A stretch of DNA of 64,000 nt, taken from assembly GCA_944358375.1 (NCBI GenBank), contig CALVQT010000004.1, positions 1-64,000 on the forward strand. Direction: 5' to 3'. Each line of letters begins with the position of its first letter. Positions within the stretch are counted from its first letter, which is position 1. This stretch comes from an uncultured Bacilli bacterium (GTDB lineage Bacteria; Bacillota_I; Bacilli_A; RF39; UBA660). The position numbers were made by a program, and so were the translations under genes. The notes beneath the pieces were generated by a model. That model searched no databases and had not been told where the DNA came from. It worked only from the letters and a program-made list of their open reading frames with translations. Positions 1 to 64,000 of the stretch are shown here, one piece after another.

Positions 1-69
1 TTCTACAAAAATTATTTTTATTTATCTGGACGGAGATATTTGTTTTTCATATCAACTATTAGTTCATCT

Positions 70-205
70 AATTTATCCATATTTCCATTGAAATTTAATA
101 ATAATTCATATATAATATTCTTAGAAAGAGAACATAGTTCGTAACTTGTATGCTATTCGCTCCATAGTGAAATGTGCTCGAACTTTTCGAGTTTTGATAA
201 ATAAC
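70..205. repeat. diverged direct repeat, copy 1
   Basis: This stretch aligns with 11561-11705 in the same orientation. Shared blocks include ATTCATATATAA and GTAACTTGT followed by a near-identical TGCTATTCGC/TGTTGTTCGC segment. Overall similarity is only moderate. On the minus strand both copies can be read as a short peptide with the pattern ANxxQVT and LYMNxY, so this could be a decayed gene end; on the plus strand both copies are followed by a small hairpin, so a structured RNA is another reading. Function is unknown. Confidence 0.55.
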
Positions 206-231
206 TAATTCAGAAATGGATTAGTTTTTTT
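203..231 (+). terminator. rho-independent terminator-like hairpin
   Basis: A 7-bp perfect stem (AACTAAT / ATTAGTT) is followed by a run of T. It would end a plus-strand transcript that crosses the repeat copy at 70-205, where a TATAAT box is visible at 111-116. Confidence 0.5.
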
Positions 232-275
232 GTGTTATAAGAAACTATCCTACTCTAAAAAGAAAGGATGGTATT

Positions 276-557
276 ATGGTAAATATTATTAAAGAAGAAA
301 TTTTAGTTGAAGAATCGTTAAAAAACAAACTTGAATTCATATGTGATTTTTGTAAAGTAAAATACACTATTATTAATGGTAATGTTAGAAAAATAGAAAA
401 AACAAATCTAACCTATATTGAACCACATAGAATAATCATTAATAACACTACATTTCTTGCCTTTAATTATTCTAATGACATATTTATCGAAAATTTATCT
501 AATAAGATTAAATTATCCCAATTAGAAGATTACATTAAGATTAAAATTATTACATAA
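276..557 (+). CDS. small hypothetical protein (93 aa)
   Basis: I do not recognise this protein. It starts at an ATG behind a clear AAGAAAGGATGG ribosome binding site. The sequence has a CDFCKVKY cysteine pair near residues 23-30, but no second pair that would complete a zinc finger, and no membrane segment. It lies directly upstream of the leader-peptide and recombinase remnant, so it may be part of the same decayed mobile element; that link rests on position only. Confidence 0.6.
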   Translation: MVNIIKEEILVEESLKNKLEFICDFCKVKYTIINGNVRKIEKTNLTYIEPHRIIINNTTFLAFNYSNDIFIENLSNKIKLSQLEDYIKIKIIT

Positions 558-565
558 ATATGTAA

Positions 566-594
566 TTGACAAGTTATAAATAAAAATATATAGT
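566..594 (+). promoter_or_regulatory. sigma-A-type promoter
   Basis: TTGACA at 566-571, a 17-base spacer and TATAGT at 589-594 form a near-consensus vegetative promoter. It would start RNA near 601 and drive the leader peptide at 623 and the recombinase remnant. Confidence 0.75.
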
Positions 595-622
595 AATACA
601 CCAATAAAGGAGAACTTTATAT

Positions 623-1135
<513 letters not shown>

Positions 1136-1289
1136 AGTATTTAATGATTCAGTAATAAAATTTTATGATTTTTAGGAATATTTGTAAAAAATATGAAATT
1201 GGAACAAGTATTAAATAAAACTTATGTTGAAAATTTTAGTGTAAAAAATAGCAAAATTAACATTATTTATAAAGTAGTTGAAAAGAAAA

Positions 1290-1560
1290 TGAGGAATCTG
1301 GCAACTCTATAAATTATTTTGTATGTAATATTAACAATGATAGTGATATAAAATTAATTTTAAATAAATTAGATAAAATCGATACTTTAATCAATTGTGC
1401 AGGAATAATTGATTTATAGCATCTAGATATGGTGAATTTGGAATTAGATGTAATGTTATCTCTCCCGTATGTTGAAATTTCAAATTTTGATGATTATATT
1501 TGGAATAAAGAAAATAATAAACATAAAGATAAAGGTCAAGAAGACTTTGAATTATAGTCT
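1290..1560 (+). pseudogene. short-chain dehydrogenase remnant
   Basis: Pieces of an SDR enzyme remain: KIDTLINCAGI near 1376-1408, matching the NNAG region, and YGEFGIRCNVISP near 1428-1466, matching the conserved GIRVNxxxPG region. They are separated by stops, and the intervening YxxxK catalytic section is missing. The order of motifs is right for the family. A second, intact SDR lies at 33379, but this remnant is too short to say whether they are close relatives. Confidence 0.55.
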
Positions 1561-1631
1561 TTTCAGTTAATTTTGCAAGTGATGAATTACTTTATATTTT
1601 GTCTCAAGCTCTATTAAATCGCCTTAAAAAG

Positions 1632-1640
1632 TGATATAAT
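1632..1640 (+). promoter_or_regulatory. extended -10 promoter
   Basis: TG-A-TATAAT at 1632-1640 lies 35 bases ahead of the start codon at 1675; no good -35 box is visible. The same TGnTATAAT form recurs elsewhere in the window. Confidence 0.45.
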
Positions 1641-1674
1641 ATAAAATATAGAAGTTTGTTGAAAGGATAGATTT

Positions 1675-2493
1675 ATGAAAAAAAGTTTAAAAATCACTAT
1701 AATTGTTATTGGTGTCTTGGTAGGAGTAATAATATTAGATACAGCGCAAGCTATAATATTTAATAACAGCCCTATTATAAGAATAACAAAAACTTATTCA
1801 AATTTTCATAAAAAAAATATAGGAATTTTAGTAGAAACTGATATTTATGATGGTGTAACACAGATAACTCGTTTTAAATGGGAAGCCCACACTTTGCCTA
1901 TTGAAGAAAATAGCGATAATCTAAAAGATACTTATAATAAAGTAAGTGATTATTTTAAAAACGAAAAAGTGGATCGTAGTAATTTAGGTGCTTACTCACT
2001 TGATGAGGATAATAATGTTGTAGAAGTATTACTTATAGACAATAGTAAAGAAAAACAAGAGGAATTCTTAAAACAAACTGGTGCTAGTTCTAAATTTATA
2101 AGATTTGAACAAGGCGGCCTTTACTACAATTCATCTAGTTTTGAATTTTATATTACCAAATTACAAGTACATAATGATATAAGGTTTAATAGTTATTATA
2201 CATTTGATAATAGCACAATTTATTTGGCAAGTAATCTTGAAGAATTTTATATAAAAGAAAAAGATGGAGATATTACATTAAAAACGTATCTATCAACTGC
2301 ATATCAAACATTTGATGATGGAATAAAAAGTATTACTGATAATTTAGAACTAAAAAAGACTTTACAGGATGGTACAAAGATTTATAAATCAAAAGATAAA
2401 GATATTACTATGATAGTATGCAACACTACTAAAAACAATAAAAATATATTTATTGGAGATTATTCTATGGAGTATATTGAAGGAGATTTTTAA
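1675..2493 (+). CDS. hypothetical membrane-anchored protein (272 aa)
   Basis: An N-terminal hydrophobic stretch at residues 8-29 looks like a signal anchor, leaving the rest outside the membrane. The following NNSPIIRI and a KWE segment near residue 68 resemble a family of exported hypothetical proteins of Firmicutes, but I cannot name a function. There is no lipobox cysteine. The start follows a GAAAGGA ribosome binding site. The next gene begins 33 bases after its stop, so the two may be co-transcribed. Confidence 0.7.
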   Translation: MKKSLKITIIVIGVLVGVIILDTAQAIIFNNSPIIRITKTYSNFHKKNIGILVETDIYDGVTQITRFKWEAHTLPIEENSDNLKDTYNKVSDYFKNEKVDRSNLGAYSLDEDNNVVEVLLIDNSKEKQEEFLKQTGASSKFIRFEQGGLYYNSSSFEFYITKLQVHNDIRFNSYYTFDNSTIYLASNLEEFYIKEKDGDITLKTYLSTAYQTFDDGIKSITDNLELKKTLQDGTKIYKSKDKDITMIVCNTTKNNKNIFIGDYSMEYIEGDF

Positions 2494-2526
2494 AAACTGA
2501 TAAATTATAAGTGTGGAGATGATCAT

Positions 2527-3531
2527 ATTACGAAAAAAATATATATTATAACAGGAGCGAATGGTTTTTTAGGAAATAACATAGTAAGAAAATTAGAACA
2601 AAACAAAGAAAATGAAATAAGAGCATTGGTATTGCCAAATGATAATGTAAATGCATTAAAAGGGCTTAATTGTAAAATATATTATGGAGATGTAACAAAA
2701 AAAGAAACATTACAAGAAATATTTAATATAACTGAAAATACAAAAGTTTTTGTGATACATTGTGCAGCAATTGTTTATATAAAATCAAAATATAATTCAA
2801 AAGTATATGATGTAAATATAAATGGTGTAAAAAATATAATTGAAAAAGTATTAGAAAAAAATGCAAAATTAATTTGTGTAAGTAGCGTTCATGCTATTCC
2901 AGAAAAGCCAAATAATGAAATAATGAAAGAGATTACCGATTTCGACCCTGATAAAGTAGAAGGACAATATGCTAAGAGCAAAGCTGAAGCAGCAAAATAT
3001 GTATTAGAAATGGTAAAAAGCAAAAATCTAAATGCTTGTATTATACATCCATCTGGAATTATAGGTCCAAATGATTTTGGAAATAGTCATTTAACAGAAC
3101 TAATAGAAAATATCATCAATGAAAAGCTTCCTATTTGCGTAAATGGTGGATATAATTTTGTAGATGTTAGAGATGTTGCAGATGGAATTATTAATGCTTG
3201 TGATAAAGGAATAAAAGGACAATGTTATATTTTATCTAATCAATACATATCTATTAAAGATTTAGCAGATATAGTAAGTAGTGTAAATCATACTAAAAAA
3301 GTAAAATTAATATTTCCAGTGTGGATAGTAAAACTTTTAGCACCATTTTGTGAACTGTATTATAATTTAAGAAAACAGACACCATTATTTACTAGATATT
3401 CTTTATACACATTAACTTCAAATTCTAACTTTTCTAATGAAAAGGCAAAAAAAGAATTAAATTTTAAAAATAGAAACTTGGAAGATACACTTAAAGATAC
3501 TGTAAAATGGTTGAAAGAAAATATGAAGTGA
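2527..3531 (+). CDS. NAD-dependent epimerase/dehydratase with probable ATT start
   Basis: This is an extended short-chain dehydrogenase (Rossmann fold). The dinucleotide-binding motif TGANGFLGN lies only ten residues after the ATT at 2527, and the active-site YAKSK with the preceding SSVHA serine region is present. The family acts on nucleotide sugars, dihydroflavonol-like or steroid-like substrates, and the exact substrate cannot be read. No ATG, GTG or TTG lies in frame ahead of the glycine motif. GGAG at 2515-2518 is spaced correctly for the ATT. A start at TTG 2626 would delete the NAD-binding motif, so ATT (or rarely CTG at 2497) is the better choice. Confidence 0.8.
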   Translation: MTKKIYIITGANGFLGNNIVRKLEQNKENEIRALVLPNDNVNALKGLNCKIYYGDVTKKETLQEIFNITENTKVFVIHCAAIVYIKSKYNSKVYDVNINGVKNIIEKVLEKNAKLICVSSVHAIPEKPNNEIMKEITDFDPDKVEGQYAKSKAEAAKYVLEMVKSKNLNACIIHPSGIIGPNDFGNSHLTELIENIINEKLPICVNGGYNFVDVRDVADGIINACDKGIKGQCYILSNQYISIKDLADIVSSVNHTKKVKLIFPVWIVKLLAPFCELYYNLRKQTPLFTRYSLYTLTSNSNFSNEKAKKELNFKNRNLEDTLKDTVKWLKENMK

Positions 3532-3699
3532 TTGTTGAATTTGGTAGTTAAAAAATATCAAATTTGTAGAAAGAATTTAGTAAAAGTAGGGGAACAAACT
3601 TATTATATAAAAAAGGCTATTAATATTGTTATTTATAAAATTGATGATAATAATACTTATCTTATATTTACAGTGAAGTATAAGAATGCTAAAATATAA
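3532..3699 (+). CDS. possible small protein (about 55 aa)
   Basis: An open frame from TTG codons at 3532/3535/3541 to TAA at 3697 reads as a plausible lysine- and tyrosine-rich peptide (for example KKYQICRKNL, then VKVGEQTYYIKK). The ribosome binding site is weak and the composition is also consistent with chance. It could be a gene fragment. No family is recognised. Confidence 0.25.
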   Translation: MLNLVVKKYQICRKNLVKVGEQTYYIKKAINIVIYKIDDNNTYLIFTVKYKNAKI

Positions 3700-3729
3700 A
3701 TATGATAATAAAATTAATAAGGAGATTAT

Positions 3730-4059
3730 ATGGAAACAATATATAATAAATTAGTTAGAGATAAGATTCCAGAAATAATAGAAAATGATGGACAGAAAGT
3801 AGTTATAAGAAAATTAGATGACAATGAATATAAAATTGAACTTGGAAAAAAATTATTAGAAGAATACAACGAATTTTTAACTGCTCAAAATCAACATGAA
3901 AGACTTGAAGAACTAGCCGATATGTTAGAGATAATTTCTACCATTAGTAGTCTTGAAGAGGCCTCTTTGTCTTCCATTATTTCTATTATGAATGAAAAAC
4001 GCGAAAAAAGAGGTGGATTTACTAAAAAAATATTTTTAGTAAAAACAAAAAGTAAATAA
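3730..4059 (+). CDS. MazG-like / phosphoribosyl-ATP pyrophosphohydrolase-fold protein
   Basis: The N-terminal YNKLVRDKIPEII is the signature of a family of small all-alpha NTP pyrophosphohydrolases, and EEYNEF followed by EELADMLEI gives the ExxE and ExxD metal-binding helices of the MazG fold. At 109 residues it is a normal full length for the family. Members hydrolyse nucleoside triphosphates to monophosphates, often as house-cleaning or phage-related enzymes. Its ATG follows AAGGAGA. In this accessory region it may belong to a nucleotide-based system, but the substrate is unknown. Confidence 0.8.
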   Translation: METIYNKLVRDKIPEIIENDGQKVVIRKLDDNEYKIELGKKLLEEYNEFLTAQNQHERLEELADMLEIISTISSLEEASLSSIISIMNEKREKRGGFTKKIFLVKTKSK

Positions 4060-4368
4060 TATATATATTGCAAAGTAAACATGTCTTAACATAAATCAAA
4101 ATGAAATAAATTTAATAATAGAGTATTAAAGTTTAAAAATTGTTGAGTGTCTCTTAAGTTGATTATAAATAAATAATTATATATATTCTTTAATGAGAAA
4201 AATATTTTTTTATTTGCAAATCAGAGTAGAAAATATCAATTGTTTAACTAGGTCAAAAAATTTCATTATCCAGGTTATTTTAAAAAAGATCAATCAATTG
4301 GACTAAAATAAAAAAGACAATGCTATCTGGCTGAACTTGTCAATAAAAAGTAGACAATTAAAAGATAT

Positions 4369-5190
4369 TCATTTAAACCCTAATTGAGTTCTATATTCAA
4401 TTGGGGTTTTATATTTTAATGCGTAACTAGGTCTTAAATAATTATGATCGTATATAATCGCATTAATATATTTTTCAACAGTATCATAATCATTTTGATT
4501 AAAATCAATATACATTTCTTTCTTTAACCAACCATTTTTAGATTCAATTATTAGGTTATTTGTTGGAGTTCTTATTCTCGACATTGACCTTTTTATGTTA
4601 TAATCTTTATGTGCATTATTAAATGCCACTGAGGAATATATTGTGCCTTGATCTGAGTGAAAAATAGTCTCTTGGATTTTATATCCTCTTTTTATTTTGT
4701 TATTAAGCATGTCATCTAAAGCTGATTTATGATTAGACATACTAACTCCATGATAAAAATGTTTAACATCTGAACCAATTATAGAATCATCAAATGCATC
4801 TACATAATAAGTCCAATCATATCTTTGTCTTTTAAACCGAATCATTGTGGTATCAGATGTTATTTTTTCTAATGGTCTAGATGTTTTCCAGTTATTGTTA
4901 ATAAGATTTGGATATTTAATGGATTCATCACCAGGCTTTTTATAAACACTATAATGTCTAGCTTTGCTTCTAATTTTTAAAATTTTACACACTTTATGAA
5001 CTAAATTATCAGATACAATCCATCCTGTTTCTCTACGAATAATAACATTGATCCTATGATAACCATAACTCGGCTTTCTTTTATGAATATCTCTGATTAA
5101 TGGTTCTAAATCTTTACGATTTATTTCATATCTATTTAAAATATCTTTAGTTTTTAACCATTTATAATATCCACTTCTTGATATATTCAT
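4369..5190 (-). CDS. IS3-family transposase orfB (DDE integrase domain)
   Basis: This is the catalytic half of the transposase. The HTH_21-like region comes first (RKPSYGYHRI near residue 39), then the rve integrase core. The DDE residues are visible as SDTTMI, HSDQG and ESKNGWLK, the last with the usual K spaced after the glutamate. The frame is open upstream of the ATG to about 5310, where the frameshift from orfA would join it; the natural product is an OrfAB fusion. The C-terminal YNxxRPxxxLxxxTP segment of the family is complete. Confidence 0.9.
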   Translation of the reverse strand: MNISRSGYYKWLKTKDILNRYEINRKDLEPLIRDIHKRKPSYGYHRINVIIRRETGWIVSDNLVHKVCKILKIRSKARHYSVYKKPGDESIKYPNLINNNWKTSRPLEKITSDTTMIRFKRQRYDWTYYVDAFDDSIIGSDVKHFYHGVSMSNHKSALDDMLNNKIKRGYKIQETIFHSDQGTIYSSVAFNNAHKDYNIKRSMSRIRTPTNNLIIESKNGWLKKEMYIDFNQNDYDTVEKYINAIIYDHNYLRPSYALKYKTPIEYRTQLGFK

Positions 5191-5258
5191 TACTTCACAT
5201 AATGATTTAATTGAATATTCTTCGCTTAGAATTTGAACTATTTCAAATTCTTTTTGCT

Positions 5259-5608
5259 TTATTTCTTGAACACTACAACTGAACCATCTCCTTTCACAAG
5301 GTATCCTTTTTTTAATCGTTCATTCTCTATTCTTAATTTCATATTTTCATATTGAAGTTTTTCAATATCTGTTAAAGTTTTCTTATTTGAATATTTGCAT
5401 AATGAATTACCCGGTTTCTTTTTATTTTCTGAACCGTTTCTCACAAATCATTATAATTTTTTAACTATCTGTTTGTTATAGCGTGTCCAATTCCATCTTT
5501 ACATTCAATATCCCAACAACTTCTACCTTCAAGCATTTGCTTTATATATTTCAATTTTTCTTCTTTTGAGTAATATTTATTTTTTCCACCTTTAGGTCTT
5601 CCTTGCAT
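5259..5608 (-). pseudogene. IS3 orfA, broken
   Basis: Reading from ATG at 5608 gives MQGRPKGGKNKYYSKEEK and the start of a helix-turn-helix, then an in-frame TAG at 5465-5467 where a tryptophan would be expected before LKNYND. A one-base shift near 5444-5450 then moves the frame. The remaining part carries the coiled-coil (LQYENMKLRIENERLKK) and the seven-A slippery run at 5307-5313 (frame A_AAA_AAA) used for -1 frameshifting into orfB. With both lesions no full OrfAB can be made from this copy. Confidence 0.75.
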
Positions 5609-5681
5609 TTTTTCATCTTCTTTATTAAATTATACCAAAGAAAAAGTAAACACATCTTTTTGTGTCTACTTTTATTTTACA

Positions 5682-5703
5682 ACTTCAGCTATCTGGCATT
5701 GTC
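5682..5703 (-). terminator. terminator of the HD-domain gene, split by the IS
   Basis: On the minus strand the gene ends inside one arm of a hairpin (GACAATGC...CTGAAGT, 5703-5682). The other arm lies across the IS at 4337-4316 (TTCAG...GCATTGTC) and is followed by TTTTTT. Without the IS and one copy of ACT the arms would form a stem with outer GACAATGC/GCATTGTC and inner CTGAA/TTCAG helices, an intrinsic terminator. The IS inserted in the loop. Confidence 0.7.
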
Positions 5704-6795
5704 TTTCTTAATAAGTTTTTTAGTAGCTACCTCTTTGTAAGGTACGAATTGAAAATCAAAATATGTATAATGTCCACCTTTTGGATAATTTAAATACTCT
5801 GCGATTTGATTTGCTGCAGTCTCTGATATTTGATTTATTCTAACAACTCCATTATCAGTTTGAACCAATGGTACAATATAACGTGTTTTTGATTTTACAT
5901 TAACACAATATTTTTCATCAACAGGTATTGAACTTTTATAAACTTTATTTGCATTTAGAAATAGTTTAAAACAATCTGATAAATATTTATCTTCACATGT
6001 TAAAATTTTATCAATTACTTCTTGTTCAGATAAAGTATACAAATCTTCAATTGTTAAATAACCAGCATTATGCATTGACTTACACATGTCTGCTAAAAAT
6101 TGCATTACTATTCTATCTTTATCATTTACCCATTCAGGCCATAACTTTGAAATTATATCTATATATTCTTCGCAAACTTCTTTATCTTTAAAAGCAAGTT
6201 CTTGTATACCATTTTCATTTATAGTTATCATAATATTGTTATATATTTTTCTGATTTTATCTAATTCCCAAACTCTAAAAAAAGTTAATCCACTTGAAAA
6301 AGTATATTCAAATCTATCTGCAGATAACCTTGGTGTGTCATTATCAGCAATAGGATAAATTTTATAATCATCTACTTCTTCTAATTTTATACCATCTTTT
6401 TTTAGTAAACTCATGATTTTTGAAGAATTTCTAATAATATCAGAAGTTTTTTCTTCAGTAGATTCTTGAGTTTCTGAATCACCATTCATAAAATCTATAC
6501 AATGCTTAAATACAGGCGTAGCAATATCGTGGAATAGACCGGCTAATGTTTGTTTTTTATCGTGTGTAAAATGCCAAATAATTAAAGCAACCCCAATGCT
6601 ATGATCTAAATTTGAATACCAATATTTAACATTAAAACATTTAGAATAATCAGTACCACAACTCATACTAATTTTACTAATTCTCTTCATTTCAGGAGTA
6701 TCAATATATTCTAGTAACCATTTTGGAAATTCTGGGGATAGGATACTAAAATATTCTTTTATTTCATCATTTAAATTTTCGTAATATTTATTCAT
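5689..6795 (-). CDS. HD-domain phosphohydrolase (dNTPase-like)
   Basis: The metal-binding HD signature is complete: H65 in LDHSIG, H89-D90 in GLFHDIATP, and D160 in LSADRFEY. This spacing is that of HD hydrolases acting on nucleotides or deoxynucleoside triphosphates. At 368 residues it carries an additional C-terminal domain of unknown fold. It is soluble, with no signal or membrane segment. It is on the same strand as the radical SAM/HMUDK pair 2.7 kb upstream but separated by an orphan and a ruined gene, so a shared pathway is only a suggestion. Its 3' terminator was split by the insertion sequence. Confidence 0.8.
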   Translation of the reverse strand: MNKYYENLNDEIKEYFSILSPEFPKWLLEYIDTPEMKRISKISMSCGTDYSKCFNVKYWYSNLDHSIGVALIIWHFTHDKKQTLAGLFHDIATPVFKHCIDFMNGDSETQESTEEKTSDIIRNSSKIMSLLKKDGIKLEEVDDYKIYPIADNDTPRLSADRFEYTFSSGLTFFRVWELDKIRKIYNNIMITINENGIQELAFKDKEVCEEYIDIISKLWPEWVNDKDRIVMQFLADMCKSMHNAGYLTIEDLYTLSEQEVIDKILTCEDKYLSDCFKLFLNANKVYKSSIPVDEKYCVNVKSKTRYIVPLVQTDNGVVRINQISETAANQIAEYLNYPKGGHYTYFDFQFVPYKEVATKKLIKKDNAR

Positions 6796-6846
6796 TTTTT
6801 CACGTCCTTATATTATAAATAAACTTTTACAAATCTATTGACAAAA

Positions 6847-7510
6847 TCATTTTATTATAATAATTTGATTTTGAATTTCTATTTTTGTTATTTGTTCATT
6901 TTCGCATTTGTAATTTATATCGTAAAGCATTTGTTTATTTTTATCCACAATATCAACCGTCTTAAAACTCTCATAATCGTAATAAGTAATTGAAGTAAAT
7001 AAATCAAGTTTTTCTTTTGCTATATAATTAGAATATGCTTTATGATATATTTGATTAACATTTTCTCTCTTTAAAACTACATCTTTACAAGCAATTTAAA
7101 TATGACTATGCAATCTTTTAAAGATTTTTGTATCTGAAGATTTTAGTTATCTTATTATTTCAACATAATTAGGATGAGTTTTGACCTTCATATTTTCATT
7201 CATTTAATTAGTTAGCAAATTTAAATAAATATTTTTTAATTTATCTTTATCATAGGTATTTTAGTGCTTCAGTCATTAAACTTAATTTTTTAACTTACTT
7301 TTGGAATCTTCTAATCTATATTTAAAAAGTGTATTAGCCATTTTACTAAATATAATATTATTAAGTAGTTATACTACAGATTCATTTATTTCTTTGGTTT
7401 GTACTATGGTATCTTTTACAACATCATTATAAACATCTTTTCAAAAACCACTGCAACTTCTTTTGTAATCTCTAAAGTTTCTTCTACATAATATTTCTCT
7501 TAATAGTAAC
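6847..7510 (-). pseudogene. DUF4393-like gene, decayed
   Basis: On the minus strand, pieces of one protein follow one another with stops between: VEETLEITKE near 7490, then YNDVVKDTIVQTKE, then LEDSKSKLKN near 7300, MNENMKVKTHPNYVEIIR near 7205, and a final open stretch of about 80 residues to a stop at 6847. The early pieces resemble the amphipathic start of DUF4393 (Abi-alpha-like) proteins, some of which are linked to abortive infection. The family call is tentative; that the gene is broken is clear. Confidence 0.45.
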
Positions 7511-7919
7511 TATTTTATTATATAACCACAAAATTGGCAATATGTATTGAAATATTTTTTATTTTTATATAATAATTACTTTAATGTTATCTTATCACAG
7601 GATTACATTTAAATTATAAAAGAACTTAAACTTAACCAAAAATAGCAGAACTCATTTAAAATCACATTTACAAAAATAAAAAAGAAAAATTAAAGTTCTT
7701 CTATACACTAACTTATAAATTATAGAACCAACTAAAATGCTTAATAACATGTTTACTATACTTGAATATAAAGTAAATGATATAGAGCATAATATAATTT
7801 AAAATTTCAAATAAAAAATATTGTTAAACAAATTATTTTAAAGCTATGTTTTATAATAATTATGAAGAACTTTATAAACAATGCTTCATTGATAGAAAAA
7901 GTTATTATGTTTAATGAAT

Positions 7920-9008
7920 CTATTTTTTTAGTAATTTTTTTTGATCTTGTGTTGACGCTTTATCTAAACTAAATAATTCAGAATACAAAATCATTTTTCT
8001 AAATAATTTATTATCTTTTTTGCATCTTTCTTCTATTCTTTGTTTAATTTTATCTGATAATATTTCTTTTGGTATATTGACAATAAATCCACAATGAGGA
8101 CATACTTGATAATATCTATATAATGTATCATTAGGGTTTATAAATATTTCGTTTTCTTTAATAAGAAATGATTTTTCACAAGGATTAGTGTTTTCAGGTC
8201 TAATTAATCTTGTATTTGTGATTGACTTAAAATATTCATCTTCCAATTTACAATCTATTTCTAAATCGCAAGGTAATTCATCATGAAACATTAAATAAAC
8301 CTCTTGTTTTTCTCCTTCAGTAAATATTGATAAATTATTATCATAGTGCGGACCTTTAGCAATTGCTGTTATAAATGAATTTTTTCTAATTCCTAAGTCT
8401 TCTTTATTTCTAGATAATTTTGATTTATTTATATTAGTTGTTGGTAATACTATAATGAAATTATTCATATCTTTTATTAATAATTCTCTTCCACCATATA
8501 TTACTCTTCCAGTATTGTCATATCTAAATAACCTAAAATATTCATCAAGAACTTTCAACTTATTATTTTTGTTATTTGTATCTTTTATTTGATTATCGAC
8601 ATACTCACACACACTATGGAGTATAGTCTCAATATTTAAATTTGTTTTAATTATGCTATCCCTTTTATTTTTCTTCTCTACTAATTCTAACCCATGCTTA
8701 ACTTTTTCTAAAAATTCTTTATCATTTCTTTTGTTTTCAAGCGTTTGATAAAGAGTAGTTTCTTCAATTTCTTTATCAGATAATAAAAATTCTTCTAAAA
8801 TTTTATATAATTTTTTAAATTCAATATTATCAAAACCAATAAAAGGGTATTCGCACTTAAAATTATATTTTTCTTTCATTCTTTTTTTTCTATTTTGAAA
8901 TTCTTCTTTTGTTTCTTCATACATAAAAGGTGCTAAAATTAATGGTGCATTTTTATACAAATATTTATATCTTTTTATTAATTCTTCTTTTGCTTGTTCT
9001 AAAGTCAT
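7920..9008 (-). CDS. hypothetical protein (362 aa) with a zinc-ribbon-like CxxC
   Basis: I do not recognise this protein. It starts at an ATG behind GAGAGGTT. The first third is charged and helical (repeated Glu/Lys), the middle has a beta-rich stretch around YGGRELLIKDMNNFIIVLP, and the C-terminal third has CPHCGFIV near residue 308, one half of a possible zinc ribbon, with an isolated cysteine in NPCEKSF upstream. No signal or membrane segment is visible. Its own promoter and codon use like its neighbours suggest an expressed gene. It sits between an HD hydrolase and the HMUDK/radical SAM pair. Confidence 0.65.
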   Translation of the reverse strand: MTLEQAKEELIKRYKYLYKNAPLILAPFMYEETKEEFQNRKKRMKEKYNFKCEYPFIGFDNIEFKKLYKILEEFLLSDKEIEETTLYQTLENKRNDKEFLEKVKHGLELVEKKNKRDSIIKTNLNIETILHSVCEYVDNQIKDTNNKNNKLKVLDEYFRLFRYDNTGRVIYGGRELLIKDMNNFIIVLPTTNINKSKLSRNKEDLGIRKNSFITAIAKGPHYDNNLSIFTEGEKQEVYLMFHDELPCDLEIDCKLEDEYFKSITNTRLIRPENTNPCEKSFLIKENEIFINPNDTLYRYYQVCPHCGFIVNIPKEILSDKIKQRIEERCKKDNKLFRKMILYSELFSLDKASTQDQKKLLKK

Positions 9009-9033
9009 TATTAAACCTCTCTTTGTGAAATGT

Positions 9034-9042
9034 ATTATAGCA
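9034..9042 (-). promoter_or_regulatory. extended -10 promoter
   Basis: On the minus strand TG-C-TATAAT precedes the ATG at 9008 by about 25 bases. The -35 is poorly defined. Confidence 0.45.
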
Positions 9043-9550
9043 TATCTTAATTTTTTTCACTATACATTTATTATAATTTTAAAAAAAATCTGATTTTTAA
9101 GAAAATTAAAATATTAATTATATTCATTTAATCACTTAATAATTAATAAATGTATTAATCATATTATTTAAGCTAATACATATAAAGAAGTTATATTATA
9201 AATATTAATAAAAATTATTTTGAATTTTAAAATATTGAAAAAATAAATTTTGATATAGTAGTAAAAAATTTATAGTAGAAATAATTATTTGCTTGTTTAC
9301 AAATCTTTTCATTATTTTCGTTTATGCAATTGTTAAATAACTCTAGATAATAATCTATTAATTTTTTGCTGATTTTTTCATTTTAATACTTAAACATATA
9401 ATATCTTTTAGTATATTTTATTTTCTATTAACATATTCAAAAATGGCGTTTTACAGTATATCTAGATAATATTATGGATAATGTTCAAATTCTTGAGATA
9501 GTTTGCAAGAAAATAAACATATTATTTTTAAATTCTCAATGTTTATTTAA
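9043..9550. other. AT-rich stretch without an intact gene
   Basis: Nothing intact is visible. On the minus strand around 9240-9375 there is a short open stretch reading KKLIDYYLELFNNC and onwards for about 40 residues with no start codon in a good context; it may be the remnant of a gene. Confidence 0.4.
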
Positions 9551-10498
9551 TTAATTTATTTTTAATATTTTCCACTTTGATGGATAAATATAATTAATTT
9601 TATCTTTTTTTGGTACATAATGTTTTTTAATTTTTGTTCTATTTGATTTTAAATCTGGTAATGCTTGTCTACAATATTTATCTAATTCACAGAATATATT
9701 TTGACAATCTATTAATTGTAATTTTCTATTACCAATTCTTTTAAAATTTAAATTAAGCCTTTTAAATTCTTCATCTTGATGTTTATACATATATCTAATT
9801 ATATCTTCATTACTTAATTTACCCTTGTCAATAAAACACTTTTTAATTCCACGAAGTGAGCCGGGTCCAGCAACTGTAAATTCATCTTCTCTCCAATTAA
9901 CCACTTCACTATAATTAATATCAGTTACTAATTGATAAGCCATAAAATTCCCTATTAAAGGATAAGTTTTAATAATATTAAATGCATCTTCCATAGTTTT
10001 GCATTTTACTATTTCATCTTGTATTCTATCTTCGTTAAACATTTTATTAAGTAGTGCCAAATGATTATCATGTTTTCTATCATATCCAAATGCCTTATTA
10101 GCACAACTTATATAAGCATCATTATATATTTTAATACCATTTGATATAGCATTTTCTAATACTTTAGAATATTCTTTTACATTAAATGTTTTTAAAGTAA
10201 TATCCTCAAAATTATTTAATAATAATTCCCAGGTAGATTCTTTATTAAATAACTTAAATAACAATATTCTAAATAGCATATCTTCATCAGAATACTTTTT
10301 ACCATTATAAATAACATTTTTTAATAAATATTGGCTAACTCTATCATTAACTCTATAACTATTACAAAACTTATACTCTTGTAAGATTTTATCTTCAGTC
10401 CATGGAGCAGATTCTCCGTTTATTTTTTTCAAAAATATATTTTGTCTTTCACAAGCAAAATACCAATATAAATCATATACTTCTTGTCTTTTCTTCAT
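9551..10498 (-). CDS. HMUDK-helical / alpha-glutamyl-putrescinyl-thymine pyrophosphorylase-like protein
   Basis: The order of motifs matches the helical domain named after 5-hydroxymethyl-dU DNA kinase: YWYFACERQNI at residues 11-21, APWTEDKILQEYKFCN at 31-46, YRVNDRVSQYL at 48-58, a LLFKLFNKESTW block, then VTDINYS and VAGPGSLRGIKKCF near 210. Relatives act in phage pathways that hypermodify thymine in DNA or are predicted pyrophosphorylases; the bacterial role is not established. It starts five bases after the radical SAM gene, whose last codons contain its GAGG ribosome binding site, so the two are translationally coupled. Positively charged C-terminus (KIKKHYVPKKDK) could bind nucleic acid. 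Confidence 0.75.
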   Translation of the reverse strand: MKKRQEVYDLYWYFACERQNIFLKKINGESAPWTEDKILQEYKFCNSYRVNDRVSQYLLKNVIYNGKKYSDEDMLFRILLFKLFNKESTWELLLNNFEDITLKTFNVKEYSKVLENAISNGIKIYNDAYISCANKAFGYDRKHDNHLALLNKMFNEDRIQDEIVKCKTMEDAFNIIKTYPLIGNFMAYQLVTDINYSEVVNWREDEFTVAGPGSLRGIKKCFIDKGKLSNEDIIRYMYKHQDEEFKRLNLNFKRIGNRKLQLIDCQNIFCELDKYCRQALPDLKSNRTKIKKHYVPKKDKINYIYPSKWKILKIN

Positions 10499-10502
10499 AT
10501 TC

Positions 10503-11507
10503 TTACCTCATACACTTTGGATCTCGTGAATTAATACATCTTTTTAATGTTAGTACTTTATCTTTGTTATTAGTATAATTTGCTATTATTTTTTGACCTA
10601 TACAGCCACTTTTACAAATTGAATATTGTTCACAAGAAGAACAAGAATTATCAGTATTAAAATTTCTAATATTACTAAAGTATTCAGAAGTATACATATC
10701 CATCAAAGAATTTTCACTTATATTTCCACTAATACCTAATTCAGTAAAATATTTTATAGAATCACAAGGATAAGCGATTCCATCAAAGCCAATTATCATT
10801 ATTTCATCAGCAATAATACAAGGACTATTTTCGATTCCTAATATATTCCAAGGACTACCAAGTCTAATTCTATTTTTGTCAGCAAAATTTAAATAAAAAT
10901 TTTTAATATCTAGTAATTGTTCTTTTGATAAATCCATATAAGTTGTACCTTTTCCATGAGGGACAAATCTTAATAAACTTACCTTATCAAAATATTTTTT
11001 ACTTTTAAATGCACTTATTGAACTAATTATAACATCTTTAAATTTAGAATATGAATCTGTGGAAATAGTATAATGAAATCCCAATTTTGCATTATTGTTT
11101 TCAAATGTTCTATCAAAAAAATATTTAATATCATAACTAGAAATATCTGTTTCATCAGATAGTGAATCAGCAAGTGAATAAATAATTTTGTTTAATCCTA
11201 AATCAATTAGGTTTTTATATTTGTTTAATGTTTCATCGGTCCTATAAGCAAATGTATAAATAGTTGATTTCATTTTTAATCTTGAAGTTAATTCAATAAG
11301 TTCAGAAAGTCTGTCATACATTAAAGGCTCACCACCAGTAAAAACGATAGTTTCAACACCCATCATTTTTGCTTCATTAATAATTTTATAAATACTATCA
11401 AAGTCTAATTCTTTTAGATTATCAATATTATTAGTAGCATTACTAGAGCAATGCTTGCAATTCCTAGCACATTTATTAGTTAATTCTATTTTTATTTCTT
11501 TTAACAT
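10503..11507 (-). CDS. radical SAM enzyme with SPASM-type C-terminus
   Basis: CARNCKHC at residues 13-20 is the CxxxCxxC motif that binds the [4Fe-4S] cluster used to cleave S-adenosylmethionine, followed by FTGGEPLM, the GGE SAM-binding motif. The C-terminal third has PCIIADEIM, YPCDSIKYF and SCSSCEQYSICKSGC, cysteines typical of a SPASM or twitch domain with auxiliary clusters. SPASM enzymes modify peptides or other large substrates. No candidate precursor peptide lies beside it; the partner is instead the HMUDK-like gene directly downstream and coupled. The substrate is unknown. ATG follows GGAGTGATT. Confidence 0.88.
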   Translation of the reverse strand: MLKEIKIELTNKCARNCKHCSSNATNNIDNLKELDFDSIYKIINEAKMMGVETIVFTGGEPLMYDRLSELIELTSRLKMKSTIYTFAYRTDETLNKYKNLIDLGLNKIIYSLADSLSDETDISSYDIKYFFDRTFENNNAKLGFHYTISTDSYSKFKDVIISSISAFKSKKYFDKVSLLRFVPHGKGTTYMDLSKEQLLDIKNFYLNFADKNRIRLGSPWNILGIENSPCIIADEIMIIGFDGIAYPCDSIKYFTELGISGNISENSLMDMYTSEYFSNIRNFNTDNSCSSCEQYSICKSGCIGQKIIANYTNNKDKVLTLKRCINSRDPKCMR

Positions 11508-11539
11508 ATAATCACTCCATAAAGTATAAATGTGTAATT

Positions 11540-11568
11540 ATTATATACTAAATTTCACAAATTTTCTA
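11540..11568 (-). promoter_or_regulatory. promoter of the radical SAM/HMUDK operon
   Basis: On the minus strand TATAAT (11545-11540) precedes the start codon by about 32 bases. A weak -35 (TAGAAA) lies 17 bases upstream, inside the second repeat copy. Confidence 0.4.
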
Positions 11569-11705
11569 TATTGCTATTGAATTTTGATAATGATTCATAT
11601 ATAACTTTATTAGAAAAAAAATAAAAATTGTAACTTGTGTGTTGTTCGCATTATTGAAAGAAGTACTCATACTTTTGTATGGGTTTTACGAGAACTAACA
11701 AATAA
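11561..11705. repeat. diverged direct repeat, copy 2
   Basis: Partner of 70-205, same orientation, overlapping the promoter region of the radical SAM operon. The conserved parts are ATTCATATATAA and TAACTTGTGTGTTGTTCGC. A small hairpin (AATAAT/ATTATT, 11719-11735) follows, as in copy 1. The two copies bracket the accessory genes from the recombinase remnant to the radical SAM gene. Confidence 0.5.
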
Positions 11706-11739
11706 AAATAACCATAGAATAATTTGAGATTATTATAAG

Positions 11740-12300
11740 TGTTACAAAAATATAAAAATATTTAAATTGAATATTAAGTCTATAAATAATAAATATATTT
11801 ATTTCAACAATATTAATATATCAATTGATGACCTGTATAAAATTATTATTAGTAATTATTCTTATTTTTAATCTTATTTTCTTATGTATAAATAATAATT
11901 TTTATTTAAAGACGGTTTAAATGAATGAAATAAAAAATTTATATTAATGATAATTTAAAAATAAATTATTAGAAATTAATCTTTTGCAATTTACTTGCAT
12001 AAAAAATGTAATACACGAAAATTTTAAATAATGGTATTTTTAGTAATTTGTAGTTTTTAATACAATGTAAATTTGTCATTTTTTAATAAAAGAAAAAATA
12101 AAAGGTGAAATTATTATTAAGAAAATTAATATTAATAAAAAATTAAAAATATCGGTTATATGTTTAGAAATGATTATTTTCATATAGCAACAAATATTAA
12201 TAAAAAGCAATATGAAATATAAATAATTTACTATAATAAAAAAAATAAATTTGATAAAGATAAATACATTTTACTGCAAATAATCAGTTAAAATATGATA
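11740..12300. other. AT-rich intergenic stretch, no gene seen
   Basis: Both strands are dense in stops. I see no recognisable gene remnant, RNA gene or clear hairpin with a T tail here. Confidence 0.5.
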
Positions 12301-12322
12301 AAATGATATTAGGTGATTACTT

Positions 12323-12928
12323 ATGCAAAAAGTATTTTTATATTTATATCCAATTGAAGAATATACTAAAGTGTTCGAAAATGATAATTCATTAGCAGTA
12401 TTAAATGAGTGTATCCAAAAAAGATATAGAGAAAAAGGATATCAAGTTATATTTGCACTATATCCTGATAAAAATTTATATGGAGTTATACCTCAACCAA
12501 ATGATAGGATAATATATACGGATATTACTTTTAAAGAAGCTAGTGGATATAACGAAGATGGGACTAAAAAAGAAGCTAAAAATATAAAATATCCAAATGA
12601 ACAATATTTAATTAATCAACTTGGCTTTGTAGATAAAATTGTTATTGGAGGATATCATGCACAAGATTGTGTTAGAAGAGTTTGTGAATGTGCTTTAGAT
12701 TGTGGAATAAATTCTATTATTGATTTAGATATGACAGACTTTTTCTTTCATTTATACAAAAATAAAGATTATTTTAAAATTGAGGAATATAGTCCAATTA
12801 GATATAAAGAGCATATGATTAATAAAATGAGTATGTATGGTGATGAATTTGCAGAAAGGATTTTTAATAGAAATTATTCTAGTCCTGCTTATGGATTTAA
12901 TAAAGAAGAAAACAAGAAGATGAAATAA
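12323..12928 (+). CDS. hypothetical protein (201 aa)
   Basis: Not recognised. It starts at ATG behind TTAGGTGATT. The central part, DKIVIGGYHAQDCVRRVCECA and the following SIIDLDMTDFF, has the look of an alpha/beta hydrolase-type core with a cysteine where isochorismatase-like cysteine hydrolases place their nucleophile (around residue 116), but the N-terminal part does not fit that family. No signal or membrane segment. It stands alone between AT-rich gaps at the edge of the accessory region. Confidence 0.65.
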   Translation: MQKVFLYLYPIEEYTKVFENDNSLAVLNECIQKRYREKGYQVIFALYPDKNLYGVIPQPNDRIIYTDITFKEASGYNEDGTKKEAKNIKYPNEQYLINQLGFVDKIVIGGYHAQDCVRRVCECALDCGINSIIDLDMTDFFFHLYKNKDYFKIEEYSPIRYKEHMINKMSMYGDEFAERIFNRNYSSPAYGFNKEENKKMK

Positions 12929-12940
12929 GGTAATTGTTTT

Positions 12941-13080
12941 ATGAATAAGATATGTGAAAAATTGATTAATAAATTAAAAAATGTTGATAATATTGTTGCA
13001 TTATTAAAAAATGTTATTTTTATCAAGAAACATCATTTATGAAATCTAATACTATTTTTGAAGGAATTGTTAAAAAATAG
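12941..13080 (+). pseudogene. fragment of a small gene
   Basis: An ATG at 12941 opens 33 codons (MNKICEKLINKLKNVDN...) to a TGA; the neighbouring frame then continues with FYQETSFMKSNTIFEG to TAG at 13078. The join looks like one protein broken by a frameshift. The start has a distant resemblance to nucleotidyltransferase N-termini, too short to assign. The rest of the gap to 13244 shows nothing. Confidence 0.3.
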
Positions 13081-13244
13081 TAACATATCAAAGAGAAAAT
13101 ATATAAATAACTTTACTTACTATTGATAGACGTAAAGTTATCGTAAAGTAAATTTTAAAGTAAAATGAAGTAAACTATATAGAATTTATTAAATTAATTT
13201 TAATGACAAGCAAGAATATATGTTTTAAAAGTGGGAGATGATTA

Positions 13245-13778
13245 ATGATGAATTTGTTTATTAATGGTAGTAATAGAGAACAAAATTGTTATAAAATTTT
13301 AAAAGATATAAAAAAGGAAAATGATAAATTAATATCTTTGTCTCACAAAGACATTAAATATTGTTTAGGATGTAATTCGTGCGTAAAAAAACTGGATAAG
13401 TTTTGTGTATTAGATGATTATGTGAGTCAAAATATATATCAGAAAATAATTGATTCAAATAAAATTATTATTGCTAGTCCAATATATATGAGTAGTATTA
13501 CAGGATTATTAAAAAATGTAATTGATAGATTATATCCATTTTACCATCATAATTATTTTAATAACAAAGAAATTTATTTGATTTTATCTGGTCAAGGTAC
13601 TTATGAAGATAATGTAGAAGAAATTAATGATATTGTTAAATATTTTTTAGGGATTAGTGAATGGATGATTTTTAAATTTACATTTTTAGATTATTTTTGT
13701 AGTGGAAGTTCACAAGATGATAATAATATTAATTATGAAAATAAAATAAGTAAAATTAAAGATATACTTAATAAATAA
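13245..13778 (+). CDS. NAD(P)H-dependent FMN reductase / flavodoxin-fold protein
   Basis: A flavodoxin-like fold is shown by the N-terminal FINGSNREQN phosphate-binding loop, the YCLGCNSCVKK cysteine motif near residue 44 and the ASPIYMSSITGLLKNVIDR segment that contacts flavin. Proteins with this GCxxC motif belong to the iron-sulfur flavoprotein-like branch that reduces quinones or other electron acceptors in the cytoplasm. At 177 residues the length is normal. The first ATG (13245) has GGGAG at the right distance; a second ATG follows at 13248. A terminator overlaps its stop. Confidence 0.8.
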   Translation: MMNLFINGSNREQNCYKILKDIKKENDKLISLSHKDIKYCLGCNSCVKKLDKFCVLDDYVSQNIYQKIIDSNKIIIASPIYMSSITGLLKNVIDRLYPFYHHNYFNNKEIYLILSGQGTYEDNVEEINDIVKYFLGISEWMIFKFTFLDYFCSGSSQDDNNINYENKISKIKDILNK

Positions 13779-13806
13779 AAAAACACAAAATTGTGTTCTT
13801 TTTTAT
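13776..13806 (+). terminator. rho-independent terminator (bidirectional)
   Basis: AACACAA...TTGTGTT stem flanked by A and T runs, just at the stop codon of the FMN reductase gene. It also faces the convergent gene at 13854. Confidence 0.75.
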
Positions 13807-13853
13807 TGCTTAAAATTTGAATGAGAAAAGATTTATAAATACTTTTTTGGTAA

Positions 13854-14150
13854 TTAGAATTTATTATTTTGTAGAACAAGACGAATTTCTTTATTGTAAT
13901 CTGTAATTGTTCCATAAACATCTATTAATCCTTTAGCAATAATTTTTGCTTTTTCATGTGCGTCTTTACCTCTTATTATTAAAAGAGATTTAGAGTTTAC
14001 ATATAAATCATTACCATCTATTAAAGTTAATTTGCATTGTTTACCATCATTTTCAGAAAAAGCCAAATCAATATCAACTAATAAAGCATTTCCATTTTCA
14101 ATTATAATAGCTACTGCTGGTTTTTTGACTATATCAATCATTTTTTGCAT
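13854..14150 (-). CDS. hypothetical protein (98 aa)
   Basis: Not recognised. It is a compact, mixed alpha/beta-looking cytoplasmic protein with no membrane segment and a single cysteine (GKQCKLTL). The frame uses an ATG at 14150 or MIDIV at 14141; no strong ribosome binding site is seen for either. Codon use is like that of neighbours. It is convergent with the FMN reductase gene. Confidence 0.55.
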   Translation of the reverse strand: MQKMIDIVKKPAVAIIIENGNALLVDIDLAFSENDGKQCKLTLIDGNDLYVNSKSLLIIRGKDAHEKAKIIAKGLIDVYGTITDYNKEIRLVLQNNKF

Positions 14151-14467
14151 GTATTATAACATATTTTAAGATGATAAAAAATATAAATATATGCAATGAT
14201 AATATTTCTAAATAATTTACTTAATAAATATTAAATACTTATATTTATTTTATTAAAGTATATTATACAATATCATCAATTATTGTATGATTAAAAATAA
14301 TTATAGTTTTTATAATATTATAAAATAAACAAAAAAGTCTTTATAAAGTCTTCTTATTTTATATTAATTAATAATAATTCTTTATATTAATAAATAAATA
14401 TTGTATAATAAAATTAACATAAAGGGGTTATATATTATTTATTAGTAAATAATAATAATGTAATATT
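14151..14467. other. AT-rich intergenic stretch
   Basis: No gene is visible. AAAAAAGTCTTTATAAAGTCTTCTT near 14332-14355 can form a small hairpin. The stretch ends in the promoter at 14468. Confidence 0.4.
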
Positions 14468-14496
14468 TTGAAATTTTTAATAAAATATAGTATAAT
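14468..14496 (+). promoter_or_regulatory. sigma-A-type promoter
   Basis: TTGAAA (14468-14473), 17-base spacer and TATAAT (14491-14496), 32 bases ahead of the start codon at 14529. It should drive the three genes 14529-17882. Confidence 0.75.
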
Positions 14497-14528
14497 ATTT
14501 AAAACCAAGGGAAGGTGTTTATTTTAAA

Positions 14529-14993
14529 ATGAAAAAAAGAAAAGGGCGTAATAGTCAAGACTATATTGTTTTATGGGTATTACTTGGAATTTTAGCTGTC
14601 TGTTTCGTTATAATAGGATTTATATTTTTTAAAAATTTTTATTATGGTATTGGAACTGATAAATATGGTGATAGATTAGATGGAATAGAATCATATCCAT
14701 TAAGTAAAACTTTAAATGATGATATTGCATCAATTTATAAAGATGAAAGTAGTGTTGGTAGTGTTAATATAGAAGTTGAGGGAAAAATTATTTACATTAT
14801 TATAGATTTTAAAGAATCTATTAAAGTAAGTGAGGCTGAAGATTTAGCTATTAAATCACTTGATAAGATAGGTGAGAAGAATTTAACATTTTACGAGCTT
14901 CAATTTATTCTTACTTATTCTGGTAGTGAAGAAAATGAAAATTTTCCAGTTTTTGGCTCAAAAAATCCAAATAGTTTAAAGGTAGTATGGTGA
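14529..14993 (+). CDS. hypothetical single-pass membrane protein (154 aa)
   Basis: A basic N-terminus (KKRKGR) precedes one membrane helix at about residues 13-35, leaving a 120-residue outer domain of alternating strands and helices. No family recognised. The gene is separated from the diguanylate cyclase gene by five bases and shares its promoter, so it may be an accessory of that sensor or simply the first gene of a housekeeping operon. Confidence 0.65.
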   Translation: MKKRKGRNSQDYIVLWVLLGILAVCFVIIGFIFFKNFYYGIGTDKYGDRLDGIESYPLSKTLNDDIASIYKDESSVGSVNIEVEGKIIYIIIDFKESIKVSEAEDLAIKSLDKIGEKNLTFYELQFILTYSGSEENENFPVFGSKNPNSLKVVW

Positions 14994-14998
14994 TTTAA

Positions 14999-17014
14999 AT
15001 GAAGGCTAAAAAAAGAAAATATATTGTTGTATCAGTTATAATCATATTAGTACTTATTATAATATTTTTATCAACACTTTATTATATTTCTAGTACTATA
15101 AATAATTATTCATATGCAGAAAAAAAATGGATAAATAGTAATTTAACAACATCTTTTGATGTTTATGTAGAACCAAACAATCCGGTATTTTCAAATAATG
15201 GTAGTGGTGTTTTTTATGATTATTTGACGGCTTTAAAAACAGATACTGGTTTAAATTTTAATATAGTAACTACAGATACTTCTGAAATAGATTTAGTTAA
15301 TAAAAACGGCGTGGATGATGATGATGTAATATTTTATAAAGATCATTATATTGTTATTGGTAATAATGATATAGATGATATAGAAGATTTAAATTATAAT
15401 ACAATTGGAATTTTATTAAATGATCAAGATGTTATAGGATATTATTTGACTGAATACAATCAAATCGTTTATAGAAAATATAATAATTTTGATGATTTAA
15501 AATTAGCTCTTGAAAATAATCAAATAAACTATATGATTATACCTATGTATAAATACATAGATGAGATAATAGAAAATGATTTTTCTATAGTTTATCATTT
15601 GGATGGCTTATATTCATATTATTGTTTAGATTTTAATTTAGACAATATGAATTTAAAAAGTATAATGTCTAAGTTTTATAATAAATGGCATAATAAGTCT
15701 AATGAAGAAATTAATACTTTATTTTTAAATGAATATTATACTGTTAAAAATTATACTGAGCTTGAAAAAGCATCTATTAATGATGAAGATTTTATAGTTG
15801 GATATATTGATAATTTACCTTATGAGGGAAAAATAAGTAATGATTTTACAGGACTTACTAATACATTTTTAACAAGATTTTCTAATATGACTGGAGCAAC
15901 TTATAAATATATTGAATATGAAAATATTGATGAATTATCAGATGCATTATCTAATCAGAAAATAGATCTTGCACTTAATTATTATTCACTTAGTAGTGAT
16001 AATTATGTTAATAGTAGGAATCTTGGAAGTAGTGAATATGTAGTTCTTGCTCATGTTGATAATAATATAGTAGTAAATTCTCTATACAGTTTGAAAAATA
16101 TAAATGTTGATATGCTTGCTAATATGAATTTAAAATATAATATGGCAAGTAAAAATTTATTTGAAATAAATGATTTTTCATCACTTGATTCAATGTTTAA
16201 AAATATAAATGAAAACTCAATTATTATAATAGAAAAAGAAGTGTATGATTATTATAAAGATAATAAATTAAAGAAATATAGTATAAGATACACCGATAAT
16301 GTTAGATTAAATAATTCGTTTTTATTAAATAAAAATAATGAGTCATTCAATGAATTATTTGATTTTTATTTAAGTACACTTAGTACTAATGAGGTTAGAA
16401 ATGAAAGTGTTTATCAAGTAATAGAAACATTAAAAAATAATAAAGTATTTAATTTTATTGTTAGTAATTTAATTTATATAGCAGCGATTTTATTAATTAT
16501 TTCATTTATTGGTTATGCTTTTATTAAAAAAATATTATCTGATAAAAAAACTAAAAAGGAAGATAGATTATATTATTTTGATGTTATGACTAATTTAAAA
16601 AATAGAAATTATTTAAATGATTATATTGATTCTTGGTCATCTACTAAAGTTTATCCACAAGCAATAATTGTTATTGACATTAATAAATTAAAATCGTTGA
16701 ATGATAAGTATGGTCATGAAATTGGAGATAATCAAATAAAAGCAGTTGCTAGTGTTTTAATTAAAACTCAAAAAGATAATTCTGAAATAATGAGAACTGA
16801 TGGAGATGAGTTTATTATTTATTTAGTAGGGTATGATGAGAAAAAAATAGCCACATTAATACACAAATTAAATAGAGAAATTACATCATCTTTGCCAAAT
16901 AAAGAATATGGAATATCTATTGGATATGCAATGATATTGAATGAACAAACTACTATTGATGATGCTATAAATGATTCATTAACTATGATAAAAAAATCTA
17001 AATCAAATAGGTGA
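14999..17014 (+). CDS. membrane sensor diguanylate cyclase (solute-binding domains plus GGDEF)
   Basis: Domain order: membrane helix at residues 8-30, two periplasmic-binding-like halves (roughly 45-250 and 255-470, with typical DFKAL-type strand patterns), a second helix at about 482-503, then a GGDEF domain from about 523 to the end. The catalytic motif at residues 599-604 reads TDGDEF, i.e. DGDEF in place of GGDEF, a substitution found in some active cyclases. The preceding IDINKLKSLND and YGHEIGD match the GTP and metal sites. It probably makes cyclic di-GMP in response to an external ligand. It lies between a small membrane protein and yihY. Confidence 0.8.
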   Translation: MKAKKRKYIVVSVIIILVLIIIFLSTLYYISSTINNYSYAEKKWINSNLTTSFDVYVEPNNPVFSNNGSGVFYDYLTALKTDTGLNFNIVTTDTSEIDLVNKNGVDDDDVIFYKDHYIVIGNNDIDDIEDLNYNTIGILLNDQDVIGYYLTEYNQIVYRKYNNFDDLKLALENNQINYMIIPMYKYIDEIIENDFSIVYHLDGLYSYYCLDFNLDNMNLKSIMSKFYNKWHNKSNEEINTLFLNEYYTVKNYTELEKASINDEDFIVGYIDNLPYEGKISNDFTGLTNTFLTRFSNMTGATYKYIEYENIDELSDALSNQKIDLALNYYSLSSDNYVNSRNLGSSEYVVLAHVDNNIVVNSLYSLKNINVDMLANMNLKYNMASKNLFEINDFSSLDSMFKNINENSIIIIEKEVYDYYKDNKLKKYSIRYTDNVRLNNSFLLNKNNESFNELFDFYLSTLSTNEVRNESVYQVIETLKNNKVFNFIVSNLIYIAAILLIISFIGYAFIKKILSDKKTKKEDRLYYFDVMTNLKNRNYLNDYIDSWSSTKVYPQAIIVIDINKLKSLNDKYGHEIGDNQIKAVASVLIKTQKDNSEIMRTDGDEFIIYLVGYDEKKIATLIHKLNREITSSLPNKEYGISIGYAMILNEQTTIDDAINDSLTMIKKSKSNR

Positions 17015-17021
17015 TAAAAGT

Positions 17022-17882
17022 ATGAAAAGTGTTATAAAATCTGTTATTAATTCTTTATCAAGAAATGAGCTTAGAATATTACCAGGTAATCTTGCATATT
17101 CTTTCTTTTTAGCGTTAGTACCTATAGTTTCATTAATATTTTATGTTACAACTACATTTAATTTACCAAATGATATAGTATTAAATTTTATATCTGAAAC
17201 ATTTCCACAAGGAGTAGCTGAATTAATAAAACCGGTTTTTAACACTGATATGTCTATTAAGTCATTTATTCCTATTATATTAGGTATAGTTGTTGCTATG
17301 AATGGTTGTGGGGCAATTATCATTGCTAGTAATACAATATATGAATGTAAAAATTCATCATTAATAAAAAAATTAATAAAATCACTGGTTATAGTTGTAG
17401 TTTTAACATTATTGTTTACATTTATATTTATTGTTCCTTTATTAGGTAACACAATAATTAACATTATTTCAACATTTACAGATTTTATATCGGATAATAG
17501 AACTAATGTAAATATATTATATTTTATATTAAAAGTTCCAGTAACTATGATTATAATGTTTTATTTAGTTAAATTTATTTATGTAATTGCACCAGATGAG
17601 AAAGTATCAAGAAAAGCGGTTAATAGAGGAAGCGCATTTACAACTATAGCTTGGTTAATTGTGACTATGATATTTTCATACTATATAAATAATATAGCTA
17701 GGTATGATGTAGTATATGGAAATTTAGCAAATGTCGTTATATTATTATTCTGGTTTTATATAATGGCATACATATTTGTTATTGGACTTTGTTTGAATAA
17801 AGAAATTAGTGATAAAAATATAGAAAAAACCAATTCTATTAAACTTGAAGAAATAAGAGAAAAAGTTAAAAAAAATAAATAA
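17022..17882 (+). CDS. YihY/BrkB-family inner membrane protein
   Basis: The start NELRILPGNLAYSFFLALVP matches the conserved beginning of the YihY (formerly RNase BN) family, and six hydrophobic helices follow. The NVVILLFWFYIMAYIFVIG helix and following LNKEI near the end are also typical. The family is of membrane proteins of unsettled function, possibly transporters. It follows the cyclase gene by seven bases. A long AT stem-loop spans its stop codon. Confidence 0.85.
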   Translation: MKSVIKSVINSLSRNELRILPGNLAYSFFLALVPIVSLIFYVTTTFNLPNDIVLNFISETFPQGVAELIKPVFNTDMSIKSFIPIILGIVVAMNGCGAIIIASNTIYECKNSSLIKKLIKSLVIVVVLTLLFTFIFIVPLLGNTIINIISTFTDFISDNRTNVNILYFILKVPVTMIIMFYLVKFIYVIAPDEKVSRKAVNRGSAFTTIAWLIVTMIFSYYINNIARYDVVYGNLANVVILLFWFYIMAYIFVIGLCLNKEISDKNIEKTNSIKLEEIREKVKKNK

Positions 17883-17914
17883 GATATCATTTCGACATTT
17901 TATTTATTTTTTAT
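17870..17914 (+). terminator. rho-independent terminator
   Basis: An A-rich arm (AAAAAATAAATAA) over the yihY stop codon pairs with TTATTTATTTTTT after a 17-base loop. The stem is all A-T, which is usual in this sequence. Confidence 0.5.
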
Positions 17915-17918
17915 TGTA

Positions 17919-17924
17919 TATAAT
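17919..17924 (+). promoter_or_regulatory. -10 box directly at a start codon
   Basis: TATAAT ends six bases before the ATG at 17931. RNA would start at or beside the A of ATG, and there is no ribosome binding site, so the gene is probably translated from a leaderless mRNA. Confidence 0.5.
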
Positions 17925-17930
17925 AATATT

Positions 17931-18113
17931 ATGATAAAAGTTAAGATATTTGATGAGAGTCATGAAAAAGATTTAGAAAACAAAATTAATATGTTTATAA
18001 ATTCTAATAAAGAAATAATAGATATACAGTTTAGAACCGCAGTATCTATATTTTCTGAAGAACAAATATATTGTTTTTCTGCTATGATTTTATATAAAGA
18101 AAAAAGTAATTAA
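17931..18113 (+). CDS. Cse60-like sporulation protein
   Basis: The 60-residue protein begins MIKVKIFDESHEKDLENKIN and ends with YCFSAMILYK, both features of the small Cse60/DUF2758 family. In Bacillus subtilis cse60 is a sigma-E-dependent sporulation gene of unknown biochemical role. It has no signal or membrane segment. There is no Shine-Dalgarno sequence and the -10 box is immediately upstream, suggesting leaderless expression. Flanked by terminators on both sides, it is a single-gene unit. Confidence 0.7.
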   Translation: MIKVKIFDESHEKDLENKINMFINSNKEIIDIQFRTAVSIFSEEQIYCFSAMILYKEKSN

Positions 18114-18126
18114 TAATTACTTTTTT
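18101..18126 (+). terminator. bidirectional rho-independent terminator
   Basis: AAAAAAGTAATTA and TAATTACTTTTTT form a perfect stem across the stop of the Cse60-like gene and abut the stop of the convergent gene at 18125. Confidence 0.75.
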
Positions 18127-19000
18127 ATCTTGTTAATAAATATGCTATTATAAATCCTAATATATTAGTTATTACTATTAAATATAAAGTCATCTTAATA
18201 TAACTAAATCCAGCTGATGAATCTGTTCTTTCTAGTGTAGGGCCTGAATTTTTATTTGTAAATTCTTCAATTTGTGTTTCATCCATTAAATCTGGAGTAG
18301 ATTTTAATAATACTTTTAGTTCATCATCACTTAATGTTTCTCCTCGTGCATATTTCATTACTAATTCTTCATATTTTTCATTTAATTGATTGTAATTAGA
18401 AACTTGTGTATTTATTGAGTTAGTAGTCATAGTTGTATTAGGACTAATAGTTTCTTTATTAAATGTAGGCATTTGTTGCAATGTTGTTTTTTTATATTCG
18501 TCAATAGCATTAACATCAAATACAGCTTCAATAGGTTTTAAATTATCCAGGCTTAATAAATCTTTTGCATTTTTATTCAACACTAGAGTATCAAATGTAT
18601 CACTTAGTATATTTTTTAGTTCATTTATTACACTTAATTTACTTTGTAAATTACTATCAATATTTATTTGAAATTTATATTTATTTGAAATATCATTTGC
18701 GTAATTTTCTATTATTAAGTCTTCTAATAATTTACCATACTTTATGGATTTATATTCTTGATCTACTTGTAATACTTTTTCACATTCAATATTCAAGATA
18801 CTGCGAAGCATCTTTCTTAATATTAAACCTTGAATTTCAATACCACTTTTTAATTGAGAAAGTTCATTTTGATCTATATAATTACTATTTGTTAATATAT
18901 TTATTTGTTCTTGAGTAAGCTTACCTTTAAATCTATCTTGTATACAAACAGCTAATGCTGATTGAAATTTTTTTAATTGTTCTATAGTTTCATTACTCAT
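18125..19000 (-). CDS. hypothetical tail-anchored protein (291 aa)
   Basis: The start MSNETIEQLK at 19000 is chosen because AAGGAGATAA precedes it; the frame stays open 16 codons further upstream without a ribosome binding site. The body is helical and rich in Glu, Lys, Asn and Gln. A single hydrophobic helix at the very end (MTLYLIVITNILGFIIAYLL) followed by TR gives a C-terminal tail anchor with the bulk in the cytoplasm. Family not recognised. It lies alone, convergent with the Cse60-like gene. Confidence 0.65.
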   Translation of the reverse strand: MSNETIEQLKKFQSALAVCIQDRFKGKLTQEQINILTNSNYIDQNELSQLKSGIEIQGLILRKMLRSILNIECEKVLQVDQEYKSIKYGKLLEDLIIENYANDISNKYKFQINIDSNLQSKLSVINELKNILSDTFDTLVLNKNAKDLLSLDNLKPIEAVFDVNAIDEYKKTTLQQMPTFNKETISPNTTMTTNSINTQVSNYNQLNEKYEELVMKYARGETLSDDELKVLLKSTPDLMDETQIEEFTNKNSGPTLERTDSSAGFSYIKMTLYLIVITNILGFIIAYLLTR

Positions 19001-19172
19001 GTTTATCTCCTTATTATCTATCAATAGTATATAATATTTTAAATACATTTACAATAATTTTAAATGTTTTTAATATAAAAATAATCTAAAATCTATATTA
19101 TTTAAAATATAAATAAATAATTTATATTTGCTTCTATTTTAATATAATATTTTTAAAGCATAATATATAAAT

Positions 19173-19201
19173 TTGTAAAGAATTCAAATATGTGATATAA
19201 T
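19173..19201 (+). promoter_or_regulatory. promoter of the rplI-dnaB operon
   Basis: TTGTAA (19173-19178), 17 bases, TATAAT (19196-19201) with a TG extension. The start codon follows 24 bases later. Confidence 0.7.
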
Positions 19202-19225
19202 TTATTCATTAATGGAGGTGGGTTT

Positions 19226-19663
19226 ATGAAAGTTATCTTTTTACAAGATGTAAAAAAGCAAGCAAAAAAAGATGAGATAAAAGAAGTAAAAGATGGATAT
19301 GCTAATTATTTGATTAACAATAAATTAGCAGTTGCCTATACCCCAAAAAGTGCTTCTGTATTAAAAAATGAAATCGAAGCAAGGCAAGCACAAGAGGATG
19401 ATATTATTGCTGAATGCAATCAAATAAAAAATAAACTTAAAGATAAAATAATTACTTTTAAAGTTAAAACTGGTAATAATGGAAAAGTATTTGGTTCAAT
19501 AACAACTAAGCAAATTAGTGAAGAATTAAATAAGTTAGGATTTAAAATTGATAAGAAAAAATTACAACTATATAGCGATATTAATACACTCGGAGAACAT
19601 ATTGTAAAAATAAATTTACATAAAAAAGTATCATTTGATATAAGAGTGTCATTAATTAAATAG
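19226..19663 (+). CDS. rplI: 50S ribosomal protein L9
   Basis: The N-terminal MKVIFLQDVKKQAKKDEIKEV and GYANYLINNKLA match the L9 rRNA-binding domain, followed by the long connecting helix and a C-terminal domain with GKVFGSIT. At 145 residues it is full length. L9 binds 23S rRNA at the base of the L1 stalk. The order rplI-dnaB, 11 bases apart, is the common chromosomal arrangement in Firmicutes. GGAGGTGG is a strong ribosome binding site. Confidence 0.97.
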   Translation: MKVIFLQDVKKQAKKDEIKEVKDGYANYLINNKLAVAYTPKSASVLKNEIEARQAQEDDIIAECNQIKNKLKDKIITFKVKTGNNGKVFGSITTKQISEELNKLGFKIDKKKLQLYSDINTLGEHIVKINLHKKVSFDIRVSLIK

Positions 19664-19674
19664 TAGGGGGAATT

Positions 19675-21018
19675 ATGGCAAGAAAAGAACCTCAAAATAT
19701 AGAGGCTGAAATCGCTGTATTAGGGTGTGGATTTTTGGAAAAATCAGCATTAGATAAAATTATGGATGAAGTTAGTGATGATATGTTTTATAGTGAAGCA
19801 AATAAATTAATATATAAAGCTATGAAAACACTTCATGTTAATAATATAGCGGTAGATGCTAATACTGTATGTAATGAATTGGATAAAAGTAAAAGTCTTT
19901 CATTAGTAGGTGGAGTAGAGTATATTACTGAAATAATTAATTCTGTTCCAAGTACTGCTAATTTGAATTATTACATATCAATTATTTTTGAAAAAGCTGT
20001 ACTTAGAAATTTAATATCTAAGGCTACAAAGATACAAGAAGATTGTTATGATGAAAAAGATAATGTAGTGGATATAGTTGAAAATGCTGAGAGAAATATT
20101 TTAAGTGTTTATAATGATAGACTTGGAAGAGATATAAAAAAGATACAAGAAGTATTACCGGAAATTCAAAAAAGTATTGAAGCTTTAGCAGAAAGTAAAA
20201 CTGAATTTACTGGACTTAGGACTGGATATTATGATTTTGACAATATGACTAGAGGTCTTCAAAAAAAGCAAGTCATTATAATTGCGGGCCGTCCTGGTTG
20301 TGGAAAAAGTGCATTTGCATTAAATATAGCATTAAATGCTGCAATAAACGAACATAAAAGTGTTGCTTTTTTCTCACTTGAAATGGGCGTTGAAGAAATC
20401 ATGAAGAGGATGTTTGGTGTAGTTGGTAAAATAGATGGTGATGTATTAAAAACTGGCAAATTTAAAAATACTGATTGGAAAAAATGGAATGAAGCCATGA
20501 GTGAGCTTTCGGATACAAATTTTTATATTGATGATTCTGGAGCACTTACAGTTAGTGAAATTAGAAGAAAATGCCGAAAACTAAAAAATACTGAAGAAGG
20601 TCTTGATTTAATAGTAATAGATTACTTGCAATTATTATCAAGTTCTTCTAAATATGCAGGACAAAGAGTACAAGAAGTTAGTGAAATAAGCCGTGAAATA
20701 AAAAAACTAGCTATGGAGTTAGACATCCCAGTAATCGCACTTGCACAACTATCAAGAAGTGTAGAGCAAAGAAAAGGAGAAGATAGTAAACCAAAATTAT
20801 CAGATTTAAGAGAATCAGGTTCTATTGAACAAGATGCTGATATTGTATTATTTTTGCATAGTGATGCTTATGGAAAATATGATGGAAACATTAATAGAAA
20901 AGTCGAATTATTAGTGGCAAAGCATAGAGCTGGTCAAACTGGTAGTGTAGACTTATTGTTTAGAATGAATACTGGTTCATTTGATAATTTTATGAATAAG
21001 GAAGATGGTAATGAATAA
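19675..21018 (+). CDS. dnaB: replicative DNA helicase DnaB
   Basis: DnaB is the hexameric helicase that opens DNA at the replication fork. The N-terminal helical domain begins with PQNIEAEIAVLGC and the RecA-like C-terminal domain has the Walker A loop AGRPGCGKSAF at about residue 204, VIDYLQLL as Walker B, and SDLRESGSIEQDAD near residue 387. At 447 residues it is full length with no intein. The last codons overlap the next gene's start. Confidence 0.97.
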   Translation: MARKEPQNIEAEIAVLGCGFLEKSALDKIMDEVSDDMFYSEANKLIYKAMKTLHVNNIAVDANTVCNELDKSKSLSLVGGVEYITEIINSVPSTANLNYYISIIFEKAVLRNLISKATKIQEDCYDEKDNVVDIVENAERNILSVYNDRLGRDIKKIQEVLPEIQKSIEALAESKTEFTGLRTGYYDFDNMTRGLQKKQVIIIAGRPGCGKSAFALNIALNAAINEHKSVAFFSLEMGVEEIMKRMFGVVGKIDGDVLKTGKFKNTDWKKWNEAMSELSDTNFYIDDSGALTVSEIRRKCRKLKNTEEGLDLIVIDYLQLLSSSSKYAGQRVQEVSEISREIKKLAMELDIPVIALAQLSRSVEQRKGEDSKPKLSDLRESGSIEQDADIVLFLHSDAYGKYDGNINRKVELLVAKHRAGQTGSVDLLFRMNTGSFDNFMNKEDGNE

Positions 21019-22477
21019 AGAGAAAATTACAATAAGTCAATTTATGTTTATATTATTTATATCAATAATAATTATATATTTTACATTTACATTTAAGCCG
21101 GTTGAGAAAAAAATAAATAATTATTATCAAGTATATTTAGATGGAGAAAAAATAGGTATAATTAATTCTGATGAAAAATTATATAATTTAATCGATCAAG
21201 AGCAAAAAGATATTAAAGAGAAATATAATGTTGATAAAGTTTATTCTCCAACCGGTTTAGAAGTTCATCAAGTATCTACATACAAAAGTACTACTATGAG
21301 TGAAAAAGAAATATATGATGAAATTAAAGATATAGAACCCTTTACTATTTTAGGATATGAAGTTACTATTAAATATCCAGATAATAATAGAAAAAAAACA
21401 TTATATATTTTAGATAAAGAATTATTAGATATTGCTGTAAAAAATACTGTTTTAGCATTTATAGATGAAGAGGAGTATAATAATTATATAGAAGGTACTC
21501 AACCGGAAATAATAGATGAGGGTAGAGAAATAACAGACATATATTTGGAAAACGAAGTAACAATAAAGAAAACATATATACCAACTGAAGAACAAATTAT
21601 TACAGATGCTGATAAATTAAGTATGTATTTCTTATTTGGTACAACTAATTTATCTGAAACATATAAAGTAAATGAAACTGATACATTAGAAACAATTGCT
21701 TATAATCATAAAATGGGCGTTGAAGATATTTTAATAGCTAATCCTAATTTAAGTGGAACTAATGCATTACTTGCAGTAGGACAAGAGTTAAATGTCGCTC
21801 CAATAGCACCATTATCTAATGTTGTTGTTGAATCATTTGATACTGAGTTTCAAACTATTAAATATGATACTATTGTTCAATATGATAATACTTTAAATGG
21901 AGATCAATCTTATGTTAAACAACAAGGTTCTAATGGAACAAGTAAAGTTGTTTATGCAACCAAAGAAATGAATGGTGTTATTTTGAATACTACATTAGTA
22001 TCAGAAGATGTAATAACTGAAAAAGTTGATAAGATAATAGTATATGGTTCTAAAAATGTTGTTTATTATGGAAATAGTACATTTTGGGCTTGGCCAACTA
22101 GTAAACCTTTTAGAATTTCTTCAAATTATGGATATAGAAATCATCCAATTAAAGGTAAATATCATTTTCACCCAGCTATTGATATAACAGGAACTAAAAG
22201 TAAAAATATATATTCAATTCAAAATGGTACTGTAACTGCAGCAGTTAAAAGTGGTTATAATAATGGTGCTGGTAAGTATGTTAAAATTGATTTTGGTAAT
22301 GGCTATGTAGTAACGTATATGCATTTATCAGAAGTTAGAGTTAATAAAGGAGATAAGGTAACAAAAGGTCAGACAATAGGTATTATGGGAATGACTGGTA
22401 GTGCCACTGGTGTTCATCTACATTTTCAAGTAACTAAGAATGGCAATACAATAAATCCTTTTAGTTTATATGAATGA
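21005..22477 (+). CDS. LysM/G5/M23 peptidoglycan endopeptidase
   Basis: Domain order: one membrane helix at about residues 10-28, a linker domain, a LysM repeat at about 218-265 (YKVNETDTLETIAYNHKMGV), a G5-like domain at about 275-350, and an M23 zinc metallopeptidase at 360-490. The zinc site appears as YHFHPAID near residue 385 and HLHF near 471. In most M23 enzymes the first motif reads HxGxD; here it is HPAID. The enzyme would cut peptide bridges of the cell wall outside the membrane. It overlaps dnaB by 14 bases and its stop overlaps rlmH. Confidence 0.88.
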   Translation: MVMNKEKITISQFMFILFISIIIIYFTFTFKPVEKKINNYYQVYLDGEKIGIINSDEKLYNLIDQEQKDIKEKYNVDKVYSPTGLEVHQVSTYKSTTMSEKEIYDEIKDIEPFTILGYEVTIKYPDNNRKKTLYILDKELLDIAVKNTVLAFIDEEEYNNYIEGTQPEIIDEGREITDIYLENEVTIKKTYIPTEEQIITDADKLSMYFLFGTTNLSETYKVNETDTLETIAYNHKMGVEDILIANPNLSGTNALLAVGQELNVAPIAPLSNVVVESFDTEFQTIKYDTIVQYDNTLNGDQSYVKQQGSNGTSKVVYATKEMNGVILNTTLVSEDVITEKVDKIIVYGSKNVVYYGNSTFWAWPTSKPFRISSNYGYRNHPIKGKYHFHPAIDITGTKSKNIYSIQNGTVTAAVKSGYNNGAGKYVKIDFGNGYVVTYMHLSEVRVNKGDKVTKGQTIGIMGMTGSATGVHLHFQVTKNGNTINPFSLYE

Positions 22478-22911
22478 TAAAGATTATATGTATAGGAAAA
22501 ATTAAAGAAAAATATTTAAGTGATTTAATAAATGATTATAAATTTAGAATATCTAAATACCATAAAATAGAAATATTAGAATTAAAAGATACTAATATAG
22601 AAGAAGAGAGCAATGAAATATTAAAAAAAATAAATGATAAAGATTTTAATATTTGTATGGATATATTAGGTAAAAAACTTTCATCAATTGAATTATCAAA
22701 TCTAATTGTTGATATATTTAATAATAGTTATGGTAATATAACATTTATAATTGGAGGTTCTAATGGCGTGAATGATAAAGTAAAAGAAAAATGCAATATG
22801 AAATTATCTTTTTCTGATTTAACTTTTCCACATGGGTTATTTAGGGGATTATTATTAGAACAAATATATAGATCATTTAAAATAATTAATAGTGAAAGTT
22901 ATCATAAATAA
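22474..22911 (+). CDS. rlmH: 23S rRNA (pseudouridine-1915) methyltransferase RlmH
   Basis: RlmH methylates pseudouridine 1915 of 23S rRNA in helix 69. The SPOUT fold is shown by FIIGGSNGVND at about residue 90, the SAM-binding knot, then LSFSDLTFPHGLFRGLLLEQIYR, and the invariant C-terminal YHK. The first residues MIKIICIGKIKEKYL are also typical. At 145 residues it is slightly shorter than the usual 155-160, through internal gaps; both ends are present. Its ATG overlaps the M23 gene's stop (ATGA). Confidence 0.93.
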   Translation: MIKIICIGKIKEKYLSDLINDYKFRISKYHKIEILELKDTNIEEESNEILKKINDKDFNICMDILGKKLSSIELSNLIVDIFNNSYGNITFIIGGSNGVNDKVKEKCNMKLSFSDLTFPHGLFRGLLLEQIYRSFKIINSESYHK

Positions 22912-22945
22912 TTATGATAACTTTTTAAAAAAGAAGGTGTTTTTT

Positions 22946-23617
22946 TTGATAGGAAATGATTGGGATGAAGTGTTATCATCTGTATGGAATAGTAAAGGCT
23001 TTAATAAATTTATGGAAAATGTTAAAAAAGAATATGATAAAAATATATGTTATCCTGCATATAAAAACATTTTTAATGCCTTAAAATTAACCTCATATAA
23101 GGATACTAAAATAGTAATAATAGGACAAGATCCATATCATGGTGACAATGAAGCTCATGGTCTTTCTTTTAGTGTTCAAAAAGGTGTAAAGTTGCCACCT
23201 AGTTTACAAAATATATTTAAAGAACTATATAATGACTTAGGAATAATGAATAAAAATTGTGGTGATTTAACACCATGGGCTAAACAAGGAGTATTATTAT
23301 TAAATAGTGTATTAACAGTTGTCAAAGATACTCCAGAATCACATAAAAACTTGGGATGGCAATTACTTACTGATCATATAATAAAATTACTTAATTTAAA
23401 GAAAGAGCCAGTTGTATTTATATTATGGGGAAATTATGCAAGGAGTAAGAAACAATATATAACAAATCCTAAGCATTTAATAATTGAAAGTGCTCATCCA
23501 AGTCCATTATCAGCAAGTCGTGGATTCTTTGGTAGTAAACCATTTTCAAAAGCAAATAATTTTTTAAAAAATAACAAAATAAAAGAAGTGGATTTTACAC
23601 TTCCAAATCATTATTAA
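22946..23617 (+). CDS. ung: uracil-DNA glycosylase
   Basis: Family 1 UDG, which removes uracil from DNA in base excision repair. GQDPYHG at about residue 60 holds the catalytic aspartate, LLLNSVLTV and HPSPLSA near 183 complete the active site. The start is the TTG at 22946, because AAGAAGG lies eight bases upstream and IGNDWDEVL then aligns with the usual UDG N-terminus; the frame extends upstream only into the end of rlmH. The 223-residue product is normal length. The last 23 bases overlap the convergent gene. Confidence 0.95.
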   Translation: MIGNDWDEVLSSVWNSKGFNKFMENVKKEYDKNICYPAYKNIFNALKLTSYKDTKIVIIGQDPYHGDNEAHGLSFSVQKGVKLPPSLQNIFKELYNDLGIMNKNCGDLTPWAKQGVLLLNSVLTVVKDTPESHKNLGWQLLTDHIIKLLNLKKEPVVFILWGNYARSKKQYITNPKHLIIESAHPSPLSASRGFFGSKPFSKANNFLKNNKIKEVDFTLPNHY

Positions 23618-24149
23618 GATTGATACTTAATTCTTTTCCTTCTAATATTGTCTGTAAATTTAATTTTTTGAGTTTTGAAATAATATTATAAGGGATTTTT
23701 TTTATAATATTATTATACTCAAGAACATATTTATTAAAAAATGTTCTAAGTGCAACCGTATTTATTTCAATATCTTCATATTCATTAATTAATTCTCTAA
23801 AACATTTAAGTTCTCTTGTTTTTTGATTATCTTCTTTTATTTGTATAATTTCTTTATAACATTTATCTAATATAGTGTCATTAATTGATTGTATTTCATC
23901 AATATTCATATTTTTAACATCATCGAATATTTTAATAGAAATATTATATTTATTTTCTATAAGTTCTATTAATTTTAATATATTATTTCGTTTTTCTTTT
24001 AATTTATTAAAATAATCTTCTTCAGAATTATCAAGTTTATATTTTAAATTTTCTATTTTTTCACTATAATACTTATATAATATAATAAACAACCCACTTA
24101 ATACAATAAAACTAGTTACTATTAATTCAATAATATTGAATACTTTCAT
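23595..24149 (-). CDS. LemA-like membrane protein
   Basis: One N-terminal membrane helix (residues 7-27) is followed by long helices. The C-terminal part, FFNKYVLEYNNIIKKIPYNI, resembles the conserved end of LemA (NxxVxxYNxxIxxFPxNLIA). LemA proteins are helical-bundle proteins anchored with the N-terminus outside or at the membrane face; function unclear. The early LemA motif with asparagine and tryptophan is not obvious, so the call is tentative. It lies 50 bases downstream of the gerQ gene in the same direction and overlaps the end of ung. Confidence 0.5.
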   Translation of the reverse strand: MKVFNIIELIVTSFIVLSGLFIILYKYYSEKIENLKYKLDNSEEDYFNKLKEKRNNILKLIELIENKYNISIKIFDDVKNMNIDEIQSINDTILDKCYKEIIQIKEDNQKTRELKCFRELINEYEDIEINTVALRTFFNKYVLEYNNIIKKIPYNIISKLKKLNLQTILEGKELSINLNNDLEV

Positions 24150-24199
24150 ATCATCACCTTAATTTATATTATATCAAAAAAATGATATTTATTAAAGCA

Positions 24200-24526
24200 T
24201 TATTTAGCATAATTTATTTTTTCGCTAAATTCAACAAAATCAACATATATCATTAATATTAAATAATTTTTATTATTATCAACATCATTAATAATCAAAT
24301 TATCTCTACCAGCATGTTCAATAATCCCAACAAAAACTCTATCCCTCCATTCAACTGAATCACTAAAAGATGCATGAACTCTTACCCTTTTACCAATATT
24401 ATTTCTTAAAATATTCTCTATATAACTTTGTTCCATAACTAGTTGTGGATTATGTGCTACCATTTGAGTATTTTCCTTTGGTATATCATTTATAAAGATA
24501 GGTGTTTTATAATAACTTCCATTCAT
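24200..24526 (-). CDS. gerQ: GerQ-type spore coat protein
   Basis: The segment from LVMEQSYIENILRNNIGKRV through the IEHAGRDNLIIND and YLILMIYVDFVEF segments matches the conserved C-terminal part of GerQ (YwdL). In Bacillus subtilis GerQ is a spore-coat protein cross-linked by transglutaminase and needed for the cortex-lytic enzyme CwlJ. The variable glutamine-rich N-terminus is short here (about 35 residues). ATG follows GGGAGGAT. Together with the Cse60-like gene it argues for at least an ancestral spore programme. Confidence 0.82.
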   Translation of the reverse strand: MNGSYYKTPIFINDIPKENTQMVAHNPQLVMEQSYIENILRNNIGKRVRVHASFSDSVEWRDRVFVGIIEHAGRDNLIINDVDNNKNYLILMIYVDFVEFSEKINYAK

Positions 24527-24621
24527 AACTCTATCCTCCCTATATTTATTTAATGTAAATTATTAGTAATTGTGATGAATTAAATATAAAAAAGTGTTAA
24601 TATTATTTAAAGGAGAGCAAT

Positions 24622-25287
24622 ATGAATGAAATATTAAAAAAAGCAAAATTAAAAAAAATAAAAGTAATAATATTAGTTGTTTTAATTATATTATTAGTAC
24701 CTACTGCAACTTATTTTACTATTAGTATTATAAAAAATAATAAAGTAGCAAGTAATAATGAAAAAGATAATAATCAAAGTTTAGTTGTCCCAACATATTC
24801 AGATGATAGTATTGATTATGATAATATAGATATTAAAGAAGTATTAAATGGAACATGGTATAGTTGTAATGATGAATTTTGTTATGAATTTACATATGAT
24901 AAGGAACATAATCATACGATACTAGGAGAAGTTTTATCAGATGGAATATTTGATGGTAATATTGATAAAATTACTAAATTAAATGATTATAGATATGAAT
25001 TAGTTATTAAACATTCTAAAGTAGAATGTGAAGATTTTGGAAAAATTACTGAAGAAGAATGTGAAATGTTGTGTTCAGAATTATTATGTGATGAAGAATA
25101 TAGAACATATCAAGTAGATATTAGTAAATTAAATGAAAATAAAATATATATTAAAGTACTTGAAATAGATGACTACTTTGATAAATTTACTTCATTTGGT
25201 AATTCACTTGGAATAAATATTCCATATGATGATAATAGAGAAGTACTCGATAGATTTAAAAATAACATGCAAATTTTAGATGAATAA
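24622..25287 (+). CDS. hypothetical exported, membrane-anchored protein (221 aa)
   Basis: A Lys-rich start and a membrane helix at residues 15-36 precede an acidic outer domain. Residues 70-90 have GTWYSCNDEFCYEF, and later CEDF, CEML and CSELLC; the cysteines could form disulfides. No lipobox. The pattern of GTWY...YxF...L suggests a lipocalin-like or copper-resistance-like barrel, but I cannot assign a family. It starts behind AAAGGAG and ends in a terminator. Confidence 0.65.
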   Translation: MNEILKKAKLKKIKVIILVVLIILLVPTATYFTISIIKNNKVASNNEKDNNQSLVVPTYSDDSIDYDNIDIKEVLNGTWYSCNDEFCYEFTYDKEHNHTILGEVLSDGIFDGNIDKITKLNDYRYELVIKHSKVECEDFGKITEEECEMLCSELLCDEEYRTYQVDISKLNENKIYIKVLEIDDYFDKFTSFGNSLGINIPYDDNREVLDRFKNNMQILDE

Positions 25288-25302
25288 ATATTTAAATAAT
25301 TA

Positions 25303-25350
25303 ATAAAAAAGTCAGAAATTGTTAAAATATTTTCTGATTTTTATTTTTAA
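25303..25350 (+). terminator. rho-independent terminator
   Basis: TCAGAAA...TTTCTGA stem with flanking A run and a T-rich tail, directly after the gene ending at 25287. Confidence 0.7.
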
Positions 25351-25389
25351 AGATAAACATTTATAAATTTTAATAAGTAGATTTCAAAA

Positions 25390-25419
25390 TTGACAATATG
25401 TGTGATAAAATAGTATATT
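25390..25419 (+). promoter_or_regulatory. sigma-A-type promoter
   Basis: TTGACA (25390-25395), 18-base spacer, TATATT (25414-25419), about 50 bases ahead of the start at 25470. Confidence 0.6.
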
Positions 25420-25469
25420 ATAATAGATAAAGCAAATAACATCATAGAAGTAAGAAAGGTGGCTAATAT

Positions 25470-26393
25470 ATGAAGAATGAATATAAATTTATTACCGGAT
25501 GTGTTATATGTTTCATTCTTGGAATAATGGTATGTTCAGGAATTGTTTTGGCTGAAACATTATTGAATGCGCTAGATGTAAAATATGATAATACATTTAG
25601 TGGAGCTTCTAGTGTAAATGTGCAAAGTGCAATAGATGAACTATATAATTTGGCTGAAATACATTGTCCAGAAGGATATATATGTGAAAAAATGCCTTCA
25701 TTTGCAGATGATTCATGGGAAACTATTGCAAGTAATGTATTAAAAGACCCTAGTGTATATAAAGTAGGAGATACAAAAGAAGTTGAAGTAAATGGATATG
25801 GAACATTTACAGTAAGAGTAGCAAATAATTCAACACCACAAGAGTGTAGCGTAGCAGGATTTAGTCAAACAGCATGCGGATTTGTGATTGAGTTTGAAGA
25901 TATAATAACTACTCATGCTATGAACTCAACATCTACAAACATAGGGGGTTGGAGAGATAGTGAGATGCGCACATGGTTAAATACAACTATATATAATGCA
26001 TTACCAAAAGAATTAAGAAATGTAATAAGTGAAACATACACAGTATCAAGCCATGGTTCAAGTGATACAAGTAATTTTACAACATTAGATAAATTATATT
26101 TATTATCTACTAAAGAAGTGTATGGTAAGAATGGAACAAACTTTAATATAACTGGCGATACAGCAGAAGCAGAAACAAGACAACTAGATTATTATAATAG
26201 TATAGGAGTGACAACTAGTAATTATAGTGGTGCAATAAAAAAGAATTCTAGTAATTCTGCATATTCGTGGTGGCTACGCTCGGCCAAATCTACTAGTACT
26301 GACTATTTTTACGCTTTAAATCTTAATGGGTTTGGTGCTATTTATAAAGCTTATAGTTATAGTGGGGTAGCGCCAGCTTTCCGACTTTCATAA
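25470..26393 (+). CDS. exported DUF6273-domain protein
   Basis: A signal peptide or anchor (residues 7-28, ending VLAET) leads to a short helical linker (SAIDELYNLA) and then a DUF6273 domain from about residue 110 to the end, with WRDSEMRTWLN and the closing WWLRSA...GVAPAFRLS. That ending is the hallmark of the family and of C-type-lectin-like folds. The last 130 bases use different codons (CTACGC, TCGGCC, TACGCT, GTAGCG) from the A-rich body of the gene, suggesting conversion or import of the 3' end. Surface exposure is inferred; ligand unknown. Confidence 0.75.
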   Translation: MKNEYKFITGCVICFILGIMVCSGIVLAETLLNALDVKYDNTFSGASSVNVQSAIDELYNLAEIHCPEGYICEKMPSFADDSWETIASNVLKDPSVYKVGDTKEVEVNGYGTFTVRVANNSTPQECSVAGFSQTACGFVIEFEDIITTHAMNSTSTNIGGWRDSEMRTWLNTTIYNALPKELRNVISETYTVSSHGSSDTSNFTTLDKLYLLSTKEVYGKNGTNFNITGDTAEAETRQLDYYNSIGVTTSNYSGAIKKNSSNSAYSWWLRSAKSTSTDYFYALNLNGFGAIYKAYSYSGVAPAFRLS

Positions 26394-26430
26394 AACTTAT
26401 ATGTTAAAATTAAAATTATTTGAATGAAGT

Positions 26431-26464
26431 AAATACTCTTTAAATTTAAGAGTATTTATTTTAT
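26431..26464 (+). terminator. rho-independent terminator
   Basis: AAATACTCTT and AAGAGTATTT form a 10-bp stem with a 7-base loop, followed by ATTTTAT. Confidence 0.65.
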
Positions 26465-26488
26465 AATTAAATAGAAAGGATTAATGTT

Positions 26489-27046
26489 ATGAATATAAGT
26501 GTAGGAATATCTAATAGACATGTGCATTTAACAACAGAGGCACTTGATATATTATTTGGAGAAGGTTATGAACTTAAAGTAAAAAATAAATTAAAACAAA
26601 AAGGACAATTTGCGGCTGAAGAGCAAGTTAAAATACATAAGAATGGCAAAACAATAGAACATGTAAGAATTGTTGGACCATGTAGAAAATATACACAAGT
26701 TGAAATACTTCAAAAAGATAATGAATTTTTTAATATAGATGCACCTGTTAGGACAAGTGGAGATTTAGATGGTAGTGAAAGTGTTATGATTGAGGGGCCT
26801 AATGGTGTTTATATGGCTAATGAAAGTACTATTGTTGCTAATAGACATATACATATGAGTAGTGATGATTTAATCAAATTTAACAAATCTAATGGTGAAA
26901 TAGTTAGAGTTATATGTGAAAATGGAGTTATTATGGATAATGTGCATATAAAATCTGACAATACTTGTGTATTAGAATATCATATGAATAAAGACGAAGC
27001 AATTAGTCTTGGTATAGAAAGTGGGATGAATGTTAAGGTATGTTAA
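26489..27046 (+). CDS. pduL: PduL-type phosphate acyltransferase
   Basis: PduL moves an acyl group between coenzyme A and phosphate, here most likely acetyl-CoA to acetyl phosphate in fermentation. The two metal-binding histidine motifs SNRHVHLT near the start and ANRHIHMS near residue 117 are the family signature, with VRIVGPCRKYTQVEI between. At 185 residues it has the usual length. There is no encapsulation peptide ahead of the first domain and no microcompartment genes nearby, so it is a soluble housekeeping form. Its end overlaps the next ABC gene. Confidence 0.93.
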   Translation: MNISVGISNRHVHLTTEALDILFGEGYELKVKNKLKQKGQFAAEEQVKIHKNGKTIEHVRIVGPCRKYTQVEILQKDNEFFNIDAPVRTSGDLDGSESVMIEGPNGVYMANESTIVANRHIHMSSDDLIKFNKSNGEIVRVICENGVIMDNVHIKSDNTCVLEYHMNKDEAISLGIESGMNVKVC

Positions 27047-27939
27047 AATTAGAACATGTAACAAAATATTATGATGATTTTAGAGCAGTAAACGATTTGT
27101 CTTTTGAGATTAATGAGGGAGAAATATTTGGATTATTAGGGGTAAATGGTGCTGGTAAAACAACAACTTTTAGAATGATTATGGGTTTACTTGATATTAC
27201 AAGTGGAAAAATAACATTAGATGGAAAAAATATAGATTATTCAGTTAGTGATAAAATAGGATTTTTAACTGAAGAGAGGAGTTTATTACCATCTAAAACT
27301 GTGTTAGAACAAGCCATATATTATGGTGTTTTAAAAGGTATGAATGAAAAAGAAATAGAAAAAAAATTAGATTATTATTTAAAAGAATTTAACATTGAAG
27401 ATTATAAAAACAAAAAAATAAAAGAATTATCTAAAGGTAATCAGCAAAAAATACAATTTATAACTAGTATCATTCATGAACCTAAATTACTTATATTAGA
27501 TGAACCGTTTAGTGGATTAGATCCAATAAATATAGAATTATTTAAAAAAGAAATATTAAGATTAAAGAAAGAAAAAACCATTATTATTTTTTCATCTCAT
27601 ATGTTAGATCATGTAGAATATTTTTGTGATTCACTTGTAATATTAGTAAATGGTTGTACCATATTAAAAGGAAATATTATAAAGATAAAAGATGATTATA
27701 AAAAGAAAAATATAAAAGTGGTTGCTGATATAGATGAAAAAATTGTAAAAAAAATTAAGGGTGTTTTGAGTGTAGAAAAAAATAAAAATGAATACACAAT
27801 AAAAGTAGAAGATAAGAATATTATAGATGATGTTTTTAAATATATATCTAAGTGTAAAAATGTAGAAAAATTTGTTGTTGAAGCTCCTACATTAAATGAA
27901 ATATTTATAAGTAAGGTAGGTTTAGCATATGAAAAGTAA
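27040..27939 (+). CDS. ABC-2 transporter ATP-binding protein
   Basis: All ATPase motifs are visible: Walker A GVNGAGKTTT near residue 36, the signature ELSKGNQQKIQ near 128, Walker B LLILDEPFSGLDP near 149, and the H-loop FSSHMLDHVE. The C-terminal 80 residues resemble the DUF4162 extension of NatA-type exporters. It pairs with the permease at 27929 (11-base overlap). Such pairs export sodium, drugs or peptides; the substrate here cannot be read. The start overlaps pduL by seven bases, so all three may share a transcript. Confidence 0.9.
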   Translation: MLKLEHVTKYYDDFRAVNDLSFEINEGEIFGLLGVNGAGKTTTFRMIMGLLDITSGKITLDGKNIDYSVSDKIGFLTEERSLLPSKTVLEQAIYYGVLKGMNEKEIEKKLDYYLKEFNIEDYKNKKIKELSKGNQQKIQFITSIIHEPKLLILDEPFSGLDPINIELFKKEILRLKKEKTIIIFSSHMLDHVEYFCDSLVILVNGCTILKGNIIKIKDDYKKKNIKVVADIDEKIVKKIKGVLSVEKNKNEYTIKVEDKNIIDDVFKYISKCKNVEKFVVEAPTLNEIFISKVGLAYEK

Positions 27940-29284
27940 GTTTAATTTTTTAACAAAACAAAGCATAAAAAGCAAAATTCGTACAAAAGCGTTTATAGGA
28001 ATAAATATATTTTTATGTATATTATTAATTTCACTTATAAACTTAGATAGTATTATTAAATTATTTGGTGGAGATTTTGATGAGTTAATTAATATTTATG
28101 TTTATGATAGTGCTGGTATTGAAGATGCATTTATTACTTATATGAATGATGATACATTAGATGTACTTGGCAATTATAATGCAAAAGTAATTACAAGTGA
28201 TAAAGATATAGAAGATTTAAAAAAAGAAATAATCGATGATGAAAGTTCAGATATAATTGTTGAAATAACTCCGTATGAAGATGTAACTTTAGAAAATATA
28301 TTTGATGCTAAAATAATATCATATGAGTATATAGATAATATTTTGTTACAAAAAATAAATATGTCTTTAAATGCGATAAAAACAAATATAGCATTAGATA
28401 TGAGTAGTATAAGTGATGAAATACTATCTAGTATTAATAAGCCTGTAAATATACAAAGAGTATTATTAAATGAAGATTTGAATGAAAATGAAGAATTAAT
28501 GAAATTAATAGGGTCAATAGCAACTATTATATTTGTTCTTCCAATATTTATGTTAATAATAACTGTTGTACAAATGATTGGTGCTGAAATTAATGAAGAA
28601 AAGACATCTAAAGGTATGGAGATAATAATATCTAGTGTATCTCCTCAAACACATTTTCTATCTAAATTAGTATCATCTAATTTATTTGCATTGTTACAAA
28701 CATCATTATTGTTTGTATATAGTGTCCTTGGAGCGGGAATTAGATATATAACCAAAGGTACTTTAAATATTGGACAATTGCTTAGTAATTTAGCAACAAG
28801 TGAGAATGCAAGTGTTGGTGCTAATGAAATTATGGAATTAGTCAAACAAAGTGACATGTTAGTGCAATTGAAAACAGGCATACCATTTTTTATAGTTCTT
28901 ATATTGTTAACTTTTGCAGCATATACATTATTTATTGGTATTCTTGCAAGTATAACTACTAATATGGAAGATTTTAATCAAATACAAACACCAGTAATGA
29001 TTTTCTTACTCGCAGGATATTTTCTTGCAATATATGCATCTGTGTTTCAAGGATCTGTATTCTTAAAAACTATGTCATATATTCCTTTTATATCGGGTAT
29101 ATTAGCTCCGGTAATGTATTCATTGGGTGAAGTTGGTGTAATAGATTTATTTATATCAATAATATTACTTGTAGGAACTATATTAATATTGTATAAATAT
29201 GGATTAAAAATATATAAAGTTGGTATATTAAATTATTCATCAAGTAATTTATGGAAAAAAATATTTAAAGCATTGAGAAGTTAG
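27929..29284 (+). CDS. ABC-2 transporter permease (NatB-like)
   Basis: The arrangement is one N-terminal helix (about residues 23-42), a 150-residue outer loop domain, then five or six helices from residue 190 on. The INEEKTSKGMEIIISSVSP segment after the second helix is the conserved ABC-2 family motif. It is the membrane partner of the ATPase encoded immediately upstream. At 451 residues the length fits NatB/YhaP-like exporters. A hairpin terminator overlaps the stop codon. Confidence 0.85.
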   Translation: MKSKFNFLTKQSIKSKIRTKAFIGINIFLCILLISLINLDSIIKLFGGDFDELINIYVYDSAGIEDAFITYMNDDTLDVLGNYNAKVITSDKDIEDLKKEIIDDESSDIIVEITPYEDVTLENIFDAKIISYEYIDNILLQKINMSLNAIKTNIALDMSSISDEILSSINKPVNIQRVLLNEDLNENEELMKLIGSIATIIFVLPIFMLIITVVQMIGAEINEEKTSKGMEIIISSVSPQTHFLSKLVSSNLFALLQTSLLFVYSVLGAGIRYITKGTLNIGQLLSNLATSENASVGANEIMELVKQSDMLVQLKTGIPFFIVLILLTFAAYTLFIGILASITTNMEDFNQIQTPVMIFLLAGYFLAIYASVFQGSVFLKTMSYIPFISGILAPVMYSLGEVGVIDLFISIILLVGTILILYKYGLKIYKVGILNYSSSNLWKKIFKALRS

Positions 29285-29306
29285 TAATTACTGACTTCCT
29301 TTTATT
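29277..29306 (+). terminator. rho-independent terminator
   Basis: GAAGTTAGTA and TACTGACTTC form a stem across the permease stop codon, followed by CTTTTATTT. Confidence 0.7.
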
Positions 29307-29315
29307 TAGGAGAAT

Positions 29316-29344
29316 TTGACAACTTATAATAAAAATGTTATAAT
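29316..29344 (+). promoter_or_regulatory. sigma-A-type promoter
   Basis: TTGACA (29316-29321), 17 bases, TATAAT (29339-29344); one of the best consensus promoters in the window. Start codon at 29371. Confidence 0.8.
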
Positions 29345-29370
29345 ATTGCAAGTTTCATAAGGGGGTTGTT

Positions 29371-30090
29371 ATGAGAAAGATTGAGGATCTAGTATTACCA
29401 TCTATACCAAGTGATTTTAAATTTTTACACATTAATAGTGGTAATGTTGGAAATTGTTACTTAACAAAAGATGGTAAACTATTTAAAGAATTTTATAATA
29501 GTACTGATGAATATGGAATGTTAAAAAACATTTCTACATACTATGATTCAAAATTTTTAGCATTACCAGAAAAGTTTATTTTTTTAAAAAGAAATAAAAA
29601 TGAATTAATAGGTTATATTAGAGATTATATACAGGGAGATACTTTATTAAGATTACCTAATTCTGTTAAAATGGAAAATTTTATACAAGCTTTATATGAG
29701 TTTGAGTTAGATATTAATAAAAATGCCCAAATAGGTTTAAATTATGTTGATATGCATGCTGGAAATATAATCTATACGCCTAATAATGAATTTAGAATAA
29801 TTGATGTGGATTTTTTTGAACAATCATATGAAGAAGTAAAAGAAGTAGTGCGTGAAGCATTATATAATTTATATTATGTTTTTGGCTCAGATATGCTTAA
29901 TGCTTCAAAAATAGTGGATCCTGATATAAATGAAATAGTTTTAAAATCATCATCTGTGGGTAAAAAAGAATATTTAAGACCTTCTCAAATGTTTGAAGAA
30001 TTAATTTTTAAACTTGAAGAAAAGTACTTATGTAACATAGAAACATATAAAGATTTTAAAGATGGGTTAACATTAGCAAAAAGGAGATAA
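29371..30090 (+). CDS. protein-kinase-fold protein, likely phosphotransferase
   Basis: The catalytic-loop-like DMHAGNIIY near residue 126 and metal-loop-like RIIDVDFFE near residue 142 match the kinase/aminoglycoside-phosphotransferase fold (HxDxxxxN and DxD patterns in variant form). The N-terminal half is short, with GNVGNCYLTKDGKLFKEF as the glycine loop and lysine. At 239 residues it lacks a large C-terminal lobe. Target unknown. It is followed five bases later by a 5'-nucleotidase gene under the same strong promoter. ATG follows AAGGGGGTT. Confidence 0.65.
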   Translation: MRKIEDLVLPSIPSDFKFLHINSGNVGNCYLTKDGKLFKEFYNSTDEYGMLKNISTYYDSKFLALPEKFIFLKRNKNELIGYIRDYIQGDTLLRLPNSVKMENFIQALYEFELDINKNAQIGLNYVDMHAGNIIYTPNNEFRIIDVDFFEQSYEEVKEVVREALYNLYYVFGSDMLNASKIVDPDINEIVLKSSSVGKKEYLRPSQMFEELIFKLEEKYLCNIETYKDFKDGLTLAKRR

Positions 30091-30095
30091 TAATT

Positions 30096-30677
30096 ATGGC
30101 AAAAATAGCAATAGATATTGATGATACTATTACTAATAGTTCTAAAGTAATAAGAAAATATGCAACGTTATATCAAGATAAATATACAAATGATAAAATA
30201 TTAACAAAAAAATTAGATGAAGTATTAAGAGGAATTTTTAATGATGATGCTATTAAAGAATTTTTTAAAGAATATGCTTGTGAAATGGCAAATAAATGTA
30301 AAATTAAATTTAATGCAAAAAAAGTGATAAATAAGTTGCATAAACAAGGCCATCAAATATATATTGTTACTGCAAGGAGTGATAATTACTATATAGATAG
30401 TTACAATTTTTGTAAAAATTATTTGGATAAGAAAAAAATTAAATATGATAAATTAATAACATCTCAATTATATAAAGTAAAAGTATGTCAAGAAGAAAGT
30501 ATCGATATTATGATAGATGATGCAGTTGATACTTGTGATAGTTTAAATAATGTAGGTATTAAGGCATTTTTATATAATAGTAAGTTAAATAAAAATAAAA
30601 AGACTATTAGTACTAGAGTTAATTCTTGGAATGAAGTATACAAACAAATACAAATATATTTAAAAAGCAACATTTAA
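30096..30677 (+). CDS. 5'(3')-deoxyribonucleotidase-like HAD phosphatase
   Basis: IAIDIDDTITNSS at the start is HAD motif I with the nucleophile and acid aspartates, IVTARSD near residue 89 is motif II, and IDIMIDDAVDTCDS near 135 is motif IV. The spacing and the helical cap match the NT5C branch that dephosphorylates deoxynucleoside monophosphates. It is cytoplasmic and co-transcribed with the kinase-fold gene upstream. The exact nucleotide preference cannot be read. Confidence 0.8.
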   Translation: MAKIAIDIDDTITNSSKVIRKYATLYQDKYTNDKILTKKLDEVLRGIFNDDAIKEFFKEYACEMANKCKIKFNAKKVINKLHKQGHQIYIVTARSDNYYIDSYNFCKNYLDKKKIKYDKLITSQLYKVKVCQEESIDIMIDDAVDTCDSLNNVGIKAFLYNSKLNKNKKTISTRVNSWNEVYKQIQIYLKSNI

Positions 30678-30690
30678 GTTGTTTTTTTTA
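30663..30690 (+). terminator. weak rho-independent terminator
   Basis: A short stem GCAAC/GTTGT around the stop codon followed by a run of T. Confidence 0.45.
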
Positions 30691-30731
30691 TTAAATATGG
30701 TATAAAATATATATATAAGGTAGGTTTATAT

Positions 30732-31727
30732 ATGATTATGGAAATACTAATATTAATTATTTTAATAATTATTAATGGAATTTTTTCAGCAACTGAAATT
30801 TCATTTTTATCAATTAATAAATATAAATTAAATAAAGCTATAAAGAATAATGATAAAAAAGCTATTAAAATAGCAACATTATTGAATGATACAAGTACTT
30901 TTTTAAGCGCTATTCAAGTGGTTATAACTTTATCAGGATTTTTAGCAAGCGCATTTGCAGCAGAGAATTTTGCAAGTGAACTTGCCCAAATAATTAATAT
31001 TTCATTTTTATCAAAAGATGTGCTTACTACAATATTATTAGTTATAATAACATTAATATTATCATTTTTTACTTTAGTATTTGGAGAATTATTACCTAAG
31101 AAAATAGGATTAGCATATTCATATAAATGGTCATTTATGATGATAAATACTGTATGTTTTACAATTAAAATTTTTAAACCATTTATATTTATATTAAAAA
31201 AGACTACAGATTTTTTATCTAAATTGTTAAAAATAAAAGATGAAATAATATCAGAAGATACACTTAAAGATAGTATTAGTGATTCTAATTTAGAAGAACT
31301 AGAAAAAAAATTATTATTAAATGTATTTGAATTTAATGATGTTACGGTTAAAGAAATAATGACACCTAAGAAAGAAGTTGTAACAATTAATATAAACGAT
31401 AGTAAAGAAAAATTATTAAATAAAATAGTTAGTACTAAATTTACGAGGTTTCCAGTTATTAGTGATAATAAAATAATTGGTATATTTAATGTTAAAGATT
31501 TAATATTATGTAATGAGTATAACATTAAAAATGTATTAAGAAAACCAATTAAAATTAAAAGTAATATGATAATAGATGATGCTTTTATGTTATTGAATAG
31601 TAATTATGAGCCAATTGCAATAGTAGAAGAAAATAAAAAATATATAGGAATAGTTACAATAGAAGATATTATAGAACATCTAATAGGCGATGTTTTTGAT
31701 GAATATGATAAAGATAAAAAACAGTAG
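30732..31727 (+). CDS. CNNM/CorC (hemolysin-family) ion transporter
   Basis: An N-terminal DUF21 membrane domain (four helices over residues 1-170, with ATEISFLSINKYKL near the start and FGELLPKKIGLAYS near 120) is followed by a CBS-pair domain (EIMTPKKEVVTI near 213 and IVTIEDIIEHLIGD near 310). Family members transport or sense magnesium or other divalent ions. The usual C-terminal CorC_HlyC transport-associated domain is missing, so at 331 residues it is a short form. It starts behind TAAGGTAGG. Confidence 0.85.
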   Translation: MIMEILILIILIIINGIFSATEISFLSINKYKLNKAIKNNDKKAIKIATLLNDTSTFLSAIQVVITLSGFLASAFAAENFASELAQIINISFLSKDVLTTILLVIITLILSFFTLVFGELLPKKIGLAYSYKWSFMMINTVCFTIKIFKPFIFILKKTTDFLSKLLKIKDEIISEDTLKDSISDSNLEELEKKLLLNVFEFNDVTVKEIMTPKKEVVTININDSKEKLLNKIVSTKFTRFPVISDNKIIGIFNVKDLILCNEYNIKNVLRKPIKIKSNMIIDDAFMLLNSNYEPIAIVEENKKYIGIVTIEDIIEHLIGDVFDEYDKDKKQ

Positions 31728-31750
31728 AATTTAATTTACTGTTTTTTATT
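31716..31750 (+). terminator. rho-independent terminator
   Basis: AAAACAGTA...TTACTGTTTT stem with a T-rich tail over the stop of the transporter gene; works for both strands. Confidence 0.75.
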
Positions 31751-31809
31751 AATTTAGTATTAAGAGATTTAATATCAATAAATAACTTTATGCATAATAA
31801 TACAAAAAA

Positions 31810-32694
31810 TTAATTTGATATTGTATCAATATGTATAGTTAAATTTATACTATATTGTTTTTTAATATCATTTTCAATCTTATTAATAGTATTATATATT
31901 TCATTGAAGTCTATATTATTGTTTACTTCAGCATGTAATGTCATATAATCATTATTATATCCATAAGTATGTATAATTAAATTATGTATTCCTTCTATAT
32001 AATCATAAGATAATATTTTTGATTTAATTTGATTTATTTTTTTACTTTTATCATTTATTAATAAATTATATATTTCATTTTTACAATTATTAATACTTGT
32101 ATATATTATAAATAATGATACTATAATTCCTAAATAACCATCTATGTTTATATTATATAATTTCATTATAAACATAGAAATTAGTATAGATGTATTAGTT
32201 ATAATATCATTTCTAGTTTCTAATGAATTAGTATATAGTGTTTTAGAATTGATTTTTTTAGAAGATTTTGTTAAAAAAATATATTGAAAGATTTTAACAA
32301 TTAAAGATATAAATAAAATAATATAAGTAATATAATTGATTATTAATTGTTCTGGTGAAATTATTTTATTTATTGACTTTATTAGAAATATTATGCCAAG
32401 TATAAACATAATCATAGACAAAAGTATACTAGACAAATTCTCATATTTTGTATAAATATATGGTCTATATTGATTTTCTTTTTTACTAGATAGTTTAAAT
32501 CCAATTATTGTTAAAATAGAAGAAGTCATATCAGTTACATTATTAAATGCATCTGACATAATAGTTATACTTCTAGAATATATTCCTAGAAATAATTTAA
32601 TTAATCCAAGAAATAAATTAATTATTATTCCAATTACTCCACAAAATATTCCATAATTGCTTCTATCATTGATATTTTTATATATTTTCTTCAT
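31810..32694 (-). CDS. cation diffusion facilitator, divergent
   Basis: The order of helices and the SDAFNNVTDMTSS segment in helix 2 identify the CDF family; helix 5 carries ETRNDIITNTS. Compared with the second CDF protein in this window (51395), the loop motif HNLGHGKAE is replaced by YRPYIYTKYEN and the helix-5 DHLND by ETRND, so metal-binding His and Asp are altered. The C-terminal cytoplasmic domain is kept. The start at 32694 is chosen because AAGAGGTG precedes it; upstream codons belong to a gene remnant. Function as a transporter is possible but uncertain. Confidence 0.75.
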   Translation of the reverse strand: MKKIYKNINDRSNYGIFCGVIGIIINLFLGLIKLFLGIYSRSITIMSDAFNNVTDMTSSILTIIGFKLSSKKENQYRPYIYTKYENLSSILLSMIMFILGIIFLIKSINKIISPEQLIINYITYIILFISLIVKIFQYIFLTKSSKKINSKTLYTNSLETRNDIITNTSILISMFIMKLYNINIDGYLGIIVSLFIIYTSINNCKNEIYNLLINDKSKKINQIKSKILSYDYIEGIHNLIIHTYGYNNDYMTLHAEVNNNIDFNEIYNTINKIENDIKKQYSINLTIHIDTISN

Positions 32695-32699
32695 GTTAC

Positions 32700-33130
32700 A
32701 CCTCTTATATAGTTTATGCACATAGAAAATTATGGTAAATAAAAAGCATAACAATTGGTTATTCAATTCATACAAATCATCCATGGTATGGTTTTTTCAA
32801 AATCATATATTGCCACATTATTTCTTTGATAATATCAATAACCAATAACATTATATTTTTATTTTTATCTTATCCTAAATTTAATAACATATTTTTGTCA
32901 TTGCAGTATAACCATCGCCACTACATATTAAAAAAAATATATTTATTTGAAAATATTCAAGAATTTCTAATGATTCATTATAATTGGTTATTTAATTACC
33001 ATTTTTTTAACTTTGAATAATGTTTTGCCACTATAAGATTGAACAACTTCTTCAAACAACTCACTAATTGGCGCTAGATAAGTTAGTGAAGTTATTTCAA
33101 ACGTTTTAATAAACTCATACAAATAAGAAT
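32700..33130 (-). pseudogene. gene remnants upstream of the CDF gene
   Basis: On the minus strand there is an open stretch reading TFEITSLTYLAPISELFEEV near 33110-33000, then SGDGYTAMTK near 32905, then NVAIYDFEKTIPWM near 32810, in different frames with stops between. VAIYDFEKTI looks like motif I of a HAD phosphatase (YDFDKT). The pieces need not come from one gene. Nothing intact is seen between 32695 and 33335. Confidence 0.35.
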
Positions 33131-33335
33131 TACCATAAATAATTTTTCATTAATATTTTTATTTATACTAAGCTCATCTTTTAATTTCTATTATATTTAA
33201 AGTAAAGATAATATTTCTTCTTTAGTACATCTGAAACAAAATATTAACAATCAATCACTTATAATATAACTATATCATAAGATATTGTAAAAAAATAAAA
33301 TTGTTTAGTTTAAAATTTAGTAAATAAAAAAAATG

Positions 33336-33344
33336 TGATATAAT
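33336..33344 (+). promoter_or_regulatory. extended -10 promoter
   Basis: TG-A-TATAAT lies 34 bases ahead of the SDR start at 33379. The -35 region is not convincing. Confidence 0.5.
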
Positions 33345-33378
33345 AAAAAAAACTAAGATAAGAAAGAAGGTATGATTT

Positions 33379-34119
33379 ATGTTAGAAGGAAAAGTAGCCA
33401 TTGTAACTGGTGGTACAAGAGGGATTGGAATAGAAGTTGTTAGAACATTTTTAAAAAATGGAGCTAAAGTTGTTTTATTTGGGACTAAAGAAGAAACAGT
33501 AAATAAAGCATTAAAAGAATTAAAAGAAGAAAATTTTAAATATGAAGTATGTGGATTTTATCCAAATTTAACGGATATAAACCAGGTGACTAATATATTT
33601 AAGCAAATAAAAGATAAATATGGAAAAATAGATATTTTAGTTAATAATGCCGGCGTTTCTTCAAGTATAAAATTTGAAGATTATAGTATGGAAGAATATG
33701 ATAGGGTAGTAAATACTAATTTAAAGTCAACATATGTGTGTTCAAAAGCTATATTAGAATATTTAAAAGAAACAAAAGGTGTAATATTAAATACAAGTTC
33801 AATGGTTAGTATTTATGGTCAACCAGCTGGGGTGATGTATCCAGCAACTAAATTTGCAATAAATGGAATGACAAAATCTTTAAGTAGAGAATTAGCCCCA
33901 CTTGGAATTAGGGTTAATGCTGTAGCACCAGGCATAATAGAAACAGATATGGTAAAAGTTCTTCCAAAAGAAGTAATTGAACCACTTATTAATACTATTC
34001 CTCTTGGAAGAATTGGAAAACCAAAAGATATTGCTAATGCATATTTATTCTTAGCTAGTGATATGGCAAGTTATATAACTGGAGAAGTATTGCAAGTTGA
34101 TGGCGCTGCTAGATGTTAA
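33379..34119 (+). CDS. short-chain dehydrogenase/reductase (FabG-like)
   Basis: Classical SDR of 246 residues: TGGTRGIG binds the nicotinamide cofactor, NNAG stabilises the sheet, the catalytic set is S at NTSSMVS, and YPATK with tyrosine and lysine, and GIRVNAVAPG closes the active site. FabG reduces 3-oxoacyl-ACP, but there is no fatty-acid gene next to it, so another alcohol or ketone substrate is equally possible. ATG follows AAAGAAGGT. Its end overlaps a frameshifted nucleotidyltransferase gene. Confidence 0.9.
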   Translation: MLEGKVAIVTGGTRGIGIEVVRTFLKNGAKVVLFGTKEETVNKALKELKEENFKYEVCGFYPNLTDINQVTNIFKQIKDKYGKIDILVNNAGVSSSIKFEDYSMEEYDRVVNTNLKSTYVCSKAILEYLKETKGVILNTSSMVSIYGQPAGVMYPATKFAINGMTKSLSRELAPLGIRVNAVAPGIIETDMVKVLPKEVIEPLINTIPLGRIGKPKDIANAYLFLASDMASYITGEVLQVDGAARC

Positions 34120-34509
34120 TGAATAAATATGATATATTAAAAAAATTAAGTGAATATAATTTCGATGTTGATTCATTTATAATCATATCTGGAGCAGCAA
34201 TGGTTTTATATGGAATAAGAGAAAATACAAATGATATTGACATTGCAGTAAGTTTAGAATATTATAAAAAATTATTTAAAGACTATAATCCAAAATTAGA
34301 AAAAGAATTTAAAGATAGAGCCAATTCATATATGATTGGGGATTATATTAATTTTAGCACAAATTTTTATAGCAATAAATTTATGTTAATAGATGGGATA
34401 TAGAGTACAAACTTTAGAAGAATTAATTAATTTAAAGAAAAAATTAAATAGACAAAAGGATATTGAAGATTTAAAATTAATAAAAAAATATAAAAAAATT
34501 GAATTATAA
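34113..34509 (+). pseudogene. nucleotidyltransferase-fold gene with a one-base frameshift
   Basis: The N-terminal frame (ISGAAMVLYGIRENTNDIDIAV) shows the GS/GA...DxD pattern of the AbiEii/MNT-like nucleotidyltransferase fold. The frame stops at a TAG after MLIDGI. One base removed from GGG near 34395 would restore GYRVQTLEELINLKKKLNR and KDIEDLKLI to a stop at 34509, which is the normal C-terminal part of this family (helix with lysines that follows the transferase core). So the gene is either freshly broken or a sequencing error. Whole product would be about 131 residues. It begins inside the SDR stop (TAATG). Confidence 0.7.
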
Positions 34510-34520
34510 TTCAATTTTTT
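34492..34520 (+). terminator. rho-independent terminator
   Basis: AAAAAAATTGAATT and AATTCAATTTTTT form a near-perfect stem over the end of the nucleotidyltransferase gene. A second palindrome (GAAAAGTCAA/TTGACTTTTC) lies at 34600-34620. Confidence 0.65.
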
Positions 34521-34677
34521 AATTTTAAGTAAAATCATTATAAAATCTAAATTTTTTGAAATTTTATGAAAAAAATAATTTATAAAGCATAAAATTAATG
34601 AAAAGTCAAATTGACTTTTCATTTTAACATAGTATAATTTATGATACCTTTTAAAGTTATAAGGTGAGGGAGAAAAA

Positions 34678-35748
34678 ATGAAAGATAGTAGAAGTATTAA
34701 AGCTACTTTAGATGATTTATTTTTGAAAAACGATACTGTGTTTATTACACCACATAATAGACCAGATTTTGATGCTTTGGGTGCATCTATTGGAATGGCA
34801 TTAATTGCTAAGAAAAATAGAAAGAAATGTTATATAATACTAGATGATGATGTAAAAAAATTAGATGAATCAACAAGAAAGGAAATTGAAGATATTAATA
34901 GCGTATTTGATGTTGTTAAATCAAAAGATATTCCTTATGTTTTAGGAAAAAATAATTTATTAATAACAGTTGATGTTAATAAAGATTATTTGATACCACA
35001 AGGAATAGCTCAAATATTAGATGAGTTTAATGATATAGTTATATTAGATCATCATAAACCAGATAACAATACTATTAAAACAAATTATTCATATATAGAT
35101 GATTCACTCTCTAGCATATGTGAAGAAATAACTAGATTAATGTTATTGTATGGTGTAAAGATAACATCAGATACAGCAAATTATTTATTAGCGGGTATAT
35201 TATTAGATACTAATAAGTTTACAAAAAATACTTCACAAGCTACTTTTGAGGTAGTGGCTAAACTTATTCAAAAAGGTGGAAATACTGCTGTTGCTAATCA
35301 ACTATTTTTAGAAGATTTTGAAAATGATAGAAAAATGTTACAAATAATAAATGATGTTTCATTTAATAATTATGGTTATGCAATCGCAGGTGGAACAGAT
35401 GAATTAATAAGAATGTATAATGTAGAAGATATAGCAAAAGCAGCTGATTATTTATTAAAGTATAGAGTAAATGCCACTTTTGCTATTGGATATATTGATG
35501 ATGATTTAATATCTGTTAGTGCTAGAAGTAAAGGAATGATAGATGTATCTAATGTTATGGCAATATTAGGCGGTGGTGGCAACGAAACTTCAGCTGCTGC
35601 TAAAATAAGAGGAAGAAGTATTAGTGAGGTTAAACAAGCAATAAATAATTTATTAATTCCAGGTCATTATATGGGATGGGATATAGAAGATATTAAAAAA
35701 GATGTATATGGAGAATTAAATAAAGATAATATGATATTAAAAAAATGA
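34678..35748 (+). CDS. DHH-DHHA1 phosphodiesterase, GdpP-like without the sensor part
   Basis: TPHNRPDFDALGASIGM holds the DxD metal ligands, VILDHHKPD is the DHH motif, and GGGGNETSAAAKI is the DHHA1 signature. The sequence corresponds to the C-terminal half of GdpP, which cuts the second messenger cyclic di-AMP. The membrane, PAS and GGDEF parts of GdpP are absent, giving a soluble 356-residue enzyme. The usual histidine in GGGGH is asparagine here. It may degrade cyclic di-AMP or pApA/nanoRNA. It begins behind AAGGTGAGGGAG. Confidence 0.8.
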   Translation: MKDSRSIKATLDDLFLKNDTVFITPHNRPDFDALGASIGMALIAKKNRKKCYIILDDDVKKLDESTRKEIEDINSVFDVVKSKDIPYVLGKNNLLITVDVNKDYLIPQGIAQILDEFNDIVILDHHKPDNNTIKTNYSYIDDSLSSICEEITRLMLLYGVKITSDTANYLLAGILLDTNKFTKNTSQATFEVVAKLIQKGGNTAVANQLFLEDFENDRKMLQIINDVSFNNYGYAIAGGTDELIRMYNVEDIAKAADYLLKYRVNATFAIGYIDDDLISVSARSKGMIDVSNVMAILGGGGNETSAAAKIRGRSISEVKQAINNLLIPGHYMGWDIEDIKKDVYGELNKDNMILKK

Positions 35749-35809
35749 ATATAATTGATATTTAAATATAATAATGCTATACTTATATAGTATTTTGGAG
35801 GATAGAATT

Positions 35810-37279
35810 ATGTCTAGAAAAACAACAAATAAGCCAAATATAATAAGTATAATTATATGGATAATAGCTACTATTATTTTTTCTTTTTTAACATATCAAA
35901 TATTTAAAGCAAATGTATTACCAATTAAAATATTTATCATACTACCAATAATAATTATATTTATGTTGATATTATTTTTTACATTTATTAATAATAGGAG
36001 AACTAAAAAGTGGCTGTTATTATTTTTAAACATAATATTTATATTTATTTCAGTGGTATCTTCATATGGAATATATAAAATAATAGATGTTATGTCATTT
36101 TTAAATAATAATTTAGGAGTTGAATATAAGACTAGTATATATTATATACTTGTAAATAAAGATAGTAATTATAGTGATATTAAAAGTATAGAAAATAAGA
36201 CTGTTAATTTAATAGATGATATAAATAATAAAGAATTATTAGAAGAAGAAATTATTGATGTTGTAAAAGTTAATTTTGAATATGTCGATAATATATTTAA
36301 TAGTTTAATGAATTTACCAGATGATACTCAATCAATAATAATTGCTAATTCTGGTAGTTATGATGCAGTTTTAGAAAATTATTCTATAATTCATAAAGAT
36401 GAAATATATAGTGATAGTGTTAAAATATTAGAAACTATAGAGATTAAAGAAAAAGTTGTTAATGAAGAAACGGGAATTGATGTTACTAGAGATCCTTTTG
36501 TTATTTATTTAAGTGGGATAGATACCAGAAGTGGAAAGTTACCAGATAAGAGTTTAAGTGATGTAAATATACTTATTGCTGTTAATCCAAAGAGACATGA
36601 AATTCTTTTGTTAAATACGCCAAGAGATTTTTATGTTCAACTTCATGGTATTGATAGCATGAAAGATAAACTAACTCATGCTGGATTAATAGGGGGATAT
36701 AGATTATCTATAGAAACAATAGAAGATTTATATTCAATAGATATACCATATTTTATTAGAGTTAATTTTAATTCAGTAATAAGATTAGTTGATGCTATTG
36801 GCGGCATAAGTGTAAATTCTGATGTAAATTATTCGTTTAGGTGTACAGCTAATCCAAATTGTGTAATAAAACCAGGAAATAATTATTTGAATGGAGATTG
36901 TGCTCTTGCATTTGCAAGAGAAAGATATGCATATACAACTGGTGATAGACACAGAGGTGAGAATCAACAACAAGTAATTAGTAAAGTAATAGACAAAGTT
37001 ACAAGTACAGATACATTATTAAATAATTCAACTAATATATTAGAAGCTTTAGCTGGAACATTTGAAACTAATATAACACCTAATGAAATAACAGAACTTG
37101 TTAAAATGCAATTAAAGGATATGAAAGGGTGGAATATAAGCACATATAGTGTTAATGGTGGAGATTTGTATACAACCACATATTTATATCCAAATACTGA
37201 ACTTTATGTAATGACACCAGATGAAAAAACAGTGGAAGAAGCAAAATTAAAATTGAATAATATATTAAGTAATAATTAA
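35810..37279 (+). CDS. LytR-CpsA-Psr (LCP) family ligase
   Basis: Four N-terminal membrane helices (residues about 14-120) precede an LCP domain from about 230 to 390, with FVIYLSGIDTR, SDVNILIAVNP, LLNTPRDFYV and FNSVIRLVDAIGGI, followed by the arginine pair ARERYAY. LCP enzymes attach undecaprenyl-linked polymers to peptidoglycan outside the cell. The start at 35810 is chosen for its TTGGAGGAT ribosome binding site; the open frame extends 12 codons upstream without one. As the first gene before the polysaccharide cluster it likely anchors that polymer. Confidence 0.9.
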   Translation: MSRKTTNKPNIISIIIWIIATIIFSFLTYQIFKANVLPIKIFIILPIIIIFMLILFFTFINNRRTKKWLLLFLNIIFIFISVVSSYGIYKIIDVMSFLNNNLGVEYKTSIYYILVNKDSNYSDIKSIENKTVNLIDDINNKELLEEEIIDVVKVNFEYVDNIFNSLMNLPDDTQSIIIANSGSYDAVLENYSIIHKDEIYSDSVKILETIEIKEKVVNEETGIDVTRDPFVIYLSGIDTRSGKLPDKSLSDVNILIAVNPKRHEILLLNTPRDFYVQLHGIDSMKDKLTHAGLIGGYRLSIETIEDLYSIDIPYFIRVNFNSVIRLVDAIGGISVNSDVNYSFRCTANPNCVIKPGNNYLNGDCALAFARERYAYTTGDRHRGENQQQVISKVIDKVTSTDTLLNNSTNILEALAGTFETNITPNEITELVKMQLKDMKGWNISTYSVNGGDLYTTTYLYPNTELYVMTPDEKTVEEAKLKLNNILSNN

Positions 37280-37367
37280 AATATTTATAATATTTATAAA
37301 CATTTTTTATTATTAAGCCTTGAATATTTATATATTTTATTTTATGCTTGATATGGAGTGATATAAA

Positions 37368-38465
37368 ATGTCAAAAGAAAGAATAGGATATTTAGATGTT
37401 TTAAAAACAATAGCTATATTCTTAGTCTGTTCATATCATTTTTCATGGGTATCAAATTGTTCTTATAGTATAGCAGATATGAATGTATTTACATTTATAA
37501 ATAGATTTTTAATAGGAATATGGAGTATTTGCATACCATTGTTTTTTATGATTAATGGAGCATTATTATTAAATAAAAAGAAAATAGATTATAATAAACA
37601 TTTTTACAAAATTATAACAATTATAATTGCTTTTATTCTTTGGAGAGGAATAACATTTTTAATTTTAGGTGCTAAATCACATTCATTAAAAGAGGGAGGA
37701 ATAGATTTATTTTTAAATGCTATGATATTTGGGAGTGATTTTATAAATGTCGATGTAGCACATTTTTGGTTTATACCTACATTTGTAGGAATTCAATTAA
37801 TTTATCCGTTTATATATGAGATTTATAATAAGAATAAAAATTTGATAAACATTTTTATGATTATTTTATTTTTAGAATCCTTTGTATGCACTGATATTGG
37901 TAATATATTAAATTCTTTTTCGATATTTAAAGGGGTTAATTTTATGTATTATTCAGAATTTGTTCCATTTAAAACTATGAGTTCAGGAATGATATTTTAT
38001 TTCATATTAGGTGGATGGCTACATAAGAATCAAGATAAATTAAATAATATTTCAATTGCAAAACTTTTATTATTGCTTTTTGTAGGGCAAGCCTTACTAT
38101 TAGCAGAGTGGTTTTTTATTTCAAATAATAGTGGAATTAATTGGGATAGTGTTTTTGGTGGATATACGACCTGTGCTACCATGTGTATGGCCGTTTCTAC
38201 ATATATATTGGTAATTAAATTTCGTGGTAAAATAAAAAATCGTAAAAATATAATATCTTTTTTTGAATTAATAGGTGATAATACTTTAGGAATATATTAT
38301 ATTCATTGGATTATAGGATATACATTATTAACATATTTAAAGCAAAATTATATTGCTTATGATGGAATTATTTTAAATTATATTAAATCATTCATTATAG
38401 TGTTTATTCTTGGATTTATATGCAAAAAATTGAAAAAATTACCTTTATTTAAAAAAATATTATAA
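37368..38465 (+). CDS. membrane acyltransferase (acyltransferase 3 family)
   Basis: Ten to eleven hydrophobic helices, beginning RIGYLDVLKTIAIFLVCSYHF, which holds the conserved R/D and catalytic-type histidine of acyltransferase family 3 (OafA/WecH type). These enzymes O-acetylate sugars of surface polymers using acyl-CoA from the cytoplasm. It lies between the LCP ligase and the glycosyltransferase operon, which fits a role in decorating the polymer. ATG follows TATGGAGTG. Confidence 0.85.
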   Translation: MSKERIGYLDVLKTIAIFLVCSYHFSWVSNCSYSIADMNVFTFINRFLIGIWSICIPLFFMINGALLLNKKKIDYNKHFYKIITIIIAFILWRGITFLILGAKSHSLKEGGIDLFLNAMIFGSDFINVDVAHFWFIPTFVGIQLIYPFIYEIYNKNKNLINIFMIILFLESFVCTDIGNILNSFSIFKGVNFMYYSEFVPFKTMSSGMIFYFILGGWLHKNQDKLNNISIAKLLLLLFVGQALLLAEWFFISNNSGINWDSVFGGYTTCATMCMAVSTYILVIKFRGKIKNRKNIISFFELIGDNTLGIYYIHWIIGYTLLTYLKQNYIAYDGIILNYIKSFIIVFILGFICKKLKKLPLFKKIL

Positions 38466-38515
38466 TATAAATATTGTAAAATTGTGTTTTATTGTAGATA
38501 AAATGTAAATTTTGT

Positions 38516-38554
38516 GGTATAATTAACCGAGCAATGGGCCAGGGCGGTGAATTA
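38516..38554 (+). promoter_or_regulatory. extended -10 promoter and GC-rich ops-like leader
   Basis: TG-G-TATAAT (38515-38523) is followed by the unusually GC-rich stretch CCGAGCAATGGGCCAGGGCG (38528-38547) and GTGA, just ahead of the first glycosyltransferase. CCAGGGCGGTGA resembles the ops/JUMPStart core (GGCGGTAG) that recruits the NusG paralogue RfaH to long polysaccharide operons in enterobacteria. GGCGGTG also serves as ribosome binding site. The resemblance is seen; the regulatory role is inference. Confidence 0.5.
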
Positions 38555-39664
38555 ATGAAAAAAGTATTATTTACAGCTAATTTAGAATCCTTTTTCATGA
38601 AATTTTTAATTCCACAACTTAAATATTTTAAAGAAAAAGGATATGAAGTTACAATAGCGACTAAATTAGAAGGATTAGATATTCCTTATTGTGATAAAAA
38701 AATCAATATTGATTTTGCTCGTAGTTTAAATTTAAAACAAAATTTAAAATCATATAGGCAAATGAAAAAAGTTTTTAAAAAAGAATTTTATGACATTATA
38801 AGTTGTCATACGCCTTTTGGCGCTGCGATTACAAGATTAGCATATATTTTTGGTAAATTTTCTGGTTCAAAAATTGTTTATACTGCTCATGGATTTCATT
38901 TTTATAAAGGTGCACCATTAATGAGTTGGTTACTATTTTATCCAGTAGAAAAATTTTTAGCTAGATTTACTGATGATTTAATTACTATTAATTTAGAGGA
39001 TTATGAACTTGCTAAAAAGAGTTTTAAAACTAATGTACATTATGTTCATGGAATAGGACTTAATGCTGATAAATTTAATTTTAAATTATTAACTCAAGAA
39101 AAAAATAAATTACGAAAGAGTTTAGGATTAAAAAAAGATGATTTTGTTATGATATATCCAGCAGAATTATCTAAAAATAAAAATCAAGAAAAATTAATAT
39201 ATCTTTTAGAAGACTTTTTTAAAGAAAATCCTAAGGTTCATTTATTATTGCCGGGTTATGATACTTTGAATGGAAAAATAGAAAAAATAATAAAATATAA
39301 AAAATTAGATAATCAAGTACATATATTAGGATTTAGAAATGATATACCTAAATTATTAAAAATATCAAATTTATCTATTTCTGCAAGTAAGCGTGAAGGG
39401 TTACCAGTAAATATAATGGAAGCTATGTATGTTGGACTTCCAATTATTGCATTTAATGCTCGTGGAGTAAAAGATTTAATTATTGATGGTACTAATGGAT
39501 TTTTAATTGGTATTAATGATATAACAAAATTAATTGAAAAAATTAATATAATAATTGAAAAAAAAGAATGTTTTAAAAAAGGAGAAAATAAAAAATATAT
39601 AAAACCTTTTTTATTAGATAATGTTATGAAAGAGATTATAAAAATTTATAAGCAATATGATTAA
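38555..39664 (+). CDS. glycosyltransferase family 4 (EpsD-like)
   Basis: GT-B fold: N-terminal KKVLFTANLESFFMKF and YTAHGFHFYKG match the acceptor domain of EpsD/CapM-type enzymes, and the donor site is ASKREGLPVNIMEAMYVGLP with the E..E motif near residue 290. Retaining transferases of this family add sugars to a lipid-linked intermediate at the inner face of the membrane. The start at ATG 38555 follows GGCGGTGA; the earlier in-frame ATG lies within the GC-rich leader. First gene of an eight-gene co-directed run. Confidence 0.88.
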   Translation: MKKVLFTANLESFFMKFLIPQLKYFKEKGYEVTIATKLEGLDIPYCDKKINIDFARSLNLKQNLKSYRQMKKVFKKEFYDIISCHTPFGAAITRLAYIFGKFSGSKIVYTAHGFHFYKGAPLMSWLLFYPVEKFLARFTDDLITINLEDYELAKKSFKTNVHYVHGIGLNADKFNFKLLTQEKNKLRKSLGLKKDDFVMIYPAELSKNKNQEKLIYLLEDFFKENPKVHLLLPGYDTLNGKIEKIIKYKKLDNQVHILGFRNDIPKLLKISNLSISASKREGLPVNIMEAMYVGLPIIAFNARGVKDLIIDGTNGFLIGINDITKLIEKINIIIEKKECFKKGENKKYIKPFLLDNVMKEIIKIYKQYD

Positions 39665-39680
39665 GGAGTGTTAATTTTAT

Positions 39681-40502
39681 ATGGTTAAAATATCTATTAT
39701 AATGGGTATATATAATTGTGAAAAATATTTATCAGATAGTATTGATTCTATTTTAAATCAAACATATAAAAGTTGGGAATTAATAATGTGTGATGATGGA
39801 TCAACAGATGATACATATAAAATAGCTTGTGAGTATCAAAAAAAATATCCTAAGAAAATCAAAGTTCTTAAAAATAAAAAAAATATGGGTTTAAATTATA
39901 CACTAAATAAATGTTTAGATGTAGCAAATGGAGAATATATAGCAAGACAAGATGGTGATGACATTTCTTTATCTAATAGATTTGAAGAGGAAATTGCTTT
40001 TTTAGAAAAACATAGTGAATACTCTTTAGTAAGTTGTAATATGATTTTTTTTGATGAAAGTGGTGACTTAGGAAGAAGTTATAATAGTGGTGAAGTAAAA
40101 AAAGAAAATTTCTTGAAAGGAAGTCCAATATGTCATGCTCCTTGTATTATGAAAAAAGATGCTTTAGAAAAAGTTGGTGGATATACAGTAGATGAAAAAT
40201 TGATTAGAGTAGAAGATTATCATTTATGGTTCAAATTTTATATTTTAGGTTTAAAATGTTATAATTTAGATGATTGTTTATATAAAATGAGAGATGATAT
40301 AGATGCATTTAAGAGAAGAAATTTAAAAAATAGAATAAATGAAACAAGATTAAAATTGTGGGGATTTAAAAAAATAAAAATGCCTTTATATCAATATGTG
40401 TGGGCTTTTAGACCAATTATAGTATATTTTATACCGAAAAGATTATATCAATTTTTTCATAAGAGAAGATTAAATAAGGAGTTTAGTTATGACAAAAATT
40501 AA
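39681..40502 (+). CDS. glycosyltransferase family 2
   Basis: GT-A fold: ISIIMGIYNCEKYL at the start, CDDGSTDDT as the nucleotide-binding part, RQDGDDIS as the DxD metal site near residue 92, and VEDYHLWFK near 175 with the catalytic acid. Inverting transfer of one sugar to the growing repeat unit. The C-terminal helices are basic and probably lie on the membrane. The last 14 bases overlap the next gene. Confidence 0.92.
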   Translation: MVKISIIMGIYNCEKYLSDSIDSILNQTYKSWELIMCDDGSTDDTYKIACEYQKKYPKKIKVLKNKKNMGLNYTLNKCLDVANGEYIARQDGDDISLSNRFEEEIAFLEKHSEYSLVSCNMIFFDESGDLGRSYNSGEVKKENFLKGSPICHAPCIMKKDALEKVGGYTVDEKLIRVEDYHLWFKFYILGLKCYNLDDCLYKMRDDIDAFKRRNLKNRINETRLKLWGFKKIKMPLYQYVWAFRPIIVYFIPKRLYQFFHKRRLNKEFSYDKN

Positions 40503-41601
40503 AGTGGCACAATTTGTTTCTTCTATGAATTGCGGTGGAACTGAAACTATGTTAATGAATATTTTTAGAGATTTTAATCGTGATAATTTTGAATTTATTT
40601 TTGTAGAAAATACTCCTAAAAAAACATATTATACTAATGAAATATTTTCATTAGGTGGTAGAATAAAAAAAATATCTTCTTTTCACTTAGTTGGAATAAA
40701 AAAATACATATATGAATTAATAGATTTTTTTAAAAGTGAAAAAATAGACGTTGTACATTCTCATACTTTTCTTCATTCAGGTATAGTTTTATTTGCTGCT
40801 AAAAAAGCGGGAGTAAAAATTAGAATTGCCCATTCACATAGTGCAATGAAATCAAATGATAATAATAAGTTAAAATTTTTAATATTACAAAAACTTATAT
40901 TAAAGAATGCAACAAATTTAATTGCTTGTTCTACTGAGGCTGGTTTATGCTTATTTGGAAAAAAATTCAAAGAAAATGGAGTAGTATTACACAATCCTAT
41001 TCAATTAAGTAAAATTATAAATGTTGACTTAGATAGTGTGGCGCAATTAAAGAATATGTACTCAATTAGAAAAAATTGTTTAATTATTGGTCATGTTGGA
41101 AGATTAGTTGATGTCAAAAATCATAAATTTATGCTTGAAATAGCAAAAAAATTAAAACATATGAATTTCAGCTTTAAAATGTTTTTTCTTGGTGAGGGAG
41201 AACTACGAAGTGATATAGAAAATCAAATAAAGAAAAATAAATTAAATGATTATGTTATTTTAACTGGAAATGTTTCAAATGTTTATAAATATATGAAATT
41301 GTTTGATTTATTATTACTTCCTTCATTTTATGAAGGATTGCCTGTAACATTAATTGAAGCACAGGCTTCTAATTTAAAATGTTTAATTTCCGATAATATT
41401 AGCAAAGAATCGGATTTAGGCTTAGGATTAATTAAATTTTTAGATATATCAAATATAGATGTATGGATAAATGAAATAACTCACTTTAATAAAGAAAAAA
41501 GTTTAGAAAATGGAAATATATATAAAAAAATAATAGAATTAAAGTTTGATTCAAAAGTTTTGGTAAACGAATATGAAAATTTATATATATATAAGCAATA
41601 A
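40489..41601 (+). CDS. glycosyltransferase family 4 (EpsF-like)
   Basis: Starts KVAQFVSSMNCGGTETMLMN, the typical GGxE/GGTET glycine loop of EpsF-type enzymes, with HSHTFLHSG and the donor-binding PSFYEGLPVTLIEAQAS near residue 277. GT-B fold, 370 residues, cytoplasmic membrane face. Overlaps the GT2 gene upstream and is followed after 11 bases by the polymerase-like gene, so all are translated from one message. Confidence 0.9.
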   Translation: MTKIKVAQFVSSMNCGGTETMLMNIFRDFNRDNFEFIFVENTPKKTYYTNEIFSLGGRIKKISSFHLVGIKKYIYELIDFFKSEKIDVVHSHTFLHSGIVLFAAKKAGVKIRIAHSHSAMKSNDNNKLKFLILQKLILKNATNLIACSTEAGLCLFGKKFKENGVVLHNPIQLSKIINVDLDSVAQLKNMYSIRKNCLIIGHVGRLVDVKNHKFMLEIAKKLKHMNFSFKMFFLGEGELRSDIENQIKKNKLNDYVILTGNVSNVYKYMKLFDLLLLPSFYEGLPVTLIEAQASNLKCLISDNISKESDLGLGLIKFLDISNIDVWINEITHFNKEKSLENGNIYKKIIELKFDSKVLVNEYENLYIYKQ

Positions 41602-41612
41602 TAGGAAGTGAA

Positions 41613-42686
41613 TTGATGAAAAAAAAGTTAGAAAAGTTAAGAGATAGTAATATAAAACAATATATATATATTGTTTTACCTGCATTATTTTTAGCAATAT
41701 TAGCTTATTTTTTTAAACCATATGGTGATAGAAGTTGTGATTTGACTGAATATTATGGTTGGATGGATAAAATGTTAACATTTAATCAGAAAGATTTAAT
41801 TTCTTATTTATTTCGTGGTGGTGAAATTATTGTAATGTTATATTTATATATAATTGCATTAATCGGTAATTATCAGTTATTACAAGTATTTCCAACATTT
41901 ATATTATATTTTATAATATTTTACATAATATATGATTATGCTAAGAGAAATAATATCTCAAAAAAATATAAGTTTATTGTGATATTAACATTTTTATCAT
42001 TGTTTAAATATATTTTTGTGGTTTCTACATTTAGATATTCACTTGCTTATAGCATTTTTACATTAGGAGTTTATTTTGATTTTATTGCGAAAAAGAAAGA
42101 AAAAAGATATAAAATTTTATATATATTACCGATTTTTATTCATGCTTCAACTATTATACTTTTATTTTTTAGAATATTTTTTAATTTTAAAAATATGAAA
42201 TTTTTTAGATTTATGTTAGGATTAATTTTTGCTGTATGTTTATTTCCACAAATATTTATTAAAATATTTTATATATTTGATTTTATTCCATTTGTAGATT
42301 ATCTTTTTACTAAAGCAGAGTATTATTTAATAAATGAAAATGTAGATATTTTTTTACAATATGCTTTTAGAATTTCTCAATCAATACTATTTTTTATTTT
42401 GGGTATTATAGTTTATAAATGTAATAAAAAATCAAAAGAAAAAAATTATATATTACATTATCTGATAATATCTTTATTTACAATTATTATAGCAAACTAT
42501 TATACTCCATTTTTAAGATTACTGGATTATACTTTGTTTTTATCACCAATTATTTTATATAATTTGCTTTTAAATATAAAAAAGTTCGATAAAAAATATA
42601 AATATTGTATATATGCTGTATTATTATTATATATTATTGGTGGTATAAGAATTCAAATACCTATATTTATTAATATGTACTTTTAG
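41613..42686 (+). CDS. EpsG-like polysaccharide polymerase
   Basis: About ten membrane helices with PYGDRSCDLTEYYGWMDKM after the first helix and FRYSLAYSIFTLGVYF midway, features of the EpsG family (the counterpart of Wzy). It would join repeat units outside the membrane. It is the only polymerase candidate in the cluster. 357 residues is normal for the family. Confidence 0.82.
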   Translation: MMKKKLEKLRDSNIKQYIYIVLPALFLAILAYFFKPYGDRSCDLTEYYGWMDKMLTFNQKDLISYLFRGGEIIVMLYLYIIALIGNYQLLQVFPTFILYFIIFYIIYDYAKRNNISKKYKFIVILTFLSLFKYIFVVSTFRYSLAYSIFTLGVYFDFIAKKKEKRYKILYILPIFIHASTIILLFFRIFFNFKNMKFFRFMLGLIFAVCLFPQIFIKIFYIFDFIPFVDYLFTKAEYYLINENVDIFLQYAFRISQSILFFILGIIVYKCNKKSKEKNYILHYLIISLFTIIIANYYTPFLRLLDYTLFLSPIILYNLLLNIKKFDKKYKYCIYAVLLLYIIGGIRIQIPIFINMYF

Positions 42687-42707
42687 AATAAAACGGAGGC
42701 ATTAAAC

Positions 42708-43571
42708 ATGATTAAATATACAATTTTTACAGCTACATATAATAGAGCATTATTACTATCAAAATTATACAATTCACTTTTAAATCAAACTTATAAAAAT
42801 TTTGAGTGGATTATAGTGGATGATGGTTCAACTGATGGTACTAAAAATACTATTAATAAATTTATTAAAGATAAAAAAATAAACATTAAATATTATTTTC
42901 AAGAAAATGCTGGTAAACATAGAGCTATTAACAAAGGAATTGATTTAGCAGTAGGTAAATATTTTTTTATAGTTGATTCTGATGATTACTTGCCTAATGA
43001 TTCATTAGAAATATATGAAAAATACATTTTAAAAATTGATGATGATGAATATGCAGGATTAGTTGGATTAAAAGCTTATAATTTAAATAAAATTATAGGT
43101 AAAACCTTTAATGGTAAAGAACTTGATATTTTAAATTATGAAAGGAAAAAATATGGTATATTTGGTGATAAAGCCGAAATATATAAAACAGAAATATTAA
43201 AAAAATTTAAGTTTCCTGAATACAAAAATGAAAAATTCTTAAATGAAGCTATTGTTTGGAATGAAATTGCTTTAAATGGATATAAATTAAAGTTTATTAA
43301 TGAAATAACATATTATTGTGACTATTTAGAAGAAGGATTAACTAATAATATAGAAAATCACATAAAAAATAGTCCTATTGGATTTAAACATTATATACTT
43401 CAGTTACTTAAAATAAATAAAAATAATTTTATTGAAAGAATTAAATTAATTTCTTATTATTATAGTATTATGAAAAATAAATATACTATTTATGAAATTT
43501 CTAAAGATTTAAATGTAGGTATATTTTTGATTAGATTTAGTTATTTAATTAGAAAAATTTTTAAAAAATAA
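42708..43571 (+). CDS. glycosyltransferase family 2
   Basis: TIFTATYNRALLLSKLYNSL is the usual GT2 start for EpsE-like or SpsA-like enzymes, VDDGSTDGT the nucleotide site, VDSDDYLP the DxD motif near residue 90, and AIVWNEIALNGY the later acidic motif. Soluble with a basic C-terminus. Behind CGGAGGC. Adds one sugar of the repeat. Confidence 0.9.
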   Translation: MIKYTIFTATYNRALLLSKLYNSLLNQTYKNFEWIIVDDGSTDGTKNTINKFIKDKKINIKYYFQENAGKHRAINKGIDLAVGKYFFIVDSDDYLPNDSLEIYEKYILKIDDDEYAGLVGLKAYNLNKIIGKTFNGKELDILNYERKKYGIFGDKAEIYKTEILKKFKFPEYKNEKFLNEAIVWNEIALNGYKLKFINEITYYCDYLEEGLTNNIENHIKNSPIGFKHYILQLLKINKNNFIERIKLISYYYSIMKNKYTIYEISKDLNVGIFLIRFSYLIRKIFKK

Positions 43572-43590
43572 ATGATGGGAGATGTTTTAA

Positions 43591-44664
43591 ATGAGCGAGC
43601 CATACTTAGTTAGTGTCATAGTTTCATTATATAATTGCGAAAAATATATACAGAAATGTTTGAACTCTATATTGAATCAAACATATCAAAATATTGAGAT
43701 TATAATAGTAAATGATGGTTCAAATGATAATAGTTTAAAAATTGTTAATGAAATAAAGAAAAAAAATGATAAAAAAGATAAAATTAAAATATTTTCAAAA
43801 GAAAATGAGGGAATTTCTTTAACAAGAAATTATGGTATAAAAATGAGTTCGGGTGAATTTATTTTAATGATTGATGCTGATGATTGGTTAGAAGAAAATA
43901 CTATTGAGACATTAGTAAACATTCAAAAGAAAACAAATAGTGATATTGTTAAAATGTGTTATTATATTAATAAAAAAGATAAAAAAAGTATTAGAGTTGA
44001 AAAAAAATATAACTATAGTAATGTTTTTATTAATTTGAAATTAAATAAAAATAAAATAGCTCGACAAATAATTATTGGTGAAATTCCTGCGTATATTTGG
44101 TCTATGTTAATTAAAAAAAGTATTATTACAAAAGAATATTTATTTGAAAAAAACGTTTATTTAGAAGATAAAATTTTTCTAATAAAACTATTAAATAAAG
44201 CAAATAGTATATATTTTTCTGATTTCACAGGATATCATTATTTTGTAAATATTAATGGATTAACTCATAACAATAAGGCAAAGTATTATTTAATGCAAGA
44301 TTTTGAAATTAATAAAAGAATTAAAAATATTTTTAATAAATATTATAATAATGATAAAGATTTATTAGAGTTAAATGATACAATGACATATTATTTTGTA
44401 GAGAGAAATTTATTTAATTTATATTGTAAACATGGTAATAAAGAATTTCTAAATGTATATAAAGAGATATCAAGTGATTTAAAAGTATTATCTAAAAGTC
44501 TAAATATATCATTATTGTATAATAATAACTACACGCCAAAATGTGATTCAATAGTAAAATATTTATTAAAAGAAGATTTTAATAGAATTTTTAAAATTTA
44601 TAAAAGAGATTATGTTATATTAAAAATTAAAATTATAATAAAAAAACTTATAAAAAAATATTAG
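43591..44664 (+). CDS. glycosyltransferase family 2
   Basis: SVIVSLYNCEKYIQKCLNSI begins a GT-A fold; VNDGSNDNS and IDADDWLEE (DxD, near residue 92) follow, with LEDKIFLIKLL as the later acidic site near 192. The C-terminal 150 residues are helical and lysine-rich. ATG behind ATGGGAGATG. Fits the operon as another sugar-adding step. Confidence 0.9.
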   Translation: MSEPYLVSVIVSLYNCEKYIQKCLNSILNQTYQNIEIIIVNDGSNDNSLKIVNEIKKKNDKKDKIKIFSKENEGISLTRNYGIKMSSGEFILMIDADDWLEENTIETLVNIQKKTNSDIVKMCYYINKKDKKSIRVEKKYNYSNVFINLKLNKNKIARQIIIGEIPAYIWSMLIKKSIITKEYLFEKNVYLEDKIFLIKLLNKANSIYFSDFTGYHYFVNINGLTHNNKAKYYLMQDFEINKRIKNIFNKYYNNDKDLLELNDTMTYYFVERNLFNLYCKHGNKEFLNVYKEISSDLKVLSKSLNISLLYNNNYTPKCDSIVKYLLKEDFNRIFKIYKRDYVILKIKIIIKKLIKKY

Positions 44665-44682
44665 AAAGGTGGTAAATTTTGT

Positions 44683-45867
44683 ATGAAAATAGCTTTAGTT
44701 TCGACAATGAATTTACCTGTACCTGCAGTTAGAGGTGGTGCAGTTGAAGAATTAACTACTCACATAATTAATGAAAATGAAAAACAAAAAAAGTTTGAAA
44801 TAGACTTATACACAATTTATGATTCAAAAATAGATATTAATCAATATAAGCACACAAATATAATTCAAATAAAATCATATTTTTATGAAACAATTATACG
44901 GAAGACTATAAATTTAAAAAATAAAATTTTTAAAACAGGAAAAAAATATAATTTTTTATATAGGAAACTAGCTAGAAAAGTAATTAAACAACATTATGAT
45001 AAAATAATAGTTGAGAATAATATGGAAGTTTATATAGAAATACAAAAATTAACCAAAGATCCTATAATTTATCATATGCATAATGACTTTAATTCATCTG
45101 ATAAAACACTAAAAAATTATGAGATTGTTTCAAATACTGCAGAAAAAATAATAACTGTTAGCTATTATATTAAAGATAGATTAGAAAGTGTTAGTGATAA
45201 TAAAAATATTTTTGTTTTATTAAATGCAATAGATGATAAATTATATGATGATAATATTTCACATGATTTAAGAAAAAAATATAATTTTGATAAGAAAGAT
45301 ATTATTATAGGTTATTCTGGAAGAATAACTGAAGAAAAGGGTGTATTAGAGTTAATAAAATCTATTAAAAAAATTAATACAAAAAAGTCTATTAAATTGC
45401 TTATAGTTGGTTCTCAATGGTATGGTAATTTAAAAAATGATTTATATATGAAAAAAATAAGGGAAGAAGTGAGCCCACTTAAAGATAAAATTTTTTTTAC
45501 TGGTTATGTTAATCAAAATGATATGCCAAATATTTATAAAACAATTGATATTTTAGCAATACCATCAATGTGTGAAGAAGCATTTGGGTGTATTTCTATA
45601 GAGGGTATGGCTATGGGAAATCCAATTGTAGCATCTGAGTCTGGTGAATTATCTAGAATAATTAAAAAAGATTTTGGATATATAGTGAAAAAAAATGATG
45701 CTTTTATTGATAATTTTGCTGTGTGTTTAGAAAAATTAATTAATAATGATAGTTTAAGGAAAAAATATAGTTTATCAGCCAAAAAAGAATTCGATAATAA
45801 TTTAAATTATCACAAAAAGCAGTATTATATAAATTTTTATAATATTATTAAGAATGACGGAGAATAA
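44683..45867 (+). CDS. glycosyltransferase family 4
   Basis: VRGGAVEELTTHI near residue 16 is the glycine loop, and IPSMCEEAFGCISIEGMAMGNP near 290 the donor-binding E-x7-E motif of GT4 enzymes. 394 residues, GT-B fold, acting at the cytoplasmic face. One base separates its stop from the flippase ATG, and the flippase ribosome binding site is in its last codons, so they are coupled. Confidence 0.9.
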   Translation: MKIALVSTMNLPVPAVRGGAVEELTTHIINENEKQKKFEIDLYTIYDSKIDINQYKHTNIIQIKSYFYETIIRKTINLKNKIFKTGKKYNFLYRKLARKVIKQHYDKIIVENNMEVYIEIQKLTKDPIIYHMHNDFNSSDKTLKNYEIVSNTAEKIITVSYYIKDRLESVSDNKNIFVLLNAIDDKLYDDNISHDLRKKYNFDKKDIIIGYSGRITEEKGVLELIKSIKKINTKKSIKLLIVGSQWYGNLKNDLYMKKIREEVSPLKDKIFFTGYVNQNDMPNIYKTIDILAIPSMCEEAFGCISIEGMAMGNPIVASESGELSRIIKKDFGYIVKKNDAFIDNFAVCLEKLINNDSLRKKYSLSAKKEFDNNLNYHKKQYYINFYNIIKNDGE

Positions 45868-45868
45868 T

Positions 45869-47395
45869 ATGAGGACTAAAAATACATTTAAAAATGGTAT
45901 AACTTCATTAATATGTAATTCAATAGCATTAATTATTGGCTTTTTAGCACAATCAGTTTTTGTAAATACTTTAGGTATAGAATATTCTGGATTGAATAGT
46001 GTCTTTTCTAATATAATATCAATGTTAGCAATATCAGAACTTGGTATAGGAACAGCTATTATTTATCATATGTATAAGCCAGTTTCTGAAAATGATATTG
46101 ATAAAATAAAAAATTTAATGAATTTTTATAAAAAAGCCTATAGATACATTGCTTTTATTGTTTTATTATTGGGTATAATATTAATTCCTTTTTTAAAGTT
46201 TGTAGTTAATTTCTCATATATTAAAGAAAATATATATATAATATATTTATTATTTTTATTTGATTCTTTTATTTCATATTTTTCATCATATAAGAGAAGT
46301 TTAATTTATGCAAATCAAAAAAATAGAATCATAGATATAATTCATTTAATATATTTGCTAATTTTAAATATATTTCAAATATTAATATTAATAAATACAA
46401 AAAATTTTATATTATATTTGATTATTAAAGTGTTATGCAGAATATTAGAAAATATTATAATTACATGTATGGCTAATAAAATATATCCATTTTTAAAAGA
46501 GAAAGTTTCTGAAAAATTAGATAAAGATACAAAATTGGATATAAAACAAAAGGTTAAAGGGCAGATTTTTCATTCAATTGGTGGATATATCGTTTTAGGA
46601 ACTGATAGTTTAATTATTTCAAAATTTTTTGGTTTAAATATATCAGGTATTTATGGAAATTATATTTTAATAATAAATGCAGCTAATTCTATACTTTCCC
46701 AATTTTTTAATTCTTTAGTTTCAAGTATTGGAAATTTATTAGTGGAGAAAAATAATAAAAAATCATATAATATATATAAAACTATGAATTTGATAAATTT
46801 TTATATATATGGTGTGGTAGCAATAGTTTTTTATTTTACTATTAATGATTTTATAACTATATGGTTAGGTTCAAATAAATTTCTTTTTGGTAAAATTATC
46901 ATAATATTTTTAACTATTAATTTATTTTATCAAGGAATGAGAAAAACTTCTCAAATATTTTTAACAGCAGGAGGTATATGTTATGAAAATAGATTTGTTC
47001 CAGTTGTTGAAGCAATAGTAAATATTGTAGCATCATTAGTTTTCATTCGTTTTGGAGTCGCAGGTGTTGTTCTTGGAACAATTACAAGTACATTAATTCT
47101 TCATTTTTATAGTTTTCCCAAATATTTAATTTCAAATTTATTAAAGGAAAAGAAAAGGGAATATTTCATTAATTTTATCAAACAAAATATAATTATGATT
47201 GTTACTTTTATATTACTTATAATAATCGATAAATACATCAATATTTATAATATATTTATAAATATGATTGTTATGATTATTATTTGCGTTATTGTATCTT
47301 TAATTATTTTTACATTATTTTATTATAAAACTAAAGAATTTAAATTTATTAAAAATATAATTATTAAATTTTTGAATTCAAAGAAATTAAATTAA
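45869..47395 (+). CDS. polysaccharide flippase (Wzx-like, MOP superfamily)
   Basis: Twelve to fourteen predicted membrane helices starting NTFKNGITSLICNSIALIIG and with LGIEYSGLNSVFSNIISML, matching the oligosaccharide flippases that turn lipid-linked units to the outer face. The start at 45869 is chosen because GGAG lies seven bases upstream. 508 residues. Last gene of the run; a terminator overlaps its stop. Confidence 0.88.
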   Translation: MRTKNTFKNGITSLICNSIALIIGFLAQSVFVNTLGIEYSGLNSVFSNIISMLAISELGIGTAIIYHMYKPVSENDIDKIKNLMNFYKKAYRYIAFIVLLLGIILIPFLKFVVNFSYIKENIYIIYLLFLFDSFISYFSSYKRSLIYANQKNRIIDIIHLIYLLILNIFQILILINTKNFILYLIIKVLCRILENIIITCMANKIYPFLKEKVSEKLDKDTKLDIKQKVKGQIFHSIGGYIVLGTDSLIISKFFGLNISGIYGNYILIINAANSILSQFFNSLVSSIGNLLVEKNNKKSYNIYKTMNLINFYIYGVVAIVFYFTINDFITIWLGSNKFLFGKIIIIFLTINLFYQGMRKTSQIFLTAGGICYENRFVPVVEAIVNIVASLVFIRFGVAGVVLGTITSTLILHFYSFPKYLISNLLKEKKREYFINFIKQNIIMIVTFILLIIIDKYINIYNIFINMIVMIIICVIVSLIIFTLFYYKTKEFKFIKNIIIKFLNSKKLN

Positions 47396-47413
47396 AAGTT
47401 TAATTTCTTTTTT
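47381..47413 (+). terminator. rho-independent terminator
   Basis: AAGAAATTAAA and TTTAATTTCTT form an 11-bp stem over the flippase stop, followed by TTTT. Confidence 0.75.
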
Positions 47414-47420
47414 GTTTATA

Positions 47421-47429
47421 TGATATAAT
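47421..47429 (+). promoter_or_regulatory. extended -10 box directly at a start codon
   Basis: TG-A-TATAAT ends seven bases before the ATG at 47437 and there is no ribosome binding site, so RNA would begin at the start codon (leaderless). Confidence 0.5.
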
Positions 47430-47436
47430 ATTATAC

Positions 47437-48105
47437 ATGAAGAAATATTATATATTTAGGTTAAATACTAATAGTTTTATTATGAATTTTCTTTCTGTTT
47501 TAATAATTATAATATTTATAATTTTTTCTATAATATTATTATCAAATTTTAATATATTAGATATAAATTATGGAGTGTTTATTTTATGTTTGTTTGGGTA
47601 TTTTATATTGCATGAAATTGTGCATAGTATTGCCTATGTAATATATGGTGGTAAATTTAATAAGATAGTGTATGGTATAAAATTAGAAAGTGGAGTTTTT
47701 TATTGTTTATGTAAGCAAAATATTAGTAAAAAAGCTATATTATATGCAAGTATATATCCTTTAATATTCTTAGGAATAATACCTTATATGGTTGGCATTA
47801 TTATTAATAATCAATTAGTTGTATTATTATCTATATTTAATATAAGTGGTTCAATTGCAGATATATATACATTTATTTATATTCTTAAATTGAATGATGG
47901 TATTGAATTTAGTGAAATGGACAATCCACTATATTTTGCTATTTATTCTGAATATGATGTTTCTAAAATAAAACATACTGGTATTTCTTATGTCAAAAGT
48001 AGCAAATATATAGATAGGAATAATCTTAAGAAAATAACTATTAGTAAGTGGTCATATATAATTTTGATAATATTTATAATAATAATAATTTTAATGTGGA
48101 GGTAA
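47437..48105 (+). CDS. DUF3267 membrane zincin-like protease
   Basis: Five to six membrane helices. HEIVHSIAYV near residue 62 is an HExxH zinc motif at the start of a helix, the signature of DUF3267 and related integral-membrane peptidases; NDGIEFSEMDNP later may supply the third ligand. Substrate unknown. The gene probably has a leaderless start. It is followed by tsaC after one base, so they are co-transcribed. Confidence 0.75.
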   Translation: MKKYYIFRLNTNSFIMNFLSVLIIIIFIIFSIILLSNFNILDINYGVFILCLFGYFILHEIVHSIAYVIYGGKFNKIVYGIKLESGVFYCLCKQNISKKAILYASIYPLIFLGIIPYMVGIIINNQLVVLLSIFNISGSIADIYTFIYILKLNDGIEFSEMDNPLYFAIYSEYDVSKIKHTGISYVKSSKYIDRNNLKKITISKWSYIILIIFIIIIILMWR

Positions 48106-48106
48106 T

Positions 48107-48694
48107 ATGGATAGAGTAGTAGAAGAAATTGAAAAAGGAAATTTAGTTATTATGCCTACCGATACTGTTTATGGTATCATGGCAGATGCATTAAATGAAG
48201 ATGCGATTAATAAAGTATTTATTGCTAAGAAAAGAGAAAATAAACCACTTATATTATTAGTTTCTAGTATTGATATGTTAAAGAAATATGTTAAAGAAGT
48301 AAATGAATTACAAATGAAATTAATAGAGAAATATTGGCCTAATACTTTAACTATTATATTTGATAAAAATGATAATTTGAGTAATAATTTAACGTGTGGA
48401 CTTGAAACTGTTGGAATAAGAATGCCTAATAATAGATTACTATTAGATATTATGAATAAAACAAATAAACCATTAATATCTACTAGTGCAAATATATCTA
48501 ACCACGAAGTTATAACTAGTAGTGATTTAATAGAAGAAGAGTTAAGGAATAAAATATCTTATATATTAGATGATGGTATTAAGACTAACATTTCATCAAC
48601 AATTGTAAAAGTAGAAGATAATAAAATACATATTTTAAGAGCAGGGGATTTGGCAAGTCGTATTAAACAGGATTTTAGTGAATATGTAAAATGA
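48107..48694 (+). CDS. tsaC: L-threonylcarbamoyladenylate synthase (TsaC/Sua5)
   Basis: This enzyme makes threonylcarbamoyl-AMP for the t6A modification of tRNAs that read ANN codons. MPTDTVYGIMADAL and KKRENKPLILLVSS near the start are the conserved YrdC fold motifs, with KYWPNTLTIIF, GIRMPNN and STSANIS in order. At 195 residues it is the short TsaC form without the Sua5 extension. GGAGG is in the last codons of the protease gene upstream. Confidence 0.95.
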   Translation: MDRVVEEIEKGNLVIMPTDTVYGIMADALNEDAINKVFIAKKRENKPLILLVSSIDMLKKYVKEVNELQMKLIEKYWPNTLTIIFDKNDNLSNNLTCGLETVGIRMPNNRLLLDIMNKTNKPLISTSANISNHEVITSSDLIEEELRNKISYILDDGIKTNISSTIVKVEDNKIHILRAGDLASRIKQDFSEYVK

Positions 48695-48720
48695 TATATT
48701 ATATAAAAGAGAGTGGTTGT

Positions 48721-49665
48721 ATGAACTTATTTAGTTTAACGAAAGAGAAAACTTTAGTGTTGAAATCTTTTGCAATATTATTTGTGTTGTTAGGACACAC
48801 AAATTATCTATATAGATCTGGAGCGTGGGGAGTTCAATTGTTTTTAATATTAAGTGGATTTGGCGTTATGAGTTCATATTTTCAAAAGGGAAATAAAAAA
48901 TATTTTTATAGGAAGTTTTTAAATCTCTTAGTTCCTTATTTTATAGTTATATTATTTCAAATAATAGCATTAAATGATATTTCAAAAATGACGATAAAAC
49001 AATTTGTTGTTTCGTTGATAGGATTGGATTTTAATTTAAATATTGATTCAACTATGTGGTTTATTTCATATGTATGGGTATGGTATATTGCTTTTTATAT
49101 TTTTACATATATTGCTGAAAAATTAAAAGTAAAAAACAAATACTTTATATTAATTCTTTTATTAATTTTCAGTATATTCTTACTTTTAATTTCAAGAGAA
49201 AATGTTATTTGGTCATTGGATTCAGGAACTCCATTATATTTTCTAGCCTTTCCAACTGGATGTATTCTTTGTTGCATTCAAAATATTAAAATTACTAAAA
49301 CTTTTAAAATATTACTTTATGTATTAGGATTATTAATTTTAACTACAATATTTATTTATTTTTACAATCGTGAAATTAATGTAATGGAATATGCTATGTT
49401 TTCTTTTTCAGGAGCTGTTATACCACTGATTTTAATTTCTTTATATAATTTTAAATATAAATTTAAATTATTACAATTGATAGGAAAAAGTTCATATAGT
49501 ATATATTTAATAGAAGCATTTATATTAAATTTTCGATATAGTGTTTTAGGATTTATAAACTATACTCCAGTAATTGATTTTGTAACAATGTTTTTAATTA
49601 TAATTTTAGGAGTTATTATTGATAATTATATTTTTAAGAAAATAATTAGTAAATTTTCTCATTAA
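48721..49665 (+). CDS. membrane acyltransferase (acyltransferase 3 family)
   Basis: About ten hydrophobic helices; VLKSFAILFVLLGHTNYL carries the conserved catalytic-type histidine, and WGVQLFLILSGFGVM the second family motif. Similar in type to the gene at 37368 but only distantly in sequence. The ATG at 48721 has GAGAGTGG upstream and is preferred to 48691, which overlaps the tsaC stop without a ribosome binding site. It may add acetyl groups to the polymer made by the locus just upstream. Confidence 0.82.
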   Translation: MNLFSLTKEKTLVLKSFAILFVLLGHTNYLYRSGAWGVQLFLILSGFGVMSSYFQKGNKKYFYRKFLNLLVPYFIVILFQIIALNDISKMTIKQFVVSLIGLDFNLNIDSTMWFISYVWVWYIAFYIFTYIAEKLKVKNKYFILILLLIFSIFLLLISRENVIWSLDSGTPLYFLAFPTGCILCCIQNIKITKTFKILLYVLGLLILTTIFIYFYNREINVMEYAMFSFSGAVIPLILISLYNFKYKFKLLQLIGKSSYSIYLIEAFILNFRYSVLGFINYTPVIDFVTMFLIIILGVIIDNYIFKKIISKFSH

Positions 49666-49696
49666 TTTAGTTATTTACAATGTGGAGGATAGCAAT

Positions 49697-50047
49697 ATGT
49701 ACAATGATATATTATATAGTTTATCGCATTCTAAATTTAGAAGTGGTTTTAAATTAAGTGATAAAGATAAAGAATATATAAGAGAAAAAGGTTTTGATAA
49801 GATTAGATCTCATGCATATGATTTTATAAATAATAGACTTGCTAGTGCTAATATTATAAATGATGGTAAGCAGACTCCGTTTAAAGGACATCCTGTATTT
49901 GTGGCACAACATGCTTGTGCTTGTTGTTGTAGAAATTGTTTATATAAATGGCATAAAATTGATAAAAATAGAGATTTAACTTCAAGTGAAGTTGATTATA
50001 TTGTCGGACTATTAATGCAATGGATAAAGTTATCTATGGAAAGGTGA
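49697..50047 (+). CDS. DUF4186 protein
   Basis: SKFRSGFKLSDKDKEYI, a KQTPFKGHPVFVAQHA block and CCCRNCLYKWHKI match the DUF4186 family, small cytoplasmic proteins of unknown function with conserved cysteines and histidines that could bind a metal. The start at 49697 follows GGAGGATAG; codons upstream are not used. It is separated from the macro-domain gene by seven bases, suggesting a functional pair. Confidence 0.82.
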   Translation: MYNDILYSLSHSKFRSGFKLSDKDKEYIREKGFDKIRSHAYDFINNRLASANIINDGKQTPFKGHPVFVAQHACACCCRNCLYKWHKIDKNRDLTSSEVDYIVGLLMQWIKLSMER

Positions 50048-50054
50048 AATATAT

Positions 50055-50564
50055 ATGAAAAGTATTAAAGTAATTAAAGGGGATATAACACTTTTAAATG
50101 TAGATATTATTGTTAATGCTGCGAATAAGACTCTTTTGGGGGGAGGTGGTGTTGATGGACAAATACATAGAAAAGCTGGTAGAGAATTATTAGAAGAATG
50201 CAAAAAGTTAAATGGTTGTAAAACTTCTGAAGCTAAAATGACAAATGCATATAAATTACTATGTAAAAAAATAATTCATACTGTAGGGCCAATATACAGA
50301 AGTGGACAAGATAATGAAAAATTATTATCAGATTGCTATAAAAATTCTCTTTTATTAGCAGAATCATACAGAAAAGAAAATAATTTGGATGAAATTACAA
50401 TAGCATTTCCATGTATTAGTACTGGTGTGTATGCATATCCTAAAAAGGAAGCAGCATGGGTAGTTATAAATACATTAAATAAAATCAATAATGATAAAAT
50501 AAATGTAATATTGTGTTGTTTTGAGGAAGAAGATTATCAAATATATACGAAATATTTTATTTAA
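50055..50564 (+). CDS. macro-domain ADP-ribose-binding hydrolase
   Basis: IIVNAANKTLLGGGGVDGQIHRKAG is the macro-domain ADP-ribose site of the MacroD/YmdB type, with HTVGPIY and PCISTGVYAYP following. These enzymes remove ADP-ribose from proteins or deacetylate O-acetyl-ADP-ribose. 169 residues is full length. It lies in an operon with DUF4186. No sirtuin or ADP-ribosyltransferase is nearby in the window. Confidence 0.9.
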   Translation: MKSIKVIKGDITLLNVDIIVNAANKTLLGGGGVDGQIHRKAGRELLEECKKLNGCKTSEAKMTNAYKLLCKKIIHTVGPIYRSGQDNEKLLSDCYKNSLLLAESYRKENNLDEITIAFPCISTGVYAYPKKEAAWVVINTLNKINNDKINVILCCFEEEDYQIYTKYFI

Positions 50565-50566
50565 AT

Positions 50567-50596
50567 ATTGTAATTTTAATTAATTTAAATTACAAT
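50567..50596. other. perfect 10-bp palindrome between genes
   Basis: ATTGTAATTT and AAATTACAAT are separated by ten bases, after the macro-domain gene and before the thioredoxin-like gene. No T run follows, so it is either a weak transcript end or an operator. Confidence 0.4.
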
Positions 50597-50623
50597 AGTA
50601 TTGTTATCAAGAAAGGAGATATC

Positions 50624-51358
50624 ATGAAAAAAATTGTTGGTTTAGTATTTGGATTATTATTAACAATTATTCCATTTACAAATGTATTTGCAGCTGAAAC
50701 TATTAATCTTGAAGACTATGCTACGATGAATTTTTTTGATACATTAGAATCTGAAGGAATAGAAATATCTGTAGATGATTATAAAGAAACAGATGACCAA
50801 GTAACTATTTATATGTTTAGAGGTTCAGGTTGTGGATTTTGTAAATCATTTTTAACTTTTTTAAATAGTATTGCTGATGAGTATGGTAAATATTTTAAAC
50901 TTGTTTCTTTTGAATCATGGAATGATCCTGAAAATGCTCAATTGTTAACAGATTTATCAGCATTTTTAGGAAACCCTGCTAAAGGAGTACCATATATTAT
51001 AATTGGCGATCAGGTTTTTCCTGGATATTCTTCTGAGTATGATGATTCTATTAAACAAGTTTTGGAATCAGAATATAATGCAGAAACAAGATTTGATGTT
51101 ATTGAGGCTTATAATCAAAGTTTAGAGGAAGCTGAGAAAGCACAAGGTGCTAGTACAAGTGCTGTTGTATTTTGGAATGCTTTATTTATAGTTGTGGCTT
51201 CTGTTGCTATCATGGTACATGTAAGTGCATCAAATAGAAAAATGTTAAGAATTATGGGATATGATGTTCAATCTTTTAGTGATAGTTTTAATGATGATGA
51301 TACTAAAGATAATCATAATCATAAAAAAATTAAAAATAATAAAGAAAAGGAGTTATAA
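50624..51358 (+). CDS. exported thioredoxin-fold protein, C-terminally anchored
   Basis: Signal peptide (residues 1-23, cleaved near FAAE), then a thioredoxin fold with MFRGSGCGFCKSF (CxxC at about residues 70-73) and cis-proline context GVPYIIIG, then a coiled linker and one membrane helix (about 182-202) before a charged cytoplasmic tail rich in Asp, His and Lys. It would act as a thiol-disulfide enzyme or chaperone on the outer face. No catalytic partner (DsbD-type) is nearby. Confidence 0.82.
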   Translation: MKKIVGLVFGLLLTIIPFTNVFAAETINLEDYATMNFFDTLESEGIEISVDDYKETDDQVTIYMFRGSGCGFCKSFLTFLNSIADEYGKYFKLVSFESWNDPENAQLLTDLSAFLGNPAKGVPYIIIGDQVFPGYSSEYDDSIKQVLESEYNAETRFDVIEAYNQSLEEAEKAQGASTSAVVFWNALFIVVASVAIMVHVSASNRKMLRIMGYDVQSFSDSFNDDDTKDNHNHKKIKNNKEKEL

Positions 51359-51370
51359 AACTCTTTTTCA
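51343..51370 (+). terminator. rho-independent terminator
   Basis: AAAAGGAGTT and AACTCTTTTT form a short stem with a four-base loop over the stop codon, one G-T pair, then T. Confidence 0.6.
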
Positions 51371-51394
51371 TTTAAAATAATAAAGGGTGATAAT

Positions 51395-52270
51395 ATGGAT
51401 AGATATAGTGATATTAAAAAAGCAAGTGTGTTAGGAATTATTGGTAATATATTTTTATTATGTATTAAAGCAACTATTGGGTTTATTACTAAGAGTCAAT
51501 CTATGATAGCAGATGCTTTTAATAGTGCGGGTGATATAGCGTCTTCTTTAATGACTTTAATTGGAAATAAAATAGCAAGTAAACCTAAGGATAAAGATCA
51601 TAATTTGGGACATGGAAAAGCAGAATATATATATTCTATGTTTATTAGTATTATTATGATAGTTGTTGGAATTATGTTGTTTAAAGATTCTCTTTATATA
51701 TTAATAAATAAAGAAAAATATACTTTTTCTGTGTGGTTAATTGTAGTTTGTATTGTTGCTATTATAGTTAAATTTAGTTTATATAAAATTACTAATGAAT
51801 TATCTAAGAAACATAATAATTTATTAATTAAAGCTAACTCAAGGGATCATTTAAATGATTGTGTAATTACAACATTAAATTTAATATCGTGTATACTTAG
51901 TATATTTAATATATATTTGTTTGATGGTATTGTAGGCATGATTATATCTGCATGGATAATGAAAACATCTATTGTTATATTTATTGAAAGTTATAATGTA
52001 CTTATGGATACCTCTATGAGTCTTGATGAAAAAAATAAAGTTTTGGATATTGTAAAATCTCATAATGAAATCGTTAAGGTTAATCATTTTAATTCAACTC
52101 CAGTTGGGTATAAATATCAAATATCATTAACAATATTTGTTGATGGAAATTTATCAACATTTGAAAGTCATAAAATAGCAGATAATTTAGAAAAAGAAAT
52201 AATAAATGAAATAGATGAAGTCTATTTAGCAATAATACATGTTAATCCAATTAAAGTAAAAAAAAATTAA
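51395..52270 (+). CDS. cation diffusion facilitator family transporter
   Basis: Six membrane helices and a C-terminal cytoplasmic domain. ADAFNSAGDIASS in helix 2, HNLGHGKAEYI in the loop and DHLND in helix 5 carry the metal ligands; N/D ligands in these helices are known in manganese-type CDF proteins. It would export divalent metal in exchange for protons. 291 residues is normal. Convergent with the arginase gene. ATG after AAGGGTGA. Confidence 0.9.
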   Translation: MDRYSDIKKASVLGIIGNIFLLCIKATIGFITKSQSMIADAFNSAGDIASSLMTLIGNKIASKPKDKDHNLGHGKAEYIYSMFISIIMIVVGIMLFKDSLYILINKEKYTFSVWLIVVCIVAIIVKFSLYKITNELSKKHNNLLIKANSRDHLNDCVITTLNLISCILSIFNIYLFDGIVGMIISAWIMKTSIVIFIESYNVLMDTSMSLDEKNKVLDIVKSHNEIVKVNHFNSTPVGYKYQISLTIFVDGNLSTFESHKIADNLEKEIINEIDEVYLAIIHVNPIKVKKN

Positions 52271-52312
52271 GAAAAAAACAATAAAAACACATTATTGTAA
52301 TTTATTGTTTTC
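52271..52312. terminator. bidirectional terminator between convergent genes
   Basis: AAAACAATAAA and TTTATTGTTTT form an 11-bp A-T stem between the CDF and arginase genes, overlapping the arginase stop. Confidence 0.55.
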
Positions 52313-53125
52313 TAATATTTTAATTGCATCTAATACAATATTTAATGATTTATTATCTATATCGGTTATTGGATTATACTCCACAATATCAATAGATTTA
52401 ATATTCAAGTTTTTAACAAATGTTTCAAATGCTTTTAGTGCTTCATGTTTAGATAGTCCTCTATTTAATTTGTTTGCAACATTTACACCAGGACATTCTT
52501 TTTTATTTATTGAATCTATGTCAAAACTTAAATGTATTTTATTTACTCTATTATTTAAGTATTTAATTGCGTCATTTATACAGTAATCTATTCCTCTTTC
52601 TTTTATAAAAGAAAGAGAATAATTTTTTATATCGTATTTCGATATTAGTTCTTTTTCAGCCTCATCTATATCATCAATACCAAACATAACTACATTTTGA
52701 TAATTAATTTTAGTATTATTAGTATACAAATTAGTAAGTTTTTTTAAACCAAATCCCATAGAAGCAGCTAGTGGATATCCATGTATATTGTGTGTTAATG
52801 TAGTTTTATGAGTATTTGAATCTGGGTGTGTATCAAACCAAATAACACCAATCTCTTCATCTTGACTAGAAGCGGCGATTGAACCTATTGATAAGCTATG
52901 ATCACCACCTAAAATTACTGGTATATTATTATTTTTAATAGTATTATTAACTTCTTTTGCAAGTTTAATATCAGAAGATACGATATTATTTAAATCATTT
53001 TTATCTTTATCTATATCAATAATTTTATTTATTTTAACATATTTACTTAATAATTTTATTCCCATATCGGCACCATTAACATGACAACCATCTTTTATTG
53101 GAAATCCAATATATATATAATTCAT
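52292..53125 (-). CDS. arginase/agmatinase family hydrolase
   Basis: The manganese-site motifs are all present: GGDHSLSIG near residue 73, WFDTHPDSNT near 96 and SFDIDSI near 200. In most arginases the second reads DAHxDxN; DTHPDSN keeps the ligands. It splits arginine to ornithine and urea, or a related guanidino compound. The C-terminal SIDIVEYNP is also typical. 277 residues is slightly short. It is a single-gene unit, no partner pathway genes are near. Confidence 0.88.
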   Translation of the reverse strand: MNYIYIGFPIKDGCHVNGADMGIKLLSKYVKINKIIDIDKDKNDLNNIVSSDIKLAKEVNNTIKNNNIPVILGGDHSLSIGSIAASSQDEEIGVIWFDTHPDSNTHKTTLTHNIHGYPLAASMGFGLKKLTNLYTNNTKINYQNVVMFGIDDIDEAEKELISKYDIKNYSLSFIKERGIDYCINDAIKYLNNRVNKIHLSFDIDSINKKECPGVNVANKLNRGLSKHEALKAFETFVKNLNIKSIDIVEYNPITDIDNKSLNIVLDAIKILENNKLQ

Positions 53126-53221
53126 AATTTACTCCTTTTATATGCATTATAATATTAGCACAAATATATTGACTTGTAAAATATTTCCAAGAAAAAAACT
53201 TTTTTATTTATCATAATAATA

Positions 53222-53614
53222 ATGGTGATTTATATTAAAAAAGTTATTTGTTTTATTATTTTGTTTGTATTATTTAATTTAAATCATATTGATAGTAATA
53301 GTGATAAAAGAATTATTTATAATACTGATGATATATATAACAAAAGTTATTATTCGATATATTTTGTTAATACTACTATAGAGGAATTAACAGAAGTTTT
53401 GTCTATACTTGATATAGATGTATTGAGTTATGTTATTAATGATAAAAAATATTATGCAAGGAACATTAGTGTATTAGAAAGTAATTATATAAAAGATAAA
53501 TCTGAGAGTGAAATAATTTATTTAAGTCAATATGGTATTAAAGTAGATAAAATTAATGTTATTTGTTCAGTGAATGAAATATTAAAGTTAGAAAATATGG
53601 TTGATATTTATTAA
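53222..53614 (+). CDS. hypothetical membrane-anchored protein (130 aa)
   Basis: A membrane helix at residues 6-22 is followed by a 105-residue outer domain with repeated short strand-helix units (DIDVLSYVINDKKY). No family recognised. The ATG has no ribosome binding site and a CATAAT box lies about eight bases upstream, so a leaderless start is possible; GTG at 53225 is an alternative. It precedes the secretion operon in the same direction but has a separate promoter between. Confidence 0.5.
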   Translation: MVIYIKKVICFIILFVLFNLNHIDSNSDKRIIYNTDDIYNKSYYSIYFVNTTIEELTEVLSILDIDVLSYVINDKKYYARNISVLESNYIKDKSESEIIYLSQYGIKVDKINVICSVNEILKLENMVDIY

Positions 53615-53673
53615 TTCAATCATATTTTTAATTTTTATTTGTTTAATAAATACTTTTATTTGCATATAAACTA

Positions 53674-53682
53674 TGATATAAT
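53674..53682 (+). promoter_or_regulatory. extended -10 promoter of the secretion operon
   Basis: TG-A-TATAAT at 53674-53682, about 35 bases ahead of the start at 53717. The -35 is poor (TTATTT). Confidence 0.55.
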
Positions 53683-53716
53683 TTTTGTGTATAAATGATT
53701 TGGGGTGAAAAATTAT

Positions 53717-55576
53717 ATGAGTTGGATATTATCTCCGTTGATTGCTATATTAATATATGTTGATGCTCTTATATATACATTAGTTTCGTATGTATATAAG
53801 TTATTTATGTTGGTATGTCAAATAAATTTTAATTCTTTAGCTGCAATAATTGGACCATTAATCGATAGATTAGAAGCCGTAATTATGGTTTTTATAATGT
53901 TTAAATTAGGTATAGCATTAATTCAGCTTTTATTAAAACCCGAAGATACTCCAACCGTAGGATCTAAATTAATAAAAAATATTTTTATTGTTGGAATTAT
54001 GCTAATTTGTTATAATTTGGTTTTTAGTATTTTAAATGAAGTTAGTATGTTAATTATAGGTGTACCAGAAGGTTATTCGTTTACTACACTTAATTCAATT
54101 GCAAATGTAACTGATGTAGAAGATAATGGGTTAATTAATAGATTTATATTTGGAGAAGATTCCAATATAGGAGAGGTAGGAGATTTTATAGCTCTTAAAA
54201 TGTTTGGAGTATTTCTAAGGGATGCTGCAGATGAATCACAATCAACCTATTTAGAAAATGCTGTAATAGAGGGTGATACTTATAATTTCTTTAATGCCTA
54301 TACTCTGGCAAGTGAAGTAAATAAAAATGTATTATATACTCCATTTATAAGTGGAATTTTGGGCATTTATATGATTTATTGTATTGGTTCAGTTGTTATT
54401 GAGGTTGCTGTTAGAGTCTTTAAATTATTGGTTTTACAATTAGTTGCGCCTGTTGCAATAATAACAAAACTTAATGATAAAAGTGATATGTTTAATAAAT
54501 ATACAAAATTATATTTTTCTACATATACTTCTGTATTTTTTAGAATTTTTTCAGTTTTAGTCATAAATGTTTTTATTAGCAAATTTATATTGAATCTTGA
54601 TACATTTTTTGGCAATGCCGTTTCTCAAACTACAGGAATTACTAAATTATTCTTATTAATAATTGTAGTTGTAGCAGGACTTAAATTTATTAAAGATTTA
54701 CCTAATTTGTTAAAAGAGTTAACAGGACAAGATTTTGGTGGTTCAAGTCCATCATTTGGTGGATATATGAGTGGCTTAATAGGTGGTGGATTTGGCGCTA
54801 TTGCTGGTGGTGTTAGTGCATATAAGGCTGGAGCTGGTAAATCTGGAGTATTTGCTAATATTGCTGCTGGAGGAGTTGGCGGATATAGAGCGGGTTCTCA
54901 AGGTGATTCGATAAGTAAAAAAATTGCAAATATAACGGGAAATGTTTCAAAAGGAACACAAAGAGCACAAAATTGGGCACAATATGGAAGTGCATTAAAT
55001 GCTGGAAGAGCAAAATTAGAAAGAATGACTGGAGTTGGAATATCTCAAGATAGACAAATTAATCATAATAATGCAGTTATTTCTGCCGCTGATGAATATG
55101 ATAAAGCTCAAATAGAAGCAATTAAAGATATTAAAATGGGTTCTGGTGAAGGTAGCATTGCTTCAGAGCTTGTAGGATTTGATGGAAATTTTGCTGATGT
55201 TAAATTTGGTGATAATAAAGATGCTTTTGCTGAGAAGATGTTAGAATATAATACTGATTATATTAATGAAAAAGCTGCTTTAGAAGTTGCACAAAGAAAT
55301 GGTGATGAAACTGCAATAGCAACTGCTATGGCTAAAGTGACAGATGCTAAAAATCTAGCAATAAAAAGTGCCAGCGATGTTTATGATAAATATAAATCTG
55401 CTGCAAATAATGTTAATATTGATGCTAAGCGTACTGAATTAGAAAATCTTGCTGGTAAACAAATTGTAAAAGATGGTGATAAAATAGATGTTAAAGAAAC
55501 TAAGAAGAAATTTAATGAGATGACTCAACGGATACAAAATACACAATCTTACCAAAGAACTCACAAGGAGAAATAA
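53717..55576 (+). CDS. VirB6/TrbL-like conjugation membrane protein
   Basis: Seven to eight membrane helices over residues 1-330, then a glycine-rich low-complexity segment (SFGGYMSGLIGGGFGAIAGG near 350) and a long charged helical tail. This architecture is that of TrbL/VirB6-type channel proteins in type IV secretion systems of Gram-positive conjugative elements. The ATG at 53717 is preferred; a GTG at 53705 is in frame. The tail (residues 440-619) is rich in Ala, Asp and Lys and may be cytoplasmic coiled coil. Confidence 0.8.
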   Translation: MSWILSPLIAILIYVDALIYTLVSYVYKLFMLVCQINFNSLAAIIGPLIDRLEAVIMVFIMFKLGIALIQLLLKPEDTPTVGSKLIKNIFIVGIMLICYNLVFSILNEVSMLIIGVPEGYSFTTLNSIANVTDVEDNGLINRFIFGEDSNIGEVGDFIALKMFGVFLRDAADESQSTYLENAVIEGDTYNFFNAYTLASEVNKNVLYTPFISGILGIYMIYCIGSVVIEVAVRVFKLLVLQLVAPVAIITKLNDKSDMFNKYTKLYFSTYTSVFFRIFSVLVINVFISKFILNLDTFFGNAVSQTTGITKLFLLIIVVVAGLKFIKDLPNLLKELTGQDFGGSSPSFGGYMSGLIGGGFGAIAGGVSAYKAGAGKSGVFANIAAGGVGGYRAGSQGDSISKKIANITGNVSKGTQRAQNWAQYGSALNAGRAKLERMTGVGISQDRQINHNNAVISAADEYDKAQIEAIKDIKMGSGEGSIASELVGFDGNFADVKFGDNKDAFAEKMLEYNTDYINEKAALEVAQRNGDETAIATAMAKVTDAKNLAIKSASDVYDKYKSAANNVNIDAKRTELENLAGKQIVKDGDKIDVKETKKKFNEMTQRIQNTQSYQRTHKEK

Positions 55577-55597
55577 ATAAGAAAGGAAAAAAGAGAT

Positions 55598-55933
55598 ATG
55601 AATCAATATATAATACCGGCTAATTCAAAAAGAAGTCAATTAATATTTAGTATATTTACTTGGACAGATATTGCTATTGTAATTGGGGGGTCATTTATTT
55701 CTTTATTGTTAATGCTTATTATATCTGGAGATGAAATTTATATGCTGGTTATTAAATTATTACCATTAGCAATAGCACTTTTTTTGGTAGTTCCTATACC
55801 AAATTATCATAATGTGCTTATATTTATTAGAGAAGCAATGTTATATATAATGTCAGATAAAGAATATATATGGAAAGGATGGTGTGCTACAAGCGATATT
55901 TATGACGAAGAAGTTGGAAAAAAATCAAACTGA
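55598..55933 (+). CDS. PrgI/VirB3-like protein
   Basis: At 111 residues with an N-terminal YIIPANSKRSQLIFS and two adjacent membrane helices (about 24-44 and 50-70), it fits the PrgI family, the small VirB3-like subunit that precedes VirB4 in Gram-positive secretion operons. It starts behind AAGAAAGGAAAAA. Its last 32 bases overlap the next frame. Confidence 0.78.
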   Translation: MNQYIIPANSKRSQLIFSIFTWTDIAIVIGGSFISLLLMLIISGDEIYMLVIKLLPLAIALFLVVPIPNYHNVLIFIREAMLYIMSDKEYIWKGWCATSDIYDEEVGKKSN

Positions 55934-56459
55934 AAATTGGTTACCTATTAAAGGAATTCAAAATGGTGAAATAATTTTGGATAATGGTGTTCGAGTAACT
56001 GGGGTTAAGGTAAGACCTAGAAACATATTTATCCTAGATTATGATTCACAAAATAATGCTATATTTAATTTAAGAAATTTTTATAATACTATAGATTATC
56101 CTTTTTGGTTAATTGTTTCAGATAGACCAGTAGATATTAATGTTTATCTTGCCCAATTAAAATTATTGTTTAATTCAGTACAAACTCAAGCTATTAGAAA
56201 GTTAGTAAGAGAGGATATTGATAAAGCTAATTTATTTATGAGCAAGGAAGTAAGTGTAACTGATACTGAATATTTTATACTATTTAAAGATAAACGTCCT
56301 GAAATGATTCAAAAAAAGATTCAAAATTTAGTTTCTGGTCTTGCTAGTGCAGGATTGCAATCAGCACAAGTTAGTAATGATGATTTAAGAATTTTAATTG
56401 ATGGATTTATGAATGGTGGAGATACCACTAAGTTTGGAACGGTGATGAGTACGATATGA
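55902..56459 (+). CDS. TrsD/TraC-like conjugation protein
   Basis: A 185-residue soluble protein starting around MTKKLEKNQTE inside the end of the prgI-like gene. NWLPIKGIQNGEIILDNG and FYNTIDYPFWLIVSDRP resemble TrsD/TraD of Gram-positive transfer regions, which is encoded just before the VirB4 ATPase. No ATPase motif is present. The ribosome binding site is weak, so translation is likely coupled to the upstream gene. Its stop overlaps the VirB4 ATG by four bases. Confidence 0.65.
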   Translation: MTKKLEKNQTENWLPIKGIQNGEIILDNGVRVTGVKVRPRNIFILDYDSQNNAIFNLRNFYNTIDYPFWLIVSDRPVDINVYLAQLKLLFNSVQTQAIRKLVREDIDKANLFMSKEVSVTDTEYFILFKDKRPEMIQKKIQNLVSGLASAGLQSAQVSNDDLRILIDGFMNGGDTTKFGTVMSTI

Positions 56460-58246
56460 GCGTAAGTTTTAAAAGCCAATTGGCTCCAAAAGGATTAGAA
56501 ATTAGACCTTCAGAAATGATTATTAGCGGTAAGTATTGTTGCATTCTTACAATTATTAGTTATCCTAAAGCAATTAGTGAAGGTTATCTTGCAAATCTTA
56601 CTCAATTATCAGGAATTAAAGTATGTATTAAACATATTCCGATTGCGTTTTCTGTATTATCAAAAATGCTTAATAAAGAAATAGCTGATATGAAAGCAAG
56701 ATATGCAAATGAACATGATAGAACGATTCAAGAGCAAATTAGACAAGATTATGAAAGTATTGAAGAATTTATTTCAATGTTGACAGCAACTCAAGCAAGA
56801 ATATTTGATTTTCAAATGCATGTAATGTTATCAGCTGATTCTCATGAAGAATTAGAAACTAAAAAAGTACAAGTTAAGAATTATTTAGATGCTATGGGAA
56901 TGAAAGGCGTAGTTTTAAGATTTGAACAAGAAAAAATATTTAAAAGTATGTTACCAATATTTGATAAAAATGATATTGAAGAAAGAGTTGGTACACCAAT
57001 ACCATCTGTTTCAATCGCAGCTATGTATCCATTTGTTTTTGATAGCATAAAAGATCCAGGATTATCATGCTTGCTTGGTGTAGATTATTCTGGTGGTGTT
57101 ATATTATTTAATCAATTCTTATATCAAACTAAAAAAGAGTTTAATAGAAATAATGCTAATATGATTATATTGGGTACTTCTGGTAGTGGTAAATCTACTG
57201 CTGCTAAAATTTTACTTAGGTCTAATATAAGAAATGGTCATAAAATAGTAGCTATTGATCCTGAGGGTGAACTTCAAGAAATGACTAAATTATATGGAGG
57301 AGATTTCATTGATTTAGGAAAAGGCGGAGATTTTGGTATGATAAATCCACTTGAAGTGGTATTAGATGCCGATGATGAAGAAATGGCTGAAGGTACCGGA
57401 TATGCTGTATTAACGCGTACGCTTCAAACATTAAAAGCATTTATGAAATATTATAGTCCCGATATTGAGGAAGATGTTCTTACATTGTTTAGTGAAGTTG
57501 TACAAGATACATATAAAAGATATAAAATAGACTATGATACAGATTTTAGTAAAATAATATCACACGATTATCCAACTTTCGATGATGTTTATGCCACTAT
57601 TAAAGGAAGACTTTTATCTATGACAGAGCATACACATGAAAGAGATATTATGGAAAGATTAGAACTTAAAGTTAGGCCTTTAACAAAAGAGTTAAGATAT
57701 TATTTTACGGGTAAAACTACTATTGATACTGATGCAGATTTTATAGTGTTTAATATTCGTGAACTTATGAATGCAGATAGTACTATTAGAAATGCTTTAT
57801 TTTTCAATATTTTAAAATATGCATGGGGATTGACTTTGGACAGAGAAGTTAATACAATTTTGATGGTTGACGAAGCACATATGTTACTTGCTGATCAAAA
57901 TACTTTAGGTGCAGAGTTTTTAGCTAGAATTCAAAGACGTAGTCGTAAATATAATACTGGTACTATAATTATCACGCAACAGCCAACGGATTTTGCAGCA
58001 CCTAATGTATTAATACATGGTAAAGCAATATTTGATAATGCATCTTATTACTTAGTAATGGGATTGAAAAAACAAGCTGTTGAAGATTTAAGTAAATTAG
58101 TTGATTTAAATGAGCAAGAGAAAGATTCAATTAAGAGATATAGTCAAGGGCAAGCATTATTTGTTTGTGGAAGTAGAAGAATGAGAATTAATGTTATTGC
58201 AACACAACAAGAATTAGAATCGTTTGGTTCTGGTGGAGGGCTATAA
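56456..58246 (+). CDS. VirB4/TrsE-type secretion ATPase
   Basis: The N-terminal domain (KGLEIRPSEMIISGKYCCIL) is that of VirB4 proteins, followed by the ATPase domain with Walker A LGTSGSGKSTAAK at about residue 240 and Walker B ILMVDEAHML near 468. 596 residues is full length. VirB4 powers assembly of the channel and substrate transfer at the membrane. Overlaps the TrsD-like gene and ends in a GGAGG/CCTCC hairpin. Confidence 0.93.
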   Translation: MSVSFKSQLAPKGLEIRPSEMIISGKYCCILTIISYPKAISEGYLANLTQLSGIKVCIKHIPIAFSVLSKMLNKEIADMKARYANEHDRTIQEQIRQDYESIEEFISMLTATQARIFDFQMHVMLSADSHEELETKKVQVKNYLDAMGMKGVVLRFEQEKIFKSMLPIFDKNDIEERVGTPIPSVSIAAMYPFVFDSIKDPGLSCLLGVDYSGGVILFNQFLYQTKKEFNRNNANMIILGTSGSGKSTAAKILLRSNIRNGHKIVAIDPEGELQEMTKLYGGDFIDLGKGGDFGMINPLEVVLDADDEEMAEGTGYAVLTRTLQTLKAFMKYYSPDIEEDVLTLFSEVVQDTYKRYKIDYDTDFSKIISHDYPTFDDVYATIKGRLLSMTEHTHERDIMERLELKVRPLTKELRYYFTGKTTIDTDADFIVFNIRELMNADSTIRNALFFNILKYAWGLTLDREVNTILMVDEAHMLLADQNTLGAEFLARIQRRSRKYNTGTIIITQQPTDFAAPNVLIHGKAIFDNASYYLVMGLKKQAVEDLSKLVDLNEQEKDSIKRYSQGQALFVCGSRRMRINVIATQQELESFGSGGGL

Positions 58247-58262
58247 AAGTTCCTCCTTTTCT
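58235..58262 (+). terminator. hairpin with T run inside the secretion operon
   Basis: GGAGG (58235-58239) and CCTCC (58252-58256) pair across the virB4 stop codon, followed by TTTTCT. It looks like a partial terminator that would lower expression of the downstream genes. Confidence 0.55.
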
Positions 58263-58276
58263 AAAGGAGAAGTAGT

Positions 58277-61183
58277 ATGTATGATGATTCACATAACAAT
58301 TTGGATGAAAATGGCGAAATAGAAGCAAATAAAGAATTAGAAGCCAAAAGACACGCGGAAGCAATTTTAGCTTCTGGTTTTGATGCTGTTCACCAATATA
58401 ATTCTAAAGATGTTGATGCAATTAACAAAAGAGCAAAGAATCAAATTAATAATACAAATAAAAAAACGAATGAAGAAAAAAGCACATCGTCATTGGACGA
58501 GAAAAATGATGAACTAAAATCTTCTGATGATAAAGATAAGAATAATGAAAATCAAGATAAGAAAGAAGAACCTAATAATAATAAAAAATTTAATGCAAGT
58601 GATTTATTAAATTCTGTTAATCCAATAGCAAAATTGAAAGCAAAATTAATGACAATAAAAGCTTCATTGATGCTGATAGGTATAATTGCGCATATTTTTG
58701 GTATTGTGTTGCTTATTGTACTTTTTCTTATAATATTTGATGTTTTAATGAACTCAATTTCGTCATTTTTTGGAATTGTTGAAGATACAAATGATGAAAA
58801 TGCATTAACAATTAATGATAAATATTTATATGATGAAGATGGTAATCCTTATAGTAAAGATGAATTGGTTGAGATGTTAAAAAAAGATAATGAATGTAGT
58901 ATAACTATATTTAGTACTATTTCTGATTTTTTTTCAACTATTAATGGTAAATTTGGTACTGGGAATTTTTGTGCATATTCTAGATATGTATCTAAAAGCA
59001 TAGATAAGTTAGAAGAGGAAAATCCTGGTCTTAAAATGGATAGATCTTTATTATTATCAGGTATGTTTTATGGATATGCTTCTCAGCCTAATAATTTAGA
59101 ATATATTAACCCTTCTAGTATTCCTGATAGTGTAGAAGCAGTAGATCACTATAAATCTTTAATTGATATGTTACAAGATGGCCTATTAACTAAAGCGGAT
59201 GTTGATGAAATGATAAATGCTGCGGTAGCCGATCATACTCATAATTATTATCAATGGAAAATTGTTGATGAATATGATCGTAATGGTAATATTGTTAGAT
59301 CAACTGGATATTGTGAAGAACATGAAACATCTGATGTAAAATATAGTCTATTAAGATGGCAAATGTTTATGAGATATGGGAAAGATGTTGTTGACACATA
59401 TGATTTTCTTATGAAAAGAAAAAAATCATATCTTGAAAGTAGTGAAGAATGTAATGGTACCATATCTGATTCTGTATTGATGCAAAAACTTGCTCAATCA
59501 GGAGGGGTAGCTGTATTGGATGATAGTGTTGGCAAAGCAAAAGAATTTTTATCTGAATATGGCATACCACAAAATTTAGAATTATTTGAACAAAAAGCTA
59601 CTACTGAAGGATATACTAAAGATGTATTACAACCATATTCTTATAAAGATAAATCAGCTAATTTTGATTATAGAACAGGATATGTTTATAAAGAATTTCC
59701 TTATTTTGAACAAGCGTACAATTCAGGACAAACTACTCTTGAATATGATGATGCGATTACACCTAAGATTATTGAAACTTTAATTACACAGGTTGTTGAG
59801 AAAAAAACTTATATGAATGAAATACTAAATTTAGAAGATCAAGATAATCCAGCTTATTTTCAACAATTAGGTCAAATATGGTCTTCTGTTAAAGGAGCTT
59901 ATTGTTCTGAATATGTACCATTACCTTTTAATGAAATACAAGTGGTTGTTGAAGATTGTGATGGTAGAGAATTGGGTACTACTAATTTTAAAGATTATAT
60001 AATGGGTGTTGCTTATGGAGAAGTAAGCAATTCAGGGGATGATTATGTTAAATCTGAAATGGTAGCTGCTATTAGTTATGCTCTTGCAAGAAGAAATAAT
60101 TATTCAAAACTATCTGCATCACAAAATAAGATTGTTATGAAGTCTGGAAACTGTGATCAGGTATATTGTTCTATGGCACTTGGATGTTCTAGCATTAAAT
60201 CTAATTTGGATTGTGGCGGATTTAAATGTACATCTTATCATCCAGGACTTAATTATACTTTTTATCATGGTGCAGCAGGCGATGCATTAATTCAAAAATA
60301 TTCACAGTTGTATGATGAAGCGTCACAGTTTTTGCTTGTTAAAGATGGAAGTGTTTTTTCAGCAGGATATGTATCCACTGTACAAAATAAATGGAAAGAA
60401 TTATCAGATAGTGGTATGTCATTTACTCAAATAATGCAACAAACTTATGGGCCTGATGGAGCTGAATTAGTTAGATGTGAAAATTTAGATGAAGAAGGCA
60501 ATTTAACTTCAGATGTAAATGAAACTACAAATAATTCCGATGCTGAAGTATATGGACAAGGATCTTATAATAATGAGAATGTTACTATTAAAAAAGTTGG
60601 AAATACTACTAATGATATTTATAATAAAAAAGCACCAGATTTAGGTAAGTTTTATGGCTATTCTTATAATGATGAGCCTGCTGGTAGAAATATAACTATT
60701 AATCCCAAGTGGGTTAACGCTAATATTGTAAATGTTGATTCTGATTGGGGAAATTCATATAGAGTAAATGTTCAAGCTAAAAATAATTATGAGATGGCAT
60801 TTAAAAATATATCTAATATATTAACCAATGGGGTAGTGTTAAGTGATGGAAGTGTTTGCAAGTATAAATTAGATGATTTACAGGGAGGTAATACATTTGA
60901 GCAAAGGAAAACAACAAGTGGATATTTTAGTGATGAATCTTATGGTATAACTCAATCTTGGAATTATAATAAATCATATACAATTAATGGTAAAATATAT
61001 ATGCCATATTCTAAGAATAGTACTATAACTGATTATAACGACTTTGTTAATGCTCTTGGAAAAGAAGAAGATTGTAGAAATGTAAATTATATTTTATATA
61101 AATATGCATATTCTCCTGCTGGATTTAGTTGGTCTAGATATGAAGAGATTTATGATGGATCTACATTTACAATTAATTATTAA
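58277..61183 (+). CDS. large T4SS membrane protein with SpoIID-like domain
   Basis: 968 residues. Order: a charged disordered stretch (1-120, rich in Asn, Lys, Asp, Glu), one membrane helix (about 133-165), a long outer region, and around residues 570-730 a SpoIID/LytB-like domain (FKDYIMGVAYGEVSN, then EMVAAISYALARRNNYSKL and a final SGMSFTQIMQQTYG). SpoIID domains bind and cleave glycan strands in peptidoglycan. Here it takes the place that a VirB1-type or NlpC/P60 wall hydrolase has in other Gram-positive conjugation operons. The C-terminal 230 residues are unassigned. ATG after AAAGGAGAAG. Confidence 0.72.
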   Translation: MYDDSHNNLDENGEIEANKELEAKRHAEAILASGFDAVHQYNSKDVDAINKRAKNQINNTNKKTNEEKSTSSLDEKNDELKSSDDKDKNNENQDKKEEPNNNKKFNASDLLNSVNPIAKLKAKLMTIKASLMLIGIIAHIFGIVLLIVLFLIIFDVLMNSISSFFGIVEDTNDENALTINDKYLYDEDGNPYSKDELVEMLKKDNECSITIFSTISDFFSTINGKFGTGNFCAYSRYVSKSIDKLEEENPGLKMDRSLLLSGMFYGYASQPNNLEYINPSSIPDSVEAVDHYKSLIDMLQDGLLTKADVDEMINAAVADHTHNYYQWKIVDEYDRNGNIVRSTGYCEEHETSDVKYSLLRWQMFMRYGKDVVDTYDFLMKRKKSYLESSEECNGTISDSVLMQKLAQSGGVAVLDDSVGKAKEFLSEYGIPQNLELFEQKATTEGYTKDVLQPYSYKDKSANFDYRTGYVYKEFPYFEQAYNSGQTTLEYDDAITPKIIETLITQVVEKKTYMNEILNLEDQDNPAYFQQLGQIWSSVKGAYCSEYVPLPFNEIQVVVEDCDGRELGTTNFKDYIMGVAYGEVSNSGDDYVKSEMVAAISYALARRNNYSKLSASQNKIVMKSGNCDQVYCSMALGCSSIKSNLDCGGFKCTSYHPGLNYTFYHGAAGDALIQKYSQLYDEASQFLLVKDGSVFSAGYVSTVQNKWKELSDSGMSFTQIMQQTYGPDGAELVRCENLDEEGNLTSDVNETTNNSDAEVYGQGSYNNENVTIKKVGNTTNDIYNKKAPDLGKFYGYSYNDEPAGRNITINPKWVNANIVNVDSDWGNSYRVNVQAKNNYEMAFKNISNILTNGVVLSDGSVCKYKLDDLQGGNTFEQRKTTSGYFSDESYGITQSWNYNKSYTINGKIYMPYSKNSTITDYNDFVNALGKEEDCRNVNYILYKYAYSPAGFSWSRYEEIYDGSTFTINY

Positions 61184-61197
61184 TAGGGAGGAATATA

Positions 61198-61989
61198 ATG
61201 AGTAAAGAAAAAAAAGTAACTTTAATTATAATATTAGTAATACTGTGTATTTTATTTATTATAATAATCCCTTTAATAATTAAATATAATAAAGAACAAA
61301 ATAAAATAAATTTTCCTGAGTATAATGATATAGAAATCACTGAGGGCTTGCTAGATAATGAGATTACTTATGAACAAATAAAAAAAGAATTTGAGAATGA
61401 TTATTATTTTAATAAACTTGCTATTATGATGGATTATGATAGTAGTCAATATACATCAGCATATTTAAAAAATATGTTATGGAATTTAATATTTAATTAT
61501 GAGATTTCTAATGATAATTATTTTTCATATTTTGATTCAAAAGAAGGAAAATATTGTTTTAGTAAACATAATTTAATAAATGCATTTAAAGAACTATATG
61601 ATGTAGATATATCTGAAAATTATAATTATTTAGAGGGATATTATCAATATGTATATCTTAGTGGAAAAGGTTATTGCTTAGATTTTAAAAAAGTAGCTCA
61701 AGAATATAATAAAAATATAAAAGTAGCTGTTGAAAGAATGGCTATGATTGGAACAACGATTACGACAGATTTATATGTATATGAATATAGTGCTATTACT
61801 GAAAATGAAAAATATTATGAAAATTTATTGGCACAAGCTATTGATAAAAAAAATTATTCACAAGCTAAATCAATAACTGAAAATAATTTAAATGGAGAAG
61901 TAACACATAAGCAATTACAATTTAAAAAAAATACAAATGGCAAATTTTTTAAATATAAAATTTTGATTAGTAAAAAATTGTTTTATTAA
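61198..61989 (+). CDS. hypothetical membrane-anchored protein (263 aa)
   Basis: One membrane helix at residues 7-30 then a soluble outer domain rich in Tyr, Asn and Glu. The last third has LKFKKNTNGKFFKYKIL-like basic strands. It lies 14 bases after the SpoIID-domain gene in the T4SS operon, in the position where TcpC/VirB8-like assembly proteins are found, but I see no clear family match. GGAGGAA is its ribosome binding site. Confidence 0.6.
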   Translation: MSKEKKVTLIIILVILCILFIIIIPLIIKYNKEQNKINFPEYNDIEITEGLLDNEITYEQIKKEFENDYYFNKLAIMMDYDSSQYTSAYLKNMLWNLIFNYEISNDNYFSYFDSKEGKYCFSKHNLINAFKELYDVDISENYNYLEGYYQYVYLSGKGYCLDFKKVAQEYNKNIKVAVERMAMIGTTITTDLYVYEYSAITENEKYYENLLAQAIDKKNYSQAKSITENNLNGEVTHKQLQFKKNTNGKFFKYKILISKKLFY

Positions 61990-62031
61990 TTTAAGATTCT
62001 ATTGTATAATATAGTTGATATGAGGTGAGGT

Positions 62032-64000
62032 ATGAAATTAAAGTTTAGAGCAGATAAAAAAGATTTTGTAATATTTTTAATTTTTTGTATAGTTTTTTTA
62101 TATTTAGTAGCTGTAGCAATAGTTAATTTGAATGGTTTTGCTGTGGATGGTGAATTTAAAGGACTAAATCCATTACCAGCTTTTTCAAGTGATTTAATAT
62201 TATATACTATAATTATATATATAGCTGTAATTGCTGGGCTTATGCTAAGTAGTTCGTCTTATTTTTTTGAAAGGGAAAGTGGATTTGGAATTACTACTGA
62301 GAAAAAAAGTAAAAATGATGGTTATTCTAAACTAATGTCAGATAGTGAAATGAAAAAAGATCGTGGAATTGTTAAAATTCATTTAACTGATGATACTTAT
62401 GAGGGTGGTGGTATTCCATTTATTAATGATGGGGTCAATGCTTGGGTAGATAATAGTGGTGAACCACATGCACTTATTATGGGTGCTTCTGGTTCAGGTA
62501 AAACTCAATGTATGATGTTCCCACTTCTTAAAATATTAGCAAGACATGGTGAAAGTGTAATTGTTACTGACCCTAAAGGCGAGTTATATGAAGAGTGTGG
62601 AAAACTATTACAAGAAAAAGGATATAAAGTTATTTTGTTAAACTTCCGTGATCCAAAGGAAGGATCTGCATGGAATCCATTTAGTTATCCATATAGAATT
62701 TATAAAGAAGGTAATATAGATAAAGCAAATGAGTTATTGCAAGATCTTGCTAGTAATATATTGATTGATCCTAATAATAAAGCTGAACCTTTCTGGGAAC
62801 AAACAGCATCTAACTTTTTTACTGGATTATCTTTGGGATTATTTGATGATGCTATTGAAGAAGAGGTTAATATAAATAGTATTAATATGATGGCTGAAGT
62901 TGGTGAAGATAGAATTGGTTCTTCAACTTATATAAAAGAATATTTTAAAGCTAAAGGTGAGTTATCACCCGCATATATAGCTGCTGCTTCTTGTATTAAT
63001 GCACCAAATGAGACTCGTGGTGGTATTATGTCTACATTTAGAACAAAGACAAGAATTTTTTCATCACAAGAATCATTATCAGAAATGTTGTCTTATAGTG
63101 ATTTTGATATAAGAGATATTGGAAAAGAAAAAACTGCTATATTTTTAAAAGTACATGATGAAAAAACTACATATCATGCACTTGCTACAATTTTTGTAAA
63201 ACAAGCTTATGAGGCTTTAATTGCAACTGCTCAAACATTTCCAAATTTAAAATTACCATATAGAACTAATTTTATATTAGATGAATTTGCTAATATGCCA
63301 GCTATTAAAGATATTGGTACAATGATTACTGCATCTCGTTCAAGAAATATTAGATTTAGTTTTGCAATTCAAAATTTTTCACAATTAAATCAAGTTTATG
63401 GTAAGGAAGTAGCTGAAACTATAAAAGGTAACTGTGGAAACTTTGTTTATATCATGAGTACGGAACTTGCAGCACTTGAAGAAATTAGCAAGTTACTTGG
63501 TGATCAAAAACCTGAAAAGGCTAAGAAAGATGAACCTGCTCCTCCAATTAGACCTTTATTTACTGTAAGTGATTTACAAGCATTAAAAGAAAATGAAGTT
63601 ATATTTAATAGATTTAGAAGTATGCCATTTAAGACAAAATTAACTCCAAATTGGAAAATTAATTGGGGGAGAAAATATGAAAAAATTGGTTATACTATCA
63701 GACCAGCTCATGAAGTTAAAGTATTTGATTTAAAAGGTTTTGTTCAAAAACTAAAAGAAAAGCAAGCGGCATCTTCACCTAATGCACAAGGAGGATTTAT
63801 GCCTGGAATGCCAGGTATGGGTGGTATTGGGCCTATTGGAATGCCAGGGATGTTTAATAATCCTGTTATGCCTAATCAAGATGGAATGTTTGGTGGACTT
63901 CCTACAAATATAGATGAATATGTAAAAAAGCTTGATGAAAAAATAGCAGAACTTGAAAGAGAGGAACAAGCAGAAAAAGAAAAACAACAAAAAGTTGTAG
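62032..64000 (+). CDS. VirD4/TraG-type coupling protein, partial at window end
   Basis: Two N-terminal membrane helices (about residues 14-35 and 60-80), Walker A MGASGSGKTQ near 149, Walker B NFILDEFANMP near 413, and SRSRNIRFSFAIQNFSQL after it. VirD4 proteins bring the relaxase-DNA complex or effector to the secretion channel. The start at 62032 follows GAGGTGAGG. The C-terminal part contains a Met/Gly/Pro-rich stretch (MPGMPGMGGIGPIGMPGMF) and then a charged coiled coil. The frame is open to base 64000, so the true end lies outside the window. Confidence 0.9.
   Translation, partial: MKLKFRADKKDFVIFLIFCIVFLYLVAVAIVNLNGFAVDGEFKGLNPLPAFSSDLILYTIIIYIAVIAGLMLSSSSYFFERESGFGITTEKKSKNDGYSKLMSDSEMKKDRGIVKIHLTDDTYEGGGIPFINDGVNAWVDNSGEPHALIMGASGSGKTQCMMFPLLKILARHGESVIVTDPKGELYEECGKLLQEKGYKVILLNFRDPKEGSAWNPFSYPYRIYKEGNIDKANELLQDLASNILIDPNNKAEPFWEQTASNFFTGLSLGLFDDAIEEEVNINSINMMAEVGEDRIGSSTYIKEYFKAKGELSPAYIAAASCINAPNETRGGIMSTFRTKTRIFSSQESLSEMLSYSDFDIRDIGKEKTAIFLKVHDEKTTYHALATIFVKQAYEALIATAQTFPNLKLPYRTNFILDEFANMPAIKDIGTMITASRSRNIRFSFAIQNFSQLNQVYGKEVAETIKGNCGNFVYIMSTELAALEEISKLLGDQKPEKAKKDEPAPPIRPLFTVSDLQALKENEVIFNRFRSMPFKTKLTPNWKINWGRKYEKIGYTIRPAHEVKVFDLKGFVQKLKEKQAASSPNAQGGFMPGMPGMGGIGPIGMPGMFNNPVMPNQDGMFGGLPTNIDEYVKKLDEKIAELEREEQAEKEKQQKVV

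Follow-up and report, generated by a model that had tools for sequence, protein, structure and literature searches.

Our results indicate that two adjacent genes in the 64,000-nt stretch of DNA analysed here (the window), which encode a radical SAM/SPASM enzyme (RS) and a PF18723 protein (HM), form a conserved and tightly coupled pair that constitutes a small, mobile accessory cassette. The assignment of each protein to its family is far beyond chance, and HM shares the fold, as predicted by its model, and the core residues with the helical part of the 5-hydroxymethyl-deoxyuridine DNA kinases of phages. The components are members of known families, and the mechanism is what we infer: with a probability of roughly one in three, HM would bind and present a thymine-type base and RS would perform radical chemistry on that base. 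In the PMC literature searched we found neither a published pairing of PF18723 with a SPASM radical SAM enzyme, of which an earlier mention elsewhere is possible, nor an experiment on the RS-HM pair. The features of the pair are the following.

10503..11507, minus strand: RS, radical SAM/SPASM enzyme, 334 aa, upstream gene (Pfam; structure model)
9551..10498, minus strand: HM, PF18723 (HMUDK_hel) protein, 315 aa, downstream gene (Pfam; AlphaFold2 model)
11448..11471, minus strand: C13-x3-C17-x2-C20 of RS, radical SAM cluster ligands (unchanged in all 16 sequences of the alignment)
10512..10820, minus strand: SPASM part of RS with C230, C248, C289, C292, C298, C302 and C332 (PF13186 at residues 230-293; alignment)
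10340..10372, minus strand: HM motif K43-F44-x-N46-xx-R49-xx-D52-R53 (alignment; F44, N46, R49 and D52 identical in six phage homologues)
9848..9922, minus strand: HM D193 and GPG(211-213)xxxG217 (identical in six phage homologues)
9674..9691, minus strand: HM C270-E271-xx-K274-Y275 (identical in six phage homologues)
10506..10509, minus strand (cctc on the plus strand): GAGG, putative ribosome binding site for HM within the final codons of RS (by eye)
11540..11568, minus strand: putative promoter TAGAAA-17-TATAAT upstream of RS (consensus scan; alignment)
9550..11649, minus strand: DNA similar to the closest relatives, comprising both genes with no more than about 140 bp of upstream sequence (blastn)

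Both open reading frames were recovered on the minus strand at the positions proposed in an earlier, sequence-only reading of this DNA, which had described them as translationally coupled. The adjacency and the ribosome binding site within the upstream RS gene hold, the GAGG being placed by eye 7 nt before the ATG of HM; the proposed spacing of five bases does not, given that 4 nt (10499-10502) separate the stop of RS from the start of HM. The candidate promoter of RS is weak on its own, 23 promoter-consensus sites having been found against 28.8 expected in shuffles, and a similar sequence is also aligned 5' of RS in L008, L010, L011, L012 and L025. No Rfam family reached its gathering threshold in the 64,000-nt window.

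The two genes are also kept as neighbours elsewhere. A contig scan gave 128 confirmed HM relatives, and the best 80 of these 128, a set biased to close relatives, were analysed. In 36 of the 80 loci, the gene immediately upstream of HM is RS in the same orientation (split in two open reading frames at L013 and L068), and HM is found without RS in 42; L073 and L080, where a contig end is too near to judge the presence of RS, were dropped from these locus counts. By their open reading frame coordinates, the two genes of these 36 loci are separated by exactly 4 nt in 15 cases; in 34, they overlap slightly or lie no more than 12 nt apart, the exceptions being L008 (54 nt) and L033 (HM open reading frame cut at its start). 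No remnants of RS were detected in the RS-free loci by tblastn with RS (E ≤ 1e-3). In an order sample of 191 genomes, centred on G005 and picked because G005 has the pair, PF18723 exceeds its cut-off in 21 genomes and RS (E ≤ 1e-40) occurs in four, with HM adjoining in every one; 17 of the 21 HM genomes are devoid of RS. HM and RS were each present in one of the 391 genomes of a class sample, namely the centre genome.

The extent of similar DNA, determined by blastn of window positions 4001-16000 against the 80 loci, is that of the cassette itself, and the other matches listed are the gene of an HD protein (L004, L030, L034, L068) and two short stretches in L009 and L023. Placing RS on the HM tree takes about 10 gains or losses. 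Well-supported branches force at least four of them in a careful tree made without L073 and L080, and one in a larger quick tree, which holds some loci twice and leaves out L073 and L075-L080. Pairwise identities of RS and HM correlate strongly (Mantel r 0.93, with 0 of 999 permutations as high, 35 pairs). The RS of the window is 89-90% identical to those of L007, L008, L010, L011 and L012 and 78-80% to those of L001-L005, and the opposite order is found for HM, which indicates that swapping occurs. In nine of 19 order-sample genomes (L101, L103-L110), HM lies between a tRNA_edit (PF04073) and a YgjP-like metallopeptidase (PF01863) gene, identified by Pfam in two loci and by BLAST in the others, and either overlaps them slightly or is no more than about 12 bp away; in a tenth genome, G043, only the YgjP-like gene is beside HM. 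The two flanking genes are joined without HM in L125, L127 and L128, so this frequent neighbourhood is read as an insertion site, and its genes were rejected as partners of HM. The insertion was seen in one clade, and the empty sites in other genomes.

HM had been described from the sequence as a protein of the HMUDK-helical type, and the match to PF18723 bears this out (E 6.9e-107, 357.4 bits, cut-off 25), since HM residues 6-284 cover profile positions 2-280 of 281, i.e. the full length. The PF18723 family is very large, with at least 8000 relatives, and names found among the database matches listed are putative DNA base hypermodification protein and nucleotide kinase domain-containing protein. 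At E ≤ 1e-3, database relatives number 4950 for HM and 451 for RS. The helical domain of the SP10 5-hmdU DNA kinase (F8WQ30) matches the AlphaFold2 model of HM (pLDDT 92.3) with a TM of 0.82 and an E of 4.7e-15, model against model. Structure comparison of the HM model points to a predicted fold resembling helix-hairpin-helix (HhH) glycosylases, and the DUF2419 queuosine salvage enzyme is also similar; the likeness to HhH DNA glycosylases and DUF2419 is one of model fold only, HM having no match by sequence in the PDB at E ≤ 1. Residues R18, F44, N46, R49, D52, F185, D193, G211, P212, G213, G217, C270, E271, K274 and Y275 of HM are identical in six of six phage homologues in the alignment. The fold, together with these common residues, supports the tie to phage thymine chemistry that had been proposed.

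The proposal of a radical SAM enzyme with additional C-terminal cysteines is likewise supported, given that PF04055 (E 9.8e-17) and PF13186 SPASM (E 2.3e-8) are both above their cut-offs and the cysteines align. In an alignment of the window sequence with 15 relatives, C13, C17, C20, C230, C248, C289, C298, C302 and C332 are invariant and C292 is nearly so. The RS model is of modest confidence (pLDDT 74.6), with low values in the SPASM part; its nearest folds are SuiB, PqqE, BlsE and viperin, with SkfB and anSME also matched. RS shares with the SPASM enzymes (SuiB, PqqE, BlsE) and viperins the barrel and the CX3CX2C motif, its cysteines are those of the SPASM family, and it differs from them by its association with HM. 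Among the 25 listed of 83 matched NCBIfam models, RS falls far under the cut-offs. No PADLOC model fits HM (0 families) or the RS-HM pair as a known anti-phage system, and RS gave pVip-type matches only. With the prokaryotic viperin (pVip) model NF038283, RS scores 36.7 bits against a cut-off of 180, and the PADLOC pVip match spans residues 5-103 only.

The phage relatives of HM provide the context for its putative role. By tblastn, HM matched 490 of 50,697 phage records, all under 60% identity (about 23-35% in the matches listed), and a scan of viral contigs gave no HM relative, i.e. no close one. Phages with PF18723 / aGPT-Pplase clade 1 proteins (SP10, ViI-type, M6-type) have in common with HM the profile, the predicted fold and the core residues, whereas HM resides on contigs of bacteria and either stands alone or has a SPASM radical SAM enzyme as its partner. 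By annotation, six of seven phage regions have a thymidylate synthase (TS) gene close to that of PF18723 (Montesquieu, LuckyBarnes, Goe26, PAKlein3, K474 and MP1412), and the Salmonella phage region has no annotated TS within 7 kb of it. The kinase domain is fused to PF18723 in Goe26 and encoded just upstream in PAKlein3, where it has a weak PF18748 score, and in MP1412; genes for a PF18748 or P-loop kinase and for an amino acid:DNA transferase (ADDT) are present by Pfam in the phage regions scanned for them.

According to PMC9599517, a TS always accompanies aG/PT-PPlase1 in the M6-like system; the profile PF18723 is matched by phage genes that bear the clade 1 annotation, and on this ground we equate aG/PT-PPlase1 with it. 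The 5hmdU in DNA is phosphorylated by a 5hmdU DNA kinase, as described in PMC6449724. Against this background, we suppose that the helical domain handles the base in the DNA.

Like the window, the Pseudomonas phage MP1412 (M6-like) has a radical SAM gene in an operon with PF18723; this operon also includes the kinase gene and an HD-type (YfbR-like) gene. However, this radical SAM protein is unlike RS, being 480 aa long, annotated as COG1533 photolyase and without a SPASM match (Pfam 22.1 of 29.5 bits, E 1.8e-4; BLAST against RS, E 0.68), and the MP1412 operon, unlike RS-HM, comprises ADDT, PALP, kinase, Nmad5 and TS genes as well. In L001-L074 and the window, tblastn detected near HM no TS-like dUMP hydroxymethylase (four TS queries), no 5-hmdU DNA kinase (MP1412 kinase query) and no ADDT (PF18724, MP1412 query), nor any match to the MP1412 PLP, Nmad5 and HD queries; these searches have the sensitivity of BLAST on the available locus DNA, and they missed the distant HD protein of the window itself. 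The phage pathway is thus not reproduced around HM in L001-L074. Genome-wide, PF18748 was found in none of 30 HM genomes, and control genomes also gave none. Thymidylate synthase PF00303 had no match in 21 of the 30, in genomes that are possibly incomplete and by a search that did not cover ThyX, and it had none in six of the nine RS-bearing genomes tested. Given that tblastn detected no TS, kinase, ADDT or PLP relatives in L001-L074 and that PF00303 had no match in those six genomes, RS is the sole chemistry-bearing partner seen.

The simplest account of these observations may be that RS acts on a base presented by HM, the two-gene accessory cassette being a two-component base-modifying unit. 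HM would bind DNA and turn out a thymine-type base, or bind the base as a nucleotide, a role modelled on the base handling supposed for the helical domain on behalf of the phage kinase. RS would replace the phage kinase and hydroxymethylase through radical SAM chemistry on the base, most simply at its C5-methyl group. In line with this, no extension precedes the barrel of RS at the N terminus, and BlsE and viperin, among its fold matches, presumably act on nucleosides or nucleotides, judging in part from entry titles. The distribution is patchy and mobile, which suggests that the cassette may serve in conflicts with phages or other elements. RS-HM may have a function in DNA or nucleotide modification and an anti-phage role. 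A more specific form is doubtful: HM would flip a thymine out of DNA and RS would functionalise its methyl group, one radical step standing for the hydroxymethylase-kinase route, in a mobile anti-phage or self-marking cassette. For specialists, a minimal pair of this kind is surprising and testable. With two genes and a single obvious catalyst, this bacterial version opens the role of the helical domain without a kinase to experiment. Should RS-HM modify DNA, a modified thymine would arise outside phages by radical SAM chemistry; should it instead attack modified phage DNA, it would constitute a base-directed defence of a new kind.

Because HM is so often found without RS, it must have a function independent of that enzyme. 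We consider it possible, at rather long odds, that HM alone is a glycosylase-like defence protein that attacks or excises 5-hydroxymethyl- or hypermodified thymine of phage DNA, with RS as an optional add-on. Its occurrence without RS (42/80 loci, 17/21 HM genomes), its patchiness (21/191 genomes), its behaviour as a single-gene insert at the tRNA_edit/YgjP site, which is empty in L125, L127 and L128, and the lack of a detected nearby TS-like gene (tblastn, L001-L074) to make a self substrate are all in line with this, as is the HhH glycosylase-like fold predicted by the model. To our knowledge, however, no glycosylase activity of the PF18723 family has been reported, and E204, the position that counting by eye against glycosylase motifs placed at the HhH catalytic aspartate, is not conserved in two of the six phage homologues; this by-eye assignment was dropped. 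Moreover, the phage relatives sit in gene sets that make modified DNA, no PADLOC model matches HM, and RS would be left unexplained. As for precedent, a glycosylase-based defence against 5hmC phages has been reported (PMC13160076, in which a text search for hmU or HMUDK gave no match), and the aGPT-Pplase domain and nucleotide-modification domains of the kind found beside the distant relatives L075-L080 (TIR, SLOG, Nmad2 or MazG_C genes) are listed among predicted, unvalidated defence systems in PMC13092281.

It is unlikely that the pair acts instead on free nucleosides or nucleotides. In this case HM would function as does DUF2419, the queuosine salvage hydrolase of similar structure, or would bind a nucleotide for RS, and RS would make a modified or antiviral nucleotide as viperin does.

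Least probable is that RS is a protein or peptide maturase, as most SPASM enzymes are, modifying HM or an unseen small peptide: the SPASM domain, the fold matches to SuiB, PqqE, SkfB and anSME and the presence of C276 of HM in 38 of 39 RS-bearing against 29 of 54 RS-free rows (some loci counted twice, L073 and L075-L080 left out) are set against the fact that this C276 link amounts to one independent pair on supported branches, that RS has no precursor-recognition extension ahead of its barrel at the N terminus, and that the DNA similar between relatives, which stretches from HM to about 140 bp upstream of RS, was seen to contain no kept small open reading frame that could be a precursor gene, a more distant precursor being possible. 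No HM residue was cleanly linked to the presence of RS.

The preferred reading, in which RS acts on a base presented by HM, confines the unit to two genes. The HD and zinc-ribbon genes had been included in the proposed system, and here the sequence-only reading is not supported, since neither shows a consistent link to the pair. The HD protein is below the Pfam cut-off (17.9 of 22 bits) and has nothing in the PDB by sequence at E ≤ 1. L004, L030, L034 and L068 contain a relative no more than about 2 kb from HM, and L016 a weak one (33%) at about 7 kb. The HD protein occurs (E ≤ 1e-30) in 85 of the 191 order-sample genomes, yet in just four of the 21 HM genomes, and was rejected as a third component. 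The zinc-ribbon-like protein and the open reading frame at 12323-12928 were also rejected, as they have no Pfam match and no BLAST relatives in the 80 loci. A putative MazG-like open reading frame (3730-4059) is 5.5 kb from the pair, past a transposase.

Other bacterial clusters have HM in common with the pair. In L075-L080, from assemblies of Bacteroidetes, Gammaproteobacteria, Treponema and Ruminococcus, HM is 50-54% identical to that of the window, RS is lacking, and varying mixes of one to four ThsB-type TIR-like proteins, SLOG LD_cluster2, MazG_C, Nmad2, Dcd-like and TS-like genes are found; partner queries from these clusters (all but SLOG) had no tblastn match in L001-L074 or the window.

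Several minor observations concern the surroundings of these genes. G005 carries two RS-HM copies on separate contigs, and the one at L091:4580-7853 is flanked on both sides by partial copies of one gene (MLDSDVAMLYHY...), which we take to be ORF6N-like, as if the pair had entered by recombination at that gene. In G004, a truncated RS (243 aa, L089:1744-2475) stands without HM, near a gene that we assume encodes a REP-associated transposase. In the window, a transposase with HTH_21 and rve domains by Pfam, presumably IS3-like, lies at 4369-5190, about 4.4 kb downstream of the pair, and a run of genes at 53705-61989 resembles parts of a conjugation or type IV secretion apparatus, with a VirB4-like ATPase recognised by eye.
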